Below, piece after piece: positions 1-64,000 of a stretch of DNA of 64,000 nucleotides (the stretch's first letter is position 1; each line of letters starts with the position of its first letter). Below the pieces are notes generated by a model. That model had not been told where the DNA came from and ran no database searches. It worked only from the letters and a program-made list of their open reading frames with translations. Location of the stretch: the NCBI RefSeq assembly GCF_021729885.1, contig NZ_CP063401.1:1550001-1614000 (forward strand), read 5' to 3'. This DNA comes from Devosia sp. SL43 (GTDB lineage: Bacteria > Pseudomonadota > Alphaproteobacteria > Rhizobiales > Devosiaceae). The position numbers and the translations under genes were made by a program.

Positions 1-1404
1 GCCCTCTCAGCCGGCATCGTCCATTTCGGCGTCGGCAATTTTCATCGCGCCCACCAGGCCGTCTATCTCGACGACCTTTTCGCCACCGGCACCGACCACG
101 ATTGGGCGCTGGTCGGTGCCGGCGTGCGCGACGCCGACGAAGCCATGCGCCAGAAGCTGATGGCACAGGATTGGCTGACCTCGGTCGTCGAACAGGAAGC
201 CGATACCAGCTCGGCCCGCATCACCGGTGCCATGATCGACTATGTCAGGCCCGGCGACGCCGCCGCGATCATTGCGCGTCTCACCGACCCCGCCATCCGC
301 ATCGTCTCGCTGACCATCACCGAAGGCGGCTATTATATCGACCCGGCCAGCCAGAAGTTCGATCCTGGCCACCCCGACATAGCCTACGATGCCGCGCACA
401 TGGACGCGCCGAAAACCACCTTCGGACTGATTCTCGCCGGCCTCATCGCCCGCCGCGCCGCCGGCATCCAGCCATTCACCGTCATGAGTTGCGACAACAT
501 TCCCGGCAATGGCCACGTCACCGAGAACGCCATTGTCGGCCTAGCCCAACTCGTCGATCCAGCGTTGGCGACCTGGGTCAAATCCACCGTCGCCTTCCCC
601 AACGGCATGGTCGACCGGATCACGCCCGCCACCTCGCCACGCGAGATCGGGCTGCTCGTCGACAGCTTCGGCATCGACGACAACTGGCCGGTCTTCTGCG
701 AGAGCTTCAAGCAATGGGTGCTTGAGGATAACTTCCCCGCAGGCCGCCCGGCACTGGAGAAGGTCGGCGTGCAGTTCGTCGAGGACGTTGCCCCTTACGA
801 GCACATGAAGATCCGTATTCTCAATGGCGGCCACGCCACCATTGCCTACCCGGCCGGCCTGATGGACATCCACTTCGTCCACGAAGCGATGGAGCATCCG
901 CTGGTCTCCGCCTTCCTTGCCAAGGTCGAGCGTGACGAGATCGTCAGCGTCGTCCCCCCGGTCCCCGATACCAACCTCCACGACTACATCGCTCTCTGCG
1001 AACGACGTTTCGCCAATCCCAAGATCGGGGATACAATTCGGCGTCTGGCCCTGGACGGCTCCAACCGCCAACCCAAATTCATCATCCCCTCGGCGCTCGA
1101 TCGCGTCACCGCGGGCCAGGCCGTCACCGGCCTCGCCCTCGTCTCGGCCCTCTGGTGCCGCTACTGCTACGGGACCACCGAATCTGGCGCTGTGATAGAG
1201 CCCAACGACCCGAACTGGGACCGCCTGACGGCCCAGGCAAAGCTGGCCAAAGCCGATCCCAAGGCCTGGCTTGCCATGGGCGATATCTATGGCGAACTCG
1301 CCGGCAACCCGACCTTCATCGCCGCGTTCAGCCATGCACTGACCACACTGTGGACGTCAGGCACCAAGGCCACACTGGAACGCTATCTGGCGGGTAGCCT
1401 CTAG
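1..1404 (+). CDS. mannitol 2-dehydrogenase family protein, 5' end outside the window
   Basis: This is a long-chain polyol dehydrogenase that oxidises mannitol or a related polyol to the ketose with NAD. The frame is open from base 1, and its first residues (GIVHFGVGNFHRAHQ) are the Rossmann-type N-terminal motif of the family, so only a short N-terminal piece is missing. The middle holds the NIPGNG segment, and the C-terminal half has the helical mannitol-dehydrogenase domain with LSALWCRYCYGTTE. About 467 residues are visible, close to the usual ~490. The HAD phosphatase starts 9 bases after its stop and a sugar kinase follows, so it is probably part of a polyol operon whose transporter would lie to the left. 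Mannitol, sorbitol or arabinitol as substrate cannot be told from sequence alone. Confidence 0.9.
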   Translation, partial: ALSAGIVHFGVGNFHRAHQAVYLDDLFATGTDHDWALVGAGVRDADEAMRQKLMAQDWLTSVVEQEADTSSARITGAMIDYVRPGDAAAIIARLTDPAIRIVSLTITEGGYYIDPASQKFDPGHPDIAYDAAHMDAPKTTFGLILAGLIARRAAGIQPFTVMSCDNIPGNGHVTENAIVGLAQLVDPALATWVKSTVAFPNGMVDRITPATSPREIGLLVDSFGIDDNWPVFCESFKQWVLEDNFPAGRPALEKVGVQFVEDVAPYEHMKIRILNGGHATIAYPAGLMDIHFVHEAMEHPLVSAFLAKVERDEIVSVVPPVPDTNLHDYIALCERRFANPKIGDTIRRLALDGSNRQPKFIIPSALDRVTAGQAVTGLALVSALWCRYCYGTTESGAVIEPNDPNWDRLTAQAKLAKADPKAWLAMGDIYGELAGNPTFIAAFSHALTTLWTSGTKATLERYLAGSL

Positions 1405-1413
1405 GCCGGCGCC

Positions 1414-2100
1414 ATGAGCGCCATCGACCTCATCATCTTCGATTGCGACGGCGTCCTGGTCGACAGCGAGCCCCTCGCCATGCGAGTACTGGTGGCCGCC
1501 ATTGCCGCGCAAGGCATTGAAGTCACGACGGAAACCGCCTACCGAGACTATCTCGGCCGCTCGCTCGCCTCCATCTCTGCCAGCCTCGTCGACAGCCATG
1601 GTGCGCCACTGGGCGCCGCCGCCCTCCAATCGATGCGCGACGATCTCTACGCACTCTATCGCCAGGAGTTGCGGGCCAATCCCGGGCTTCCCGCCATCCT
1701 CAGCCAGCTCGACACCCCGTTCTGCGTGGCCTCGTCCTCAAGCCCCGAACGCATCCTGCTCAGCCTTGAACTGACCGGCCTCCTGCCCTGGTTCAAGCAC
1801 ACCATCTACTCCGCCAGCATGGTCGAGCACGGCAAACCGGCGCCCGACCTGTTCCTCCACGCCGCCCAAGCTATGGGCGCTAATCCCCGTCGCTGCCTCG
1901 TCATCGAAGATAGTCCCGCCGGGATCACCGCTGCACAGCGCGCCGGCATGCGGGTCTTCGGCTATGTGGGGGGTAGTCATATCGCCCGGGGTGGTCTCCT
2001 CGCCGAGATCGAAACCCTTGGGCCGGACGACATTTTCGACGATATGCATGCCTTGCCCGATCGAGTAAGGTCGCTGCGAACCGATAAGAAGGCGCTCTAG
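1414..2100 (+). CDS. HAD-superfamily phosphatase / beta-phosphoglucomutase-like
   Basis: A 228-residue haloacid-dehalogenase hydrolase. Motif I is FDCDGVLVDSE near residues 9-19, with the two aspartates expected for the nucleophile and the acid. SSSSPERI is motif II, the lysine sits in EHGKPAPD, and VIEDSPAGI is motif IV. This pattern is typical of the subfamily containing beta-phosphoglucomutase and sugar-phosphate phosphatases. It lies between a polyol dehydrogenase and an FGGY kinase, so a sugar or polyol phosphate is the likely substrate (inference). The stop is followed after two bases by the TTG start of the kinase, which suggests translational coupling. Confidence 0.85.
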   Translation: MSAIDLIIFDCDGVLVDSEPLAMRVLVAAIAAQGIEVTTETAYRDYLGRSLASISASLVDSHGAPLGAAALQSMRDDLYALYRQELRANPGLPAILSQLDTPFCVASSSSPERILLSLELTGLLPWFKHTIYSASMVEHGKPAPDLFLHAAQAMGANPRRCLVIEDSPAGITAAQRAGMRVFGYVGGSHIARGGLLAEIETLGPDDIFDDMHALPDRVRSLRTDKKAL

Positions 2101-2102
2101 GG

Positions 2103-3689
2103 TTGACCAAAAGCCTCCTGGTGGCAGTGGATGTAGGCACGGGGAGTGCAAGGGCCGGCGTACTGACGCCGCAAGGCGCGCTGCTGGGCCGCGCCGAGCA
2201 TCCCATCGCGATGAACCGCACCGATGCCAATCATGCCGAGCACGATAGCGAACAAATCTGGCAGGCCACCTGCATGGCCATTCGCGAGGCCATGACCCTT
2301 GCGAGCGCTGCCCCCGAAGACGTCGTCGGCCTCAGTTTCGACGCCACCTGCTCCCTCGTGATCCGCGATGCCGATGGTCAGCCGGTCACCGTCTCGACCA
2401 ACGGCGAAGACCGCTGGGACACCGTAGTCTGGCTCGATCATCGCGCCCTGAAGGAGGCTGACGAGTGCAACAGCACCGGCCACCCGGTGCTGAACTATGC
2501 TGGCGGCGTCATGTCGCCGGAAATGGAAGTGCCCAAGCTGATGTGGCTCAAGCGGCACATGCCGCAGAGCTGGGCTCGATCCGGCATGATGTTTGACCTG
2601 GCGGACTTCCTGTCGTGGAAAGCCACCGGCTCCTTCGCCCGCTCGCAATCCACCCTGACCTGCAAATGGACCTACCTTGCCCATACCAACCCCGGCTGGC
2701 AGCGCGACTTCCTCGCCATGGTCGGCCTCGACGACATGATCGCAAAGGCCGCGCTGCCGGAGCAGGCCAGTCCCGTTGGTGCTGACATCGGCGTGCTGAC
2801 ATCAGAAGCCGCCACCCAGCTGGGTCTGACCACCGCCTGCCATGTCGGCGTCGGCCTGATTGACGCCCATGCCGGCGCCTTGGGTGTCCTTGGCGCCTTC
2901 ACCCATGACGTCGAGACCATCGACCGGCACCTCGCCCTCATCGCTGGCACCTCCAGCTGCGTCATGGCGCTGTCGGCTGAAGCCCGCCCGACCTCAGGCG
3001 TCTGGGGCCCCTATTTCGGCGCTGTCCTGCCCGGCGTCTGGCTCAACGAGGGCGGCCAATCCGCCACCGGAGCTCTGCTCGACCACATCATTCGCTGGCA
3101 CGGCGCCGGTGGCGAACCGACCGCCGACCGTCACCGCGCCATCGCCGCGCGGATCATGGAGCTCCGCCAACGCGAGGGTCTCGCCCTCGCCGATCGCCTC
3201 CACGTTCTCCCTGATTTCCACGGCAACCGATCCCCGCTGGGCGATCCCTTCGCCCTCGGCGTCATCTCCGGCCTCACGCTGGACAGCGATTTCGATTCGC
3301 TCTGCCGCCTTTACTGGCGCACTAGCGTGTCCATCGCCTTGGGCGTTCGCCACATTCTCGAAACCCTCAACACGCGCGGCTACGCCATCGACACGCTGCA
3401 TGTCACAGGTGGCCACACCAAGAATGCTGTGCTGATGGAACTCTATGCCGACGCCACCGGCTGCACGGTCGTCGAATCCTCGGCCAAGGATGCCACGCTC
3501 CTTGGCATGGCCATGGTCGCCGCCACTGCCGCCGGGCTGTATCCCACGCTCGATGCGGCCTGCGTCGCCATGCAGCAAGGCGGCCGCTCCCGGGCACCGG
3601 ACCCCGTCGCACGCACCCAGTTCGACAAGGACTACCGCATCTTTCTCGAAATGCTGCGCCAGAGGCAGATCATCGACGCGATGGTCTGA
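2103..3689 (+). CDS. FGGY-family carbohydrate kinase (ribulokinase-like)
   Basis: A 528-residue sugar kinase that should phosphorylate a ketopentose or polyol with ATP. The N-terminal phosphate-binding loop is AVDVGTGSARAG. FDATCSLV and the later DAHAGALG match the pentulose-kinase branch of FGGY enzymes (FGGY_YpCarbK type). The C-terminal half has the second ATPase fold with HVTGGHTKNAVLMEL. The chosen start is TTG, two bases after the HAD stop; there is no in-frame ATG before the glycine loop. With the two upstream genes it makes a dehydrogenase-phosphatase-kinase catabolic set, consistent with oxidation of a pentitol to a ketose followed by phosphorylation. D-ribulose or D-xylulose are both possible. 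Confidence 0.85.
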   Translation: MTKSLLVAVDVGTGSARAGVLTPQGALLGRAEHPIAMNRTDANHAEHDSEQIWQATCMAIREAMTLASAAPEDVVGLSFDATCSLVIRDADGQPVTVSTNGEDRWDTVVWLDHRALKEADECNSTGHPVLNYAGGVMSPEMEVPKLMWLKRHMPQSWARSGMMFDLADFLSWKATGSFARSQSTLTCKWTYLAHTNPGWQRDFLAMVGLDDMIAKAALPEQASPVGADIGVLTSEAATQLGLTTACHVGVGLIDAHAGALGVLGAFTHDVETIDRHLALIAGTSSCVMALSAEARPTSGVWGPYFGAVLPGVWLNEGGQSATGALLDHIIRWHGAGGEPTADRHRAIAARIMELRQREGLALADRLHVLPDFHGNRSPLGDPFALGVISGLTLDSDFDSLCRLYWRTSVSIALGVRHILETLNTRGYAIDTLHVTGGHTKNAVLMELYADATGCTVVESSAKDATLLGMAMVAATAAGLYPTLDAACVAMQQGGRSRAPDPVARTQFDKDYRIFLEMLRQRQIIDAMV

Positions 3690-3784
3690 TCTGCGAGATG
3701 CGCCCTAGCGGTAGTGCCCGACACTCGCTAAGCTCTTTACCGGGAAGTCAAAATTTCGTGGCCTGAAGCGAGCGACCTGAACGC

Positions 3785-6700
3785 ATGTCGATCAAAGCCG
3801 CCGTCTACCATCTGACGCACTACAAGTACGACCGTCCGGTCGTCCTCCAGCCCCAGATCATCAGGCTGCAACCGGCGCCGCATTCCAAGACCAAGGTGCT
3901 GAGCTATTCGCTCAAGGTTTCGCCTTCGCTGCACTTCGTCAACGTGCAGCAGGATCCCTACGGCAATTTCCTGACGCGCTTCGTGTTTCCCGAGCCGGTG
4001 ACCGAGCTCAAGATCGAAGTCGACCTCGTCGCCGACATGACGGTCTATAACCCATTCGATTTCTTCGTCGAAGAGAGCGCCGAGACGTTCCCCTTCGAAT
4101 ATCCGGAGGACATCCGGGCCGATCTTTCCATCTACATGCAGCCTGAACCTGTAGGCCCACTGCTGCAGAAATTCATCGACGGCATCGACAAGAGGGCTGC
4201 CAACACAGTCAACTTCGTCACCGCCATCAATGCCTCCATCCAGCAGCACATCGCCTATATCGTGCGCATGGAGACGGGCGTCTGGACACCCGAGGAAACG
4301 CTCGGCAATGCCAAGGGCTCGTGCCGCGATTCCAGCTGGCTACTGGTCCAGACCCTGCGCAATCTCGGCTTTGCCGCCCGCTTCGTCTCCGGCTATCTGA
4401 TCCAGCTCAAGCCCGACCTCGTCTCGCTCGACGGTCCCGCCGGCACCGACCACGATTTCACCGATCTGCATGCCTGGTGCGAGGTCTATCTCCCCGGTGC
4501 CGGCTGGGTCGGCCTCGACCCCACCTCTGGGCTCCTGACCGGCGAAAGCCATGTGCCGCTGGCCGCCACGCCGCATTTCCGCAACGCAGCACCGATCTCC
4601 GGCTTCGCCTCCTATGCTGAAGTCGAGTTCGACTTCGACATGAAGGTGACGCGCGTCGCCGAACACCCGCGCATCACCAAGCCATTTTCAGACGCCAGCT
4701 GGGACGAACTCGATGCTCTGGGGCACCAAGTCGACCGGGTGCTGGAAGACAACGACGTCCGCCTCACCATGGGTGGCGAACCCACCTTCGTGTCCATCGA
4801 TGATTTCGAGGCCGACGAATGGAACACCGGCGCCGTCGGCCCTACCAAGCGCAACCTCGCCGATGACCTGATCCGCCGCATCCGCGAACGTTTCGCTCCC
4901 AATGGCATGCTGCATTACGGCCAGGGCAAGTGGTATCCCGGCGAGACGCTGCCACGCTGGACCTTCTCGCTCTACTGGCGCCTCGACGGCAAGCCGGTCT
5001 GGACCGATGAAAAGCTGATCGCCCGCGAAGGGGTCAAGACCACGGCAACCCATGCCGACGCCCGCAAGTTTCTTGATAGCTTTGCGCACAATCTTGGCCT
5101 CACCGGCGAGACCATCGACGAAGCCTACGAAGATCCGGGCGAGTGGCTGCTCAAAGAGGCCAACCTCCCCTCAAACGTCGACCCGGCCAATTCCGAGCTG
5201 GCCGACCCCGAAGCCCGCTCACGCATTGCCAAGGTGTTCGAGCGCGGCCTGACCAATCCGACCGGCTATGTTCTCCCGGTGCAGCGCTGGAACGCCGCCG
5301 CGTCGAGCCCCTGGCTCACCGAAAAATGGAAGACCCGCCGCGGCAAGCTTTTCCTCGCTCCCGGCGACAGCCCGGCCGGCTATCGCCTGCCGCTGAGCTC
5401 GCTCAAGCATATCAAACCCACCGAATATCCGCATGTTGTCGCCATGGATCCCGGCGCGCCACGTGGGCCGCTGCCCGATCCGGTCGAGCTCCTGGCCCGC
5501 CAGAAGACCGGCCTCGAGGCCGATCCACGCGCTCAGACCGCATCGTCGTTCACGGCATCGAGCGAACAGCAGGACCGCACCGAGCAGGAAATCAGCGAGA
5601 TCGAGGGCGAAGTCCGCACCGCCGTCACTGCGGAAATCCGCGACCATCGCCTCTGTGTCTTCCTGCCGCCGGTCGAAAAGCTCGAAGACTATCTCGAACT
5701 CGTCGCTGCCGTCGAAGCCGCGGCCAGGGCTGTCGGCCAGCCCGTCCACCTCGAAGGCTATTCGCCGCCATCCGATCCCCGCCTCAACGTCATCCGCGTC
5801 GCCCCCGATCCTGGTGTGATCGAGGTCAACATTCACCCCGCCTCCAGCTGGGACGATTGTGTCGCCACCACAACGGCGATCTACGAGGAAGCCCGCCTGT
5901 CGCGCCTGGGTGCGGACAAGTTCATGATCGATGGCCGCCACACCGGCACCGGCGGCGGTAATCACGTGGTGGTTGGCGGCGCCACACCGGGCGACAGCCC
6001 GTTCCTGCGCCGGCCCGACCTGCTCAAGTCGCTGGTCCTCCACTGGCAGCGCCACCCGGCCATGTCCTACCTGTTCTCCGGCCTGTTCATCGGCCCGACC
6101 AGCCAGGCGCCGCGCTTCGACGAGGCCCGTCACGACAGCCTCTACGAACTCGAAATCGCCATGGCGCAGGTGCCGCACCCGCAGTCCGGCAATCCGCCGC
6201 CGCTGCCGTGGCTTGTCGACCGCCTGTTCCGCAACCTGCTCGTCGACGTCACCGGCAATACCCACCGCTCGGAAATCTGCATCGACAAGCTCTACTCCCC
6301 CGACGGCCCCACCGGCCGCCTCGGCCTTGTCGAATTCCGGGGCTTCGAAATGCCGCCCAATGCGCGCATGTCGCTGGCCCAGCAGGTACTGATCCGCGCT
6401 CTCATAGCCCGCTACTGGACCGATCCGGCCGACGGCTCGTTTGCCCGCTGGGGCACGACGCTGCACGATCGCTTCATGCTGCCACACTATGTCTGGCAGG
6501 ACTTCCTCGACATCCTGGCCGATCTTGATCGCCACGGATTCAAGCTCGATCCCGCCTGGTTCACCGCCCAGCTCGAATTCCGCTTCCCGTTCTGCGGCGA
6601 GGTCGAATACGAGGGCGTCCATCTCGAACTGCGCCAGGCGCTCGAACCCTGGCACGTCATGGGCGAACAGGGCGCCATCGGCGGCACCGTGCGTTTTGTC

Positions 6701-7135
6701 GATAGCTCGGTCGAGCGCCTGCAGGTCAAGCTCGAAGGCATCAACCCCGAACGCTACGCCGTCACCTGCAACCAGCGCCCTGTCCCGCTTCGCACAACCG
6801 ATCAGGCCGGGACGGCCGTCGCCGGCGTCCGCTACAAAGCCTGGCAGCCCGCCTCGGGCCTGCATCCTGTGCTGCCGATCAACACACCGCTGGTCTTCGA
6901 CATCTACGATACCTGGACCCAGCGCCCGGTCGGCGGCTGCGTCTATCACGTCGCCCATCCCGGCGGCCGCAGCTACGATACCTTCCCCATCAACGGCAAC
7001 GAGGCCGAGGCGCGTCGCCTCGCGCGTTTTGTTCCCCAGAACTACACGGCCGGCGGTTACGCCCTTCGTCCGGAAAAGCCTGCGGACGAATTCCCGCTGA
7101 CGCTTGACCTGCGCCGACCGCCGCGCTTCTGGTAG
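3785..7135 (+). CDS. transglutaminase-like / DUF2126 fusion protein (predicted amidoligase)
   Basis: A 1116-residue protein of the COG4196 type. Residues 1-100 are the bacterial transglutaminase N-terminal domain. Residues 150-250 are a transglutaminase/protease core with the triad Cys180 (GSCRD), His229 (DLHAW) and Asp245 (GLDPT). From about residue 310 the DUF2126 region begins (MGGEPTF) and carries HTGTGGGNH and [13 protein letters not shown]. These are conserved in the family and were proposed in published comparative work on amidoligases to form peptide or amide bonds. No signal peptide is seen, so it is probably cytoplasmic. The next gene starts 2 bases after the stop. The 95 bases before the start separate it from the sugar kinase; no strong ribosome site is visible. 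Confidence 0.88.
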
Positions 7136-7137
7136 GC

Positions 7138-9549
7138 ATGGAAATGCGGAATCAGAAATCGAAGGGCAAGCCTCCAGCCGGACCCAGCATTATTGCTGAT
7201 TACCGGCTGCAGCCCGGCGTGCCCGACGAGATGATCGACCCAAGCGGCAATATCCGTCCGGGCTGGTCGCAACTGATGGCCGCATTCGACAAGCTCGGCC
7301 CCACCGAGCTTGCTGCCCGCTTTGAGCGCGCCGACCAGTATCTGCGCGACGCCGGCGTGTTCTACCGCAAGTATGACGGCGCCGAAGGCCGCGAACGAGA
7401 TTGGCCCCTGGCGCATGTGCCGCTGCTGATCGATGAGGCCGACTGGTCCCGGATCAGCGCTGGCCTTATCCAGCGTGCTGAACTGCTGGAAACCGTCATC
7501 GCCGATATCTATGGCGACAACACGTTGGTTCAGCAGGGTCTGCTGCCACCCGAACTGATCGCCCGCAATGGCGAGTTCCTGCGGCCACTTGTCGGCGTCA
7601 AACCGGCCAGCGGTCACTACCTGCATTTCTGCGCCTTCGAACTCGGCCGTGGCCCCGATGGCGCCTGGTGGGTTCTCGGCGACCGGACGCAAGCGCCATC
7701 GGGTGCCGGCTTCGCCCTCGAAAATCGCGTCGCCACCACGCGCGCGCTGTCCGACATCTATTCGGACATGAATGTGCATCGTCTGGCCGGCTTCTTCCGC
7801 GGCTTCCGTGATACGCTGTTTGACGAGGCCAAGCGCGATGGTGGCCGCGTCGCCATCCTGACGCCGGGCCAGCTCAACGAAACCTATTTCGAACACGCCT
7901 ATATTGCCCGCTATCTCGGCCTGATGCTGCTCGAAGGCGAAGATCTGGTCGTCGAGGACGGCAAGGTCATGGTGCGGACCGTTGCCGGCCCCAAGCCGAT
8001 CAGCGTGCTGTGGCGCCGCGTCGATGCCAGCTTCGTCGATCCGCTCGAGCTGCGCTACGACAGCCGCATCGGCACGCCCGGCATGGTCGAGGCCCTGCGC
8101 CATGGCTCGGTCTCGATGATCAATGCCCTGGGCACGGGCTTGCTCGAAACCCGTGCTTTGGCGGCCTTCATGCCCCGCCTCGCCAGGAAGCTGCTCGGCG
8201 AGAGCATGCTGCTGCCCGAAATCGCCACATGGTGGTGCGGTCAGCCCGGCGAGCAACGCCACGTCATCGACAATTTCGACAACCTGATGATCGGCCCGGC
8301 CTTCGCCACGACGCTGCCCTTCGATGACCAGCGCGGCACCATGCTCGGCTCGACCATTCCTGCCGACCAGAAGGCCGTTCTGCTCGACCGCATCCGGGCC
8401 AATGGCGCCGACTATGTCGGCCAGGAGCCGGTGCAGCTGTCCACCGCCCCCGTCTATGTCGACGGCAAACTGCAACCGCGTCCCATCGCCCTGCGCGTTT
8501 ACGCCGCCCGCACTGACAAAGGCTGGACGATTATGCCCGGCGGCTTTGCCCGCGTCGGTTCGACCCTCGACACCACCGCCATTGCCATGCAGCGCGGCGG
8601 CCAGGCGGCCGACGTGTGGGTGCTGTCCTCCAAGCCGGTCGAGCGCGTTACCCTGCTGCCCCAGGATGGCGAGAAGCTCGTTCGCAACTCGCCTGGCAGC
8701 CTGCCCAGTCGCGCCGCCGATAACCTGATCTGGCTGGGACGTTATGCCGAGCGCTGCGAGTCAGCCGTCCGTATCCTGCGCGCCTACAATGCCCGGCTGG
8801 CCGAGCTGTCCAAGCCCGACCTGCCGATCCTCAAGCATTGCGCCGACTTCCTCGAAACCATCGATGTCGATGCCTCCGAGGCCATGCCGATGGGCCTGCT
8901 GTCCTCCATCGACAGCGCCGTCCACAGTGCCGGCCAGATCCGCGACCGATTCTCGCCCGATGGCTGGCTCGCCCTCAATGATCTGCAGAAGACTGCGCAA
9001 CGCTTTGCAAAAAAGATCGAACCGGGCGACGATGCTACCCGCGCCATGACCGTGCTGCTGCGCAAGCTGGCGGGCTTTTCCGGCCTCGTACATGAGAACA
9101 TGTATCGCTTTGCCGGCTGGCGCTTCCTCGAACTCGGTCGCCGCCTCGAGCGCGCCATCCAGATCGCCCGCATCACCGGCTGGCTGACCGACAAGGACGC
9201 GCCCGACGGCTCGCTCGAAATGCTGCTCGAAATCGGCGACAGCGTCATGTCGCATCGTCGGCGCTACTCGGTCAGCGCCGGCACGCAGAGCGCCACGGAC
9301 CTGCTCGTGCTCGATCCGCTCAATCCGCGCTCGGTCCAGTTCCAGATCACCGAATTGCGCACCCAGATCGAAATGCTGCCTGGTGGTATCGACGACGGCA
9401 TACTGTCGCCGGCCGCCAAGGCAGCTCTGCAGATCGAGACCGACCTGCGCATCGCCGTGGCCGCCGATATGACGCCGGAAGCACTCGACAAGCTCGCGGC
9501 CGAAATCGGCATGCTGTCGAGCCTCGTCGCCTCGGCCTACTTCGTGTAG
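7138..9549 (+). CDS. circularly permuted ATP-grasp / alpha-E domain fusion protein
   Basis: An 803-residue fusion. Residues ~1-490 are the circularly permuted ATP-grasp domain (COG2308), including NGEFLRPLVGVKP, LTPGQLNETYFEHAYIARYLG and VLWRRVDASFVDP. Residues ~520-800 are the all-helical alpha-E domain (COG2307), beginning SRAADNLIWLGRYAER. In many bacteria these are two adjacent genes; here they are fused. ATP-grasp enzymes activate a carboxylate as acyl-phosphate and join it to an amine, so this is the likely ligase of the operon; the substrate is unknown. It follows the DUF2126 gene by 2 bases and precedes a second transglutaminase gene by 5 bases, so the three are almost certainly one transcript. 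Confidence 0.9.
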   Translation: MEMRNQKSKGKPPAGPSIIADYRLQPGVPDEMIDPSGNIRPGWSQLMAAFDKLGPTELAARFERADQYLRDAGVFYRKYDGAEGRERDWPLAHVPLLIDEADWSRISAGLIQRAELLETVIADIYGDNTLVQQGLLPPELIARNGEFLRPLVGVKPASGHYLHFCAFELGRGPDGAWWVLGDRTQAPSGAGFALENRVATTRALSDIYSDMNVHRLAGFFRGFRDTLFDEAKRDGGRVAILTPGQLNETYFEHAYIARYLGLMLLEGEDLVVEDGKVMVRTVAGPKPISVLWRRVDASFVDPLELRYDSRIGTPGMVEALRHGSVSMINALGTGLLETRALAAFMPRLARKLLGESMLLPEIATWWCGQPGEQRHVIDNFDNLMIGPAFATTLPFDDQRGTMLGSTIPADQKAVLLDRIRANGADYVGQEPVQLSTAPVYVDGKLQPRPIALRVYAARTDKGWTIMPGGFARVGSTLDTTAIAMQRGGQAADVWVLSSKPVERVTLLPQDGEKLVRNSPGSLPSRAADNLIWLGRYAERCESAVRILRAYNARLAELSKPDLPILKHCADFLETIDVDASEAMPMGLLSSIDSAVHSAGQIRDRFSPDGWLALNDLQKTAQRFAKKIEPGDDATRAMTVLLRKLAGFSGLVHENMYRFAGWRFLELGRRLERAIQIARITGWLTDKDAPDGSLEMLLEIGDSVMSHRRRYSVSAGTQSATDLLVLDPLNPRSVQFQITELRTQIEMLPGGIDDGILSPAAKAALQIETDLRIAVAADMTPEALDKLAAEIGMLSSLVASAYFV

Positions 9550-9554
9550 CCGCC

Positions 9555-10433
9555 ATGCTTTATGACATCCGCCTCGAACTGACCTACGACTACGACGCAA
9601 CCGTGCATGGCGGCCGGCACCTCATCCGTGTTGCGCCGATCACCGTGCCGGGTGTGCAGCGCGTCGTGGCATCCAGCCTGTCCTTCGAGCCGCGGCCGCA
9701 GCGTGAAAGCACCTTCACCGATTTCTTCGGCAATTCGGCCACCGCCGTGACCTATGTCGAACCGCACGATCGTCTCGATGTCCGCCTCACCGCCCGGGTG
9801 CAGGTCGAGGATATCCATCCGCCTGCTGACCTGTCGCCCTCGCTGCAGGGTCTCAATCGGGAAGTGTCCCGCTACTGGTCGGTCGAGCCCGACAGTCCCC
9901 ACCATTTCCTTGCCGCGTCGCCGCGCGTGCAGACCGTCCCCGCCATCACCGACTATGTCGAAGCGGTTATCGCTGACACGCAATCGGTCATGGCTGCCGC
10001 GACTGCGCTCTGCATGGCGATCCACCGCGATTTCGCCTACGACCCCAAGGCAACCGACGTCGAGACCAAGCCCGCCGAGGCCTTTGCCCTGCGCAAGGGC
10101 GTCTGCCAGGACTTCGCACATGTCATGATCGCGGGCCTGCGCGGTGTCGGTATCCCGGCCGGCTACGTCTCCGGCTTCCTGCGGACCAACCCGCCCAAGG
10201 GCAAGCCGCGCCTCGAAGGGGCCGACGCCATGCATGCATGGGTGCGTGCCTGGTGCGGCCAGCATATCGGCTGGGTCGAGTTCGACCCCACCAACGCCAT
10301 GATCGCCGGCCCCGACCACATCTCCATCGGCCACGGTCGCGACTACGCCGATATCTCGCCGATCGTCGGCGTGCTCAAAACGCACGGCTCGCACGAGACC
10401 AAACAGTCGGTCGACGTATTGCGCGTAGAATAA
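9555..10433 (+). CDS. transglutaminase-like cysteine protease/amidase
   Basis: A 292-residue protein with a bacterial transglutaminase-like N-terminal beta domain (residues 1-90) and a transglutaminase core (about 140-250). The triad is intact: Cys184 (KGVCQDFAH), His227 (AMHAWV) and Asp244 (EFDPTN). It has no signal peptide. It closes the operon with the DUF2126 and ATP-grasp/alpha-E genes. Conserved clusters of this composition were predicted to make and cut a peptide or a peptide modification, with the transglutaminase as hydrolase (published prediction for the family, not shown here). An EcfG-type promoter starts 28 bases after its stop. Confidence 0.88.
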   Translation: MLYDIRLELTYDYDATVHGGRHLIRVAPITVPGVQRVVASSLSFEPRPQRESTFTDFFGNSATAVTYVEPHDRLDVRLTARVQVEDIHPPADLSPSLQGLNREVSRYWSVEPDSPHHFLAASPRVQTVPAITDYVEAVIADTQSVMAAATALCMAIHRDFAYDPKATDVETKPAEAFALRKGVCQDFAHVMIAGLRGVGIPAGYVSGFLRTNPPKGKPRLEGADAMHAWVRAWCGQHIGWVEFDPTNAMIAGPDHISIGHGRDYADISPIVGVLKTHGSHETKQSVDVLRVE

Positions 10434-10460
10434 CGCGCCATTTGTTTCAACTGCGATCGC

Positions 10461-10486
10461 GGAACCAAATGTGATCCCTGCCCGTT
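10461..10486 (+). promoter_or_regulatory. EcfG-type (general stress sigma) promoter
   Basis: GGAAC at 10461-10465, 17 bases, then CGTT at 10483-10486. This is an exact match to the GGAAC-N16/17-CGTT consensus recognised by EcfG sigma factors in alphaproteobacteria. It is 51 bases upstream of the small gene at 10538. Confidence 0.8.
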
Positions 10487-10537
10487 GCTTGGACAGTCGC
10501 AACATCGCGCACTGAAACAGGTTCTGCGGAGGCCACC

Positions 10538-10702
10538 ATGAGCAATATCGACATCAAGGCGCTTGAACACGCAGGTCGTACAGCCATGGTCTGGACGGAA
10601 GGCTATGACGGGGAAACCCACTATGCCAGCGTCCTCAAGGCCCTTGCGCCTGCCCTTCTTATCCTGGCCACCGCTGCTGGCCTGATGCTCGCAATTCTCT
10701 AG
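10538..10702 (+). CDS. small single-span membrane protein of unknown function (54 aa)
   Basis: I do not recognise this 54-residue protein. It starts at ATG 10538 after GGAGG at 10527-10531, a strong ribosome site. The first ~35 residues are polar and mixed (HAGRTAMVWTEGYDGETHYA), followed by a hydrophobic C-terminal helix ending at the stop (LAPALLILATAAGLMLAI). It therefore looks like a tail-anchored or single-pass membrane peptide. The perfect EcfG promoter just upstream suggests strong induction under general stress. The DUF3309 gene begins 55 bases later with no terminator between, so they may be co-transcribed. Confidence 0.65.
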   Translation: MSNIDIKALEHAGRTAMVWTEGYDGETHYASVLKALAPALLILATAAGLMLAIL

Positions 10703-10757
10703 ACGCCAGCGCGTCCACCAGGCGCCTCATGCGTCCAATAACAATAGGAGAGCTACC

Positions 10758-10916
10758 ATGGGTCTCGGTACAATTCTCATCATCATCCTGATTCTGCTGT
10801 TGATCGGCGCACTGCCCAGCTGGGGCTATTCGCGCGGTTTCGGCTACTTCCCATCCGGTATTCTCGGCGTCGTGCTGGTTGTCGTTCTCATCCTCGTGCT
10901 GATGGGCCGCGTCTAG
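10758..10916 (+). CDS. DUF3309 family small membrane protein (52 aa)
   Basis: A 52-residue hydrophobic protein beginning MGLGTILIIILILLLIGALPSWG, which matches the DUF3309 family: two membrane helices (about residues 3-18 and 33-49) joined by a short loop with WGYSRGFGYFPSG. The ribosome site AGGAG is at 10746-10750. Family members have no established function and are often stress-induced. It sits in the stress island downstream of an EcfG promoter and is followed by a strong terminator. Confidence 0.8.
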   Translation: MGLGTILIIILILLLIGALPSWGYSRGFGYFPSGILGVVLVVVLILVLMGRV

Positions 10917-11013
10917 CAGTCGAGAAGAATAAACGGGCGCAGCCAGTCCCCTGGTTCCACCAAGTGGAATGCGCCCTGCGGGCCAAGGTCGCCCCCCTTT
11001 GCCCGCCCCTTGT

Positions 11014-11051
11014 CACCCCGATACGCTGCAACGCGTGTCGGGGTGTCTTTC
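11014..11051 (+). terminator. rho-independent terminator after the DUF3309 gene
   Basis: A 13-bp stem (CACCCCGATACGC / GCGTGTCGGGGTG, one T-G pair) with a 6-base loop, followed by TCTTTCT. It ends the small-protein transcript before the next EcfG promoter. Confidence 0.8.
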
Positions 11052-11063
11052 TATTGAACGCTC

Positions 11064-11088
11064 GGAACTCCTTGGATTTTCAGGCGTT
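11064..11088 (+). promoter_or_regulatory. EcfG-type promoter
   Basis: GGAAC 11064-11068, 16 bases, CGTT 11085-11088. Exact consensus spacing; 29 bases upstream of the DUF883-like gene at 11118. Confidence 0.8.
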
Positions 11089-11117
11089 GTCGCCATAACA
11101 GCTAGAAGGAGCGTCAC

Positions 11118-11477
11118 ATGGCTACCACTTCAGATCTCGCACCGACCCGTCCCAAGCGCCCGACCGGCACACGGTCCAACACCAAGCCGCGCGAAGAGCA
11201 GCTTGAGGACCAGGTCGCTCAGCTTCAGTCCGACCTCAAGGCAATTGCCGCGACGCTGGCCAAGCTGAGCAACGAAAAGGTCAGCGAAGTGCGCGACGTC
11301 GCCAAGAGCGAAATGCGCCACCTGCAGCGCCAGGGCCAGCACGTCATCGACGATGTACAGGACCAGGCCGGCGCCATGGAAAAGCAGCTCAAGGACACCA
11401 TCCGCGAAAAGCCACTGACCGCCGTGGCAAGCGCGGTGGGCATCGGCTTTATTCTGGCTCTGCTGTCGCGGCGCTGA
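11118..11477 (+). CDS. DUF883 (ElaB/YqjD-like) membrane-anchored protein
   Basis: A 119-residue protein with the ElaB/YqjD layout: a charged N-terminus, a long amphipathic helix (about residues 27-90) and one C-terminal transmembrane helix (AVASAVGIGFILALLS) followed by RR. In enterobacteria YqjD-type proteins are inner-membrane proteins that bind ribosomes in stationary phase; that role is only known there. AGAAGGAG lies just before the start. It is driven by a perfect EcfG promoter and overlaps functionally with the next membrane protein, whose start is 5 bases after this stop. Confidence 0.8.
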   Translation: MATTSDLAPTRPKRPTGTRSNTKPREEQLEDQVAQLQSDLKAIAATLAKLSNEKVSEVRDVAKSEMRHLQRQGQHVIDDVQDQAGAMEKQLKDTIREKPLTAVASAVGIGFILALLSRR

Positions 11478-11482
11478 ACACC

Positions 11483-11923
11483 ATGCATTTGCTGGTGCCT
11501 CTCGCGGCCCTCCTCGGCATTGAGGTTGAGGCCATAACCGATCGCGTCAAGGCAACAATCCTCGTCAATGCGGCGATGGTGTTGTTTGGCTTGACGGGTC
11601 TGGTGTTTCTATTGGTCGCCGGCTTCATCGCCCTCAGCGATCTCGTCGGGTCGATCTATGCGGCGCTCATCTTCGCCGGCAGCTTTCTGTTGCTCGCGCT
11701 GGCCGTCTATCTCGGCAGCCGCATTGGTGAAAGCCGTCACCGGCGCGAGGCGGTCAAGAAGCGCCGGTCCAGCGAGACCAGCGCTTTCGTCACCACGGCG
11801 GCATTGACGGCCTTGCCGGTCTTACTGCGGTCGCCGCTGGTGCGAACGCTGGGCCTGCCGGCGGCCGCCATCGCGGCGTTCCTACTAGTGCGCAATAGCG
11901 GCGACGAAGACGACAACGACTGA
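11483..11923 (+). CDS. holin-like/phage-holin-family small membrane protein
   Basis: A 146-residue protein with two strong transmembrane helices (about residues 26-50 and 58-80), a basic linker (RHRREAVKKRRSS) and a third hydrophobic stretch (about 105-135), ending in an acidic tail. The layout resembles the YqjE/holin-X group that often follows DUF883 genes, so it is not evidence of a prophage. It is very likely co-transcribed with the DUF883 gene from the EcfG promoter. Convergent with the histidine kinase that ends at 11927. Confidence 0.65.
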   Translation: MHLLVPLAALLGIEVEAITDRVKATILVNAAMVLFGLTGLVFLLVAGFIALSDLVGSIYAALIFAGSFLLLALAVYLGSRIGESRHRREAVKKRRSSETSAFVTTAALTALPVLLRSPLVRTLGLPAAAIAAFLLVRNSGDEDDND

Positions 11924-11926
11924 GGA

Positions 11927-13441
11927 TCAATTATCCTCAGTCGGCAACGGCAGCCACACATCGGCCACCACGCCATCAGGCGTGAAATCGAGCTTCACTT
12001 CGCTGTCGAGTACTTTAGCGAGGCTCCGTTCGATCAGCCTGGTGCCCAAACCGTGTTCCTGCGGCGGGCTGACCTGGGGCCCGCCGATCTCGCGCCAGTT
12101 CAGCGCCAGACCGCGCTCCGGCGCGGTCTTGATGTCCCAGCGAATGCTGACAGTGCCCTTGTCGTCCGACCAGGCCCCATGCCGCATGGCATTGGTGGTC
12201 AACTCATGCAGGATCAGCCCAAGCCCCAGCGCATGATCGGCCGGCAGCATGACGTCGCTGCCGCTGACCTCGGCCCGATCGGGATTGGTCAGGAAGTTCG
12301 GTCCCAGCTGAGACGCGATAACCTCATAGAGCTGCACACCCGACCAGTCCCGGTCGGCCAGCAGCACATGCGCATCCGAAATCGTCCGCAGCCGGCCTGA
12401 AAAGGCCTCGATGAAGGCCCGCGGATCCGGATTCTGCCGGATGGTCTGCCGCGCCACCGACTGGATCATCGCTAGCGTGTTTTTCACCCGATGATTGAGC
12501 TCGCGCAGCAGCAGCCGCGTCTGGTCGGCGGACTGCTTGCTCTCGGTGATGTCGATACTGGCGCCCATCATGATCAGCGCCTTGCCCTCGGCATCGCGCT
12601 GATAGACCCGGCCGCGCATAGTCAGCCAGCGTCCAGAATTGCCGACCCGCGCCTCGGCGCCGTAGTCCACGCCATCGCGAAGACTGGCCTCGATTCCGGA
12701 TCGTACCGTGGCCCGATCGGCCGGGTGTGTGGCCTCGAGCACATCATCCACCCGCACCGGCCCGCTTTCGGCAAGCCCGTACATCCGCCTGAACATGTCG
12801 TTGCAGGCCACTTCACCAGTGCGCACGTCCCAGACCCAGCTGCCGACCTTGCCGGCCTCCAGCGTCAAGGCATGCCGCCACTCCTCGCGCAGCAAAGCCG
12901 CAGCCGTCCGCGCCCGCACCCGCGCTTCGTCCTTGAGTGCAAACAGTGCAGCAGCCACGCCTGCCAGATCGACAAGCTGTTCGAGCAGCGCCGGATCAAC
13001 CGCGTCTCGCGGCCTGGCGCTCAGCACGCACAGCGTCCCAAGCCGCTGTCCGGCGATAATGATCGGTGCGCCAGCATAAAAGCGTATTTGCGGTGCGTCG
13101 GTCACCAGCAAATTGGCTTTGAAGCGCTCGTCGGTGCTGGCATCGAGCACGACGGTCACGTCATCAGGCGAGGCCAAGGTGTGTGCGCAAAAAGACAGTT
13201 CGGTCTTGTTGCCGGTCATGCCTTCGGCGCCAAAGCAGCCATGGAACGACTGCCATTCCGCGCCGACCAGCGTGACCAGTCCGAACTCGGCCTTGAAAAT
13301 ATGCGCGACGGTCCGGCTCAGCCGCGCAAAATCGGCGTCCGGCTCATCCGTCATGTTGAGCGCGTCAAGCGCCCCCAACCGTATCGGGTCGTCAATCACC
13401 GCCCGGACGCTGTCCGGCAACGGAGCCCCTAAGTCTGTCAA
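11927..13441 (-). CDS. GAF-PAS HWE-type sensor histidine kinase
   Basis: A 504-residue soluble kinase. A GAF domain occupies about residues 35-170, a PAS domain about 195-300 (ending with a typical PAC segment, GASIDITESK), and the HWE/HisKA_2 kinase core follows, with phospho-acceptor His317 in LLRELNHRVKNTLAM. It has no transmembrane segment, so it senses a cytoplasmic signal; whether the GAF or PAS binds a ligand or light cofactor cannot be read. Kinases of this class commonly feed PhyR in the general stress response. It has its own EcfG promoter 65 bases upstream, which would give positive feedback on signalling. Confidence 0.9.
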   Translation of the reverse strand: MTDLGAPLPDSVRAVIDDPIRLGALDALNMTDEPDADFARLSRTVAHIFKAEFGLVTLVGAEWQSFHGCFGAEGMTGNKTELSFCAHTLASPDDVTVVLDASTDERFKANLLVTDAPQIRFYAGAPIIIAGQRLGTLCVLSARPRDAVDPALLEQLVDLAGVAAALFALKDEARVRARTAAALLREEWRHALTLEAGKVGSWVWDVRTGEVACNDMFRRMYGLAESGPVRVDDVLEATHPADRATVRSGIEASLRDGVDYGAEARVGNSGRWLTMRGRVYQRDAEGKALIMMGASIDITESKQSADQTRLLLRELNHRVKNTLAMIQSVARQTIRQNPDPRAFIEAFSGRLRTISDAHVLLADRDWSGVQLYEVIASQLGPNFLTNPDRAEVSGSDVMLPADHALGLGLILHELTTNAMRHGAWSDDKGTVSIRWDIKTAPERGLALNWREIGGPQVSPPQEHGLGTRLIERSLAKVLDSEVKLDFTPDGVVADVWLPLPTEDN

Positions 13442-13505
13442 TTCCAGTCCTGACGCTTACAAATACGCCCCACTATCCAGGCACGACGCCAGATAATCCG
13501 GACCA

Positions 13506-13530
13506 AACGCGTCTCAACCCGATTGGTTCC
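13506..13530 (-). promoter_or_regulatory. EcfG-type promoter upstream of the GAF-PAS kinase
   Basis: On the minus strand GGAAC (13530-13526), 16 bases, CGTT (13509-13506). Exact consensus, in the 96-base gap between the lipid kinase stop and the histidine kinase start at 13441. Confidence 0.8.
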
Positions 13531-13537
13531 ACCTTTT

Positions 13538-14446
13538 TCAGCTGGCGATAGGCAGCTTGGGCAAAATGACCTTCAGCGCCCCCGGATGGACCTTGAGGGC
13601 CACCGATCGATCAAGCTTGATCAGCTCGCCATCGATCACGGCATGCGCCCCGCGCTTGCGTTTGGGGAAATGTAGGGTCACCTCCTCAACCTCCTTCTCG
13701 GAGACCATCGGGCTGGCGCGCCAACTGCCGAGGAAGACATCCACCGCAAGCCTGATCAGTGCCGACGTCGACACCGGCGCCGCAACATAGACGCCAAGTA
13801 TGCCGGCATCGAGCCGGTCGGCGTGGATCTGCCCTTCACCCAGCGGATTGTTGGAAACCGCGATACCGGACACCCGGCACTTCTCCACACCCCGCTTGGT
13901 GACGAGTTCGGCATCGAATTCGGGGGGATTGATGGCCGCAGCACCAATGGCGCGCAAGCTGGCCAGCATCTTGCCCACCCGGCTGCTATAGGTCATCCCC
14001 TCGCGGATACGCACCAGCCGCGCATGAATGCCAACGCCGAACTGATGCACGAACGGTCGGTCATTGGCGGTGGCAATGTCCACCGTGCCAATTTCGCCAG
14101 CTGCGATTGCCTCCAACGCGCCCGGCAGATCGAGCGGCACTTTGAGCGCCCGGGCAAAGAGATTCATGGTGCCCGCCGGCAGCACCCCGAGCGGCACGCC
14201 GGAAGCATAGGCTATGCCTGCGGCGGCGGAAATCGTCCCATCACCACCCCCGGCCAGGATGGCATCCACGCCTTTGGTCTTTGCCGCAGTCTGCAAAGCG
14301 GCTTCGACCGCGTTTCCGGCTACGATCTTGCACTCCAGCACATGGCCGTGCCGCTCAAACACCTCACGCGCCGTAGTGCAAAAGATCTCCAGATCCATAG
14401 TCCGAAGCGTTCCGCCATCGCGGTTGAGAATAGCCACAATGCGCAA
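13538..14446 (-). CDS. diacylglycerol kinase family lipid kinase
   Basis: A 302-residue DAGK-catalytic-domain protein (YegS/BmrU/LCB5-like). The nucleotide motif ILAGGGDGTISAAA is near residues 63-77, followed by LGVLPAGTMNLFARAL, both characteristic. It would phosphorylate a lipid such as diacylglycerol or a sphingoid base. The start is a TTG at 14446 with GGAG eight bases upstream; no ATG in frame lies before the first beta strand. It follows the CHASE3 kinase by 21 bases, so it is probably its operon partner. Presence in the stress island suggests a role in membrane lipid turnover under stress (inference). Confidence 0.85.
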   Translation of the reverse strand: MRIVAILNRDGGTLRTMDLEIFCTTAREVFERHGHVLECKIVAGNAVEAALQTAAKTKGVDAILAGGGDGTISAAAGIAYASGVPLGVLPAGTMNLFARALKVPLDLPGALEAIAAGEIGTVDIATANDRPFVHQFGVGIHARLVRIREGMTYSSRVGKMLASLRAIGAAAINPPEFDAELVTKRGVEKCRVSGIAVSNNPLGEGQIHADRLDAGILGVYVAAPVSTSALIRLAVDVFLGSWRASPMVSEKEVEEVTLHFPKRKRGAHAVIDGELIKLDRSVALKVHPGALKVILPKLPIAS

Positions 14447-14467
14447 GGATAGGCTCCATTCTTGGGG

Positions 14468-15880
14468 TCAGGCAGGCGGCGAAACATTCTTGTCGATACC
14501 GGGCAGCGGCACGACCACCGACAGCCCGCCGCCTTCGCGCCGCAGATATTGCGGAACGCCGCCAAACTGGTTCGCCAACTGCTTGACGATGACCGAGCCC
14601 AGGCCGCCTTCGCCCGGCTGGCTGTCCTCGGCTATGCCCACGCCATCATCGGTGACGGTCAGCGTCGGCACACCGTCAGCGTCACGCCGCAGACGCACGG
14701 TCACCGTGCCGCTGCGGTCCTCCGGGAACGCATGCTTGAGCGCGTTGGTCACCAGCTCGCCGACCAGAATGCCCACGGTCGTCGCATCGCGGGCGCCGAT
14801 CACGATGGGGTCGATTTCGCCGGTCAGCGTCACCGCCTTGGTGCCGGTAACGGTCGATGCCAGATCTTCGAGCACTGCGTCGAGAAAATCGTCCGCACTC
14901 GCGGTTTCGAGATCATCCCCCAGCCGGAGCCGGCGGTGTGCCGAAGCAATGGCATGGACGCGGGAACGTGCTGCCTCCAGTGCCTGGCGAACCTCATCCG
15001 ACTTGCTGCGGATCAGCTGCAGGCCCAGCAGCGACGACACCGTGGCCAATGAATTGCCGATGCGGTGGCTGCTGTCCTGCAGCAGCGCCTCGACGCGCTC
15101 GCGCTCGCGCTCGGCATGGGCGCGCGCCTCTTCCACCGCCTGCGTCCGCTCGCGCACCAAAGACTCGAGCTCTTCCTTCTCGCTGCGCAGCAGATTGCGG
15201 TTCTGCGCCAGCGCCGTCACCTCGCGCTGGGTGCGTGTGAACAGGATGTAAGCCAGGATAACGGCCCCGGCCAAGGCAGCCACGATTGCCCCGACCAGCG
15301 ACAGCCGCATCGTATCTATGCTCCGGTTGCGATCGAGCAGGTTCTGGTTTTCATCGCTGATGAACTGCTCTAGCGCCGCGCGCACCTCGTCCATCAGCCG
15401 CTCACCCATTCCCGTCTGGATCAGCGTCCTCGCTTCGGCCGTTCGCTGCGAGTTGACCAGATCCACCGTGCGCGCCATCTCGGCGATCTTGGCGGCAATA
15501 TCCCCGGTGATGTCGTTGACCCGTGCGGCGCGTGACGGATCGTCGTCAGTAACAGCGATCAGCGCCAATACGCTGGCATCAATGTCTGCTGCGGCCCGCC
15601 TGTAGGTCTGAAGATAGCTGTCATCCCGCGTCAGCACATAGCCACGCTGACTGCTTTCGGTTTCGCTGAGGGCAATGGTCAGTTCGCGCGCCTGGTTGCG
15701 AACATCATAGGTGCGCGCCATGTCGCCGATCTGGCGATCCATGCTCTGCACCAGTACGAGCGAGGCGACGGCGGCGAGCAGCACCAGCGACAACGATGCC
15801 CAAATGGCAACGCGCCGGCCGATGCGCCTCAAGCGGACGCCGTCCTGTCTGTGCTCTGTCATGTCGCTCGCGATGGTCAT
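14468..15880 (-). CDS. CHASE3 sensor histidine kinase, HisKA_2 type
   Basis: A membrane kinase of about 470 residues. TM1 spans about residues 24-44 and TM2 about 193-215. Between them is a ~150-residue helical periplasmic region of the CHASE3 type, rich in RGYVLTRDDSYLQTYR-like features. A coiled coil (225-265) leads to the kinase core with His272 in DSSHRIGNSLATV, and the HATPase carries DDGVGIAE. HisKA_2 kinases with periplasmic sensors next to phyR are the usual PhyK candidates, so this is one of three possible inputs here. An in-frame ATG at 15862 is an equally plausible start, and longer versions from 15919 are possible. Confidence 0.88.
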   Translation of the reverse strand: MTIASDMTEHRQDGVRLRRIGRRVAIWASLSLVLLAAVASLVLVQSMDRQIGDMARTYDVRNQARELTIALSETESSQRGYVLTRDDSYLQTYRRAAADIDASVLALIAVTDDDPSRAARVNDITGDIAAKIAEMARTVDLVNSQRTAEARTLIQTGMGERLMDEVRAALEQFISDENQNLLDRNRSIDTMRLSLVGAIVAALAGAVILAYILFTRTQREVTALAQNRNLLRSEKEELESLVRERTQAVEEARAHAERERERVEALLQDSSHRIGNSLATVSSLLGLQLIRSKSDEVRQALEAARSRVHAIASAHRRLRLGDDLETASADDFLDAVLEDLASTVTGTKAVTLTGEIDPIVIGARDATTVGILVGELVTNALKHAFPEDRSGTVTVRLRRDADGVPTLTVTDDGVGIAEDSQPGEGGLGSVIVKQLANQFGGVPQYLRREGGGLSVVVPLPGIDKNVSPPA

Positions 15881-15976
15881 CCGATTACCAGCGCAACACC
15901 GACAGCGATTCTGCCCCACGTGCCGCAGGATCGTGCTTGGCGCATGGCAGTGGCATATTTGAGGCCGACCTTGTGT

Positions 15977-16732
15977 TCATATCAATGGTCGCTTGCGCTC
16001 GGATGGTCCCTCCCAGCCGGAGACCTCCATCAATCCGTCGATATCGACAACCTCACAGGCGCGGTCGAGCCAGCGTATCATCTTGCGATCAGCCAATTTT
16101 CGCAGCGTCTTGTTGGTATGGACGATGGAAAGTCCCAGCGTATCGGCAACGTGCTGCTGGGTAATGGGGATATGCAGCAATTTGCCGGTCCCCAGCCCCA
16201 CCGATGCCGCACGATGGTAGAGGAACGCGATGAGGTAGGCGGCCCGCTCCATTGCCGTGCGGCGCCCCAGGCTCAGCAAATGCTCGTCGAGCATGCGCTC
16301 CTCCTGCGCCGCCAACCAGGTGATGTCGAACCCCAGTCCGGGGTGATTGCGGAACAGCTCGTTGAGCCGGTCGCGCTGGAACACGCAGAGCACCAGCGAG
16401 GACAGCGCCTCCACCGAGTGCTCCATCTCCCCGATGATGGAGCCTTGCAGCCCCACCAGATCACCCGGCAACATGTAGTTGAGGATTTGTCGCCGTCCGT
16501 CGGGCAGCGACTTGTAGCGAAACGCCCATCCTGAGAGCAGGGTGTACAGGTGCGCGCTATGCGTCCCCTCCGACATCAGGGTCGTGCCGGTTTCGGCCGT
16601 CAGTTCGCCTGTCTTGAACGATGAGACAAAGCGCAGTTCCTGCGGCTCGAACTCCCGGAAACTGCCGATGGCGCGCAGTGGACATTGCTCACATGGGACA
16701 CGTCGTCCGGAGCTTGGGAGGACGTAACTCAA
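15977..16732 (-). CDS. Crp/Fnr-family transcriptional regulator
   Basis: A 251-residue regulator with an N-terminal cyclic-nucleotide-binding-like beta roll (about residues 35-150), a dimerisation helix, and a C-terminal winged helix (about 170-235; ITQQHVADTLGLSIVHTNKTLRKL). The N-terminus has CEQCPLR, the CxxC pair seen in many Fnr/FixK-like proteins, but not the full cysteine set of an oxygen-sensing Fnr iron-sulfur cluster. It is monocistronic, with a perfect EcfG promoter 39 bases upstream. That would make it a secondary regulator under the general stress response. Confidence 0.88.
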   Translation of the reverse strand: MSYVLPSSGRRVPCEQCPLRAIGSFREFEPQELRFVSSFKTGELTAETGTTLMSEGTHSAHLYTLLSGWAFRYKSLPDGRRQILNYMLPGDLVGLQGSIIGEMEHSVEALSSLVLCVFQRDRLNELFRNHPGLGFDITWLAAQEERMLDEHLLSLGRRTAMERAAYLIAFLYHRAASVGLGTGKLLHIPITQQHVADTLGLSIVHTNKTLRKLADRKMIRWLDRACEVVDIDGLMEVSGWEGPSERKRPLI

Positions 16733-16770
16733 TGGGCACCGGAAGCGTTGGAAGTGAGAATTAGGCGATC

Positions 16771-16795
16771 AACGCGCCGAGCTCTAAGGCGTTCC
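16771..16795 (-). promoter_or_regulatory. EcfG-type promoter upstream of the Crp/Fnr gene
   Basis: Minus strand GGAAC (16795-16791), 16 bases, CGTT (16774-16771). Exact consensus; its CGTT is 38 bases from the ATG at 16732. Confidence 0.8.
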
Positions 16796-16872
16796 AGCAC
16801 ATGTCAAATTTAAATGACGGCGACGCCATCGCTCGTCACTAAGGGGTGGGGCTCAGATTTGTGGAACCACCC

Positions 16873-17241
16873 ATGCTGGACGGCAAGACCATCCTCGTTG
16901 TCGAGGCCGAATTTCTCATTGCGCTCGATATCCAGCGAATGCTGGAAGGCATGAGCGCGGACCAGCTGCTCTTCGCCCGCAGTGCTGATGAGGCGCATGA
17001 GCTCGGACAGCATTGGGATGCGCTTGGCCTTGCCATCGTCGAGCTTCGGCAGCACCAGCCTGTGTCGATGGCACTCGTGCAAAGCCTTCGCGACAGGGAT
17101 ATCCCCGTCGTGATCAGCTCTGCTGATGGCGCCATACGACAAGGACACCCGGATTTTCCGGGCGTCCCTGTGCTTGTCAAACCCATGGCAGAGGACGATC
17201 TGGCCAACGCGATACGCCAGATTCTACCGGTGTCACCCTAG
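16873..17241 (+). CDS. degenerate single-domain response regulator (receiver)
   Basis: A 122-residue stand-alone receiver-like protein. The fold is recognisable (KTILVVEAEFLIALDIQ at the start, VPVLVKPM with Lys103 near the end), but key residues are changed. The acidic pair after strand 1 is Glu-Ala instead of Glu-Asp, and the phospho-acceptor position holds Glu57 (AIVELRQ) instead of aspartate. It therefore probably cannot be phosphorylated normally and may mimic an active state. It is convergent with ecfG, and the two genes share the palindrome CTAG for their stop codons. Starting at ATG 16873 removes nine unlikely residues of the longer frame. Confidence 0.75.
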   Translation: MLDGKTILVVEAEFLIALDIQRMLEGMSADQLLFARSADEAHELGQHWDALGLAIVELRQHQPVSMALVQSLRDRDIPVVISSADGAIRQGHPDFPGVPVLVKPMAEDDLANAIRQILPVSP

Positions 17242-17792
17242 AACGAGTGGTTGTGGGTCGTAACCTGCGCCGACACCGCGTCCGGACCGTAATCTGCCTC
17301 GCCCGATATCTTGAGGATATCCTGTAGGCGCGTGCGGGCACGGCTGACGCGGCTCTTCATCGTGCCCACGGCGCAGTCGCAGATGTCGGCCGCTTCCTCG
17401 TAGGAAAACCCAGAGGCCCCGATGAGAATCACCGCTTCGCGCTGATCGTCGGGCAGTTGTGACAGGGCCTTCTTGAAGTCCTGCATATCCATCGAGCCGT
17501 ACTGTGAGGGATGCACGGACAACCGCTCGGTGAACGCGCCATCGCTGTCCTGCACTTCACGGCCGCGCTTGCGCATCTGGCTGTAGAACTCATTGCGCAG
17601 GATGGTGAAGAGCCAGGCCTTGATGTTGGTGCCCATCTCGAAGCTGGACTGCTTGGCCCAAGCCTTCATCACGGTGTCCTGCACCAAGTCATCGGCTTTG
17701 TCGTGCTTGCCGGTCAGCGACACAGCAAAGGCGCGCAGGCTGGGCAAGGTCGCGAGCATCTCGCGCTTGAACGTCGTCGGTTCTGTGGTCAT
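17238..17792 (-). CDS. ecfG: EcfG-family general stress response sigma factor
   Basis: A 184-residue ECF sigma factor. Region 2 is FAVSLTGKHDKADDLVQDTVMKAWAK (about residues 20-45) and region 4 is LPDDQREAVILIGASGFSYEEAADICDCAVGTMKSRVSRAR (about 120-160). In the family it directs RNA polymerase to GGAAC-N16/17-CGTT promoters and is held inactive by NepR until PhyR is phosphorylated. The start at 17792 lies four bases after the nepR stop, giving the classic nepR-ecfG operon; longer frames upstream would run through nepR in another frame and are rejected. Exact matches to its promoter consensus occur around it. Confidence 0.93.
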   Translation of the reverse strand: MTTEPTTFKREMLATLPSLRAFAVSLTGKHDKADDLVQDTVMKAWAKQSSFEMGTNIKAWLFTILRNEFYSQMRKRGREVQDSDGAFTERLSVHPSQYGSMDMQDFKKALSQLPDDQREAVILIGASGFSYEEAADICDCAVGTMKSRVSRARTRLQDILKISGEADYGPDAVSAQVTTHNHSF

Positions 17793-17796
17793 GGCG

Positions 17797-18018
17797 CTAC
17801 TCCCCGCCACGGGGTGCGTTCTTGTCCTTATGCTGCTGTTCGGCGGCATCGAGCTTTTCGAGCAGGTCGAGCAGCTGGTCAGGAACGCCTTCGTCCTGCA
17901 CCGCGCCGTAGAGCGCACGCAAACGTGCGCCGATGTCCGTATTCGGACCCAGCCCATCATCTGCCCGCCCCGCCTGCGTCCGCATACGTTGCTGGGTCAC
18001 CAGTTTGTCCTTTATCAT
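17797..18018 (-). CDS. nepR: NepR-type anti-sigma factor
   Basis: A 73-residue protein matching the NepR family: a central helical core with IGARLRALYGAVQDEGVPDQLLDLLEKLDAAEQQ (residues ~29-62) between disordered, charged tails. NepR binds EcfG in unstressed cells and is taken away by phosphorylated PhyR. It is encoded directly ahead of ecfG (4-base gap) and divergently from phyR, the standard arrangement in Hyphomicrobiales. Two short in-frame starts are possible (residues 1 and 12); the conserved core is in both. Confidence 0.92.
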   Translation of the reverse strand: MIKDKLVTQQRMRTQAGRADDGLGPNTDIGARLRALYGAVQDEGVPDQLLDLLEKLDAAEQQHKDKNAPRGGE

Positions 18019-18060
18019 GCCTAGACCGATTATCTTGAGATTGCCCCGTGTTCCGCACTA

Positions 18061-18085
18061 AATGCACCACGGACAAAAAAGTTCC
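18061..18085 (-). promoter_or_regulatory. possible EcfG promoter for nepR-ecfG (imperfect)
   Basis: Minus strand GGAAC (18085-18081), 16 bases, CATT (18064-18061), one mismatch to CGTT. It is placed correctly for autoregulation of nepR-ecfG and lies back to back with the perfect phyR site. Confidence 0.45.
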
Positions 18086-18094
18086 GCAAGCTCA

Positions 18095-18119
18095 GGAACT
18101 TTTGGCGGCAGCTTCCGTT
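18095..18119 (+). promoter_or_regulatory. EcfG-type promoter of phyR
   Basis: GGAAC 18095-18099, 16 bases, CGTT 18116-18119; exact consensus, 49 bases before the phyR ATG. Autoinduction of phyR by EcfG is usual in the family. Confidence 0.85.
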
Positions 18120-18168
18120 TAGAGGTTTCGTGCGCCTAAAAGCGTCAAGCGTCACTGGGAGTTCACTA

Positions 18169-18963
18169 ATGACTTTGTCCACGCGGATTGCTCCGCACCT
18201 GCCGTACCTGCGGCGGTTTTCCCGGGCTGTGACCGGGTCGCAAACCTCCGGCGATGCTTACGTCGCTGCCACTCTCGAAGCTCTCATTGCCGATGTTTCG
18301 TTGTTTCCCGAAGCAACGAACGACCGCATTGCGCTCTATAAGCTCTTTTCAGCACTGTTCTCCTCATCGGCGGTGAAAGTTCCGCAGCCGACCTCTCGCT
18401 TCGCGTGGGAACAGCGTGCTGCGACCAATCTGGCCAATCTCTCACCGCGCCCGCGCCAGGCCTTTCTGCTGGTTGCCGTAGAAGGCTTCACGCACGCGCA
18501 GGCCGCTGAGATTCTGAGCGTGAAGGACGATGCGTTTGCCTCGCTGCTGGAGGAAGCAACGATCGAGATCTCGCGCCAGGTGGCCACCGAGATCATGATC
18601 ATCGAGGACGAGCCGCTTATCGCCATGGATATCGAGCAGCTGGTAGAAAGTCTCGGCCATAAGGTGGTGAGCGTCGCGCGCACCCACAAGGAAGCGGTCA
18701 GCTTGTTCGCACAGACCCGGCCGCGCATGATCCTGGCCGATATCCAGCTCGCCGATGGCAGCTCGGGCATCGATGCGGTCAACGACATCCTCAACACCCA
18801 TTCGGTGCCGGTGATCTTCATCACCGCCTTCCCCGAGCGCCTGCTGACCGGCGAGCGTCCCGAACCGACCTTCCTGGTCACCAAACCGTTCAACCCGGAC
18901 ATGGTCAAGGCGCTGATCAGCCAAGCGTTGTTCTTTGACGAAGGCTCCCGCGCAGCGGCCTGA
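18169..18963 (+). CDS. phyR: PhyR-type general stress response regulator
   Basis: A 264-residue protein with the inverted PhyR architecture: an N-terminal sigma-factor-like domain (about residues 1-130; region-4-like LSPRPRQAFLLVAVEGFTHAQAAEIL) and a C-terminal receiver (about 140-260; IMIIEDEPLIAMDIEQL, phospho-acceptor in ILADIQLADG, lysine in LVTKPF). When phosphorylated, its sigma-like domain binds NepR and frees EcfG. The ATG at 18169 is chosen over a GTG at 18130 because it gives the usual length. It is divergent from nepR-ecfG and followed by a strong terminator. Confidence 0.95.
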   Translation: MTLSTRIAPHLPYLRRFSRAVTGSQTSGDAYVAATLEALIADVSLFPEATNDRIALYKLFSALFSSSAVKVPQPTSRFAWEQRAATNLANLSPRPRQAFLLVAVEGFTHAQAAEILSVKDDAFASLLEEATIEISRQVATEIMIIEDEPLIAMDIEQLVESLGHKVVSVARTHKEAVSLFAQTRPRMILADIQLADGSSGIDAVNDILNTHSVPVIFITAFPERLLTGERPEPTFLVTKPFNPDMVKALISQALFFDEGSRAAA

Positions 18964-18985
18964 TTTTCGACCAACTGCTTGCAAA

Positions 18986-19010
18986 GGCCGGGTTTTTCCC
19001 GGCCTTTTTT
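18986..19010 (+). terminator. rho-independent terminator after phyR
   Basis: GGCCGGG stem (18986-18992), TTTTT loop, CCCGGCC (18998-19004), then six T. Confidence 0.88.
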
Positions 19011-19020
19011 ATGCCGTGCC

Positions 19021-19045
19021 GGAACCGGGCTGAAGCTCACCCGTT
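19021..19045 (+). promoter_or_regulatory. EcfG-type promoter of the DUF1328 gene
   Basis: GGAAC 19021-19025, 16 bases, CGTT 19042-19045; exact consensus, 31 bases before the ATG at 19077 and only 10 bases after the phyR terminator. Confidence 0.82.
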
Positions 19046-19076
19046 GTGGAAACAGTAATTCCGCAAGGAGATTTCC

Positions 19077-19241
19077 ATGCTCTACTATGCGCTCGTATTT
19101 CTGGTGATCGCGCTTATTGCCGGCGTGCTCGGCTTCGGTGGTATTGCCGGCGCCTCGGCGGGTATCGCCCAAATCCTGTTCTTCCTGTTCCTGGCCTTCC
19201 TGGTCATCTCCCTTGTCGTGGGTTTTATCCGACGCGCGTGA
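19077..19241 (+). CDS. DUF1328 (YtjA-like) small membrane protein (54 aa)
   Basis: A 54-residue protein with two hydrophobic helices ([22 protein letters not shown] and [20 protein letters not shown]) split by GIAGASAGI, the signature of DUF1328. AAGGAG lies eight bases before the ATG. The family has no firm function and is often induced by stress or in stationary phase. It has its own perfect EcfG promoter and its own terminator, so it is a short monocistronic stress transcript. Confidence 0.85.
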
Positions 19242-19274
19242 TCGGGCCTGCCTGCCAATGACTGGTAGCGAAAC

Positions 19275-19302
19275 GGCCTCGCCTCCGGGCGAGGCCCTTT
19301 TT
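19275..19302 (+). terminator. rho-independent terminator after the DUF1328 gene
   Basis: Nine-bp stem GGCCTCGCC / GGCGAGGCC with a TCCG loop, followed by CTTTTT. Confidence 0.88.
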
Positions 19303-19332
19303 GTCCCTGGTCGGTGAATGTGAGTATTGTCC

Positions 19333-20310
19333 ATGTCCCAGGGGCCAACCGACCAGTTCATGCAGACAAGGCTGCGCGCCCTGTCTGCGGCCTTGCGCGG
19401 TCGGGGCGTCACTGTGCTGCACCAGAATACCGACCATCGTTTCGATCTTGCCGAAAACCTCCCTGCCGCCTGGCCGCAGGTAGAAATGATGGGCCGACGC
19501 GAGGCCGATGTCCTGCCCGCCGTCCTGGCGGAGCCTTTCGCCCGTGCCCACGATCTCTGCCGCGCCATTGGCCAGGCGCAAACGCTGGAATTCGAGCTGA
19601 ACGACGGCACCCGTCAGCACCACTTCGAGGCCCAGCTGCTGCCCGACGAAGATGGAGTTACCACTGTCATCAGTGATGTCAGCGACGAGCACCGCCGCGA
19701 AGCCACCATGTCATCCCTGCTGCGCGAAGTGAGCCACCGCTCCAAGAACCTGCTCGCCATCGTCCAGTCGGTGGCTATGCAGACCGCCCGGCACAGTGAG
19801 GGCATCGAGGATTTTCTACGCAAGTTCCGCGGTCGCCTGCATGCCCTGTCGAGCACGCAGGATCTCGTCACCGAAAGCAATTGGCGCGGAACCTTCCTGC
19901 AGTCGCTGGTTGCATCCCAGCTGACCCGCGTCGGCCATGCAGCTCTGGCAAACCTGCGCGTCACCGGCGTCAACCCGCTGCTTGGGCCCAACGCATCCCT
20001 TCATGTCGGTCTCGCCATCCACGAACTCGCCGCCAATGCCGTGCTGCATGGCGCGCTGGCCGAAGGAATGGCCGGCAATGTGTGGGTTGATGCGCATCTC
20101 GAAGCACGTTCGGGAGACGCCCCCGATCTCGTGATCGAATGGCAGGAAGTGGGCATCGACGCGAGCCGCCCCCGGCATGAGCCACGGTTCGGCACCCTGG
20201 TGCTGGAGCGTATCGTCCCACTGTCCGTGGGCGGAAGCGCCGAATTCTCCATCGACAGCGACAGCGTTCGCTATCGCCTGACCATCCCCGCCGATCAGTT
20301 CGAACTTTGA
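19333..20310 (+). CDS. HWE/HisKA_2-type histidine kinase
   Basis: A 325-residue soluble kinase. Residues 1-120 form a PAS-like sensor ending in VISDVSDEHR. The kinase core has phospho-acceptor His135 in LLREVSHRSKNLLAIVQSV and an HATPase with IHELAANAVLHGAL. The class matches kinases that phosphorylate PhyR, and it lies 370 bases downstream of phyR, so it is a candidate cytoplasmic stress kinase. The ATG at 19333 is preferred over a TTG two codons earlier. Its 3' end overlaps the convergent YdcF-family gene by 16 bases. Confidence 0.88.
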   Translation: MSQGPTDQFMQTRLRALSAALRGRGVTVLHQNTDHRFDLAENLPAAWPQVEMMGRREADVLPAVLAEPFARAHDLCRAIGQAQTLEFELNDGTRQHHFEAQLLPDEDGVTTVISDVSDEHRREATMSSLLREVSHRSKNLLAIVQSVAMQTARHSEGIEDFLRKFRGRLHALSSTQDLVTESNWRGTFLQSLVASQLTRVGHAALANLRVTGVNPLLGPNASLHVGLAIHELAANAVLHGALAEGMAGNVWVDAHLEARSGDAPDLVIEWQEVGIDASRPRHEPRFGTLVLERIVPLSVGGSAEFSIDSDSVRYRLTIPADQFEL

Positions 20311-21092
20311 GCCGGCAGGAACTCTGCAATCCTGCCAGTCCAGTGATAGACCGCCAGGCCGATCCACTCCTTGATCGCAATGCTGGTTGTATTGACGTTA
20401 TGGGCCGGATTGGCCACGTCCAACCCAAAGCCCTCGCGACCTGAACTGCGGTAATCGGTCGGCCACGGCACCACCTCGATACCCACCCGCCGGAACAGCC
20501 CGACCGATCGCGGCATGTGAAAGGCCGAGGTGACCAGCACCACCGGCCCGTCGATCTCCCCGATCATGCCGGCGGTCAGTTCGGCATTCTCGTCGGTATT
20601 GCGCGACTCTCCCTCCAGAACGAGGCGCTCCGGCGCTATGCCCATGGCAAGGAAGAAGCGCTCGGCGGTGGCGGCCTCCGCTTCGCCCTGTTCCAGAATG
20701 CCCGCGCCGCCTGAGAAGACGAGGCGCGCTTCTGGGTAGCGTCGCGCCAGGACCACCGCCTCCGTCAATCGATCCCCCGCTTCGTTGAGCTCGCTGGTCC
20801 CGCGCGCCGTGCTCACCCGCGCATGCGTCGACCCGCCCAGCACGACGATCGCATCGACCGTCGCCGGCATCTCCGCCGGTCGCACGAAGCGGTCTTCCAG
20901 CGGCCTGATGATCAGGAAACCCAGCGAACTGAACGCGCAGAGGGCCAGCACAACCAAGGCCATTATATTGGCAGTCATCCCCAGCCGACGGCGGCCGAAC
21001 GTCGTCAGCAATATCCCAAGCAGCAGCAGCGCGAGGATCACACCGAGCGGCTGCGCAACCACCCAGAACAGCTTGGACAACACGTAAAACAT
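20295..21092 (-). CDS. YdcF/ElyC/SanA family (DUF218) membrane protein
   Basis: About 265 residues. Two N-terminal transmembrane helices (about residues 5-32 and 40-62) are followed by the DUF218 domain, with VDAIVVLGGSTHARV, FSGGAGILEQGEAE and VTSAFHMPRSVGLF. ElyC/SanA/YdcF-type proteins are linked to envelope integrity and lipid-carrier metabolism in enterobacteria; the exact reaction is unsettled. The ATG at 21092 begins right before the first helix. It is monocistronic and convergent with the histidine kinase. Confidence 0.85.
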   Translation of the reverse strand: MFYVLSKLFWVVAQPLGVILALLLLGILLTTFGRRRLGMTANIMALVVLALCAFSSLGFLIIRPLEDRFVRPAEMPATVDAIVVLGGSTHARVSTARGTSELNEAGDRLTEAVVLARRYPEARLVFSGGAGILEQGEAEAATAERFFLAMGIAPERLVLEGESRNTDENAELTAGMIGEIDGPVVLVTSAFHMPRSVGLFRRVGIEVVPWPTDYRSSGREGFGLDVANPAHNVNTTSIAIKEWIGLAVYHWTGRIAEFLPAQSSN

Positions 21093-21269
21093 GGGCGCTC
21101 CACCAATATGCAAGCTTGGATAGCGCAGCCATAGCCCGTGGACCACTGCTCTTTCCGCTTGCTATCTCGCTCGCATCTGCTTTTCTGGAGGCGGTCAAGA
21201 TTGCCAGCCTCAAAAAAAGGCAATCGCCAGTCAGGAAGGCGCCCGCTTCGAGCGGGCTATCGGGTGAGC

Positions 21270-22067
21270 ATGGCGCAAGCTGCTGCCGCAGTTGCGGAAA
21301 AATTGCCGGTCGTGGACATCCGCGACCTGCATAAGTCTTTCGGCGACCTCGAAGTCCTCAAGGGCATTTCCTTTTCTGCCCGCGAAGGCGAGGTTGTGTC
21401 GCTTATCGGTTCTTCCGGTTCGGGCAAATCCACCCTGCTGCGCTGCATCAACATGCTCGAAGTGCCCAATAGCGGCACGGTCTCCATCGACGGCGAGGAG
21501 ATCGTCCTGCGCGGGTCCGGCACTCATCGCCAGATCGGCGACGAGAACCAGATCCGTCGCATTCGCTCCGAGCTCGGCATGGTGTTCCAGAGCTTCAACC
21601 TGTGGGCCCACCTCACCATCCTCGAAAACGTCATGGAAGCGCCGCTGGTGGTCCAGAAGCGCGCCAAGGGCGAAGTCGAGCAGGAAGCACTCGCCATGCT
21701 GGCCAAGGTCGGCATCCGCGAAAAGGCCAACGCCTATCCCAACCAGCTCTCGGGCGGGCAGCAGCAGCGCGCCGCCATCGCCCGCGCGCTCTGCATCAAT
21801 CCCCGCGTCATGCTGTTCGACGAGCCAACTTCCGCGCTCGATCCCGAACTCGAAGTCGAAGTTCTGCGCGTCATCAAGGTGCTGGCCGACGAGGGCCGCA
21901 CCATGATCCTGGTGACCCACGACATGGAATTCGCCCGCTCGGTTTCCGATCGGGTCATCTTCCTCCACAAGGGCTGCATCGAGGAGGAAGGCACGCCCGA
22001 TCAGGTGTTCGGCGCGACCAAATCCGCCCGCCTCAAACAGTTCCTCAACGCCGCCGACCACGCCTAG
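21270..22067 (+). CDS. ABC transporter ATP-binding protein, polar amino acid type
   Basis: A 265-residue ATPase of the HisP/GlnQ/OccP group. Walker A is GSSGSGKST (about residues 47-55), the signature is LSGGQQQR and Walker B is [14 protein letters not shown]. The insertion [23 protein letters not shown] is typical of His/Lys/Arg/opine importers. It heads an operon with a binding protein, two permeases and two accessory genes. Start at ATG 21270; upstream frame residues have no family match. A short hairpin at 21241-21257 precedes it. Confidence 0.92.
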
Positions 22068-22115
22068 AAACCAAGAACAAGAAAACAACAGACTACTCAC
22101 CCCAAGGAGAAACTC

Positions 22116-22868
22116 ATGAAGAAGCTCATCCTCGCCGCAGTGACCGTCCTGGCCCTCGGCTCTGCCGCCCAGGCCCAGGAAACCGTGCGCATCGCCACCG
22201 AAGGCGCCTACGCGCCCTGGAATTTCCTCGATGACGCCGGCAAGCCTGCCGGCTTCGAGATCGATCTGGCTGCCGCAATCTGCGCCCAGGCTGGCCTCAC
22301 CTGCGAAGTCATTACCAATGACTGGGATTCGATCATCCCCAACCTGCTCGCCGGCAACTACGACGTGATCATGGCCGGCATGTCGATCACCGACGAGCGC
22401 CTCGAAACCATCGACTTCAGCCAGAACTACTTCCCGCCCGATCCGTCCAAGTTCGTCGCCGCTGCCGGCGCCGGCATCGACCCGTCCGCCCTTGAGGGCA
22501 AGCGCGTCGGCGTCCAGGGCGGCACCATCCAGGCCGCTTATGCCGAGGAAAACCTCGGCGCCAACAACACCGTCGTTTCGTTCGGCACTGCCGACCAGGC
22601 CATGGCCGATCTGGCCGGCGGCAACCTCGACACCATCCTGGCCGATGGCGCCTATCTCGAACCCGTCGTCGCCGCCTCCAGCGGTAGCCTCGAATTTGTC
22701 GGCGAAGACGTGATGATCGGCAACGGCGTCGGTGCTGGCCTGCGCAAGGACGAAGCCGAACTCAAGGCCAAGTTCGACGACGCCCTGACCGCCCTCAAGA
22801 AGGATGGCACTGTCGACAAGCTGATCGCCCAGTGGTTCGAAGGCCGCGGACCGTATTTCGCCGAGTAA
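22116..22868 (+). CDS. ABC transporter periplasmic amino-acid-binding protein
   Basis: A 250-residue SBP family 3 protein. A signal peptide covers about residues 1-20 (KKLILAAVTVLALGSAAQA). The mature protein begins with VRIATEGAYAPWNFLDDAG and contains GFEIDLAAAICAQAGLTCE and the ligand-site region MAGMSITDERLETIDFS, which matches the HisJ/ArtJ/opine-binding group. AAGGAG is eight bases before ATG. The specific ligand is unknown; the deacylase at the operon end suggests an N-acylated or derivatised amino acid. Confidence 0.92.
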   Translation: MKKLILAAVTVLALGSAAQAQETVRIATEGAYAPWNFLDDAGKPAGFEIDLAAAICAQAGLTCEVITNDWDSIIPNLLAGNYDVIMAGMSITDERLETIDFSQNYFPPDPSKFVAAAGAGIDPSALEGKRVGVQGGTIQAAYAEENLGANNTVVSFGTADQAMADLAGGNLDTILADGAYLEPVVAASSGSLEFVGEDVMIGNGVGAGLRKDEAELKAKFDDALTALKKDGTVDKLIAQWFEGRGPYFAE

Positions 22869-22891
22869 CGACCAGGTATTGAGCCCGCTGC

Positions 22892-23010
22892 CTCACCCCC
22901 TCCCAGCCTCCCCCATCAAGGGGGAGGTGCCGGGCGGTGGGCGGGGGGCAGATTAGTGCCACATCCCCGATATGCACCTCCCCCTTGATGGGGGAGGGTG
23001 GGAGGAGGTG
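22892..23010. repeat. large intergenic inverted repeat (CCTCCCCC/GGGGGAGG type)
   Basis: Two inverted copies of a G/C-homopolymer hairpin unit, at about 22907-22930 (CTCCCCCATCAAGGGGGAG) and 22974-23003 (CTCCCCCTTGATGGGGGAG), with flanks CTCACCCCCTCCCA and TGGGAGGAGGTGA also pairing. A related single unit occurs at 40633-40655. It splits the binding protein from the permeases and may lower permease expression. Confidence 0.75.
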
Positions 23011-23072
23011 ATGGGAGCCCAAATGCAGCTGGAAGAACCGACTGTGATGTACGCCGACAAGACCCTCAGCCC

Positions 23073-23882
23073 ATGAGCGAAGACCTCGCCTTCTGGCTGA
23101 GCTACATCACCAACGGCAAGCATCTCACCTGGTATGCAAGCTTCCAGTTCACCATTTTCGCTGCCGTTGTCGGCGGCACGCTGGCCGTCGTCTTCGGCCT
23201 CATCGGCGCCACCCTCAAGAATTCCCGCTTCTTCCCGCTCCGCGTCATCGGTTCGATCTATTCCTCGATCGTCCGCGGAGTGCCCGACGTGCTGTTCTTC
23301 CTGTTCTTCCCGCTGGCCTTCGAACAGGCGGTGGAGTGGTTCATCGCCAGCCAGGTCTGCACGCCCGAAACGCTGGCCGCGCAATCGGCCGCCTGGCCGC
23401 CCTGCAAGGAAGCCAACTGGTTCCTCGGCACGCCCGAATACCTCATCCTCGCCTCGGTCTCGCTCGGCCTCGTCTATGGCGCCTTCGCCACCAATGTCAT
23501 CCACGGCGCCCTGCGCTCGGTGCCCAAGGGGCAGCTCGAGGCTGCCCGGGCCTATGGCATGAGCGCCAGCCAGGTGCTGTGGCGCGTCCATATCAGGCAG
23601 ATGTGGGTCTATGCCCTGCCCGGCCTCTCCAATGTCTGGATGTTGATCATCAAGGCGACCTCGCTGCTCTCGCTGCTGCAGATTGCCGATATCGTCCTGT
23701 GGGCCGATCGGTTGGGAGCTCCCAACTTCCTGCCAACAGTGGGCCTCGTGCATGACGACTGGCGCTGGCGCTACTACCTCGTGCTGTTCGTGTTCTACAT
23801 CCTCGTGACGCTCGTCTCCGAGAAGGTCTTTGGCGCCATCATGAACCGCATGGGCCGCGGTATCCTGAGCGAGGATCGCTGA
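23073..23882 (+). CDS. ABC transporter permease, polar amino acid type (HisQ/OccQ-like)
   Basis: A 269-residue inner-membrane permease with about five to six helices. It is somewhat longer than usual because of a hydrophilic insertion (about residues 95-130, with VCTPETLAAQSAAWPPCKEANW). The EAA loop is EAARAYGMSASQVLWRVHIRQMW, which docks the ATPase. It starts at ATG 23073, downstream of the inverted repeat; longer frames would translate the repeat. The stop overlaps the start of the second permease by one base. Confidence 0.88.
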   Translation: MSEDLAFWLSYITNGKHLTWYASFQFTIFAAVVGGTLAVVFGLIGATLKNSRFFPLRVIGSIYSSIVRGVPDVLFFLFFPLAFEQAVEWFIASQVCTPETLAAQSAAWPPCKEANWFLGTPEYLILASVSLGLVYGAFATNVIHGALRSVPKGQLEAARAYGMSASQVLWRVHIRQMWVYALPGLSNVWMLIIKATSLLSLLQIADIVLWADRLGAPNFLPTVGLVHDDWRWRYYLVLFVFYILVTLVSEKVFGAIMNRMGRGILSEDR

Positions 23883-24616
23883 TGGAGCGCTTCTTCCAGG
23901 AAATCGCCCTGTTCGCCCCATCAGTGGTGTTCAACATCTACTTCGCGGTTGCCTCGATCCCGCTCGGCTTTGTCGCTGCCGTGTTCCTGGCGCTGGGCAA
24001 GGATTCGGCCAATCCGCTGATCTCCCGCCTCAGCCGCGGCTACATCTACGCCTTCCGCGGCTCGCCGCTCTTCATCCAGTTCTTCATGCTCTATTCGCTG
24101 GCTTTGTCCTTCAACATCAGCGTCTGGAAGCCGCTCGGCATCTCCTGGTTCGTGCTGCACCCGCTGTTCATTGGCCCGCTGGTGCTGACCCTCAACACCG
24201 CCGCCTATACCGCCGAAATCTTCTATGGCGCGCTCCGGGCCGTGCCACGCGGCGAGGTCGAGGCCGCCCGCGCCTATGGCATGTCCAGGACCCAGCAGTT
24301 CCGCCATGTCATCTGGCCCAATCTCATCCGTCTGGCCTGGCCGGCCTATACCAACGAGGTGGTGTTCCTGTTCCACGCCACCGCTATCGTCTATTTCGCC
24401 CTGCCGGTCATCGGCCTGCAGAAGGACCTGATGATCACGGCCAAGGAGCTGTTCGAACGCGACTACAATGCGTTCCTGCACTTCTCGGTCGCAGCGCTCT
24501 ATTTCCTCGCTGTATCGCTGGTGGTTTTCTTCCTCTTCGGCCTGGTCTATCAGCGGTTGATGCGCCACATGCCGGCCGCCCCGCGCATGCGCTTTGCGCC
24601 CAAATGGATCAGATAG
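23882..24616 (+). CDS. ABC transporter permease, polar amino acid type (HisM/OccM-like)
   Basis: A 244-residue permease, partner of the preceding one. It has the GSPLFIQFFMLYSLAL segment and the EAA loop GEVEAARAYGMSRTQQFRHVIWPN. Start and upstream stop overlap (TGATG), showing translational coupling. With the ATPase and binding protein this makes a complete type-3 amino acid importer. Confidence 0.9.
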   Translation: MERFFQEIALFAPSVVFNIYFAVASIPLGFVAAVFLALGKDSANPLISRLSRGYIYAFRGSPLFIQFFMLYSLALSFNISVWKPLGISWFVLHPLFIGPLVLTLNTAAYTAEIFYGALRAVPRGEVEAARAYGMSRTQQFRHVIWPNLIRLAWPAYTNEVVFLFHATAIVYFALPVIGLQKDLMITAKELFERDYNAFLHFSVAALYFLAVSLVVFFLFGLVYQRLMRHMPAAPRMRFAPKWIR

Positions 24617-24623
24617 GCCAGCC

Positions 24624-24911
24624 ATGAAGATCATCGCCGATCTCTGCATCGTCCCCATGGGCGTGGGACCGTCCGTCTCGCGCTACATCCGGGAAGTCCG
24701 CAACATTATCGAGGCCTCGGGCCTGGTCCATGTCATGCATGCCAACGGCACCAATATCGAAGGCGAAATGGCCGAAGTCACCCTGGTGGTCGAGGCCTGC
24801 TGCGCCCGGTTGACCGAACTGGGCGTCGAGCGCGTCTTCTGCACCATGTCCTTCTCGACCCGATCGGACAAACCCCAGTCCATGGCCGACAAGCTCGCCA
24901 GCCTCGCCTGA
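24624..24911 (+). CDS. MTH1187/YkoF-like thiamine-binding (DUF77) protein
   Basis: A 95-residue single-domain ferredoxin-like protein of the MTH1187 family: MKIIADLCIVPMGVGPSVSRYI at the start and GTNIEGEMAEV in the middle. Some members bind thiamine or related pyrimidines; others are of unknown role. It is encoded 7 bases after the permease and 6 bases before the deacylase, so it belongs to the transporter operon, which is unusual for an amino-acid-type importer and may hint at the transported compound. Confidence 0.85.
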   Translation: MKIIADLCIVPMGVGPSVSRYIREVRNIIEASGLVHVMHANGTNIEGEMAEVTLVVEACCARLTELGVERVFCTMSFSTRSDKPQSMADKLASLA

Positions 24912-24917
24912 GGACCC

Positions 24918-26060
24918 ATGACCTTCCAGCTCCACCGTACCGATCTGATCGGCGACACGCCCGGCACCACCACGGCGCTCCATTGGTTCACCGCCGGCCC
25001 AACCGACTCGCCCGTCCGCGTCCACCTGCAGGCGGCCCTGCATGCCGACGAGCAACCCGGCACCATGGCGCTGCATCATCTGCTGCCGCGACTACGCGAC
25101 GCCGACGCTGCGGGCCAGCTCAGGGCTCATTTCACCATCTTCCCGTCGGTCAATCCGCTCGGCCTCGCGACATATTCGCTGCGGCACCATATCGGCCGCT
25201 ACGACATCGAGACCGGCATCAACTACAACCGCCGCTGGCCCGACCTCTACCCGCTGATCTCAGCGGCGATATCAGGCAAGCTCACCGACGATCCACACGC
25301 CAATGTCGCCACCATCCGCGCCGCCGCTGCAGCCTGGATCGATTCCCAGCGGCCAGGCAGCGCCATCCAGCAGTTGCGCCTGCTCGTCCTTAAATCCGCC
25401 GCCGCATCCGACATCGTGCTCGACCTGCACTGCGACGACGACAGCCTCAAGCACATCTTCACCTCGCCCGAGCTGATGCCCCGTCTGCAGGATTTGGCCG
25501 ACTGGATGGGCGTCGCGGCTACCCTCACCGCCGAGGATAGCGGCGGTGGCTCCTTCGACGAAGTCCTGCCCTCGCTCTTTCGCAAGGCGCAGCTCGACAA
25601 CCCCGGCTATCCCATTCCTGCCGCCGCGGAAACGGCAACCCTCGAATATCGCGGTCGCGCCGACAGCTTCGACGCCCTGGGCCGGGAAGACGCCACCGGC
25701 CTTTTCGGTTTCTTCGCGTCACGGGGCCTGATCGCCGCCGATCCCGGCCCGCTTCCGCAGCCCGCTCCCGGCCCCACACCATTCGAAGCCACCGAAGTCC
25801 TCCGCGTCGACGCCCCCGGCCTCCTCGCCTATCGCGTCGAACTCGGGGACCGCGTGGTCAAGGACCAGCCCATCGCCGACCTCATTGCCATGGACGGCCC
25901 TGAAGCCTTCATGGCTCGCCGGCCCATTCTGGCGGGAACGGATGGCTTCGTGCTGTCGCGGGTATCGGGAAAGTACGTGAAACGCGGTGCGGGGATTGCG
26001 AAGATCGTGGGGACGCAGGTTTTGCCGGCACGGGCGGGTGGGTACCTGCTGGAGGACTAG
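24918..26060 (+). CDS. succinylglutamate desuccinylase/aspartoacylase family zinc hydrolase
   Basis: A 380-residue M14-like metallohydrolase. The zinc site can be read as His and Glu in LHADEQPG (about residues 42-49) and a later histidine in IVLDLHCDDD (about 170-180). The C-terminal ~80 residues form a beta-rich, biotinyl-like domain (LLAYRVELGDRVVKDQPIADLI). Family members remove acyl groups from amino acids (AstE, AspA, DoeB). At the end of an amino-acid ABC operon, it probably deacylates the imported ligand in the cytoplasm (inference). Confidence 0.85.
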   Translation: MTFQLHRTDLIGDTPGTTTALHWFTAGPTDSPVRVHLQAALHADEQPGTMALHHLLPRLRDADAAGQLRAHFTIFPSVNPLGLATYSLRHHIGRYDIETGINYNRRWPDLYPLISAAISGKLTDDPHANVATIRAAAAAWIDSQRPGSAIQQLRLLVLKSAAASDIVLDLHCDDDSLKHIFTSPELMPRLQDLADWMGVAATLTAEDSGGGSFDEVLPSLFRKAQLDNPGYPIPAAAETATLEYRGRADSFDALGREDATGLFGFFASRGLIAADPGPLPQPAPGPTPFEATEVLRVDAPGLLAYRVELGDRVVKDQPIADLIAMDGPEAFMARRPILAGTDGFVLSRVSGKYVKRGAGIAKIVGTQVLPARAGGYLLED

Positions 26061-26072
26061 GTTGTCCCGTCC

Positions 26073-26198
26073 CACGCCCTCGTGGTTCGAGGCTCGCGAA
26101 GAGCTCGCACCTCACCATGAGGGCTACGGGTAGCTCGGTGTCAAAGTAGCCCTCATGGTGAGGTGCGCTTCTTCAGCGCCTCGAACCACGAGGGCGTG
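26073..26198. repeat. 126-bp intergenic palindrome
   Basis: The arms begin CACGCCCTCGTGGTTCGAGG and end with its complement CCTCGAACCACGAGGGCGTG; inner segments CACCTCACCATGAGGGCTA and TAGCCCTCATGGTGAGGTG also pair. The centre is about 26128-26146. It lies between convergent genes (deacylase and GGDEF-EAL protein) and may end transcription from both sides. It looks like a mobile REP-type element. Confidence 0.8.
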
Positions 26199-26207
26199 GC
26201 ACCGTGC

Positions 26208-28601
26208 CTACCCCGCCAGCCGCATCTCCGCCTCGGCCTTCACCGCAGCGCCCTTGCCGGGCACATGCGTCAGCAGGTAATGCGGCAGGTCGATACTGTC
26301 GAGCGGCCGGGCGAAGTAGAAGCCCTGCAGCTGATGGCAGGCGATGCCAGCCAGGAACACGGCTTGCTCCTTGGTCTCGACGCCTTCGGCTGTGATCTTG
26401 AGCTTGAGCGTCTTGCCCAGCGACGCGATCGCCTTGAGAATGTCGCGCGCCACTTCGTCGCCGCTCGATGCATCCACGAAAGACCGGTCGATCTTGATCT
26501 TGTCGAACGGAAATTTCAGCAGGTAGCTGAGACTCGAATAGCCGGTGCCGAAATCGTCCATCGCAATGGTCACGCCCAGCGCCCGGATTTCGGCCAGCTT
26601 CTCCACCACCTCGTCGGGATTCTCCATCAGAAGCCCCTCGGTAATCTCGATCTCCAGCCGCTCCGGAGCCAGTCCGGACAAAGCCAGCGCCTTCTGCACG
26701 ATCAGCGAAATGTCCGACCGGCGGAAGTGCTTGGCAGACAGGTTGACCGCTACGGTCAGGTGATCAGGCCAGCTCGCTGCGGCCTTGCAGGCCTCGACAA
26801 TGGTCCAGTCGCCGATATCGACGATCAGGTTGGAATGCTCGGCAATGGGTATGAACTCCGCCGGCGGCACCAGCCCGCGGATGGGGTGGTTCCAGCGGAT
26901 CAGCGCCTCGAAGCCAACGGGTTGCTCGTCAACAGCGGAAACCAGAGGCTGGTAGTACAGCACCAGTTCATCATTGCTGATCGCGTCGCGCAGTTCCACT
27001 TCCAGCAGGCGCCGCTCGCGCGCTTCGGAGTCCATCTGGCTCTCGAAGAAACGGTAAACCGAACGTCCATCGGCCTTGGCGCGATAGAGCGCCAGGTCCG
27101 CGTTGCGCAGGATTTGGTCCGGCCGTGTGCCATTCATCGGCGCCATGGCGATGCCGATGCTGACGCCGATCACCACGTCCTCGCCATCGATGCCGTAGGG
27201 CTGCTTGATCTCGTCGATCAGCCGCGTCGCCAGCCGCGCTGCATTGTCCGCATCCGCGTCATTGGGCAGGATGATGGCGAATTCGTCGCCGCCCAGCCGC
27301 GCCGCCACGTCGGCCTCGCGCACCAAGGCGTTAATACGGCGCGCGACCTGCACTAGCAGCTTGTCGCCGGCCATATGGCCCTTGGTATCGTTGACTGACT
27401 TGAACTGATCGAGATCCAGGAACATCACGGAGAATGGGGTGCCATAGCGCTCCAGCCGCGCCACGCAGCTGTTGAGCTGCTCGGTGAACTTGGTGCGGTT
27501 CAGCAACCCGGTCATCGGATCGTGATGCGCCAGCATGGTGATGCGCTTTTCGGCCTGCTTCCGCTCGGTCACATCCGAGCCGGTGCCGATATAGCCGAGA
27601 TAGGTGCCCGCCTCGTCGAATGCCGGCTTGCCCGTCAGGCTCCACCAGCAATCCTTGCCATCGGCGATCACCCGCAAATCGACATCCTGGAAGGTCTGGC
27701 GACCCTCGACATCCCGTTCGATATGGACCATCAGCGGATCGTTGGGCGGCGTGATGCAGCGCAGGAAATGCACGAAGTCCGCACCGCGCAACGCATCTTC
27801 AGCAACGCCGGTGGCGGCGGTGAACCCGCCTGAAAGCCGGTTGATGCTGCCATCGGCGTCAAAGCCCCAGATCCAGTCCGACGCACTTTGCTCGAACTCG
27901 CGCAGCAGCAAACCGATGATCTCGCGCTTTTCCTCGACCAGTGTCTCGGATGCGCGATGCGCCACAAAGGCGGCAGCATGGTTGAAGGTGATCATCACCA
28001 TGATGAAGGTGAAGGCCATCAGCAGTGAACCTTGGGCCCAGATATCCGAAGTGGTCGAACCCATGCCAAGCACGCTGCCCAGCGCGCCGACGATCAGCGG
28101 TATCGTGAAGGCCGCCAGCGCCTGCGGGTAGTTCACCAGCGCCATCATCGAAATACAGAGCAGACCGCCGACCCCGATTGTCGCGGCCCCGCGCACCGTG
28201 CTGTTCTGATCCACCGGCAGCAGGTTGAGCACAAAACCCCACAGCGTCCCGAGCAGGAAGGCATAGAGGATCGTCCGCGCCACCGACCTATGCGGACGGC
28301 CATCCAGCGGCGACTGTGGATGCGCATATGCCAAATACATGCCGTGAAGCTGCACCAGGTTGATCACACTGGTCGCCACAGCGACCGGGACAAAGCGCGA
28401 CGTCCCCCAGGTCAAGAACAAGAAGACGGCCGAAACCACCACCGAGGCCACCATCATGGCGGGTGTCATCTGGCTCACCGAGCCCAGTTGCTGGCGCAGC
28501 AGTTTCTGGCGGACATGCGGCGACAACCCGTCCGCACCGATGGCGCGATCGACAAAGTCGTTGATCAGGGAAAGCAGGCCTGCACCCGGTATGACGCTCA
28601 T
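26208..28601 (-). CDS. membrane-bound PAS-GGDEF-EAL c-di-GMP protein
   Basis: About 797 residues. The N-terminal ~230 residues carry several transmembrane helices (AMMVASVVVSAVFLFLTWG and others, MASE-like but not assigned). A PAS domain (about 260-385) is followed by GGDEF (RLGGDEF near 437, intact active site) and EAL (FEALIRWNHP near 563, with DDFGTGYSSL later). Both catalytic motifs look complete, so it could make and break cyclic di-GMP. The start is uncertain: ATG at 28601, 28646 or 28706. It is divergent from the oxoamine synthase gene, sharing the 28602-28808 promoter region. Confidence 0.88.
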   Translation of the reverse strand: MSVIPGAGLLSLINDFVDRAIGADGLSPHVRQKLLRQQLGSVSQMTPAMMVASVVVSAVFLFLTWGTSRFVPVAVATSVINLVQLHGMYLAYAHPQSPLDGRPHRSVARTILYAFLLGTLWGFVLNLLPVDQNSTVRGAATIGVGGLLCISMMALVNYPQALAAFTIPLIVGALGSVLGMGSTTSDIWAQGSLLMAFTFIMVMITFNHAAAFVAHRASETLVEEKREIIGLLLREFEQSASDWIWGFDADGSINRLSGGFTAATGVAEDALRGADFVHFLRCITPPNDPLMVHIERDVEGRQTFQDVDLRVIADGKDCWWSLTGKPAFDEAGTYLGYIGTGSDVTERKQAEKRITMLAHHDPMTGLLNRTKFTEQLNSCVARLERYGTPFSVMFLDLDQFKSVNDTKGHMAGDKLLVQVARRINALVREADVAARLGGDEFAIILPNDADADNAARLATRLIDEIKQPYGIDGEDVVIGVSIGIAMAPMNGTRPDQILRNADLALYRAKADGRSVYRFFESQMDSEARERRLLEVELRDAISNDELVLYYQPLVSAVDEQPVGFEALIRWNHPIRGLVPPAEFIPIAEHSNLIVDIGDWTIVEACKAAASWPDHLTVAVNLSAKHFRRSDISLIVQKALALSGLAPERLEIEITEGLLMENPDEVVEKLAEIRALGVTIAMDDFGTGYSSLSYLLKFPFDKIKIDRSFVDASSGDEVARDILKAIASLGKTLKLKITAEGVETKEQAVFLAGIACHQLQGFYFARPLDSIDLPHYLLTHVPGKGAAVKAEAEMRLAG

Positions 28602-28808
28602 GAGGCCAACATGACGCGGAGCACTTAATTTTACGTATGCTGGCATTAGCATGCGCCCAGTATTCGCAGAACAGATACCGATCATTAAGCTCAAATTGCA
28701 GTTCAAAGCAGTTACGCAAAATAAACCGAAGCGCTTAAGTCGATTTTCAAGTCGCCTCCGTAGTTTTGCTCACAGATGGGCCAGAAAGGTCCGCTTGGAG
28801 AGCGTCGC

Positions 28809-30170
28809 ATGAGCACCGATTTCACCCCAGTTCCAGAGGCCGCACTGACGGGCAGTCTGCGAGACTTCCGTGCGCCAGAAGGCCACAATCTGATGACCCG
28901 CATCGCCGGGTTCTACGAATGGCAGAACCTCCGCCGCGAGCACGAGCTGTGGCCCTATGCCCGCTCAACCTCGACAGCCCCAAAGGCACGTTGCGAGGCC
29001 AAGAGCGATACCGGTAGTGCCTTCTCCGGCATCAATTTCGCCAGCCAGGATTACCTGAGCCTGTCGTCCCACCCCGCCGTCAAGGAAGCCGCGATCAAGG
29101 CGATCGGTGAGTATGGCGTGCATAGCGCAGGCTCAGCCGCCCTGCTCGGCAACACCGCCAATTCGCTGCTGCTGGAACAGGGCCTGTCCTCGTTCCTCGG
29201 CAACCGTGAAGTCGTGCTGTACCCGACCGGCTGGGCTGCCGGCTACGGTTCGGTCCAGGGCTTCGTCCGCGCCAACGATCATGTTGTGATGGATATCCTG
29301 GCCCATTCGTGCCTGCAGGAAGGCGCCAAGGCCGCCACGCAGAACATCCACTATCACGGCCACCTCAATCTCGACGCGCTGGCCCGCAAGCTCGAGCGCA
29401 TCCGTACCAATGACAAGGACAACGGCATTATGGTGGTGACGGAGAGCCTGTTCTCCATGCACTCCGATACGCCTGATCTGTTGGCGATGCGCGCCCTCTG
29501 CGACGAGTTCGGCGCCACCCTTCTGGTCGACTGTGCTCATGACCTGGGCTCGATCGGCGACGATGGCCTCGGTCACCTTGGCCTGCAGAACGCCATGGAT
29601 GCGGCCGACATCATCATCGGCAGCTTCTCCAAGACCTTTGGCTCCAATGGCGGTTTCATTGCCGTTAAGACCAAGGCGGCCGCCGAGTATCTCAAGTATT
29701 ACAGCGCCACCCACACCTTCTCCAACGCCCTGTCGCCCGTTCAGGCCGCAAGCGTCCTAGCCGCTCTTAACATCGTACGGTCCGAAGAAGGCCGCACGCT
29801 GCGCCGCAAGCTGATGGACAATATCTTGTACCTCCGTGCCGAAATGACCCGTGCTGGCCTTGAAACCCTCGGCGACCCATCGCCGATCGTTCCGGTGCGC
29901 CTCGGTCTTGAGGGCGTTGGCCGCTTCGCCTCGCGCCACCTGATGGCAATGGGCGGCATTGCCAACCTGGTGGAATACCCGGCCGTCCCCCAGGGCGGCG
30001 CCCGCTTCCGCTTCCAGGTCATGGCCGCGCATAGCCGCGAGGACATCGACCAGGTCGTGGCGATCCTGTCCAAGGCCATGCGCGATGCCGATCTCGAATA
30101 CCGTCTCGGCCATGAAGGCCAGCAGGAAACCGGGCGCACACGCCCAGCACAATCGAGCGCAGCCGCCTAA
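28809..30170 (+). CDS. alpha-oxoamine synthase family PLP enzyme, CqsA/LqsA-like candidate
   Basis: A 453-residue class-II PLP enzyme of the group that joins acyl-CoA to an amino acid. The PLP lysine is Lys275 (GSFSKTFGSNGG), with Asp241/His244 in LLVDCAHDLGSIG and the ring-stacking His166 in MDILAHSCLQEGA. That AH-x-x-L-x-EGA pattern and SAALLGN(T) resemble what I recall of the CqsA autoinducer synthase more than BioF, Kbl or HemA, which have N-H-A-S there. A ~70-residue N-terminal extension is unusual. GGAGAG lies seven bases before the ATG. It is co-transcribed with a receiver gene nine bases downstream. 5-Aminolevulinate synthase or serine palmitoyltransferase activity cannot be excluded. 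Confidence 0.8.
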   Translation: MSTDFTPVPEAALTGSLRDFRAPEGHNLMTRIAGFYEWQNLRREHELWPYARSTSTAPKARCEAKSDTGSAFSGINFASQDYLSLSSHPAVKEAAIKAIGEYGVHSAGSAALLGNTANSLLLEQGLSSFLGNREVVLYPTGWAAGYGSVQGFVRANDHVVMDILAHSCLQEGAKAATQNIHYHGHLNLDALARKLERIRTNDKDNGIMVVTESLFSMHSDTPDLLAMRALCDEFGATLLVDCAHDLGSIGDDGLGHLGLQNAMDAADIIIGSFSKTFGSNGGFIAVKTKAAAEYLKYYSATHTFSNALSPVQAASVLAALNIVRSEEGRTLRRKLMDNILYLRAEMTRAGLETLGDPSPIVPVRLGLEGVGRFASRHLMAMGGIANLVEYPAVPQGGARFRFQVMAAHSREDIDQVVAILSKAMRDADLEYRLGHEGQQETGRTRPAQSSAAA

Positions 30171-30179
30171 GGATTGACG

Positions 30180-30572
30180 ATGACTCAACCCCTCAAGCTG
30201 CTTGCGGTGGACGACGACGCGCCCTCTGCCGAGCTCATCGTGCGGGTGGCGGAACGCTGCGGCTACGAAGCCTTCGCCACCTCGGATTCGCGCGGCGTCA
30301 TCAACCTCGTCGCGGCCCTGCGGCCCGACGTGATGGCTGTCGACATCTCGATGCCGCATGTCGATGCGATCGAACTCTTCCGCCTGCTCGCCGAGCAGCG
30401 CTATGCCGGCGAGATCGTCATCGTCAGCGGCCAAGACGAGGCGACGCTATCGATGGTGCAGCGCTCCGCCGAACTGATGGGACTCCATCGCCCCTACGTC
30501 CACCAGAAGCCGCTGGACTTCGCCCGCCTGCGCGAAACGCTGAACGGCACGAGGCTCGCCAAGGCGAGCTGA
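30180..30572 (+). CDS. single-domain response regulator (receiver)
   Basis: A 130-residue stand-alone receiver with an intact site: Asp11-Asp13 after strand 1 (LAVDDDAP), phospho-acceptor Asp55 (VMAVDISMP), Ser83 and Lys110 (VHQKPLD). There is no output domain, so it acts through a partner or as a phosphate relay. It follows the oxoamine synthase by nine bases with AAGGA before its ATG, so the two are translated together. That pairing of a metabolic-looking enzyme with a receiver suggests signalling. Confidence 0.88.
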   Translation: MTQPLKLLAVDDDAPSAELIVRVAERCGYEAFATSDSRGVINLVAALRPDVMAVDISMPHVDAIELFRLLAEQRYAGEIVIVSGQDEATLSMVQRSAELMGLHRPYVHQKPLDFARLRETLNGTRLAKAS

Positions 30573-30593
30573 GCGACCAGCCGTACAAACGAA

Positions 30594-30621
30594 CAAGCCC
30601 CCGATCATAGGGGGCTTTTTG
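30594..30621 (+). terminator. rho-independent terminator after the synthase-receiver operon
   Basis: Stem AGCCCCC (30596-30602) / GGGGGCT (30610-30616), loop GATCATA, T-run to 30620. Preceded by A residues, so it could work on the opposite strand too. Confidence 0.85.
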
Positions 30622-30632
30622 TTAGGGGGGCA

Positions 30633-30778
30633 CTAGGTGTGCCGAGCTTTGGGTCAAGGCGAGTCGAGAACGGCTGGTCTTCGAGAACCGGAGCGGAGCG
30701 TACTCAAGTACGTGAGCACCGGAAGCGCAGAAGACGGCCGTTCGCAGGCCGCCTTCACCCAAAGATCGGCGCACCTAG
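30633..30778. repeat. 146-bp imperfect intergenic palindrome
   Basis: Outer arms CTAGGTGTGCCGA and TCGGCGCACCTAG pair, then CTTTGGGT with ACCCAAAG, and the centre GTACTCAAGTAC is at about 30700-30711. It fills the gap between the convergent synthase-receiver and kinase-receiver operons, and the stop codon of the receiver at 30775 lies inside its right arm. Confidence 0.78.
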
Positions 30779-31170
30779 ACCGCGATAATCGCGGCCTCCG
30801 GTGTCTTCGGCCCCAGCACGGCCTGCATCTTGCCCAGCAAGCGCGGTAGATCCACCGGCTTGGTGTCAAAATCGATACATCCCGCCGCCAAGGCGTTGGC
30901 CCTATCCGACTCAAACGCACTCGCGGTCAGCGCGATGATCGGCAAGGCCGCCGTTTCCGGGTCCGCGCGGATACGGCGCGTCGCTTCGCAGCCATCCATC
31001 TCTCCCAGGCCGATATCCATCAGGATCACGTCAGGCATCAACGACTTGGCCGCGGCAATACCACTCGGGCCGTCCTCGGCAAAGCGGATGGAGAAACCAC
31101 GCCGCTCCAGCCGACGGCCCAGCACGTCGCGATTAATGGGATTGTCTTCAACGATGAGAACCAGCGTCAT
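30775..31170 (-). CDS. single-domain response regulator (CheY/DivK-like)
   Basis: A 131-residue receiver with all key residues: Glu-Asp in LIVEDNPIN, phospho-acceptor Asp52 in VILMDIGLGEMDG, Thr in IALTASA, and lysine in FDTKPVD. The layout DIGLGEMDG and EDNPINRD resembles DivK and the receivers of hybrid kinases. It starts 23 bases after the hybrid kinase stop with GGGAG upstream, so it is in the same transcript and is a likely phosphate acceptor for that kinase. Confidence 0.9.
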   Translation of the reverse strand: MTLVLIVEDNPINRDVLGRRLERRGFSIRFAEDGPSGIAAAKSLMPDVILMDIGLGEMDGCEATRRIRADPETAALPIIALTASAFESDRANALAAGCIDFDTKPVDLPRLLGKMQAVLGPKTPEAAIIAV

Positions 31171-31193
31171 GCCCGGTGCTCCCTTCTATACTT

Positions 31194-33089
31194 CTATGCG
31201 TTTGCGGCTTTGGCACGGGCTTGCCCGCGCGTCGCCTTGAGACCGGCCAGCGCCGCCTTGACCTTGGATGCATCGAGCGGCTTCATCACGATGCCGTCGG
31301 CTCCCGCCGCCAGCGCCTTGCTGCGCTCGCTGAGGATCGAGATCATGAACACCGGAATGTCTGATGTGACAGGATCGGCCTTGAGTGCCGCCAGCACGTC
31401 CCAGCCGTCAAAGCCGGGCATCAGGATGTCGAGGAAGATGGCCGACGGCTTCACCGTCCGGGCGATCTGCAGCGCTGATTGCGGCGCGTCGGTGCAGATG
31501 GGCGTATAGTCTTCCTTGAGGAACAGCCGCTCTGCGAGTTCGAGGAAATTGCGGTCATCATCCACCACCAGCAGGCGCTCGCGCGTCGAGTGATTGGCCG
31601 AATGCCCGCTCATCCCCGCATAGGCGGCCGTGCGCTGTCCAACCTCGGCCTCGCTCTCGGCCAGAAATGCGTCTTCATCCTGGGTACGCCGCGCCACAAC
31701 AACGGGCGCAACGGGCTCAGCCGGGGCATGTTCGGCTTGCGCCGGCAGGCGGATGGTGAACCGGCTGCCCTTGCCCAGTTCACTCTCGATCTCGATCTGG
31801 CCGCCCATCAGACGTAGCAGGTTCTGGCTCAGCGACAGACCCAGGCCGGTGCCGCCATATACGGCAGCGATCTTGGCGTTGGCTTGCTGGAAGTTGGAGA
31901 ACAGTGCCTGCTGCTGCTCGCGCGAAATACCGATGCCTGTGTCAGCCACCGCAATCTCGACCCAGTCGCCCTTGCGCTTCACCGCCAGGGTGATCTGCCC
32001 GTTCTGCGTGAACTTGGCCGCGTTGGACAACAGGTTGAACACCGCCTGGCGCAGCTTGGTCGCATCGGCGCGCATCGTGCCCAGCGCGCCGCTTCGCTCG
32101 ACCACGAAAGTGTTGGTGTTCTTGGCCGCCAGCGGTCGTGCAGTCGCCTCGACCTCGTCGATTAGTTTGTCGAGGTCCACGTTCTCGACGTGAAGCGCCA
32201 TCTTGCCAGCCTCGATCTTGGAGATGTCGAGGATGTCGTTGACCATGGCCAGCAGGTGCTTGCCGGCGGCGCTGATCTTCTGCAGGTCGGCGATCTGCTC
32301 GCCGCGGCCATCGAGTTCGGCGTCCTCGAGCAGGATTTCCGAATAGCCCAGCACTGCATTGAGCGGCGTACGCAACTCGTGGCTCATCTTGGCCAGGAAT
32401 TCGGACTTGGCGCCGTTGGCCCGCTCGGCCTCGTCCTTGGCACTGGTCAGCGCCTTCAGCGTATCCTGGTGCCGCTCGATTTCCTTGATCAACTCAGACT
32501 GGCTATCGACCACGCTCGAGTAATAGGCCGCCATCATGAACACGTAGATGTTGGAGCCCAGCGCAGAAAGCACCCCGGCCACCACCATCTTCTCGACCGG
32601 AATATGCACGGGGAAGTCAGCGTACAGATAGAAACCGTAGAGCGAACCGATACCGACGATGATCTGGCCGAACACGAAGGCGCGCGCCGTCCAGGTCGAG
32701 CCCAGATACATGAAGGCGAGCAGCGGCGTCAGCACGAACCACACCAGGAACGGCGAACTGGTACCGCCGTAATTGTAGGTGCCCCAGAGAATACAGAACG
32801 TCAGGTTCAGCACCGAGGCCATCGCCAGCGGCGTATAGGCTCTGGGGAACAGCTTCACCAGCGCCAGGAAGGGCCAGAAGCCATAGATCGACGCCGCCAG
32901 GATCAGCACATGCGGCGACGGGTCAGGATCGGCGAACCACAGGAACAGCGGGATCGGCGTCGCGATGATCGGCCCGAAGATATGGCTGATAATGAACATC
33001 TGCACGCGCTTGCGCGTATGCAGGTCATTCGCCATTTGCGCCGGGATGAACCAGTTCATCACCGCCTGAAAAACCGTCAATACGTTCAC
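31194..33089 (-). CDS. six-TM hybrid sensor histidine kinase, CqsS/LqsS-like topology
   Basis: About 631 residues from a GTG with GAGG seven bases upstream; ATG 33059 and ATG 33131 are alternatives. Residues ~29-190 hold six transmembrane helices (near 29-50, 60-79, 85-103, 112-129, 135-157 and 167-190) with only short loops and no periplasmic sensor domain. Then come a coiled linker, HisKA with His237 (FLAKMSHELRTPLNAV), HATPase with DTGIGIS and GGTGLGL, and a C-terminal receiver with Asp554 (IFLDILMPGFDG). A membrane-embedded sensor plus receiver is the layout of CqsS, which detects a lipophilic ketone. It is co-transcribed with a second receiver and faces the oxoamine synthase operon. Confidence 0.88.
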   Translation of the reverse strand: MNVLTVFQAVMNWFIPAQMANDLHTRKRVQMFIISHIFGPIIATPIPLFLWFADPDPSPHVLILAASIYGFWPFLALVKLFPRAYTPLAMASVLNLTFCILWGTYNYGGTSSPFLVWFVLTPLLAFMYLGSTWTARAFVFGQIIVGIGSLYGFYLYADFPVHIPVEKMVVAGVLSALGSNIYVFMMAAYYSSVVDSQSELIKEIERHQDTLKALTSAKDEAERANGAKSEFLAKMSHELRTPLNAVLGYSEILLEDAELDGRGEQIADLQKISAAGKHLLAMVNDILDISKIEAGKMALHVENVDLDKLIDEVEATARPLAAKNTNTFVVERSGALGTMRADATKLRQAVFNLLSNAAKFTQNGQITLAVKRKGDWVEIAVADTGIGISREQQQALFSNFQQANAKIAAVYGGTGLGLSLSQNLLRLMGGQIEIESELGKGSRFTIRLPAQAEHAPAEPVAPVVVARRTQDEDAFLAESEAEVGQRTAAYAGMSGHSANHSTRERLLVVDDDRNFLELAERLFLKEDYTPICTDAPQSALQIARTVKPSAIFLDILMPGFDGWDVLAALKADPVTSDIPVFMISILSERSKALAAGADGIVMKPLDASKVKAALAGLKATRGQARAKAANA

Positions 33090-33191
33090 GGAGCCGCCTC
33101 GCGCCACAATACGGCACGACATTGGCCCCAACCCTTTGAGAAGTCGTAAACTATCGTTCCGAACGTGAACCTATATGGCCAATTCCAGGCC

Positions 33192-34406
33192 TCAGAGCCC
33201 CAGGCTGGCGTGTTCGAATGCCATCATCACCCCGCGCAACTCCGCCAACCCCTTCATCCGCCCGATCGTCGGATAACCCGGCTGCGAGCGTCGTCCAAGG
33301 TCGTCCAGAATGTCCTGTCCGTGGTCGGGCCGCATCGGGATTGTATGATCCTTCCGCCCGGCCGCCTTGCGCTTGTTCTCCTCGCGCACGATGGCCGCGA
33401 TCAGCGCCACCATGTCGGTATCACCCGCCAGATGCTCGGCCTCATAGAACGAGCCGACAATGTCGTCATTGTCGCGCTTGACGTTGCGCAGGTGTAGAAA
33501 ATGCACCTTGTCGCCCAGCCGCTCCATCATGCCGGGCAGATCGTTATCCGGCCGCGCACCCAGCGAGCCCGAGCACAGCGTCATGCCGTTGGCGGGACTG
33601 TCGACAGCGTCGAGGATGTATTGGTAATCCGCCTCGGTCGACATCACCCGCGGCAGCCCCAGCAGGGCAAACGGCGGATCATCAGGATGGCAGCAGAGGC
33701 GCAGGCCGAGGTCTTCGGCCACGGGCACAACCTCGTCGAGGAAGTCGACGAAATTGGCCCGCAGCCGCTCCCGGCTGATCCCGCCATATTCGCTGAGATG
33801 CGCTCGCACATCGTCCAGCGTCATCGACTCGGTCGATCCGGGCAAGCCCATGGTTACGTTGCGCGCCAGCTGCTTCTTGCCGGCATCGTCGAGGCCCGAG
33901 TACCGCCGCGCCGCTTCGTCGGCGATGGCATTGGTATAGTCGGTGGCCGCGCCCTGCCGTTCGAGGATATGAATGTCGAAGGCGGCGAAATCGTTGATAT
34001 CGAACCGCATACAGGACCCGCCATTGGGCACGGTCCAGCGCAGGTCGGTGCGCGTCCAGTCCAGCACGGGCATGAAGTTGTAGCAGATCACCTCTACGCC
34101 GCTATCGGCCAGGTGCTGCATGGACACCTTGTAGTTGGCGATATGCTCGCGCCAGGCATTCTTCTGCTTCTTGATATCTTCGGATACCGGCAGGCTCTCT
34201 ACCACGTCCCAGGTCAGTCCGGACGGCGTGCCGTCCTTCCGCGTCTGGATTTCCTGGTGCCGCCTAGCGATCTCCTCCGGCGTCCACACCACCCCGTTGG
34301 GCACATGGTGCAGCGCGCTGACCACGCCCTGCGCACCCACCTGGGTGATGTCGTCGATGCTGCACAAATCTTTGGGTCCGAACCACCGCCAGGTCTGTCG
34401 CAAATC
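33192..34406 (-). CDS. uxuA: mannonate dehydratase
   Basis: A 404-residue UxuA: converts D-mannonate to 2-keto-3-deoxy-gluconate in glucuronate catabolism. It starts LRQTWRWFGPKD, the family N-terminus, from a TTG at 34406 with AGGAG eight bases upstream; the longer frame adds unconserved residues. The metal-site region CCHPDDPPFALLGLPRVMS and the GSLGARPDND segment are intact. TTGTATG lies at 34420-34426, a half-site of the palindrome in front of the TRAP operon at 41863, so the same GntR regulator may control both (inference). Confidence 0.93.
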   Translation of the reverse strand, partial: DLRQTWRWFGPKDLCSIDDITQVGAQGVVSALHHVPNGVVWTPEEIARRHQEIQTRKDGTPSGLTWDVVESLPVSEDIKKQKNAWREHIANYKVSMQHLADSGVEVICYNFMPVLDWTRTDLRWTVPNGGSCMRFDINDFAAFDIHILERQGAATDYTNAIADEAARRYSGLDDAGKKQLARNVTMGLPGSTESMTLDDVRAHLSEYGGISRERLRANFVDFLDEVVPVAEDLGLRLCCHPDDPPFALLGLPRVMSTEADYQYILDAVDSPANGMTLCSGSLGARPDNDLPGMMERLGDKVHFLHLRNVKRDNDDIVGSFYEAEHLAGDTDMVALIAAIVREENKRKAAGRKDHTIPMRPDHGQDILDDLGRRSQPGYPTIGRMKGLAELRGVMMAFEHASLGL

Positions 34407-34475
34407 ATCGCTCCTACACTTGTATGGAAGACTGCTTGCCACAAGGCGGACGCCTGGAAAAGGCCTATTCGCTGG

Positions 34476-35090
34476 CTAGCGCAAATCCTTGTCATAGACG
34501 AACTTCGGCATTTCCCACTTCTTGAGAATGGCCAGAACGCGCAGCGGAAACCCCACCAGGAGGGCCACAGAGATCACCACTTCGGGATAGATGTTGGCCT
34601 GCAACCCGAAATAGTAGATCGCCCCGGTGACGATCGACACCGTGGCATAGAGCTCGCCGCTGAACACCAGCGGCACGTCATTGCACAACACGTCGCGCAG
34701 GATGCCGCCGAATATCCCGGTGACCATGCCCGCCACCAGCACGATCAACGGATGCGCTCCGACCTCCATGGCGATATTGCAGCCAATGATGGTGTAAACC
34801 ACCAGCCCCAGCCCATCGAGCAGCAGGAATGGCCAGCGCAGCCTGTCGACCACCCGTACCAGGGCAATGGTCAGCAGCGCTGCCCCGCAGATTAGCAGCA
34901 GCACATAGGGGTTCTTCACCCAGAACAAGGGATAGTGGTCGAGAAAGATATCGCGGATCGTCCCGCCGCCCAGCGCCGTCACGCAGGCCAGCAGGCACAC
35001 GCCAAACCAGTCCATCTTGCGCCGTCCGGCCGCCAAAGCCGCAGTCATCGCCTCAGCCGTCAGCGCGATGTAGAAAATGACGTTCAGCAT
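34476..35090 (-). CDS. UPF0126/TRIC-type (YicG-like) membrane protein
   Basis: A 204-residue membrane protein with about seven helices and two copies of the family motif: GGGTIRDIFL (about residue 41-50) and GGILRDVLC (about 127-135). These internal repeats identify the UPF0126 family, related to trimeric intracellular cation channels and, for some members, glycine uptake. The real start is ATG 35090; a much longer open frame running to 35762 is antisense to the next gene. Divergent from the M15-like gene. Confidence 0.88.
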   Translation of the reverse strand: MLNVIFYIALTAEAMTAALAAGRRKMDWFGVCLLACVTALGGGTIRDIFLDHYPLFWVKNPYVLLLICGAALLTIALVRVVDRLRWPFLLLDGLGLVVYTIIGCNIAMEVGAHPLIVLVAGMVTGIFGGILRDVLCNDVPLVFSGELYATVSIVTGAIYYFGLQANIYPEVVISVALLVGFPLRVLAILKKWEMPKFVYDKDLR

Positions 35091-35180
35091 CGTGCTTCTA
35101 CCCCCATTACCCGATGTCGAAACCGGGTTGCCCTTCAGCACGTTACCGCAAGAGATTGCCGCGTCCAGAGCGAGAACAAG

Positions 35181-35801
35181 ATGCGCCAGCCCAAATCCGT
35201 CAAAGCCCTCGAAGATCTCGGCCGAGTCCAACTCAGCGAAAACTTCTTCCTGCGCGATTTCCTCTATTCCGAAATCGCCATCATCCACGGCTTCCAGAAC
35301 ATCCCCGGCGACCCCGACCTGGCCATCGCTACCGGCAAAGTGCTCTGCGAAACCCTGCTCGAACCGCTGCAAGCGCGCTTCGGCAAGATCTCCATCCGCT
35401 CCGCCTACCGCTCGCCCGGGGTCAACCAGTTCGGCAACATCAACAAGCTCAACTGCGGCCGCAACGAAGCCAACTATGCCGGCCACATCTGGGACCGCCG
35501 CGACGCCGAGGGTCGCATGGGCGCCACCGCCTGCGTGGTCGTCAACCGCTTCGTCCCTTACTACGAACCCACCGGCGACTGGGAAGCCATGGCTTGGTGG
35601 ATCCACGACCACCTGCCCTATTCCGACATGGAATTCTTCCCCAAGCTGGCCGCCTTCAACCTGCAATGGCGCGAGGAGCCGGTCAGGAGCATCTACAGCT
35701 TCATCCCACCGAGGCGAGGACGGTTGACGGAGCCGGGAAAGGCGAACTGGGATGGTCGGCACGATGAAGCCTATGCGGCGATGCTAGCGGAGGTTGGGTG
35801 A
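35181..35801 (+). CDS. peptidase M15-like hypothetical protein
   Basis: A 206-residue cytosolic-looking protein without signal peptide. ISIRSAYRSPGVN (about residues 72-84) resembles the core of M15/D-Ala-D-Ala carboxypeptidase-like folds, but the canonical S-x-H-x-x-G-x-A-x-D zinc motif is not clear: the corresponding stretch is YAGHIWDRRDAEGRMGATACVVV. It may be an inactive or divergent member. The codon usage fits the genome, and the frame is longer and better than its shadows. Confidence 0.55.
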   Translation: MRQPKSVKALEDLGRVQLSENFFLRDFLYSEIAIIHGFQNIPGDPDLAIATGKVLCETLLEPLQARFGKISIRSAYRSPGVNQFGNINKLNCGRNEANYAGHIWDRRDAEGRMGATACVVVNRFVPYYEPTGDWEAMAWWIHDHLPYSDMEFFPKLAAFNLQWREEPVRSIYSFIPPRRGRLTEPGKANWDGRHDEAYAAMLAEVG

Positions 35802-35822
35802 CCCCCGAACCATTCCCAAACA

Positions 35823-35928
35823 CGGTGTCATCCCGGCGAAGGCCGGGATCCAAGTCCGTGGTCATCAGCAACATCCAGCGTATGGGTCATTCACCGCATG
35901 GATTCCGGCCTTCGCCGGAATGACACCG
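35823..35928. repeat. pair of inverted REP hairpins
   Basis: CGGTGTCATCCCGGCGAAGG at 35823 onwards and its inverted copy ending TGACACCG at 35928, each itself a hairpin (CCCGGCgaagGCCGGG and TTCCGGCcttcGCCGGAA). It belongs to the common alphaproteobacterial GTCAT(C/T)CC(C/G)GC family also seen at 44075 and 55761. Confidence 0.8.
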
Positions 35929-35949
35929 CGAGTGTGAGAGCCTCCGCTC

Positions 35950-36285
35950 CTACAAGAAATCCGCCCGCATCGGCGTGAAGACATCCACCAGCCGGCCGCG
36001 CGTCAGCGCCACCACGCCATGCACCAAGCCGCTCGGCACAATGAAGCTCCCGCCCTGTTCCACCACTTGGGTAACCCCGTCGATCGTCACCTCGAACCGG
36101 CCCTCGGCGACATAACTCACCTGAATATGCGGATGGCTGTGCAGCGCACCTACCGCGCCCTGCTCGAAGCCGAACTCGACCTGCATCAGCTCTGGCGTAT
36201 GGATCAGTACTCGGCGCGTATTGCCCGGCGCCAGCTCAACCCACTCGCTCTCGCCCGGCTGTGCAAACAGGCTTTGCTCAGTCAT
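35950..36285 (-). CDS. kdgF: cupin, KdgF-type unsaturated uronate hydrating enzyme
   Basis: A 111-residue single-cupin protein. Metal ligands are His49, His51 and Gln55 (HSHPHIQ) with His89 (GLVHGV); the sequence TIDGV and the end DVFTPMRADFL match KdgF. KdgF speeds the opening of delta-4,5 unsaturated uronates to 5-keto-4-deoxyuronate, the substrate of KduI. It starts at ATG 36285 with AGGTGA upstream, 4 bases after the kduD stop, and closes the uronate operon. Confidence 0.87.
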   Translation of the reverse strand: MTEQSLFAQPGESEWVELAPGNTRRVLIHTPELMQVEFGFEQGAVGALHSHPHIQVSYVAEGRFEVTIDGVTQVVEQGGSFIVPSGLVHGVVALTRGRLVDVFTPMRADFL

Positions 36286-36289
36286 CTCA

Positions 36290-37054
36290 TCACCTCGCCA
36301 GCCAGCCGCCATCCACCGGGATGACAGCGCCATGCATGTAGTTGGAGGCCTGCGACAGCAGGAACACCGCCGCGTCACCGATATCACCCGGCGCGCCCCA
36401 GCGTCCCGCCGGGATACGCCCCAGGATCGACGCCGACCGATCCGGATCGGCGCGCAAAGCCTCGGTATTGTTGGTCTCGATGTAACCGGGTGCGATCGAA
36501 TTCACGTTGATCCCCTTGGCCGCCCACTCGTTGGCCAGCAACCGCGTGATCCCGAGCACACCGCTTTTGGACGCCGTATAGCTCGCCACCCGTATGCCGC
36601 CCTGAAAGCTCAGCATCGACGAGATATTGACGATCTTGGCCGCCCGGCCTGCGCCGATCGCCTTCTTCCCCAGCGCCTGGCACAGGAAGAACATCGTCTT
36701 GAGGTTGATATCCATCACCGCGTCCCAGTCGGCCTCGGTGAAATCCACCGCGTCGACCCGTTTGATGATCCCGGCATTGTTGACCAGCCCATCGATCGGC
36801 CCGTGGTCGGCCCATGCCGCATCAAACATCGCCTGCGCTGCGACGGTCGAACCGAGATCGGCACGAACCTCGACGAAGTCCGCCCCCTGCCCCGCCATCA
36901 GCGACGCTGTGACCTCCATCGACGAGCGCCCGACGCCGATCACCCTGCCACCGGCCCGACCAACGCTGAGCGCAATGCCCTGCCCGATGCCGGTATTGGC
37001 GCCGGTGACCATTACCGTCTTGCCGCTGAGGCTGAATGCCGAAAGATCGGTCAC
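36290..37054 (-). CDS. kduD: 2-dehydro-3-deoxy-D-gluconate 5-dehydrogenase
   Basis: A 254-residue short-chain dehydrogenase. Cofactor motif VTGANTGIGQGIA, NNAG, catalytic Ser (ISSMLSFQGG) and Tyr-Lys (ASYTASKSG). NNAGIIKR and the overall sequence fit KduD, which reduces the diketo-deoxygluconate made by KduI. The start is a GTG at 37054 that overlaps the kduI stop (GTGA), so the two are translationally coupled. Confidence 0.9.
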   Translation of the reverse strand: MTDLSAFSLSGKTVMVTGANTGIGQGIALSVGRAGGRVIGVGRSSMEVTASLMAGQGADFVEVRADLGSTVAAQAMFDAAWADHGPIDGLVNNAGIIKRVDAVDFTEADWDAVMDINLKTMFFLCQALGKKAIGAGRAAKIVNISSMLSFQGGIRVASYTASKSGVLGITRLLANEWAAKGINVNSIAPGYIETNNTEALRADPDRSASILGRIPAGRWGAPGDIGDAAVFLLSQASNYMHGAVIPVDGGWLAR

Positions 37055-37881
37055 CGCAGCTCGTCCATGCCGACCTTGTCGACATCGGTATAGTCGACAT
37101 TGTCCCCGGCCATCGCCCAGATGAAGGTGTAGGCCCCCGTCCCGGCGCCCGAATGGATCGACCATGGCGGCGAGATCACTGCCTGCTCGTTCCGCACGAT
37201 CAGGTGCCGTGTCTCCTCCGGCTCGCCCATCAGATGCACCACGAAGGCATCCGGCTTGAGGTCGAAATAGAGGTAGGCCTCCATGCGCCGGTCATGCACA
37301 TGCGCCGGCATGGTGTTCCACACCGAGCCCGGCGCGAAGCTGGTCAGCCCCACCACCAACTGGCATGTCTTGACACTGTCGGCATTGACGAACTGGAAGA
37401 TCGAGCGCTCGTTGGCCGTCTCCTGGCTGCCAAGGTCGAGCCGCTTTGCGTCGCTCTGCTTGATCAGCTTGGTCGGATGGCTGGCGTGTGCCGGTGCGCT
37501 CAGCAGGTAATACTTCGCCCCCTCGCCGCCAAACCGCACATCCTTGGCGCCCATGCCGATATGGAGCATGTCGCGCGATCCCACGGCATAGTCCGTGCCA
37601 TCCACCGTGATGGTGCCGGCAGCGCCGATATTGGCCGCGATCAGCTCGCGCCGGTCGAGAAAATTTGCCGTCCCGGTCGGCTTGATCGGCTCCAGCGCCA
37701 GAGGCGCCTTGCCCGGCATCGCCCCGCCCACCGCCATGCGGTCGTAATGGGTATAGGTCCAGTTGACCCCGCCCAGCGTGAACAGTTCCTCGATCAGGAA
37801 ATGCTCGCGCAGTTCTTCGGTGTTCATCGTCCCGGCGCTGACCGGGTCGATGGCGAAGCGAATATCGAAATCGGTGCTCAT
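37051..37881 (-). CDS. kduI: 5-dehydro-4-deoxy-D-glucuronate isomerase
   Basis: A 276-residue KduI. The zinc ligands His194 and His196 (PAHVHDRR), Glu201 (MEAYLYFDL) and His243 (WSIHSGAGT) are all present. It converts 5-keto-4-deoxyuronate to 3-deoxy-D-glycero-2,5-hexodiulosonate in breakdown of pectin- or glycosaminoglycan-derived unsaturated uronates. It is 2 bases after the GntR regulator and overlaps kduD. Confidence 0.95.
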   Translation of the reverse strand: MSTDFDIRFAIDPVSAGTMNTEELREHFLIEELFTLGGVNWTYTHYDRMAVGGAMPGKAPLALEPIKPTGTANFLDRRELIAANIGAAGTITVDGTDYAVGSRDMLHIGMGAKDVRFGGEGAKYYLLSAPAHASHPTKLIKQSDAKRLDLGSQETANERSIFQFVNADSVKTCQLVVGLTSFAPGSVWNTMPAHVHDRRMEAYLYFDLKPDAFVVHLMGEPEETRHLIVRNEQAVISPPWSIHSGAGTGAYTFIWAMAGDNVDYTDVDKVGMDELR

Positions 37882-37883
37882 AA

Positions 37884-38624
37884 CTAGTCCTGTTTGTTTT
37901 GTTCGCGCAGCCGCTGGCGGTAGCGCTCCTGGCTTAGCGAAAGGTGCTGTCGCATCGCCTCGCGCGCTGCATCGGCATCCTGCGCCGAAATGGCCCTGAG
38001 AATGGCCAGATGCTCTCTTTGCAGCCCGGCCTGATACTCATAGGTCAGCACGCTCTCGGTGCCCCAGGGCGAGGCCACGTCGCAGGGGATGGTCCGGCTG
38101 CCCAGCCCATCCAGCACCTCGATGTAAAACGGGTTGTTGGTCGCCGCCGCGATGGCACGGTGGAAGGCGAAATCTGTCTTGCCGGTCGGCGTCCCCAATT
38201 TCAGCAGCCGTTGAAAATCGTTCCACGCCTCCTGGATCGCCGCATCCTGACTGGCGCTGCGCCGCACCGCCGCCAGTCCCGCCGACTCGATCTCGATGCC
38301 CATGCGCACTTCGAGCACGTTGAGCGCCACCGATATCTTGTTCGAGCTCTCGGCCCCGATCGCATTGAACGGGCTCGCTGCATTGGCGACGATGAACACG
38401 CCCGCCCCCTGCCGCGACTGCACCAGCCCATCGGCCGCCAGCGCCGCGATCGCCTCGCGCACCACCGTCCGGCTGACGCCGAAAATGGTCGTCATCTGGC
38501 TCTCGGTCGGCAGTTTGCCGGTCTTGCCATATTCGCCCGCGCTGATGCGCTTCTTGAGCGTACCGATGACGAGATCGGCGAGCTTGGGTCGGCGGACCGC
38601 AACGCCACTTTCGTCTAGGCTCAT
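37884..38624 (-). CDS. FadR/GntR-family transcriptional regulator (FCD domain)
   Basis: A 246-residue regulator. N-terminal winged helix (about residues 12-80; LPTESQMTTIFGVSRTVVREAIAALAADGLVQSRQGAGVFI) and a C-terminal FCD ligand domain with metal-type histidines (DFAFHRAI, LREHLAIL-like). In this operon it most likely senses a uronate intermediate and represses dctPQM-kduID-kdgF. A candidate operator, CATACAA-N11-TTGTATG, is at 41863. Confidence 0.9.
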   Translation of the reverse strand: MSLDESGVAVRRPKLADLVIGTLKKRISAGEYGKTGKLPTESQMTTIFGVSRTVVREAIAALAADGLVQSRQGAGVFIVANAASPFNAIGAESSNKISVALNVLEVRMGIEIESAGLAAVRRSASQDAAIQEAWNDFQRLLKLGTPTGKTDFAFHRAIAAATNNPFYIEVLDGLGSRTIPCDVASPWGTESVLTYEYQAGLQREHLAILRAISAQDADAAREAMRQHLSLSQERYRQRLREQNKQD

Positions 38625-38627
38625 GGT

Positions 38628-39911
38628 CTATCCCCTGAACAGCGCCGGCAGCCACAGCGACAGCGCCGGAATGTAGGTCACAAGGCCCAGCACAATCAGG
38701 CCTGCCAGGTAGAATGGCCAGATACTCTTCATCGCCTCCCACACCGTGATCTTGCCCACCGCCGCCGCAACGAACTGAACCGGCCCCAGTGGCGGGGTGT
38801 TCAGTCCGATTCCCAGATTGAGGATCATGATGACGCCGAAATGCACCGGATCGATACCGAACGACTTGGCGATGGGCAGGAAGATCGGCGTCGTGATGAT
38901 GATCAGCGGCCCCATATCCATGAAGGTGCCCAGTAGGAGCAGCAGCACGTTGATCAGCAGCAGCACCACCAGCGGATCGCTGGAGATGGCCGCAATGCCA
39001 TCGGTGAGGATGATCGCCACCTTGAGATAGGCCATCAGCCAACCGAACGACGCTGCTGCGCCGATGATGAACAGCACCATCGACGTGGTCCGCACGGCAC
39101 CCAGCACCGAATGCACGAACTCGCTCCAGCTCAGCGAGCGATAGACGATCAGGGTCACCAGCAAGGCGTAGAACACGGCAATGCAGGAGCTTTCGGTGGC
39201 GGTGAAAATGCCCGACCGCACGCCGCCGAAGATAATGGCGATCAGCATCAGCCCGGGAATGGCAACCACTAGAAAATATCCGGCCTTGCGGAAACCGGGA
39301 AACGGCTCGGTCGGGTAGCCGCGCTTGATGGCCACGATGTAGGCGGTGATGCTCAGGGCCAGCGCCAGCAGCAGACCGGGAATGATGCCCGCCGTGAACA
39401 GGTCGGCGATGGAAATATTGCCGCCACCCGAGAGCGAGTAGATGATCATGTTATGGCTCGGCGGCAGGAGCAGCGCGATCAGCGCCGCCATCGACGTCAC
39501 GTTGACCGCATAGTCGGCACCATAGCCGCGCGCCTTCATCTGCGGGATCATGATGCCGCCAACCGCCGCAGCCTCGGCCACGGCCGACCCGGAAATACCG
39601 CCGAACAGCGTCGATGCAGCAATATTGACCTGCCCCAGGCCGCCGCGCACATGCCCGATCAGCGAGCCCGCGAAGCGAATGATCCGCTCCGCAATGCCGC
39701 CGCGCATCATCAGGTCGCCAGCAAAGATGAAGAAGGGAATGGCCAGCAGGCTGAAGGCAGAGACACCCGAATTGAGCTGCTGGAACACCACAATGGCCGG
39801 GCGTCCCAGATAGACGATGGTGGCAAAACTGGCGATGCCCAGGCAGAAGGCGATCGGCGTGCCGATCACCATCAGCACCGTGAACACACCAAAGAGGATC
39901 CAGTATTCCAT
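38628..39911 (-). CDS. TRAP transporter large permease (DctM family)
   Basis: A 427-residue, about 12-helix membrane protein. ASFATIVYLG, PFFIFAGDLMMRGGIAERII, GISGSAVAEAAAVGGIMIPQM and a C-terminal LGIGLNTPPLGP are DctM hallmarks. It uses the sodium/proton gradient with the DctQ subunit and the periplasmic DctP. It is followed after three bases by the gntR gene. Confidence 0.93.
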   Translation of the reverse strand: MEYWILFGVFTVLMVIGTPIAFCLGIASFATIVYLGRPAIVVFQQLNSGVSAFSLLAIPFFIFAGDLMMRGGIAERIIRFAGSLIGHVRGGLGQVNIAASTLFGGISGSAVAEAAAVGGIMIPQMKARGYGADYAVNVTSMAALIALLLPPSHNMIIYSLSGGGNISIADLFTAGIIPGLLLALALSITAYIVAIKRGYPTEPFPGFRKAGYFLVVAIPGLMLIAIIFGGVRSGIFTATESSCIAVFYALLVTLIVYRSLSWSEFVHSVLGAVRTTSMVLFIIGAAASFGWLMAYLKVAIILTDGIAAISSDPLVVLLLINVLLLLLGTFMDMGPLIIITTPIFLPIAKSFGIDPVHFGVIMILNLGIGLNTPPLGPVQFVAAAVGKITVWEAMKSIWPFYLAGLIVLGLVTYIPALSLWLPALFRG

Positions 39912-39916
39912 ACGTC

Positions 39917-40444
39917 TCAGGCCTCGGTGATTGCAGGGTCGACTGCCACATCGTCAACCGGTTCGCCGGCCAGGCGCAGCAGAAAGCGCTCAAGCGCGAA
40001 CAGGCACATCAGCGCGCCCGAAACCACGATGGGGAAGTACGTGAAGGACGTTGGCAGCCCCAGCACCGGAATGCGGGTCGACCAGTAGCGGATCGCCAGC
40101 TCGCCGCCATACCAGAGCATGCCGAACGCAAACGCGAAGACGATGACATCGCTGGTTCCGCGCAGCCAGGGCTTGGCGCTTGATGGCAGTACATAGAGCA
40201 GCACGTCAAAGCCCATGTGGAAATTCTCGCGCACACCCACAGCCGCGCCCAGGAAAATGAACCAGGTCATCAGCATGATCGCCCCGGCCTCGGTCCAAGA
40301 CGGCGAGGCGTTGATCACGAAGCGCATGAAGACCTGGTAGGCAACGATGACGGTCATGGCCACGAGGCCTAGTCCGGCCAGCCACAGGATTGCATCGGAG
40401 AACTTTCCCAGCACACGGCTGATAGGCAGAAGCCAGGTTTTCAT
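39917..40444 (-). CDS. TRAP transporter small permease (DctQ family)
   Basis: A 175-residue protein with four membrane helices; the core VIVAYQVFMRFVINASPSWTEAGAIMLMTWFIFLGAAVGVRENFHMGFD is the DctQ signature. It begins at ATG 40444 with GGAAAGG upstream and ends 6 bases before dctM. Upstream residues of the longer frame are from the intergenic repeat and are not conserved. Confidence 0.9.
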   Translation of the reverse strand: MKTWLLPISRVLGKFSDAILWLAGLGLVAMTVIVAYQVFMRFVINASPSWTEAGAIMLMTWFIFLGAAVGVRENFHMGFDVLLYVLPSSAKPWLRGTSDVIVFAFAFGMLWYGGELAIRYWSTRIPVLGLPTSFTYFPIVVSGALMCLFALERFLLRLAGEPVDDVAVDPAITEA

Positions 40445-40632
40445 TTTGGAACCTTTCCCGTTGCTGCAGTCGACACCCTCCCCTCTGTGGGGCTTGAGAG
40501 CGGCCCCGTGGGGCAAAATCGCTCCGGTGGAGCGATTTTAGTGAGCAAGGCCATGAGAGCTGCGCTCGAATGGCTGGATCAAGGGTGGGGGTTGTTTGGC
40601 CGCAATATCGGGGCTCCCGTCACCGCCTCCCA

Positions 40633-40655
40633 CCCTCCCCCTTCAAGGGGGAGGT
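40633..40655. repeat. single copy of the CCTCCCCC hairpin repeat
   Basis: CCTCCCCCTTCAAGGGGGAGG, the same unit as the pair at 22892-23010, placed between dctP and dctQ. The 40445-40703 gap also has a smaller C/G-rich hairpin (GCGGCCCCGTGGGGC region, about 40499-40513) and no gene. Confidence 0.7.
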
Positions 40656-40703
40656 GTCGTCCGGTGTGAGGGCGAGATTGGACCTCGCCCTCGCTTGTGC
40701 CAA

Positions 40704-41684
40704 TCAGCCCTCAGTCGCCTGGATGCGCGCAACCAGGTCCTGAAGTGCAGGGTCGGTGACATACTTTTCGTAAACCGGCTTCATGGCTTCGATGAAGGGG
40801 GCCTTGTCGACCTCGTTGATCACCGCACCCAGCGCTTCCACAGCAGCCTTGGACTCGACTTCCTTGGCAGCCCACAGCTCGCGCTGCTTGGCCACCGATT
40901 CCGTGGCGGCCTCGCGGAACAGAGCCTGGTCTTCTGGCGTCAGGCCATCCCAGATGATCTTGGAGATCACCAGGACTTCCGGAACCATCAGGTGCTCGTC
41001 GAGCGAGTAGAACTTTGCAACTTCGGCGTGGCCGGCAGTGTCGTAGCTCGGATAGTTGTTCTCGGCACCGTCGATGACGCCGGTCTGGATACCCGAATAG
41101 ACTTCGCCATAGGGCATCGGCGTGGCATTGCCGCCAAGCGCGGCGACCATGTCCACGAAGATGTCCGATCCCATGACGCGGAACTTCATGCCTTCCATAT
41201 CCGCCATGGTGTTGATCGGCTTTTCGCTGTTGTAGAACGAGCGGGCACCGCCGTCGTAGAAGGCCAGTGCGATCACGTCCACGGCGTCGAATGCCGCCAG
41301 GATTTCTTCGCCGATCGGGCCATCGAGCACGGCATGGAAGTGGTCAGCCGAACGGAAGATATAGGGCAGCTGGGTCACGGTAGCGGCGGGCACCTGGGTG
41401 CCGAAGGCGCCGATCGAAATGCGGTTGAGGTCGAGCACACCGAACTGCGTCTGTTCGATCGTGTCGGCTTCCTGGCCGAGCTGGGCCGAATGGAACACTT
41501 CCACCGAATAGCGGCCGTCCGTCTTCTCGCTCAGCAGCTCGCCAAAATACTTGACGGCTTCGACAGTCGGATAGCCGTCCGGATGCGTGTCCGACGAACG
41601 CAGCACCGTCTGGGCGCTGGCAGTCGAAACCATCAGCGTTGCGACGACGAGCGCCGACGCTGCCAGTTTAGGCAGATGAAACAT
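40704..41684 (-). CDS. TRAP transporter substrate-binding protein (DctP family)
   Basis: A 326-residue periplasmic receptor. The signal peptide is about residues 1-24 ([18 protein letters not shown]), and the mature protein starts [16 protein letters not shown]. The family arginine and [12 protein letters not shown] segment are present, as in DctP proteins binding sugar acids. GGAGG is seven bases before the ATG at 41684. It heads the uronate operon, so its ligand is probably a uronate or unsaturated uronate (inference). Confidence 0.92.
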
Positions 41685-41862
41685 GGTGTCCTCCAAAATG
41701 TCTGGTGACATCGACCCGGCCCGTCCTCCGCGCCGTCTCGATCGATGCCGTTCTATGCGGCACAAGGCTCCCCACCCTGCCGCTCAAGCCCGCCAGCGTC
41801 CGAAATGGACACCAGCCATGCTTGGTGTTGAAACTGGTATGGAAGACAGGGTGACAAGTCAA

Positions 41863-41887
41863 CATACAAACATTCGCATGTTGTATG
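41863..41887. promoter_or_regulatory. candidate operator of the uronate TRAP operon
   Basis: Perfect seven-base arms CATACAA and TTGTATG separated by 11 bases, about 180 bases upstream of dctP. TTGTATG recurs just upstream of uxuA (34420-34426). It is a plausible site for the FadR/GntR regulator of the operon. The rest of 41685-41935 shows no gene. Confidence 0.5.
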
Positions 41888-41936
41888 ATGACTTTTCGAG
41901 CACTCCTACTCCTACGGCGCTTCCGTTGGTCCAAAC

Positions 41937-41964
41937 AAAAAGGGCCCCCGCCACAGCAGGAGCC
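41937..41964 (-). terminator. rho-independent terminator after lpdA
   Basis: On the minus strand GGCTCCTGC, loop TGTG, GCGGGGGCC (pairs include T-G), then CTTTTTGTT. It lies about 20 bases after the lpdA stop. Confidence 0.7.
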
Positions 41965-41986
41965 TCCGAAAAAATTCTCAGCACGA

Positions 41987-43396
41987 TCAGATATGGATCG
42001 CGCCATCGCCCAACGACAAAGCCGCCTCACGCACCGCCTCCGACAGCGTCGGATGCGCATGCGTCGACCGTGCTAGGTCCTCGGCAGCGCCCGAGAATTC
42101 CATCAGCACGACCAGCTCATGGATCATCTCACCGGCATTCTTACCGACGATATGGGCACCCAGCACCCGGTCAGTCTCGACATCGGCGAGGATCTTGACG
42201 AAGCCCTGCGTTGCCAGCATCGCCTTGGCGCGGCCATTGGCGGTGAAGGGGAACTTGCCGATCTTGTAGTCGATGCCTTCAGCCTTGAGCTCGTCCTCGG
42301 TCTTGCCGACCGAAGCGATTTCCGGATTGGTATAAACCACCGCCGGAATGGCCGCATAATTCACATGCCCGGCCTGGCCGTTGAGGATTTCGGCGACCGC
42401 AATGCCCTCGTCCTCGGCCTTGTGCGCCAGCATCGGCCCGGCGATCACGTCGCCGATCGCATAGATGCCATCCACCGAGCTCTTGTAGTGCTGGTCGACG
42501 CGCACCCGGCCGCGCTCATCCAGCGCCACGCCGACGATGTCGAGCCCCAGGCCCTCGGTGTAGGGCTTGCGGCCGATTGCCACCAGCGCCACGTCGGCAT
42601 CGAGGATTTCCATATCTCCGCCCTTGGCCGGCTCAACCCGCACCTTGAGCGAGCCATCGTCCTGCTTGTCGATACCGGCGACCTTGCTCGACAGCTTGAA
42701 CTCCATGCCCTGCTTCTGCAGCATGCGCTGGAACTGCCGCGCCACTTCGCTATCCATGCCGGGGAGAATCCGGTCGAGATACTCGACGACAGTCACTTGG
42801 CTGCCCAGCCGTGCCCAGACCGAACCCAGCTCGAGCCCGATCACGCCGGCACCAATCACCAGCAGGCGGGCCGGCACCTTGTCGAGGTTCAGCGCCCCGG
42901 TCGAGGTGACGATGCGCTTCTCGTCGATCTCGATGCCCGGCAGACCGGCCGAAACCGACCCGGTGGCGATGACGATATTCTTGGTCTCAACCTCGGTGGC
43001 CGCACCCGTGGTCGGCGTCACCAGCACCTTGCCCGGCGCGGTAATGGTGCCGATGCCGCGCAGCGTCGTGATCTTGTTTTTCTTGAACAGGTAATCCACG
43101 CCGCCGACATTGGCCGCCACCGTCTCGGTCTTGTGGTTCATCATCTGCGGCAAGTTCAGCACGGGCTTGGGAATATCGATGCCCAGCGCCTTGAAGCCAT
43201 GCCCGGCTTCCTCGAACAGTTCGGAGGCGTGCAGCAGTGCCTTCGATGGGATGCAGCCGATATTGAGGCAGGTGCCGCCCAGCGTTGGCCACTTCTCGAC
43301 CACGGCGACCTTCATGCCGAGCTGCGCCGCGCGGATCGCTGCAACATATCCTCCCGGGCCCGAGCCGATGATGGTGAGGTCGAACGCGTCTGCCAT
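41987..43396 (-). CDS. lpdA: dihydrolipoyl dehydrogenase (E3)
   Basis: A 469-residue flavoprotein. FAD motif [12 protein letters not shown], redox cysteines in [13 protein letters not shown] (about residues 38-50), NAD motif [15 protein letters not shown], and the C-terminal catalytic His in HAHPTLSEA. It reoxidises dihydrolipoamide of the 2-oxoglutarate dehydrogenase encoded by sucAB on the same strand about 2.7 kb upstream. Confidence 0.96.
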
Positions 43397-43417
43397 GATG
43401 GAAAGCCCCGAAACTTG

Positions 43418-44050
43418 TTAGTGCTGCTGCGCCAGTGCCACACGCACGGCCAGCACGATGAAGGTAATGCCGGTGACACGATTAAACCACCGGCCGAAGC
43501 GGAAAAAGCCTTGCCGCACCGAAGCTGTCGTAAAGAAGATCGACACCAATGCGAACCAGGCAAAAAGCATGATGCTCATGCACGCCACATAAAACACCTT
43601 GATGTCGCCGCCTGTATGCGCCGAGACCAGTGTGGTGAACAGCGCCAGGAAGAACAGCACGGCCTTGGGATTGAGCAGGTTGGTGAGGAAGCCCAGCGCA
43701 AACGCCGCGAAATCGCCGCGCCGAGCCGAAGCCAGATCGCCCTCTGCAGGCGGCGTCGGCGCCGGGCTGCGCAGGGCCGAGATGGCCAGCCAGACAAGAT
43801 AGGCCGCACCGACCCACTTGATGATGTTGAACAGCATCAGCGACTGCCCGACGATCACCCCGATGCCCAGCAGTGTATAGCTGCCATGGACCAGGATCGA
43901 TGTCGCTATGCCCGCCGACGTAAACAGCGCCGCCCGCCGCCCATGGGCGATCGACTGTCGCAGCACCATGGCGAAATCGGCACCGGGAATAACCGCATTG
44001 ATGCCGAAGGCCAGCATCAGCGCCGCAAACTCAAGCCAGGGGAATTCCAT
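43418..44050 (-). CDS. LysE/RhtB family translocator
   Basis: A 210-residue exporter with about six helices. INAVIPGADFAMVLRQSIAHGRRAALFTSAGIATSILVH is the conserved LysE N-terminal block with GxxxP-like PG. It exports amino acids or metabolites. Starts at ATG 44050; a hairpin repeat lies 25 bases upstream. The gene is 21 bases ahead of lpdA. Confidence 0.9.
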   Translation of the reverse strand: MEFPWLEFAALMLAFGINAVIPGADFAMVLRQSIAHGRRAALFTSAGIATSILVHGSYTLLGIGVIVGQSLMLFNIIKWVGAAYLVWLAISALRSPAPTPPAEGDLASARRGDFAAFALGFLTNLLNPKAVLFFLALFTTLVSAHTGGDIKVFYVACMSIMLFAWFALVSIFFTTASVRQGFFRFGRWFNRVTGITFIVLAVRVALAQQH

Positions 44051-44074
44051 GGACGCGTCCACCTTCACGGAGTC

Positions 44075-44094
44075 ATTCCCGCGCAGGCGGGAAT
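44075..44094. repeat. REP hairpin
   Basis: ATTCCCGC gcag GCGGGAAT preceded by GTC; a single unit of the GTCATTCCCGCG family, between the secreted protein gene and lysE. Confidence 0.75.
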
Positions 44095-44130
44095 CTCTGT
44101 TTAGCGGAGTATCCGGCGCGGCGAAACAGC

Positions 44131-44622
44131 TCAGTCGCAGCCGGTCAGCGTGAACACGTCGCCCGCATCCATATCCGCTTCGAACTCCGCCCCGCGATAC
44201 ATCGAATACCACAGGCTCATCGCCAGTTGCGGCAGGATGACCTGATCTGGCGCCTTGGCGCCGCGCGCATCGTCGAACCAGTCGACCTTGCCGCCATAGT
44301 TCCCATACGCGGCGGGGCTGCTGCCTTCGGTGATGAATGTGCAGGTCTCGGTACTGTCCTCCGAGCACGGACCCTCGATCGACCACAGCGGCGAGCCAAA
44401 TCCGTTTGGCCGATGCACCGCACCCTCGAGCGTCACGCCAGAATTGGGCAGTTCGATAATGAAAGCGGTCGTCTGATTAGGCGCCGAGAACCTTGGAACC
44501 GGCTTGAAGCTCAGCCACCACGCCGCCTGATCATGCTCGTAACGCGCATTTGTGATCGTACACTCAGCGCCGACCGCCGCCGCCGGCAACATCACAGCGA
44601 TCATCATAAGAATGCGGATCAT
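44131..44622 (-). CDS. secreted hypothetical protein (163 aa)
   Basis: Not recognised. A signal peptide is clear (MIRILMMIAVMLPAAAVGA, cleavage about residue 19). The mature part has four cysteines (Cys21, two near GPCSEDSTETC, and one in the last residues GCD), which suggests periplasmic disulfides, and contains ARYEHDQAAWWLSF and LPQLAMSLWYSMYRG. The start at 44622 places the signal peptide at the N-terminus. Confidence 0.7.
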   Translation of the reverse strand: MIRILMMIAVMLPAAAVGAECTITNARYEHDQAAWWLSFKPVPRFSAPNQTTAFIIELPNSGVTLEGAVHRPNGFGSPLWSIEGPCSEDSTETCTFITEGSSPAAYGNYGGKVDWFDDARGAKAPDQVILPQLAMSLWYSMYRGAEFEADMDAGDVFTLTGCD

Positions 44623-44695
44623 CTTTTCCCCCTCGCGCACAACGCCCGTAGGCTAACCGCAACAGAGGATGAGGCAACCCATAGGCAGGGGGTAT

Positions 44696-45133
44696 CTATT
44701 GCGCAGCAATGTCCTGCGCCCGGTCCAAAGCATCAGGCAGCTGTTTGTCGATATCGAGCGCACCGCTATCAACCTGTTCCAGAAACGCCCGGCAGAACGT
44801 CTCCTTGTCCGGCGCCTGGTTGTAGGCGCTCATTATCTGCGTGCCACCATAGGTCTCGGCGGCTGCGATCTCCTCCGGCGTGCCACCACCCAGCCGCAGC
44901 GCCACGCGGTCCGCCAGATCGAGAAAGCCGATATTGCGCAGGTACCAGTTGTCATTGGCTGTCTGATAGGCCGTGTCCAGCCCGGTCGTCTCGTAGCAAT
45001 GCGTCGTCATCGCCGAAACGATCGCCTTCGAACCGTGAAAGGCCATCAGCTCGCCCACCAGTTCCGGATCGACATCCTGCGCCATCGCGGGCGACGCAAG
45101 GAACAAGGCAAGGACCAACATTCTCTTCAACAA
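44696..45133 (-). CDS. secreted hypothetical protein (145 aa)
   Basis: Not recognised. Signal peptide at residues 1-18 (MLKRMLVLALFLASPAMA), then a short helical protein with three cysteines (THCYET and TFCRAF among them) and AETYGGTQIMSAYNQA. Its position next to another small exported protein suggests a pair, but there is no evidence of joint function. Confidence 0.68.
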   Translation of the reverse strand: MLKRMLVLALFLASPAMAQDVDPELVGELMAFHGSKAIVSAMTTHCYETTGLDTAYQTANDNWYLRNIGFLDLADRVALRLGGGTPEEIAAAETYGGTQIMSAYNQAPDKETFCRAFLEQVDSGALDIDKQLPDALDRAQDIAAQ

Positions 45134-45258
45134 TAGGCTCCAGACGACATCGCGAACGAAGCCCCTTCATAGCGGCTCAACGTCCTACCAAATCCTTAAT
45201 CACGTCGACTGCTGCACAGCAACGTGAAGGCGGAGGCGCTAAACCCACAATGCGGTGA

Positions 45259-46017
45259 TCACGGGGCAATACCGCGGCCGCCGGTCACATTGATCACCGA
45301 GCCGGTCGTATAGCTCGCCTCGTCCGACAGAAGCCACAGGATCGCCCGCGCAACCTCCTCCGCCGTGCCGGCTCGCGGGATCGGTACACTCGGCGCCATC
45401 TCCGCCGCCCGGCCTGGAATGCCGCCCGAAGCATGGATCTCGGTATCGATGATCCCTGGCCGCACGCCGTTCACCCGAATACCCTCGCCCGCCACCTCCA
45501 GCGCCAGCCCAACCGTAAAACTATCCACGGCCCCCTTGGCGGCCGCATAATCCACGTAATTGCCTGGCGCCCCGAGCTTGGCCGCAGCCGAGGTCACGTT
45601 GACGATACCGCCACCTTTGCCGCCATGCTTTGTCGACATCCGCTTCACTGCCCGCCCCGAGCACAGGATCGTGCCCAGTGTGTTGATTGCAAACATCCGC
45701 GTCAGCCGTGCCGCGTCAAAGTCCTCCACGCGCGCCGCCAAATCAACCACGCCGGCATTGTTGACCAGCCCAGCTAGTGTCCCCATCCGATCCGCCGCCG
45801 CAAAGATGTGGTCGATATCGGCCTCGCTGGACACATCGCCCCGCACCGCCACCGCTACTCCGCCGGTCGCATGAATACGCGCGCACACCGCTTCGGCAGC
45901 CGCAACATTGGCCGTGTAGTTCACAACCACGCCATAGCCGCGCTCCGCCGCCAGCATGGCTGTCGCCGCGCCAATCCCGCGCGAACCACCGGTGACGATC
46001 ACAACCCTGTCGGACAT
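45259..46017 (-). CDS. short-chain dehydrogenase/reductase
   Basis: A 252-residue SDR. Cofactor motif VTGGSRGIGAATAM, NNAGVVD, catalytic Ser in VTSAAAKLG and Tyr-Ala-Ala-Ala-Lys (VDYAAAKGAVD). Highest similarity is to glucose-1-dehydrogenase/FabG-like oxidoreductases; substrate unknown. ATG 46017 has GGAGGAAG five bases upstream. It lies just beyond the suc operon terminator. Confidence 0.88.
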   Translation of the reverse strand: MSDRVVIVTGGSRGIGAATAMLAAERGYGVVVNYTANVAAAEAVCARIHATGGVAVAVRGDVSSEADIDHIFAAADRMGTLAGLVNNAGVVDLAARVEDFDAARLTRMFAINTLGTILCSGRAVKRMSTKHGGKGGGIVNVTSAAAKLGAPGNYVDYAAAKGAVDSFTVGLALEVAGEGIRVNGVRPGIIDTEIHASGGIPGRAAEMAPSVPIPRAGTAEEVARAILWLLSDEASYTTGSVINVTGGRGIAP

Positions 46018-46063
46018 CGCTTCCTCCATTTTTCGGACAGTCTAGAACCAGACCGCCAAAAAC

Positions 46064-46092
46064 AAAAAGGGCGCGGTCGCCCGCGCCCTTTT
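46064..46092. terminator. bidirectional terminator after sucB
   Basis: Stem GGGCGCGG / CCGCGCCC with a TCGC loop, AAAAA before and TTTT after, so it can work on both strands. It ends the sucA-sucB transcript. Confidence 0.88.
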
Positions 46093-46113
46093 CAAATCTA
46101 TATCTGTCGATCC

Positions 46114-47427
46114 CTAGAGATCGAGCACCAGCCGCTCCGGCGCCTCGAGGCTTTCCTTGACGCGCACGAGGAAGGTCACGGCTTCCTTGCCGTCCACGAT
46201 GCGGTGATCGTAGCTCAGGGCCAGATACATCATCGGGCGGATCACGATCTGCCCGGCGACCACAACCGGCCGCTCCTGGATCTTGTGCATGCCCAGAATG
46301 CCCGACTGCGGGGCATTGAGGATCGGCGTCGACATCAGCGAGCCGTAAACACCACCATTGGAGATGGTGAAGGTACCGCCCTGCATGTCGGCCATCGAGA
46401 GCTGGCCGTCACGGGCCTTCTTGCCCATGGCATTGATGCCCTTTTCGATCTCGGCAATCGACATCTGGTCGGCATTGCGGATCACCGGGACGACGAGGCC
46501 CTTGTCGGTCCCAACCGCCACGCCGATATGGGCGTACTGCTTGTAGACCAGGTCATCGCCATCGATCTCGGCATTGATCGACGGGATTTCCTTGAGCGCG
46601 TGCACCACGGCCTTGGTGAAGAAGCCCATGAAGCCCAGCTTCACGCCATGCTTCTTCTCGAAGAGCTCCTTGTACTGGGTCCGCAGGTCCATCACCGGCT
46701 GCATATCCACCTCGTTGAAGGTGGTCAGCATCGCGGCAGTGTTCTGCGCATCCTTGAGACGGCGAGCGATGGTCTGGCGCAGCCGGGTCATCTTGACCCG
46801 TTCCTCGCGGCTGGCATCGTCGGCCGAAACCGGCGCGCGTGGCGTAGCAGCAGCCTTCGGCGCTTCGACCTTGGCAGCGGGTGCGGCAGCCGGAGCGGCC
46901 TGAGCCACAGCCGGTGCCTCGGCAACAGCCGGAGCGGCGGGAGCGGCGGCCGGCTTGGCCAGCGTCGACAGCACGTCTTCCTTGAGCACCTGGCCGCGCT
47001 TGCCAGAACCATCGATATCGGCGCCGTTGAGGCCGTTCTCGTTGATCAGCTTCTGCGCCGACGGCGCTGGCGACATGCTGGTCGGCACAGCCGGCTTCAC
47101 CGGCTCGGGGCCGGCAGCATTGGCGGCAGGCACTTCGGCCTTGGCCGGGGTTGGTGCAGCTTCGGCCGGCTTGGGCGTTACAACTGCCCCTGCACCACCG
47201 ATGGCGCCGAGCAGCGCACCCACATCCACGGTCTCGCCCGGCTGGGCGGCAATGGCTTCGAGCACGCCGGCAGCCGGCGCTGGCACTTCGATGGTCACCT
47301 TGTCGGTTTCGAGCTCGACAATGGGCTCATCGGCGTTGACGGTATCGCCAACCTTCTTGAACCATTGCCCGATCGTAGCTTCGGTGACGCTTTCGCCCAG
47401 CGTCGGCACGCGGATTTCAGTCGACAT
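46114..47427 (-). CDS. sucB: dihydrolipoyllysine succinyltransferase (E2 of 2-oxoglutarate dehydrogenase)
   Basis: A 437-residue E2. The lipoyl domain has Lys43 in ETDKVTIEV. An Ala/Pro-rich linker (about residues 80-120) leads to the subunit-binding domain ([30 protein letters not shown], about 125-160). A second Ala/Pro linker is followed by the catalytic domain ending in [14 protein letters not shown], with the His and Asp of the active site. It follows sucA by 12 bases. Confidence 0.96.
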
Positions 47428-47439
47428 TTTTTTGTCCTT

Positions 47440-50400
47440 CTAGCTGCCGAGCGCTTCGTCGAGGAAGGCTTGCAATTGGGCAAGGTGGGTCCGCATCAGA
47501 CCCGTAGCGGTGGAAGCGGAAGCCGGGCGGCCGGTGTAGCGGACGCGCTGGCCGTTACGACCCATCTGGTCGAATACCCATTCAACATAGGGCTGAATGA
47601 AGGCCCAGGCACCCATATTCTTGGGTTCTTCCTGGCACCAGATGATCTCGGCATTCTTGAAGCGGCTCAACTCGTCCAGCAGCGCCTTGGCCGGGAACGG
47701 ATAAAGCTGCTCGATGCGCAAGAGATAGACATCGTTGATGCCCTTCTTCTCGCGATCTTCGAGCAGGTCATAATAGACCTTGCCCGTGCAGAGCACGACG
47801 CGACGGATCTTATCGTCCGCGGCGAGCTTGACCGTGGTCTTGGGCGCGCCGGGCGCCTCGGCATCGTCCCACAGGAGACGATGGAAGCAGGAATCCGGAC
47901 CCATTTCGACCAGCCCAGAGGTGGCCCGCTTGTGGCGCAGCAACGACTTGGGCGTCATCAGGATCAGCGGCTTGCGGAAGTCGCGGGTCACCTGGCGGCG
48001 CAGGGCGTGGAAGTAGTTGGCTGGCGTCGTGCAGTTGGCGACCTGCATATTGTCTTCCGCACACAGCTGCAGGAAGCGCTCGGGACGCGCGGAGGAGTGC
48101 TCCGGACCCTGCCCTTCATAGCCATGCGGCAACAGCATCACGAGGCCCGACATGCGGAACCACTTGCGCTCGCCCGAGGAGATGAACTGGTCGATGACGA
48201 CCTGCGCACCGTTCACGAAGTCGCCGAACTGCGCCTCCCAGATGGTCAGCGCCTTCGGTTCGGCCAGCGAGTAGCCATACTCGAAGCCCAGCACAGCCTC
48301 TTCCGAGAGCATCGAGTTGATGACCTCGTAGCGGCTCTGGTCGTCGCTCAGGTTGTTGAGCGGCGTGTAGCTCTTGTTGTCGACAAGCTGGTCATTGAGC
48401 ACCGAATGGCGCTGGCTGAATGTGCCGCGTTCGACGTCCTGGCCGCTGAGGCGCACTGGATGTCCCTCGGTGACCAGCGTGCCGAATGCCAGCGCTTCCG
48501 CCGTTGCCCAGTCGATGCCTTCGCCGGATTCGATCGCTGCCAGGCGGTTGTCCATGAAGCGCTTGACCGTCTTGTGGACGTTGAAGCCTTCCGGCACATA
48601 GCTCAGCTGCTGGCCAAGCTTGGCCAGCGTGTCGATGGCCACACCGGTTTCGCCGCGGCGCGGACCTTCCTGGTCGGCGGGGCGGAAATCCTTCCACATG
48701 CCATCGAGCCAGTCGGCCTTGTTCGGACGATAGTCCTGCCCGGCCTCGAACTCGGCTTCCAGCTTGGCGCGCCAGTCTGCCTTCATCTTGTCGATTTCGG
48801 CTGCGGTCAGGTGACCCTGCTCGATCAGCTTGTCCGAATAGATTTCCAGCGTCGACTTGTGCGCGCGGATCTTGGAATACATCAGCGGCTGGGTGAAGCT
48901 GGGCTCGTCGCCTTCGTTGTGCCCGAAGCGGCGATAGCAGAACATGTCGATAACGACAGGCTTGCCGAACTTCTGGCGATACTCGACCGCGACCTTGGAC
49001 GCGAACACCACAGCTTCCGGGTCATCCCCGTTCACATGCAGCACCGGCGCCTCGATCATCTTGGCGACATCGGTCGGATAGGGAGACGAGCGCGAATACA
49101 TCGGGCTCGTGGTGAAGCCGATCTGGTTGTTGATCACGAAGTGGATCGAACCACCCGTACGGTGACCCTTGAGACCCGACAGACCCAGACATTCGGCGAT
49201 CACGCCCTGCCCGGCAAAAGCCGCATCGCCATGGATCAGCAGCGGCAACACCATCGAGCGGTCCGGCTTGCCATCCGTCGCGATGTTGACCAGCTTGCCG
49301 TCTGGCGAAATGTGCTGGTCCTGCTTGGCGCGCGCCTTGCCCAGCACCACCGGATCGACGATCTCGAGATGCGATGGGTTCGCCGTCAGCGACAGATGGA
49401 CCTTGTTGCCATCGAACTCGCGGTCGCTGGAAGCACCCAGATGGTACTTCACGTCGCCCGAGCCCTCGACATCGTCAGGGTAGAACGCGCCGCCCTTGAA
49501 CTCATGGAACAGGGCGCGATGCGGCTTCTGCATCACCTGCGTCAGCACGTTGAGACGACCGCGATGGGCCATACCCAACACGATGTCCTTGATACCAAGG
49601 GCACCGCCGCGCTTGATGATCTGCTCGAGCGCCGGAATGGTCGATTCACCGCCATCGAGACCGAAGCGCTTAGTGCCGGTATACTTGACGTCGATGAACT
49701 TCTCGAAGCCCTCGGCCTCGATCAGCTTGCTCAGGATGGCCTTCTTGCCTTCCTTGGTGAAGGTGATTTCCTTGTCCGGACCTTCGATGCGTTCCTGAAT
49801 CCACTGCTTGGCTTCGGGATCGGAGATATGCATGAACTCGATGCCAACAGTGCCGCAATAGGTGCGCTGCAGGATCGCCAGCATCTCCGGCAGGGTCGCG
49901 TATTCGAGTCCCAGATAGTTATCGATGAAGATCTTGCGGCTGTAATCAGCCTCGGTGAAGCCGTAGCTCTTGGGATCGAGCTCCGGCGCCGGCTCGTCGG
50001 CCTTCATCTTCAGCGGATCGAGATCGGCGTGAAGGTGCCCGCGCATGCGATAGGCACGGATCATCATGATGGCGCGGATCGAGTCGCGCGTCGCCTGCAG
50101 CACATCGGCTACGGAGGACTTGGCGACACCCAGTGCCTCGGCCCTCTTGGCCACGGCCTTTTCAGTCTTGATGGCGATTTCGCCCCAGTTGCCATCAAGG
50201 GCACTGACCAGTTCGCCATTGGCGCTCTGCGGCCAGTCCTTGCGACCCCAGCTTGGGCCGTCGGCATTCTGCTGGGCGACACCATCGGTATCGTCCAGCT
50301 TGCCGAAATAGCTCTGCCAGGTCTCGTCGACGCTGGAAGGGTCGGTCTTGTAGCGGGAATAGAGTTGTTCGATGTAGTCGGCGTTCCCACCATAGAGGAA

Positions 50401-50442
50401 CGAGGTCAGCAAGAACGTGTCGTTCTTTTCCTGTCGTGTCAT
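47440..50442 (-). CDS. sucA: 2-oxoglutarate dehydrogenase E1
   Basis: A 1000-residue thiamine-diphosphate enzyme that decarboxylates 2-oxoglutarate. The N-terminus carries the E2-binding helix region (NDTFLLTSFLYGGNADYIEQLY), then GMAHRGRLNVL, and HGDAAFAGQGVIAE with the ThDP/Mg site, and the C-terminal domain ends in the E1 signature. Length and layout are normal. It is transcribed with sucB. Confidence 0.97.
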   Translation of the reverse strand: MTRQEKNDTFLLTSFLYGGNADYIEQLYSRYKTDPSSVDETWQSYFGKLDDTDGVAQQNADGPSWGRKDWPQSANGELVSALDGNWGEIAIKTEKAVAKRAEALGVAKSSVADVLQATRDSIRAIMMIRAYRMRGHLHADLDPLKMKADEPAPELDPKSYGFTEADYSRKIFIDNYLGLEYATLPEMLAILQRTYCGTVGIEFMHISDPEAKQWIQERIEGPDKEITFTKEGKKAILSKLIEAEGFEKFIDVKYTGTKRFGLDGGESTIPALEQIIKRGGALGIKDIVLGMAHRGRLNVLTQVMQKPHRALFHEFKGGAFYPDDVEGSGDVKYHLGASSDREFDGNKVHLSLTANPSHLEIVDPVVLGKARAKQDQHISPDGKLVNIATDGKPDRSMVLPLLIHGDAAFAGQGVIAECLGLSGLKGHRTGGSIHFVINNQIGFTTSPMYSRSSPYPTDVAKMIEAPVLHVNGDDPEAVVFASKVAVEYRQKFGKPVVIDMFCYRRFGHNEGDEPSFTQPLMYSKIRAHKSTLEIYSDKLIEQGHLTAAEIDKMKADWRAKLEAEFEAGQDYRPNKADWLDGMWKDFRPADQEGPRRGETGVAIDTLAKLGQQLSYVPEGFNVHKTVKRFMDNRLAAIESGEGIDWATAEALAFGTLVTEGHPVRLSGQDVERGTFSQRHSVLNDQLVDNKSYTPLNNLSDDQSRYEVINSMLSEEAVLGFEYGYSLAEPKALTIWEAQFGDFVNGAQVVIDQFISSGERKWFRMSGLVMLLPHGYEGQGPEHSSARPERFLQLCAEDNMQVANCTTPANYFHALRRQVTRDFRKPLILMTPKSLLRHKRATSGLVEMGPDSCFHRLLWDDAEAPGAPKTTVKLAADDKIRRVVLCTGKVYYDLLEDREKKGINDVYLLRIEQLYPFPAKALLDELSRFKNAEIIWCQEEPKNMGAWAFIQPYVEWVFDQMGRNGQRVRYTGRPASASTATGLMRTHLAQLQAFLDEALGS

Positions 50443-50673
50443 CGCTTTTCGTCGCGAGGCCCACGCCCCGCCATCCTTCTCAACAACCGGCTTAGTGCCG
50501 GTCCATGCGGTCCCTAAGTTTCGATCGGATACTGACCGCTTATCCTTAGTATCCTGTTAACTGTTGCGGCCCCTGAGCAGGGCCGCGGCTCAAATTCACG
50601 TCCACCCGCCGCAGACGCAGTACGGCGTAGCACCGTTCTGTGTCTGAAGCGCGACCGACTTTCGACTATAACT
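50443..50673. other. 231-bp gap between sucD and sucA
   Basis: No gene is seen. It holds a GCGGCCC/GGGCCGC hairpin (50566-50586) without a T-run and should contain the sucA promoter, since sucD, the secreted protein and sucC lie upstream on the same strand. Confidence 0.5.
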
Positions 50674-51582
50674 TCAGCCCTTGAGGACTTCCGCCAGCGT
50701 CCTGCCGATCCGCGCCGGCGACTTCGACACGCGGATACCCGCAGCCTCCATCGCCGCAATCTTGTCTTCGGCACCGCCCTTACCGCCCGAAATTACGGCG
50801 CCAGCATGGCCCATCGTGCGACCGGCCGGAGCCGTCAACCCGGCGATGAAGCCAGCCATCGGCTTCTTGCGGCCGCGCTTGGCTTCGTCGATCAGGAACT
50901 GGGCTGCATCTTCCTCGGCCGAACCACCGATTTCGCCGATCATGATGATCGACTTGGTGGCTTCGTCGGCCAGGAACATTTCGAGCATGTCAATGAACTC
51001 GGTGCCCTTGACCGGGTCGCCACCGATACCGACGGCAGTGGTCTGGCCGAGGCCTTCATTGGTGGTCTGGAACACTGCCTCATAGGTAAGCGTGCCCGAG
51101 CGCGAAACAATGCCCACTGAGCCCTTCGAGAAGATCGAACCCGGCATGATGCCGATCTTGCATTCTTCCGGCGTCAGCACGCCCGGGCAGTTCGGCCCGA
51201 TCAACCGCGACTTCGACTTGTCGAGCTTGGCTTTGACCCTGACCATGTCCAGCACCGGCACACCTTCGGTGATGCAGACGATCAGCGGAATTTCCGCATC
51301 GATCGCTTCCTCGATGGCAGCAGCTGCACCCGGAGGCGGCACATAGATCACCGATGCATTGGCGCCGGTGCGCTCCTTGCCTTCGGCGACCGTGGCGAAT
51401 ACCGGCAGCGATGCCGAGCCGTCGACACCCGACGTCCAGGTTTCGCCGGCCTTCTTGGGGTTCACGCCGCCCACCATCTTGGTGCCGTAATAGGCTAGCG
51501 CCTGTTCGGTGTGGAACGTACCGGTCTTGCCGGTCAGGCCCTGTACGAGAACCTTGGTGTCTTTGTTGACAAGGATCGACAT
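50674..51582 (-). CDS. sucD: succinyl-CoA synthetase alpha subunit
   Basis: A 302-residue SucD. CoA-binding Rossmann start ([17 protein letters not shown]), [20 protein letters not shown], and the phosphohistidine segment [17 protein letters not shown] near residue 260. Works with sucC, although an unrelated secreted-protein gene separates the two here. Confidence 0.97.
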
Positions 51583-51650
51583 CTATTTCTCTTTCGTCGT
51601 TGGGCGCTCAGCGCCGTCTTCGCCCGCCGAAGCGGGGCGGCGTTGCAGGT

Positions 51651-52190
51651 CTACTCGGTCGAAGCAGGCTTCGGCGTGATAATTGTGAGCTGCACCACGA
51701 AGCTCTCGGCGCTCCAGTGGGTCAGCAGCATGCGGTTGGTATCGTCGTCGGCGCCGACCAGGCTGGCAAAGCTGCCCTCGCTGATCATCTGCGTCTGGCC
51801 TTCGTAACGGTCCAGATTCTGGATGGCCTGGATGACCACACTACCGTCATTGCCCTGCGGCTCCAGCACGTCCATGCGGCAATAGCCGAGCGTGTGCGTC
51901 GGATAGTCCTCGAACAGTACGAAGATTTCCGCCGACCCGATTCCGGCCAATTCCTTGCTGGCGCTATAAGTCTGGACATAGGGGCTTTCGCCCGTCCCCT
52001 CATACGCGTCCCAGCCCTTGGCGATTGCATCGTCGACCGCCAGAACGTCGCCCTTGGCGAATTCCTCGCAGAGTTCGACGACTTCGACGCCGACATCGAG
52101 GGACATGGCAGTGCCCTTGGTCTTGCCCTGCGCCACGACCGGCGTGACGCTGAGGGCAAGCGCGGCGATGACGGCGAGGCCGGCGCGCAC
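51651..52190 (-). CDS. secreted hypothetical protein between sucC and sucD
   Basis: Not recognised. A 179-residue protein with a signal peptide ([20 protein letters not shown]) and a mature domain containing [38 protein letters not shown] and [13 protein letters not shown]. It starts 4 bases after the sucC stop and ends 68 bases before sucD, so it must share the TCA-cycle transcript. sucC and sucD are usually adjacent; an exported protein between them is unusual. Confidence 0.78.
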
Positions 52191-52194
52191 CGGA

Positions 52195-53388
52195 CTAGCC
52201 CTGGACCGCCTTGACGATCTTCTGGGCGGCGTCGTCGAGATCGTCGGCCGAGATCACGTTGAGGCCCGAGCTTTCGAGGATCGCCTTGCCCTCTTTCACA
52301 TTGGTGCCTTCGAGACGAACCACCAGCGGCACCTGCAACCCGACTTCCTTGACCGCGGCGATCACGCCTTCGGCGATGACGTCGCAGCGCATGATGCCGC
52401 CGAAGATGTTGACCAGGATGCCCTTCACCGCCGGATCGGCCGTGATGATCTTGAACGCCGCCGTCACCTTCTCCTTGGAGGCGCCGCCGCCAACGTCGAG
52501 GAAGTTCGCCGGCTCGGCGCCATAGAGCTTGATGATGTCCATGGTCGACATGGCCAAGCCTGCGCCATTGACCATGCAGCCGATATTGCCGTCGAGCGCC
52601 ACATAGGCGAGGTCGAACTTGGAGGCCTCGATTTCCTTGGCGTCTTCCTCGGAAAGGTCACGCAGCGGCTTCAGCTCTTCGTGGCGGAACGCCGCGTTGT
52701 TGTCGAAGCTCACCTTGGCATCGAGCACGCGCAGGTGACCGTCGGTCATCACGATCAGCGGGTTCACTTCCAACAGGCTCATGTCGGTATCGGTGAACGC
52801 CTTGTAGAGGATCGGGAACAGCTTGGCCGCATCGGCCTTGGCATCACCCTCAAGCTTCAGTGCCGTCACGATCTCGGCAATGTTGGCCTCGGTCACGCCA
52901 GTCATCGGATCGATATCGACAGCGATGATCTTCTCGGGCGTGTCATGCGCCACCGCTTCGATATCCATGCCGCCTTCGGTCGAGATCACGAACGACACCC
53001 GACCAGTGCCACGATCGACCAGCAGCGAGGTATAGAGCTCGCGGGCGATGTCGGCGCCGTCTTCGATATAGAGGCGATTGACCTGCTTGCCGGCTTCGCC
53101 GGTCTGCTTGGTCACCAGCGTATTGCCCAGCATTTCCTTGGAGAATGCAACGACGTCGTCGATGGTCTTGGCCAGGCGCACGCCGCCCTTGGCATCGGGC
53201 CCGAGCTCCTTGAACTTGCCCTTGCCACGCCCGCCGGCATGGATCTGGCTCTTGACCACATAGAGCGGCCCCGGCAGCGACTTGGCGGCCGCCTCGGCTT
53301 CATCCGCCGAAAAGATCGCCACGCCGGCAGCGACGGGCGCGCCGTAGGACTTCAGCAGCTCTTTGGCCTGGTGTTCATGGATGTTCAT
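52195..53388 (-). CDS. sucC: succinyl-CoA synthetase beta subunit
   Basis: A 397-residue SucC with an ATP-grasp N-domain ([33 protein letters not shown]) and a flavodoxin-like C-domain ([17 protein letters not shown]). Length normal. Preceded by mdh on the same strand with a 101-bp gap carrying a hairpin. Confidence 0.97.
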
Positions 53389-53457
53389 TCGTTAGTCCCC
53401 TTGCATGGGCAGGACGCCGGCGGATGATCGCAACGCAGCGTCGGACGAGAAACGGCA

Positions 53458-53477
53458 ATCCCCGCCGCAGCGGGGAT
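53458..53477 (-). terminator. possible weak terminator after mdh
   Basis: Hairpin ATCCCCGC / GCGGGGAT with a four-base loop 12 bases after the mdh stop; on the minus strand it is followed by TGCCGTTT, a poor T-run, so read-through into sucC is likely. Confidence 0.4.
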
Positions 53478-53489
53478 CGCGAGATGGGA

Positions 53490-54458
<969 letters not shown>

Positions 54459-54591
54459 TCATCCCGCCACTGCGTTGAATTGGCGCACCTCTTAACCCTA
54501 CCCGCCATGGGGGGCAAGTGAACCCTTCGTCTAAACGGGAAATAGAGCCTTGCCGATGGGCGATGGGGTAATGCCCGATAAGCATGTGTCT

Positions 54592-55740
54592 TTAGCCGGC
54601 AACCTCGCTCGGCGCATCCCTAAGCCCCTTGGCCAGGTACTCCTCCGACTGCATCTCGATCAGCCGTGACACCGTTCGCTGGAACTCGAACGCAGTCCTG
54701 TCGTCCTTGCCCAATTGCTCCAGCGGCACAACAAAGCTTGCCCCCAGTTTCACGCCGCGGTCGTAGAGGTTGTCGATCAGCAGGATAAACCGCTTTGCTG
54801 CATCGGACTTCTGTCGGTCCATTTGCGGCACATCATCGATGATGACGGAATCGAACTGGTGGGAAATCCGCACGAAGTCGCGCGAACCCAGCGGCTTCTC
54901 GCACAGGTCGGGAAAGGCAAACCGCGCCGCGCCCATCGCCATCAGTGGCACAGGAATCTGCCGGCCGATGCTCTCGACGATCCCAGGCAGGCCCGCCACG
55001 CCACCGGTGATCCGTAGCCACAGGCGATCCATTTCCGCCCGAACCTCCGGACCGGTCCCAAATGCATAGACATGCTGCCCGGCAAATTTCATCCGCCGAT
55101 AGTCACGCGCCGCCGGCAGGGACGCGACCGTCACATGCTCTTTGAGCAGGGCAATGAAGGGCAGGAACAGCTGCCTGTTGAGACCGTCCTTGTAGAGTTC
55201 GTCAGGCACGACATTGGATGTCGCCACCAGCGTCACGCCATGCGCGAAGAGCTTCTCGAACAGCCGATAGAGCAACATGGCATTGGTGATGTCATGCACG
55301 TGGAATTCGTCGAGGCACAGCAGCCGCAGCCCAGACTTGACGATCGGCCGCACCACGGCCTCGACCGGATCGGCATCCTTGCCCTTCACGCTCTTGCGGA
55401 ACGCGGCCATCCCGGCATGCATCTCGTCCATGAACTCGTGAAAATGCACCCGTCGCTTCTGCTTGATCGGTACACCGGCAAAGAACAGGTCCATCAGCAT
55501 GGTCTTGCCGCGCCCGACCTCGCCATGCAGGTAAAGCCCTCGCACCGGCTCAGGCTTGTCGAACAGCTTGCTCAGAAAGCCCTTCGGCTGCTCGGCGGAA
55601 ACGCCGGCCAGCACATCATCGAGCAGCCCCGCAGCCTCAAGCTGCGCCGGGTCAGCGATGAGCACGCCTTGATCCGCCAGCTCCGCATATGCGTTGCTGA
55701 CGGGGCCGGTATGTGTTGTGAAGGACGTGACGGTATTCAT
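54592..55740 (-). CDS. zapE: cell division ATPase ZapE (AFG1-like)
   Basis: A 382-residue AAA-type ATPase. Walker A is LHGEVGRGKTMLMD, followed by KRRVHFHEFM, and Walker B is LLCLDEFHVHD, which together define the ZapE/AFG1 family. It acts at the Z-ring in gamma-proteobacteria and in protein quality control in mitochondria. ATG 55740 is the conserved start. Confidence 0.92.
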   Translation of the reverse strand: MNTVTSFTTHTGPVSNAYAELADQGVLIADPAQLEAAGLLDDVLAGVSAEQPKGFLSKLFDKPEPVRGLYLHGEVGRGKTMLMDLFFAGVPIKQKRRVHFHEFMDEMHAGMAAFRKSVKGKDADPVEAVVRPIVKSGLRLLCLDEFHVHDITNAMLLYRLFEKLFAHGVTLVATSNVVPDELYKDGLNRQLFLPFIALLKEHVTVASLPAARDYRRMKFAGQHVYAFGTGPEVRAEMDRLWLRITGGVAGLPGIVESIGRQIPVPLMAMGAARFAFPDLCEKPLGSRDFVRISHQFDSVIIDDVPQMDRQKSDAAKRFILLIDNLYDRGVKLGASFVVPLEQLGKDDRTAFEFQRTVSRLIEMQSEEYLAKGLRDAPSEVAG

Positions 55741-55760
55741 GCGGCTGCCATACCACGAAG

Positions 55761-55829
55761 TCATTCCCGCGAAAGCGGGAACCTCCGTTACCTGGCCTCA
55801 AACAGGGGTTCCCGCTTTCGCGGGAATGA
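55761..55829. repeat. inverted pair of REP hairpins
   Basis: TCATTCCCGCGAAAGCGGGA at 55761 and the inverted copy TTCCCGCTTTCGCGGGAATG ending about 55829; same family as at 35823 and 44075. Confidence 0.82.
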
Positions 55830-55842
55830 CCCGGTGAAACGA

Positions 55843-55867
55843 AATGCCCCGGTGGGACCGGGGCATT
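55843..55867 (-). terminator. hairpin after the Omp19-like gene
   Basis: ATGCCCCGGT ggg ACCGGGGCAT, a ten-bp stem directly after the stop; on the minus strand followed by TTCGTTT. Probably the terminator of the lipoprotein gene. Confidence 0.6.
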
Positions 55868-55870
55868 CGA

Positions 55871-56476
55871 TTACCTTGCCATGGAGATGGCCTGTCCGCC
55901 ACCCATGGTGCCGATATAGCGGCCGCCACTCGGAGCGAGGAACGCAGCGATATTGCCGTTGTCATCATAGAGCTGCAGCTGGCTGCCGACCTGTTGCCAG
56001 CCGGTAACGGCGGCGAGGCCAGGCACGGCACAGCCAGGGGCCGAGGCGCGATAGTAGCTGGTGCCCGTCTTGGCAGTCATGGGCAGGTTGAGGCGGCACT
56101 GCGATGCGCCGGCAACCACGTTCCACACGCCTTCCGGACCGGTGCCAACAGCGGCCGTCGGCGAGTTCAGCGCAACGATTGAGGGATTGGTACCAGGCGC
56201 AACGCCCGCCGTAGTGATGGTCGGCTGCACGCTACCGGCGGGCACGCCGCCGAGAACGGGCTGACCAGAAAGGCCTGGTGCCGGCGTACCGGTCGCGCCG
56301 ATGGCGGGCAGTGTGCCCTGCTGCACAGTCGAGTTCTGCACGGGCTGCAACTGCGCCGGCTGGCCGATCGTATTGAGGTTGGCCGTATTCGACCCGGTCG
56401 ACGAACAGGCCGTCACGACCAGCGCGATGGCTGCAATTCCCGCAGCGGACAACGATCCGCGCATCCAAACCGTCAT
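55871..56476 (-). CDS. Omp19/AprI-Inh family protease-inhibitor lipoprotein
   Basis: A 201-residue lipoprotein: signal peptide with lipobox VTAC (Cys24), a long Pro/Thr/Gly-rich linker (about residues 30-110), then the beta-barrel inhibitor domain (GVWNVVAGASQCRLNLPM ... GCAVPGLAAVTGWQQVGSQLQLYDDNGNIAAFL). The layout matches Brucella Omp19, an outer-membrane lipoprotein that inhibits proteases, and the Inh family of metalloprotease inhibitors. Confidence 0.85.
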   Translation of the reverse strand: MTVWMRGSLSAAGIAAIALVVTACSSTGSNTANLNTIGQPAQLQPVQNSTVQQGTLPAIGATGTPAPGLSGQPVLGGVPAGSVQPTITTAGVAPGTNPSIVALNSPTAAVGTGPEGVWNVVAGASQCRLNLPMTAKTGTSYYRASAPGCAVPGLAAVTGWQQVGSQLQLYDDNGNIAAFLAPSGGRYIGTMGGGQAISMAR

Positions 56477-56597
56477 TGGTTCGCTCCTGCCCGAAGGCTT
56501 AACAAAGGTTAACAGGTTGGCTGGCTTATAGCCAAAGCCTGCTCTGCGTACAACCGCCCGTGCCGCATGAAAGCCAACACCTATTATTGTGGCGGTT

Positions 56598-56831
56598 TTA
56601 CGGGTCGGAGGCCGCCATTTCCTTCAACAGTTCGCGGGCCAGAACGGTTGCATCGCCGGCCTCTTCGTCCGGAACCCGCACCGGCACGCCATCGGGCACG
56701 AACAGATTCGGCATGCCCGGCAGTCCGCCATCGCTTTGTTCCAGCGGATGAAACCCATAGGCCCGCAGCGCCACAACCAGCGCCCGCGCCATGGATGGGT
56801 TCTCGACATGCGCGATAGTCTGGTAGGTCAT
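56598..56831 (-). CDS. DUF2007 small protein
   Basis: A 77-residue protein with the DUF2007 (putative signal-transducing) layout: TYQTIAHVENPSMARALVVALRAYGFHPLEQ then FVPDGVPVRVPDEEAGDATVLARELL. Function unproven. GGAG nine bases before ATG 56831. It is monocistronic and divergent from the yej operon. Confidence 0.8.
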   Translation of the reverse strand: MTYQTIAHVENPSMARALVVALRAYGFHPLEQSDGGLPGMPNLFVPDGVPVRVPDEEAGDATVLARELLKEMAASDP

Positions 56832-57025
56832 GGAAGTCTCCGCTACGGCGCAAACCTGAACGCACCCCTTCGTACCTGCAAGCAAAAACGCCGTGTGACA
56901 CCCCGCTTGCAAAGACGTCGTCAAAATGTTGCAGTCCGCGCTAGCCTGTTTCACCGCATGGTGATTTGCGGCCAAACGCGGCGGGGCGCTTACCTTGCCG
57001 GATAACCTGCCTGCCCGGAGTGCCG

Positions 57026-58120
57026 ATGGGCGCCTATATACTTCGCCGCCTGCTGCTGATGATCCCGACCGTTTTCGGCATCATGGCCATTTCGTTCATC
57101 ATCACCCAGTTTGCCCCCGGCGGGCCTGTGGAACAGATGATGGCCCAGCTCAGCGGCCAAAACCAGTCGATGGCCGAGCGCATTACCGGCAGCGAAGCCG
57201 GAGACTTCGCCGGCCAGCCGGGCCAGGGCAATAAATCCGGGTATCGTGGCAGCCAGGGCCTGTCGCCCGAACTGGTCGCCCGCATCGAGAAGCAGTTCGG
57301 CTTCGACAAGCCGCCGCTCGAACGATTCGGCATGATGCTGTGGAACTACCTGCGCTTCGATTTCGGCGACAGCTACTACCGCGACATCTCGGTCATCGAC
57401 CTGATCAAGGAGAAGATGCCCGTCTCTATCTCGCTGGGCCTGTGGATGACGCTGATCGCCTATGGCATCTCCATCCCCCTGGGCATCCGCAAGGCGGTCA
57501 CCGACGGCTCCCGCTTCGACGTCTGGACCTCAACCGTGGTCATCGTCGGCTATGCGGTTCCCGGCTTCCTCATTGCTATCGCGCTGATTGTGCTGTTCGC
57601 TGGCGGCAGCTTCTGGTCGATCTTCCCACTACGCGGGTTGACCTCGCCCGGCTTCGACAGCTTCCCTTGGTGGCGGCAGATCATCGACTATTTCTGGCAT
57701 CTGGCATTGCCCATCATCGCCATGGGCCTGGGCGCCTTCGCCACCACGACTTTGCTCACCAAAAACTCGTTCATCGACGAGATCGGCAAGCAGTATGTCA
57801 CCACCGCCCGCGCCAAGGGGCTGACCGAAAACCAGATCCTCTACCGCCACGTCTTTCGCAACGCCATGATGCTGATCATCGCCAGCTTCCCAGGCGCCTT
57901 CGTCGCCGCCTTCTTCGGCGGCTCGCTGCTGATCGAGACCATCTTCTCGCTCGATGGCCTGGGTCTGCTCGGCTTTGAGGCCGTCACCAGCCGCGACTAT
58001 CCGGTGGTCTTTGCCACGCTCTACATCTTCAGCCTGCTCGGCCTCGTCATCGCGCTGGTATCGGACCTCGCCTATATGTGGGTCGATCCGCGACTCGATT
58101 TCGAAAGCCGCGAAGTATGA
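57026..58120 (+). CDS. yejB: microcin C/peptide ABC transporter permease YejB
   Basis: A 364-residue permease with six helices. The YejB-typical insertion after TM1 (EQMMAQLSGQNQSMAERITGSEAGDFAG) and the C-terminal EAA loop TTARAKGLTENQILYRHVFRN are present. In Brucella yejABEF confers resistance to antimicrobial peptides; in E. coli it imports microcin C. First gene of yejB-E-F-A. Confidence 0.93.
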   Translation: MGAYILRRLLLMIPTVFGIMAISFIITQFAPGGPVEQMMAQLSGQNQSMAERITGSEAGDFAGQPGQGNKSGYRGSQGLSPELVARIEKQFGFDKPPLERFGMMLWNYLRFDFGDSYYRDISVIDLIKEKMPVSISLGLWMTLIAYGISIPLGIRKAVTDGSRFDVWTSTVVIVGYAVPGFLIAIALIVLFAGGSFWSIFPLRGLTSPGFDSFPWWRQIIDYFWHLALPIIAMGLGAFATTTLLTKNSFIDEIGKQYVTTARAKGLTENQILYRHVFRNAMMLIIASFPGAFVAAFFGGSLLIETIFSLDGLGLLGFEAVTSRDYPVVFATLYIFSLLGLVIALVSDLAYMWVDPRLDFESREV

Positions 58121-59259
58121 CCGACCTCGCGCAACAGGCCGCCGCCATCGATGCACCCCGACGCCGGCTGCTCAGTCCGCTCAACCGCCGCCGCTGGGAC
58201 AATTTCCGCAACAACCGCCGCGGTTGGTGGTCGCTGTGGATATTCCTCGCCATCTTCACGCTCACGCTAGGCTCCGAATTCATCGCCAACGACCGCCCCA
58301 TCGTGGTGTCGTACAAGGGCGAGATCCTGTTCCCGGCCTTCGTCAATTACCCGGAATCCAAGTTCGGCGGCTTCCTCGGCACCACCAACTACCGCGACAG
58401 CTTCATCGGCGACGAAATCGCCGCCAATGGCTGGGCCGTCTGGCCGCTGGTCCGCTTCAGCTACAACACCGTCGACGGCTACCAGCCCGGCTCCGGCGCC
58501 CTGCCCCCAACCTGGCTGCTCAGCCGCGACGAGGCCTGCGCCCGTTACCCACTGCAGGCCGAAGACCCCAATTGCAACTGGAGCAATTACCACTGGCTCG
58601 GCACCGACGGCGAAGCCCATGACGTGCTGTCCCGCCTGCTCTACGGCATGCGCATCTCGGTGCTGTTTGGTTTCACCCTGACCATCCTGTCATCAGTGAT
58701 CGGCCTCGTCGCCGGCGCCGTGCAGGGCTATTTCGGCGGCTGGGTCGACCTCATCTTCCAGCGCCTCATCGAAATCTGGACCTCGGTGCCCGCCCTCTAC
58801 CTGCTGCTGATCATCTCGTCGGTGATCGCCCCCAGCTTCTGGGTGCTGCTGGGCATATTGCTGCTCTTCTCCTGGGTCTCGCTGGTCGGCATCGTGCGCG
58901 CCGAATTCCTGCGCGGCCGCAATTTCGAGTACATCGCCGCCGCCCGCGCCCTTGGCGTCTCCAACGCCACCATCATGTGGCGGCACCTGCTGCCCAACGC
59001 CATGGTGGCCACCCTCACCTTCATGCCCTTCATCCTCTCAGGCTCCGTCGTCACCCTCACCTCGCTCGACCTCCTTGGCCTTGGCCTCGAAGTCGGCACG
59101 CCGTCGCTGGGCGACCTGCTGTTCCAGGGCAAGGAAAACCTCCAGGCCCCCTGGCTCGGCCTCACCGGCTTCTTCGCCATCGCCATCATCATGACACTGC
59201 TGGTGTTTGTCGGCGAAGGCGTGCGCGACGCCTTCGATCCCCGCAAGGCGATCGCATGA
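58117..59259 (+). CDS. yejE: peptide ABC transporter permease YejE
   Basis: A 380-residue permease. The large periplasmic loop after TM1 (about residues 50-175, with NWSNYHWLGTDGEAHDVLSRLLYGMR) and EAA loop FEYIAAARALGVSNATIMWRHLLPNAM are YejE features. The start overlaps the yejB stop (ATGA). Confidence 0.93.
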   Translation: MTDLAQQAAAIDAPRRRLLSPLNRRRWDNFRNNRRGWWSLWIFLAIFTLTLGSEFIANDRPIVVSYKGEILFPAFVNYPESKFGGFLGTTNYRDSFIGDEIAANGWAVWPLVRFSYNTVDGYQPGSGALPPTWLLSRDEACARYPLQAEDPNCNWSNYHWLGTDGEAHDVLSRLLYGMRISVLFGFTLTILSSVIGLVAGAVQGYFGGWVDLIFQRLIEIWTSVPALYLLLIISSVIAPSFWVLLGILLLFSWVSLVGIVRAEFLRGRNFEYIAAARALGVSNATIMWRHLLPNAMVATLTFMPFILSGSVVTLTSLDLLGLGLEVGTPSLGDLLFQGKENLQAPWLGLTGFFAIAIIMTLLVFVGEGVRDAFDPRKAIA

Positions 59260-60884
59260 CCACCCCGCTCCTCTCCATCCGCCACCTCGCCATTCGCTTC
59301 GGCGCCAACCCAGCGACGTCTGGCGTGTCGTTCGATATCGCGCCGGGCGAAACCGTCGCCCTCGTGGGCGAGAGCGGGTCGGGCAAGTCGGTCACGGCTC
59401 TCTCCGTGCTCAAGCTCCTGCCACCTGCCGCGCAGCTCTCCGGCCAAATCCTGTTCAAGGGCAAGGACCTCCTTACCGTCCCGCCCGCCGAGTTGCGTGC
59501 CACCCGTGGCAACGACATCTCCATGATCTTCCAGGAGCCGATGAGCTCGCTCAATCCGGTCCACACCATTGAGCGCCAGATCGGCGAGGTTCTCGCCATC
59601 CATCGCGGCCTGCGCGCTACCGCTGCCCGCAAGCGGACGATCGAATTGCTCGATGCCGTCGGCATTCCTGACCCGGAAAGCCGCCTCAAGTCCTTCCCGC
59701 ACCAGCTCTCCGGCGGCCAGCGCCAGCGCGTCATGATCGCCATGGCCCTGGCCAACGAGCCCGATTTATTGATCGCCGACGAACCCACCACCGCCCTCGA
59801 TGTCACCGTCCAGGCGCAAATCCTCACCCTGCTCAAGAGCCTGCAGCAGCGTCTCGGCATGGCCATGCTGTTCATCACCCACGATCTGGGCATCGTCAAA
59901 AAGATCGCCGACCGCGTCTGCGTCATGACCAAGGGCGAGATCGTCGAGACCGGCCCCGTCGCCCCGCTCTTCGCCAATCCGCAGCACGCCTATACCAGGC
60001 ACCTGCTCGCCGCCGAGCCGCGCGGCACGCCACCGGCCTCCGATGGGACGGCACCCAGCATCGTCGATGTCGCCGACCTCAAGGTCTGGTTCCCCATCAA
60101 GCGCGGCATCCTGCGCAGCACGGTGGGACACATCAAGGCTGTCGATGGCGTCGATCTCTCGATCCGTCGTGGCGAAACCCTGGGTGTCGTCGGCGAAAGC
60201 GGCTCGGGAAAATCCACCCTCGGCTTCGCCTTGCTCCGCCTGATCCCGTCTGATGGCCGCATCGTCGTACTCGGCAACGAGATTCAGAACCGCTCCTGGA
60301 AGGCCATGCGGCCTTTGCGCGCCGATATGCAGATCGTGTTCCAGGACCCGTTCGGCTCGCTCAGCCCACGCCTGTCAGTCGATGCCATCATCGGCGAGGG
60401 GCTGGCCGTCCACATGCCGCGTCTCAGCGCGGACGAGCGCGATGCCCGCGTCGTCCAGTCTCTGCGCGAAGTTGGCCTGCCGCCCGAAACGCGCTTCCGC
60501 TATCCGCACGAATTCTCCGGCGGCCAACGCCAGCGTATCGCCATCGCCCGCGCCATGGTGCTCGAGCCCAAATTCGTGGTGCTCGACGAACCCACATCCT
60601 CGCTGGATGTCTCCATCCAGGCCCAGGTGGTCGACCTCCTGCGCGACCTGCAGCAGCGGCATGGTCTCACCTACCTGTTCATCAGTCATGACTTGAAAGT
60701 CGTCCGCGCCTTGGCCAACCAGCTCATCGTCATGCGCAACGGCAAGATCGTCGAGCATGGACCTGCCGCCGACATCTTCGCTGCGCCGCAATCGGACTAT
60801 ACTCGAGCGCTCATGGCCGCCGCGTTCGATGTTGCCGTCATCGGCCCGCAAAGTCTTGATCCGGCGCCCCCTGTCGCACCCTGA
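59256..60884 (+). CDS. yejF: peptide ABC transporter ATP-binding protein YejF (two ATPase domains)
   Basis: A 542-residue tandem ATPase. Domain 1 (about residues 1-255): Walker A GESGSGKSV, signature LSGGQRQR, Walker B LLIADEPTTALDV. Domain 2 (about 275-525): GESGSGKST, FSGGQRQR, FVVLDEPTSSLDV. The start overlaps the yejE stop (ATGA), and it is complete, unlike dppD/dppF pairs. Confidence 0.95.
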   Translation: MTTPLLSIRHLAIRFGANPATSGVSFDIAPGETVALVGESGSGKSVTALSVLKLLPPAAQLSGQILFKGKDLLTVPPAELRATRGNDISMIFQEPMSSLNPVHTIERQIGEVLAIHRGLRATAARKRTIELLDAVGIPDPESRLKSFPHQLSGGQRQRVMIAMALANEPDLLIADEPTTALDVTVQAQILTLLKSLQQRLGMAMLFITHDLGIVKKIADRVCVMTKGEIVETGPVAPLFANPQHAYTRHLLAAEPRGTPPASDGTAPSIVDVADLKVWFPIKRGILRSTVGHIKAVDGVDLSIRRGETLGVVGESGSGKSTLGFALLRLIPSDGRIVVLGNEIQNRSWKAMRPLRADMQIVFQDPFGSLSPRLSVDAIIGEGLAVHMPRLSADERDARVVQSLREVGLPPETRFRYPHEFSGGQRQRIAIARAMVLEPKFVVLDEPTSSLDVSIQAQVVDLLRDLQQRHGLTYLFISHDLKVVRALANQLIVMRNGKIVEHGPAADIFAAPQSDYTRALMAAAFDVAVIGPQSLDPAPPVAP

Positions 60885-60930
60885 TATTTCCGCCTAGTCT
60901 CGTCACAAATCTGTAGTGTGGAGCCGCCCG

Positions 60931-62781
60931 ATGAAGTTCGCCCCCCTCCTGGCCCTCGGCTTGCTGCTTGGCCTCGCCGTCCCGGCTTTGGCCCAGACCC
61001 AGACCGGCGTCTGGAGCCACGCCTTCTCGACCAATGGCGACCTGCCCAAATATCCCGCCGACTACACCCACTTCGACTATGTCAACGTCGACGCCCCCAA
61101 GACCGGCATCGTTCGCATGGGCGATATGGGCGGCTTTGATACCTTCAACCCCATCCTGCCCAAGGGCGAGGGGGCGGGCGGTCTGGGCCTCGTCTACGAG
61201 ACGCTGATGATACCCTCGCAGGACGAGGTGAACACCTATTACGGCCTCCTCGCCAAGGAACTGATGATCGCGCCGGACTATGGCGCCGTTACCTTCCGCA
61301 TCGATCCTGCCGCCAAATGGCACGATGGCGAACCGGTCACGGCAGAGGACGTGGTCTGGTCGTTCGAAAAGAGCATCGAGCTCAATCCGAACATGGCGCA
61401 ATACTACGCCAATATCACCAAGGCCGAAGTCACCGCGCCCGGTGAGGTGACCTTCACCTTCGACGTCACCGACAACCGCGAACTGCCGCTGATCCTGGGC
61501 CAGTTGATGGTGTTGCCCAAGCATTGGTGGGAGGGCACGGACGCCGATGGCAAGCAGCGCAACATCGCCGAATCCACCCTCGAGGCACCTATGGGTTCAG
61601 GCCCCTACGAGCTTGAAAGCTTCGAGGCCGGCCAGACTATCACCTACAAGCGCGACCCCGACTACTGGGGCATCAACCAACCGACCCGCGTCGGCACCAA
61701 CAATTTCGAGGAATACCAGATCGAGTATTTCCTCGACCTGACCGTGATGTTCGAGGCCTTCAAGGGCGATCAGTTCGACTGGTGGACCGAGAACCAAGCT
61801 CGTCGCTGGGCCACCGCCTATGATTTCCCAGCCGTCACCCAGGGCCGCGTCATCAAGGAGATGTTCCCGCAGGATTACGCCGACAACGGTCTGATGATGG
61901 CCTTTGTCCCTAATCTCCGCCGCGAGAAATTCCAGGACGAGCGCGTCCGCGAGGCCCTCAACTATGCCTTCGACTTTGAAGAGCTGAGCAACACGCTGTT
62001 CTTCAACCAGTATGAGCGCATCGACAGCTACTTCTTCGGCCTGCCCTTCCGCTCCACCGGCCTGCCGCAGGGCGAAGAGCTGGAAATCCTCAATTCCGTC
62101 AAGGATCTGCTGCCGCCGTCGGTGTTCACCGAGCCCTATACCAATCCGGTCAGTGGCGATCCGGGCAAGCTGCGCGAAAACCTGCGCAAGGCCCTGACCC
62201 TTTTCAACGAGGCCGGCTACACCCTCGACGGCACCCGCCTCGTCGATGCCAATGGCAACCAGTTCAGCTTCGAAATCCTGCTCAATGGCCCCACCATAGA
62301 GCCCGTGGCGCAGAACCTCGTCACCAACCTCGCCCAGATCGGCGTGGCGGTAACGATACGCTCGGTCGACAGCCCGCAATATATCAACCGAGCCCGCTCG
62401 TTCGACTTTGACGTGATCTATAGCGGCTGGGGCCAGTCCTTCTCCCCCGGCAACGAGCAGCGCTACTTCTTTGGCTCATCCACCGCCAACGAAGAGGGCT
62501 CGCAGAACTATGCCGGTATCGCCGATCCCGGCGTCGACGCGCTCATCGAAAAGCTGATCAACGCCGACGACCGCGCCACGCAGGAGGCCACCGTCATGGC
62601 CCTCGACCGCGTGCTGCTGCACCACCACTACGTGGTCCCCAGCTATACCCTGCGCAATTCCCGCATCGCCCGCTGGGACCGCTTCAGCCACCCCGATCCC
62701 CTGCCCGAATTCGGCTCGGCGTTCCCGACGATCTGGTGGTGGGACGAGGCGAAGGCGGCAAAGACAGGCGGCGTGCAGTAA
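60931..62781 (+). CDS. yejA: peptide ABC transporter substrate-binding protein YejA
   Basis: A 616-residue family-5 binding protein. Signal peptide about residues 1-21 (APLLALGLLLGLAVPALA). KYPADYTHFDYVNVDAPKTG and YETLMIPSQDEVNTYYGLLA are YejA features, and the lobe hinge near residues 510-520 carries YSGWGQSFSPGNEQR. Here yejA is last in the operon, not first. GTGGAG lies nine bases before ATG. Confidence 0.94.
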   Translation: MKFAPLLALGLLLGLAVPALAQTQTGVWSHAFSTNGDLPKYPADYTHFDYVNVDAPKTGIVRMGDMGGFDTFNPILPKGEGAGGLGLVYETLMIPSQDEVNTYYGLLAKELMIAPDYGAVTFRIDPAAKWHDGEPVTAEDVVWSFEKSIELNPNMAQYYANITKAEVTAPGEVTFTFDVTDNRELPLILGQLMVLPKHWWEGTDADGKQRNIAESTLEAPMGSGPYELESFEAGQTITYKRDPDYWGINQPTRVGTNNFEEYQIEYFLDLTVMFEAFKGDQFDWWTENQARRWATAYDFPAVTQGRVIKEMFPQDYADNGLMMAFVPNLRREKFQDERVREALNYAFDFEELSNTLFFNQYERIDSYFFGLPFRSTGLPQGEELEILNSVKDLLPPSVFTEPYTNPVSGDPGKLRENLRKALTLFNEAGYTLDGTRLVDANGNQFSFEILLNGPTIEPVAQNLVTNLAQIGVAVTIRSVDSPQYINRARSFDFDVIYSGWGQSFSPGNEQRYFFGSSTANEEGSQNYAGIADPGVDALIEKLINADDRATQEATVMALDRVLLHHHYVVPSYTLRNSRIARWDRFSHPDPLPEFGSAFPTIWWWDEAKAAKTGGVQ

Positions 62782-62805
62782 CCTTTCGCCACACCGAACG
62801 AATAG

Positions 62806-62841
62806 CTCCCCGGATGCAGCCACGCACCGGGGAGTTTTTTT
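62806..62841 (+). terminator. terminator after yejA that overlaps the next ribosome site
   Basis: Eight-bp stem CTCCCCGG / CCGGGGAG, loop of 13, then seven T. The 3' arm GGGGAG is also the Shine-Dalgarno-like sequence for the gene starting one base after the T-run. Confidence 0.85.
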
Positions 62842-62842
62842 C

Positions 62843-63541
62843 ATGTCACGCACCGCGACAGTTCTGGCCGGATTTATCCTCGTAGCGTCAACCGGCGGCA
62901 TCATATCCGCGACGGCGGAACAACGCTCGCCTGTCGTGGTCGAACTCTTCACCAGCCAGGGCTGTTCCTCCTGCCCGCCAGCCAATGCCAATCTCATCAC
63001 GCTCAGCCAGCGGCCTGACGTGCTGGTGCTGAGCTTCGCAGTGACCTATTGGGATCGCCTGGGCTGGAAGGATACGTTCGGCAAACCGGAATTCACCGAG
63101 CGACAAGTCATCTACGAACCGGCCCTTGAGCAGTTCGGACCCTACACCCCACAGATGGTGGTCAACGGCAGCACGACCGCCGTCGGCAACCGTCTCGAAG
63201 ACGTCGAAGCCCTCATCGCCAGCGCCGCGCCTTTGCCCGGTCCGGCGCTCGACCTGGGAACCGCCATCCTCTCCATCGCAGCCGGCAACGCCCCGGCGTC
63301 AGGCGCAGATATCTGGCGCGTCACCTATGACCCCCGCACGGTTGAAGTCCCGATCGGCCGCGGCGAGAATACAGGACGGACTCTGGCCCATACCCACGTC
63401 GTACATGCGCTGGAAAATCTGGGAAACTGGACCGGGACCGCGTTGGATCTCCCGGTATTGCCGGTGCCGAACGGGTTCAAGACGGCAATCCTGGTGCAGG
63501 AAAGGAACGGCGGCCCGATCCTGGCAGCGGTGACGAACTGA
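62843..63541 (+). CDS. DUF1223 thioredoxin-like secreted protein
   Basis: A 232-residue exported protein of the DUF1223 family. Signal peptide about residues 1-26 (FILVASTGGIISATA), then VVELFTSQGCSSCPPANANL with a CxxC pair near residues 40-43 and a thioredoxin-like fold with YTPQMVVNGSTTAVG. Family function is unknown; a redox role in the envelope is likely. Its only upstream ribosome site is inside the yejA terminator stem. Confidence 0.88.
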   Translation: MSRTATVLAGFILVASTGGIISATAEQRSPVVVELFTSQGCSSCPPANANLITLSQRPDVLVLSFAVTYWDRLGWKDTFGKPEFTERQVIYEPALEQFGPYTPQMVVNGSTTAVGNRLEDVEALIASAAPLPGPALDLGTAILSIAAGNAPASGADIWRVTYDPRTVEVPIGRGENTGRTLAHTHVVHALENLGNWTGTALDLPVLPVPNGFKTAILVQERNGGPILAAVTN

Positions 63542-63570
63542 GTGGCAATGGCGAGCAGCGCCCCGCGCCT

Positions 63571-64000
63571 TTAGTAGTCCCGCTCGTAAAACACGCCCAG
63601 GCTTGAATTCCCGTCCTGCCCGGCCGCGCCCGTGACCTTGAGATCGTCAGTCACATCGAGATTGATCGTCACCTTGCTCTGCCCGCCGGCGCCGGCCTGC
63701 ACGCCCAGATAGACATTGTCCTGGATATAGGTCCCAGCCTGCACCGCGACATTGCCCTGGTCGTCGGTGACGATGTCGAGATCGTCCAGCCCTGCCGCGC
63801 CGCGCAGGCTGTCCACCAGCCCGTTACCGCCGCCACCGACCAGCTCGGCGGCAGCACCCGCCAGCTTGGCCAGCTGCAGCGGCGATAGCTCGCCCATCGA
63901 TTTCTTGAAGATCAGCCGGCTCAGGACCTCGTCCTGCGGCAGCATTGGCGCCGACGTGAAACTCACGTCGATATCCGACGCCCGGCCCGACACCGTCACA
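63571..64000 (-). CDS. tamB: translocation and assembly module TamB, C-terminal end only
   Basis: The last ~143 residues of a TamB/DUF490 protein whose 5' end lies beyond the right edge. TSAPMLPQDEVLSRLIFKKSMGELSPLQLAKLAGA and DNVYLGVQAGAGGQSKVTINLDVTDDLKVTG, with the terminal LGVFYERDY, match the conserved DUF490 C-terminus. TamB spans the periplasm and works with TamA (probably just upstream) in outer-membrane protein or lipid delivery. Confidence 0.9.
   Translation of the reverse strand, partial: VTVSGRASDIDVSFTSAPMLPQDEVLSRLIFKKSMGELSPLQLAKLAGAAAELVGGGGNGLVDSLRGAAGLDDLDIVTDDQGNVAVQAGTYIQDNVYLGVQAGAGGQSKVTINLDVTDDLKVTGAAGQDGNSSLGVFYERDY

What the first reader, a model, noticed from the sequence alone, without database searches (positions are those of the whole stretch)
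28809..33089. Cqs/Lqs-like ketone signalling set: oxoamine synthase, two receivers and a six-TM hybrid kinase
Four genes form two convergent pairs: alpha-oxoamine synthase + receiver on one strand, and six-TM hybrid histidine kinase + receiver on the other. In Vibrio (CqsA-CqsS) and Legionella (LqsA-LqsR-LqsS) an oxoamine-synthase relative makes an alpha-hydroxyketone sensed by a kinase with a membrane-only sensor. Here the enzyme has AHSCLQEGA and SAALLGN, which I recall as closer to CqsA than to BioF/Kbl/HemA, and the kinase has six close-packed helices and no periplasmic domain. The pair of receivers and the N-terminal extension of the enzyme differ from known systems. Seen: domains and layout. 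Inferred: that the enzyme makes the signal the kinase detects.
Basis: partly seen in the sequence, partly recalled or inferred. Interest (0 to 1): 0.82.

Follow-up and report, generated by a model that had tools for sequence, protein, structure and literature searches.

The report
Likely new ketone quorum-sensing module
A bacterium of the genus Devosia carries a gene set, shared with many other Alphaproteobacteria, in which an enzyme that probably makes a small fatty ketone usually travels with one six-helix membrane sensor; it is probably an undescribed chemical signalling system that works like, but is not the same as, the one in Vibrio and Legionella.

Summary
The four genes are as described. 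The enzyme (ENZ) is an intact alpha-oxoamine synthase but not CqsA/LqsA: 169.7 bits against a cut-off of 428, and its own clade with unresolved sister. The kinase's six-helix N-terminus ("SENS") matches no Pfam family and has no clear sequence similarity to CqsS/LqsS sensors. Its best PDB fold match, statistically weak, is the cyclase anchor of Rv1625c, which CqsS replaces in published chimeras.

The pairing is well supported. SENS lies near ENZ in 68 of the 80 closest loci, and 6 further genomes have it elsewhere. In 297 genomes of the order, strong SENS and strong ENZ hits fall in the same 8. SENS is joined to hybrid kinases, plain kinases or directly to GGDEF-EAL. Two SENS-family kinases stand divergently beside true CqsA-type synthases. 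Three same-genus genomes that keep the kinase without the enzyme show a lost or shortened sensor, or lack the phospho-acceptor histidine.

Best reading: a synthase-receptor signalling module, chemically akin to alpha-hydroxyketone quorum sensing, often with c-di-GMP output. Product, release and density dependence are inferred. Ten searches of one open library found no description.

The parts
28809..30170 (+). ENZ: alpha-oxoamine synthase family, PLP-dependent, 453 aa, with a family-specific N-terminal region of about 70 residues
30174..30572 (+). RR1: single-domain receiver, 3 bases after the ENZ stop (ATG also at 30180)
   Evidence: recognised in 27 of 37 single-kinase relatives
30775..31170 (-). 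RR2: single-domain receiver downstream of the kinase
   Evidence: recognised in 36 of 37 single-kinase and 23 of 23 two-kinase relatives
31194..33089 (-). HHK: hybrid histidine kinase, SENS + HisKA + HATPase_c + receiver, 631 aa
32460..33089 (-). SENS: six-helix membrane sensor domain of HHK, residues 1-210; no Pfam match in the window protein
26208..28706 (-). GGDEF-EAL protein with its own unrelated membrane N-terminus and PAS; both signature motifs present; likely output gene

Best explanation
ENZ condenses an amino acid with a fatty-acyl thioester to a lipophilic amino- or hydroxyketone. The compound reaches the membrane of the same or of neighbouring cells and is bound inside the six-helix SENS domain of HHK. 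Binding changes kinase/phosphatase activity; the phosphoryl group passes to the hybrid receiver and to RR2 (and RR1 where present), and the usual end effect is a change of c-di-GMP through the neighbouring GGDEF-EAL protein. Shown here: intact synthase fold and conserved core residues, intact receptor and receivers, co-inheritance of ENZ and SENS, exchange of the output domain behind SENS, and use of SENS-family kinases next to CqsA-type synthases. Inferred: the product, its release, its binding to SENS, the direction of phosphotransfer, density dependence.
For: Linkage: SENS near ENZ in 68 of the 80 loci kept (best 80 of 244 candidates); 6 of the other 12 genomes have SENS elsewhere. Co-occurrence: in 297 genomes of the order, ENZ over 700 bits and SENS over 237 bits fall in the same 8 genomes of 6 genera, on different contigs in G239 and G365 (hypergeometric 7e-16, cut-offs set after seeing the gap, relatedness not corrected); in 318 genomes of the class all 4 with ENZ have strong SENS, distant on the contig or on another contig in G570 and G658. 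Output swap: SENS on one kinase in 37, on two kinases in 23, fused to GGDEF-EAL 1-154 bases behind ENZ in 8 of the 68 loci. CqsA bridge: SENS-family kinases (147.1 and 132.2 bits) stand divergently beside synthases over the NF005526 cut-off (460.7, 489.3 against 428); a third genome with SENS-family kinases also has one, unlinked (483.3). Decay: the three same-genus genomes with the kinase but no ENZ have a shortened sensor (G003), no sensor (G030) or His to Gln in HisKA (G042). c-di-GMP: GGDEF-EAL neighbour in 25 of 37 single-kinase loci, REC-GGDEF-EAL in 11 of 23 two-kinase loci, fusion in 8 of 8. Fold: best PDB match of SENS is the 6-helix cyclase Rv1625c (prob 1.00, TMq 0.57), whose anchor CqsS can replace with CAI-1 response (PMC4821796, passages).
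Against: No product is known. No clear sequence kinship of SENS to CqsS/LqsS (hhalign Prob 1.9), and the Rv1625c match has E 0.12, with no PDB match at E 0.001 or better. Six of the 12 SENS-less loci lie in genomes where no SENS was found, four of them Mesorhizobium/Pseudaminobacter with ENZ in one gene setting. Three enzymes of a 48% sister group had no SENS. SENS-family proteins also occur without either synthase type being found: G569 (3 proteins), 13 weak hits (under 58 bits) in the order sample, and G042 (202 bits). The GGDEF-EAL neighbour is not seen in every locus, some of which are cut by contig ends. Each genome search scored only the best candidates (5 for ENZ, up to 10 for SENS), so misses are possible.
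Confidence: 0.7

Rival explanations
1. ENZ makes a long-chain amino-ketone that is built into the cell's own membrane (sphingoid-like or sulfonolipid-like), and SENS monitors that lipid or the membrane state: a homeostatic circuit, not cell-cell signalling.
For: The best PDB sequence match is serine palmitoyltransferase (177.3 bits); ENZ+SPT as one clade is not rejected (p-AU 0.395); four ENZ-only loci sit beside genes that look like surface and sugar-nucleotide genes (identities recalled from the sequence).
Against: ENZ is below both bacterial SPT cut-offs tested (217.4 of 500, 224.6 of 640) and apart from the SPT clade. SENS-family kinases also pair with CqsA-type synthases, which are signal enzymes. 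In the loci scanned no further lipid-pathway gene was recognised, though only selected domains were sought.
Confidence: 0.17
2. ENZ is an ordinary metabolic paralogue (BioF-, Kbl- or HemA-like) whose pathway flux is regulated by the kinase.
For: BioF is its best NCBIfam score (250.3); ENZ+HemA as one clade is not rejected (p-AU 0.112).
Against: Every curated cut-off is missed; the genome has another HemA (658.5 bits against 164.8 for ENZ); the sensor has no soluble metabolite-binding domain.
Confidence: 0.07
3. A true CqsA-CqsS / LqsA-LqsS system.
For: Same kind of parts and a similar layout; ENZ+CqsA as one clade is not rejected (p-AU 0.505).
Against: 169.7 against a cut-off of 428; CqsA/LqsA rows form their own clade without ENZ (84; 100 with its two alphaproteobacterial kin); the sensor profile does not match.
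Confidence: 0.03
4. Chance or purely positional neighbourhood with no functional link.
For: In Devosia the set sits in one conserved chromosomal place, so linkage inside the genus is not independent.
Against: Same pairing in other families, in other arrangements, with other output domains, and in genomes where the two genes are apart.
Confidence: 0.03

Closest known systems
CqsA-CqsS (Vibrio) and LqsA-LqsS/LqsT-LqsR (Legionella), JqsA-JqsS-JqsR (Janthinobacterium)
   Same: PLP alpha-oxoamine synthase next to a kinase whose sensor is a six-helix membrane bundle, receivers nearby; the two-kinase loci recall LqsS/LqsT
   Different: Synthase below the family cut-off and in its own clade; sensor without clear sequence similarity; output often GGDEF-EAL, sometimes fused to the sensor; a different set of hosts from those listed in PMC5289986 and PMC3376566 (passages)
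Serine palmitoyltransferase, Kbl, BioF, HemA (alpha-oxoamine synthases)
   Same: Fold (TMq 0.81-0.83 to Kbl and SPT), conserved His166, Asp241, His244, Lys275 and Arg401 (their roles are recalled)
   Different: Below all curated cut-offs; own clade; DCAHD or DVAHD in place of DE[AS]HS and the like; sits with a receptor kinase
Six-helix membrane anchor of adenylate cyclase Rv1625c
   Same: Best fold match of SENS (prob 1.00, TMq 0.57, TMt 0.35)
   Different: Match not statistically strong (E 0.12); different effector; ligand of that anchor is not established in the passages read

Membership tests
CqsA/LqsA autoinducer synthase (NF005526) | Curated model score of 428 bits or more | tested here: not met
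   169.7 bits; control L161 683.2, and L217 460.7, L220 489.3, L244 483.3 pass
CqsA/LqsA autoinducer synthase (NF005526) | Falls inside the CqsA/LqsA clade | tested here: not met
   ENZ 29 rows one clade (SH-aLRT 100), CqsA/LqsA 11 rows another (84); 100 and 100 in a 50-row tree. Being its sister is not rejected (p-AU 0.505)
CqsA/LqsA autoinducer synthase (NF005526) | Makes an alpha-hydroxyketone or its aminoketone precursor | not testable with these tools
   needs chemistry
CqsS/LqsS receptor kinase | Six-helix membrane sensor directly before HisKA | tested here: met
   model pLDDT 94.2, HisKA at residues 227-295
CqsS/LqsS receptor kinase | Sensor homologous in sequence to CqsS/LqsS | tested here: inconclusive
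   hhalign Prob 1.9 against an 11-sequence profile, while the distant SENS group matches SENS at Prob 100; but 4 distant members alone gave Prob 64.5 to CqsS
alpha-hydroxyketone quorum sensing | Synthase and receptor inherited together | tested here: met
alpha-hydroxyketone quorum sensing | Signal leaves the cell and acts in a density-dependent way | not testable with these tools
   needs culture work
Serine palmitoyltransferase | Curated model cut-offs; SPT clade | tested here: not met
   217.4 of 500 and 224.6 of 640; SPT rows apart; sister position not rejected (p-AU 0.395)
5-aminolevulinate synthase | Curated cut-off 338.55; sole candidate in the genome | tested here: not met
   164.8 bits; another gene scores 658.5
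BioF and Kbl | Curated cut-offs 426.45 and 460 | tested here: not met
   250.3 and 224.5

The most novel reading that the evidence does not exclude
An undescribed quorum-sensing family of Alphaproteobacteria: a second lineage of alpha-oxoamine synthases, separate from CqsA/LqsA, makes a ketone signal that is read by a sensor domain family of its own (SENS), which evolution has placed in front of hybrid kinases, paired kinases and GGDEF-EAL enzymes, so that the signal feeds c-di-GMP through a phosphorelay or in a single protein. SENS-family kinases also serve CqsA-type synthases in some of these bacteria.
Probability: 0.6. Interest if true: 0.85.

Novelty: new variant of a known kind. Interest (0 to 1): 0.72.

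Why it matters
If true, ketone-type signalling is not confined to CqsA/LqsA carriers but has a separate branch in soil, plant-associated and aquatic Alphaproteobacteria (Devosia, Mesorhizobium, Nitratireductor, Rhizobium, Phenylobacterium, Sphingomonas and others by record title). The natural exchange of outputs behind one sensor gives a ready test system: a single protein (SENS-GGDEF-EAL) one gene behind its synthase could turn a ketone into a c-di-GMP change without a phosphorelay. It also offers a second case for asking how a membrane bundle without a periplasmic domain reads a greasy ligand.

Tried and rejected
Rejected: CqsA/LqsA membership (score; clades); HemA role; SENS as a known Pfam domain (window protein no match; of 42 members 2 gave one stray match each) or as a relative of a solved protein by sequence (11 hits up to E 1, best 0.035, an NMDA receptor, taken as chance); SENS related to the membrane N-terminus of the GGDEF-EAL protein (hhalign Prob 0.3). 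The kinase gene as generic: hits to the kinase core alone were not counted as SENS.

Tried without a clear result: sister group of ENZ (AU tests reject none of CqsA 0.505, SPT 0.395, HemA 0.112); sensor kinship to CqsS through intermediates (Prob 64.5 with 4 sequences, 4.5 with 8; CqsS profile hits to L217 and L220 may come from the kinase H-box inside the windows used); ENZ-SENS distance correlation 0.85 over 45 loci has no control for shared ancestry; a VIA-align comparison (library absent). Literature: 10 searches; passages only were read of PMC8895600, PMC5289986, PMC4821796, PMC7901474, PMC3376566 and PMC5080296. The library lacks most subscription papers. PMC4821796 mentions a cluster of CqsS-like six-helix kinases that includes alphaproteobacterial ones; I could not check whether SENS is among them.

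Rows left out: L188 (empty) from the tree; L173, L031 and 16 of 29 ENZ rows from the tree. G611's other synthase hits (L211 and one more) were not scanned for family.
Full report
What is there. The window holds an alpha-oxoamine synthase gene (ENZ, 28809-30170 +) followed at once by a receiver gene (RR1), facing a hybrid kinase gene (HHK, 31194-33089 -) followed by a second receiver gene (RR2). Upstream of ENZ and divergent from it is a GGDEF-EAL gene (26208-28706 -) with both signature motifs. Its nearest titled relatives, at 80-91% ENZ identity, are mostly records of Devosia, so the genus is inferred.

The synthase. All NCBIfam cut-offs are missed: BioF 250.3 of 426.45, SPT 224.6 of 640 and 217.4 of 500, Kbl 224.5 of 460, CqsA/LqsA 169.7 of 428, HemA 164.8 of 338.55. 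The model has the complete family fold (pLDDT 88.8; TMq 0.81-0.83 to Kbl and SPT), and His166, Asp241, His244, Lys275 and Arg401 are kept in the 29 ENZ rows compared (their catalytic roles are recalled). ENZ and 28 relatives form one clade (SH-aLRT 100) apart from 11 CqsA/LqsA, 8 SPT and single E. coli BioF, Kbl and own-genome HemA sequences. A smaller tree agrees, but AU tests reject none of CqsA, SPT or HemA as sister (0.505, 0.395, 0.112). The genome has a separate HemA (658.5 bits).

The sensor. HHK residues 1-210 (SENS) match no Pfam family in the window protein, and of 42 aligned relatives two gave one stray match each; no PDB sequence is a credible relative. The predicted structure is confident (pLDDT 94.2, pTM 0.87). 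Foldseek's best PDB match is the membrane part of the cyclase Rv1625c (prob 1.00, TMq 0.57, but E 0.12; no match reached E 0.001). Published chimeras show that the six-helix domain of CqsS can replace that anchor and make the cyclase respond to CAI-1 (PMC4821796, passages). By sequence, SENS and an 11-member CqsS/LqsS-type profile do not match (Prob 1.9). Those 11 came from stretches around 11 synthases over the NF005526 cut-off among 299 genomes of the phylum; each stretch held a long ORF with the PQPYEN-type motif.

Do they belong together? In 101 related genomes ENZ was found in 22, all of one genus, with a homologous kinase less than 2 kb away in all 22. A collection scan with an ENZ alignment gave 244 candidates, of which the best 80 were kept; these are the nearest relatives and include some near-duplicates and two pairs of loci from the same genome. 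SENS lies within the fetched flank in 68 of 80. Of the 12 others, 6 have SENS elsewhere in the genome and 6 do not: four Mesorhizobium/Pseudaminobacter, one Rhizobiaceae MAG, one short-contig Bradyrhizobium MAG. In 297 genomes of the order, ENZ hits over 700 bits and SENS hits over 237 bits fall in exactly the same 8 genomes (6 genera, 5 families), in two of them on different contigs; three more ENZ-like hits (441-556 bits) had no SENS and 13 weak SENS hits (under 58 bits) had no ENZ. The hypergeometric value is 7e-16 for the strong hits and 2e-8 if all these weaker hits are counted, without correction for relatedness. In 318 genomes of the class, all 4 with ENZ have strong SENS; 4 others have weaker SENS hits. 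Each search scored only the best few candidates per genome.

Exchange of outputs. In the 68 loci SENS is carried by one kinase in 37, by two kinases in 23, and fused to GGDEF-EAL in 8; the fusion gene follows ENZ on the same strand by 1-154 bases. RR2 is recognised in 36 of 37 and 23 of 23 kinase loci, RR1 in 27 of 37 and 2 of 23, neither in the 8 fusions. A GGDEF-EAL gene is recognised in 25 of 37 single-kinase loci and a REC-GGDEF-EAL gene in 11 of 23 two-kinase loci; contig ends cut some loci.

A bridge to CqsA. In two genomes of the class sample (G561, G393) a SENS-family kinase (147.1 and 132.2 bits) is the divergent neighbour of a synthase that passes the CqsA/LqsA model (460.7, 489.3 against 428). 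A third genome (G650) with SENS-family kinases has such a synthase elsewhere (483.3). Against this, G569 has three SENS-family proteins, and neither an ENZ nor a CqsA-type synthase was found there; G611 has one weak hit and was only partly checked. The distant group is clearly kin to SENS (hhalign Prob 100, E 1.2e-42).

Decay without the enzyme. Three same-genus genomes keep the kinase gene at the same place but lack ENZ, RR1 and RR2, with the kinase next to the GGDEF-EAL gene. G003 has a shortened sensor, G030 none, and G042 has a good SENS (202 bits) but Gln in place of the phospho-acceptor His. This is what loss of a ligand would allow, though three cases are few, and G042 shows that strong SENS can occur without ENZ.

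Mechanism. The best reading is a synthase-receptor signalling module: ENZ makes a lipophilic ketone, SENS binds it in the membrane, and the kinase and receivers, or a directly attached GGDEF-EAL enzyme, turn it into a c-di-GMP change. The pairing is shown by comparative evidence; chemistry, export, binding and density dependence are not. The strongest rival is an own-membrane lipid circuit.

Novelty. It works like CqsA-CqsS and LqsA-LqsS but is not a member by synthase score and clade, and sensor kinship is not shown. Ten searches of one open-access library (listed under Tried and rejected) brought no description of this family; passages of reviews list other hosts for ketone signalling (PMC5289986, PMC3376566).

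Noticed in passing
L244 3939-7514 + (G650): One 1191-aa ORF joins an MMPL/RND-type transporter (residues 59-391 best stretch) to a CqsA-type synthase (823-1157): possibly an exporter fused to a signal synthase.
   Followed up: partly
L140 1206-3056 +: One 616-aa ORF holds an RR2-like receiver (58%) followed by ENZ (59%); a receiver-synthase fusion or a MAG assembly effect.
   Followed up: partly
L112, L113, L114, L115, ENZ at about 7990-9360 +: ENZ without SENS in the genome, each behind a roughly 190-aa gene with a signal-peptide-like start; in L112 and L114 followed by genes that look like galU and glycosyltransferases (recalled from sequence).
   Followed up: partly
L246, L247, L248 (G848, G713, G283): A 45-49% identical sister group of ENZ without SENS in the genome; the L248 copy is interrupted.
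   Followed up: partly
G741, G748, G799 and ten more genomes: Thirteen weak SENS-like N-termini (44-58 bits) in open frames of about 600-670 aa, without ENZ: a wider sensor superfamily.
   Followed up: no
L089/L076, L090/L077: Kinase frame broken into pieces beside an intact ENZ in two Devosia genomes (A8/3-2 and algicola); decay or sequencing errors.
   Followed up: no
window 24918-26060 and 33192-38624: In the Devosia loci examined the set sits between a transporter/desuccinylase-like unit and a hexuronate-use unit (uxuA, kduI, kduD, GntR; names recalled), a stable place for gain and loss.
   Followed up: partly
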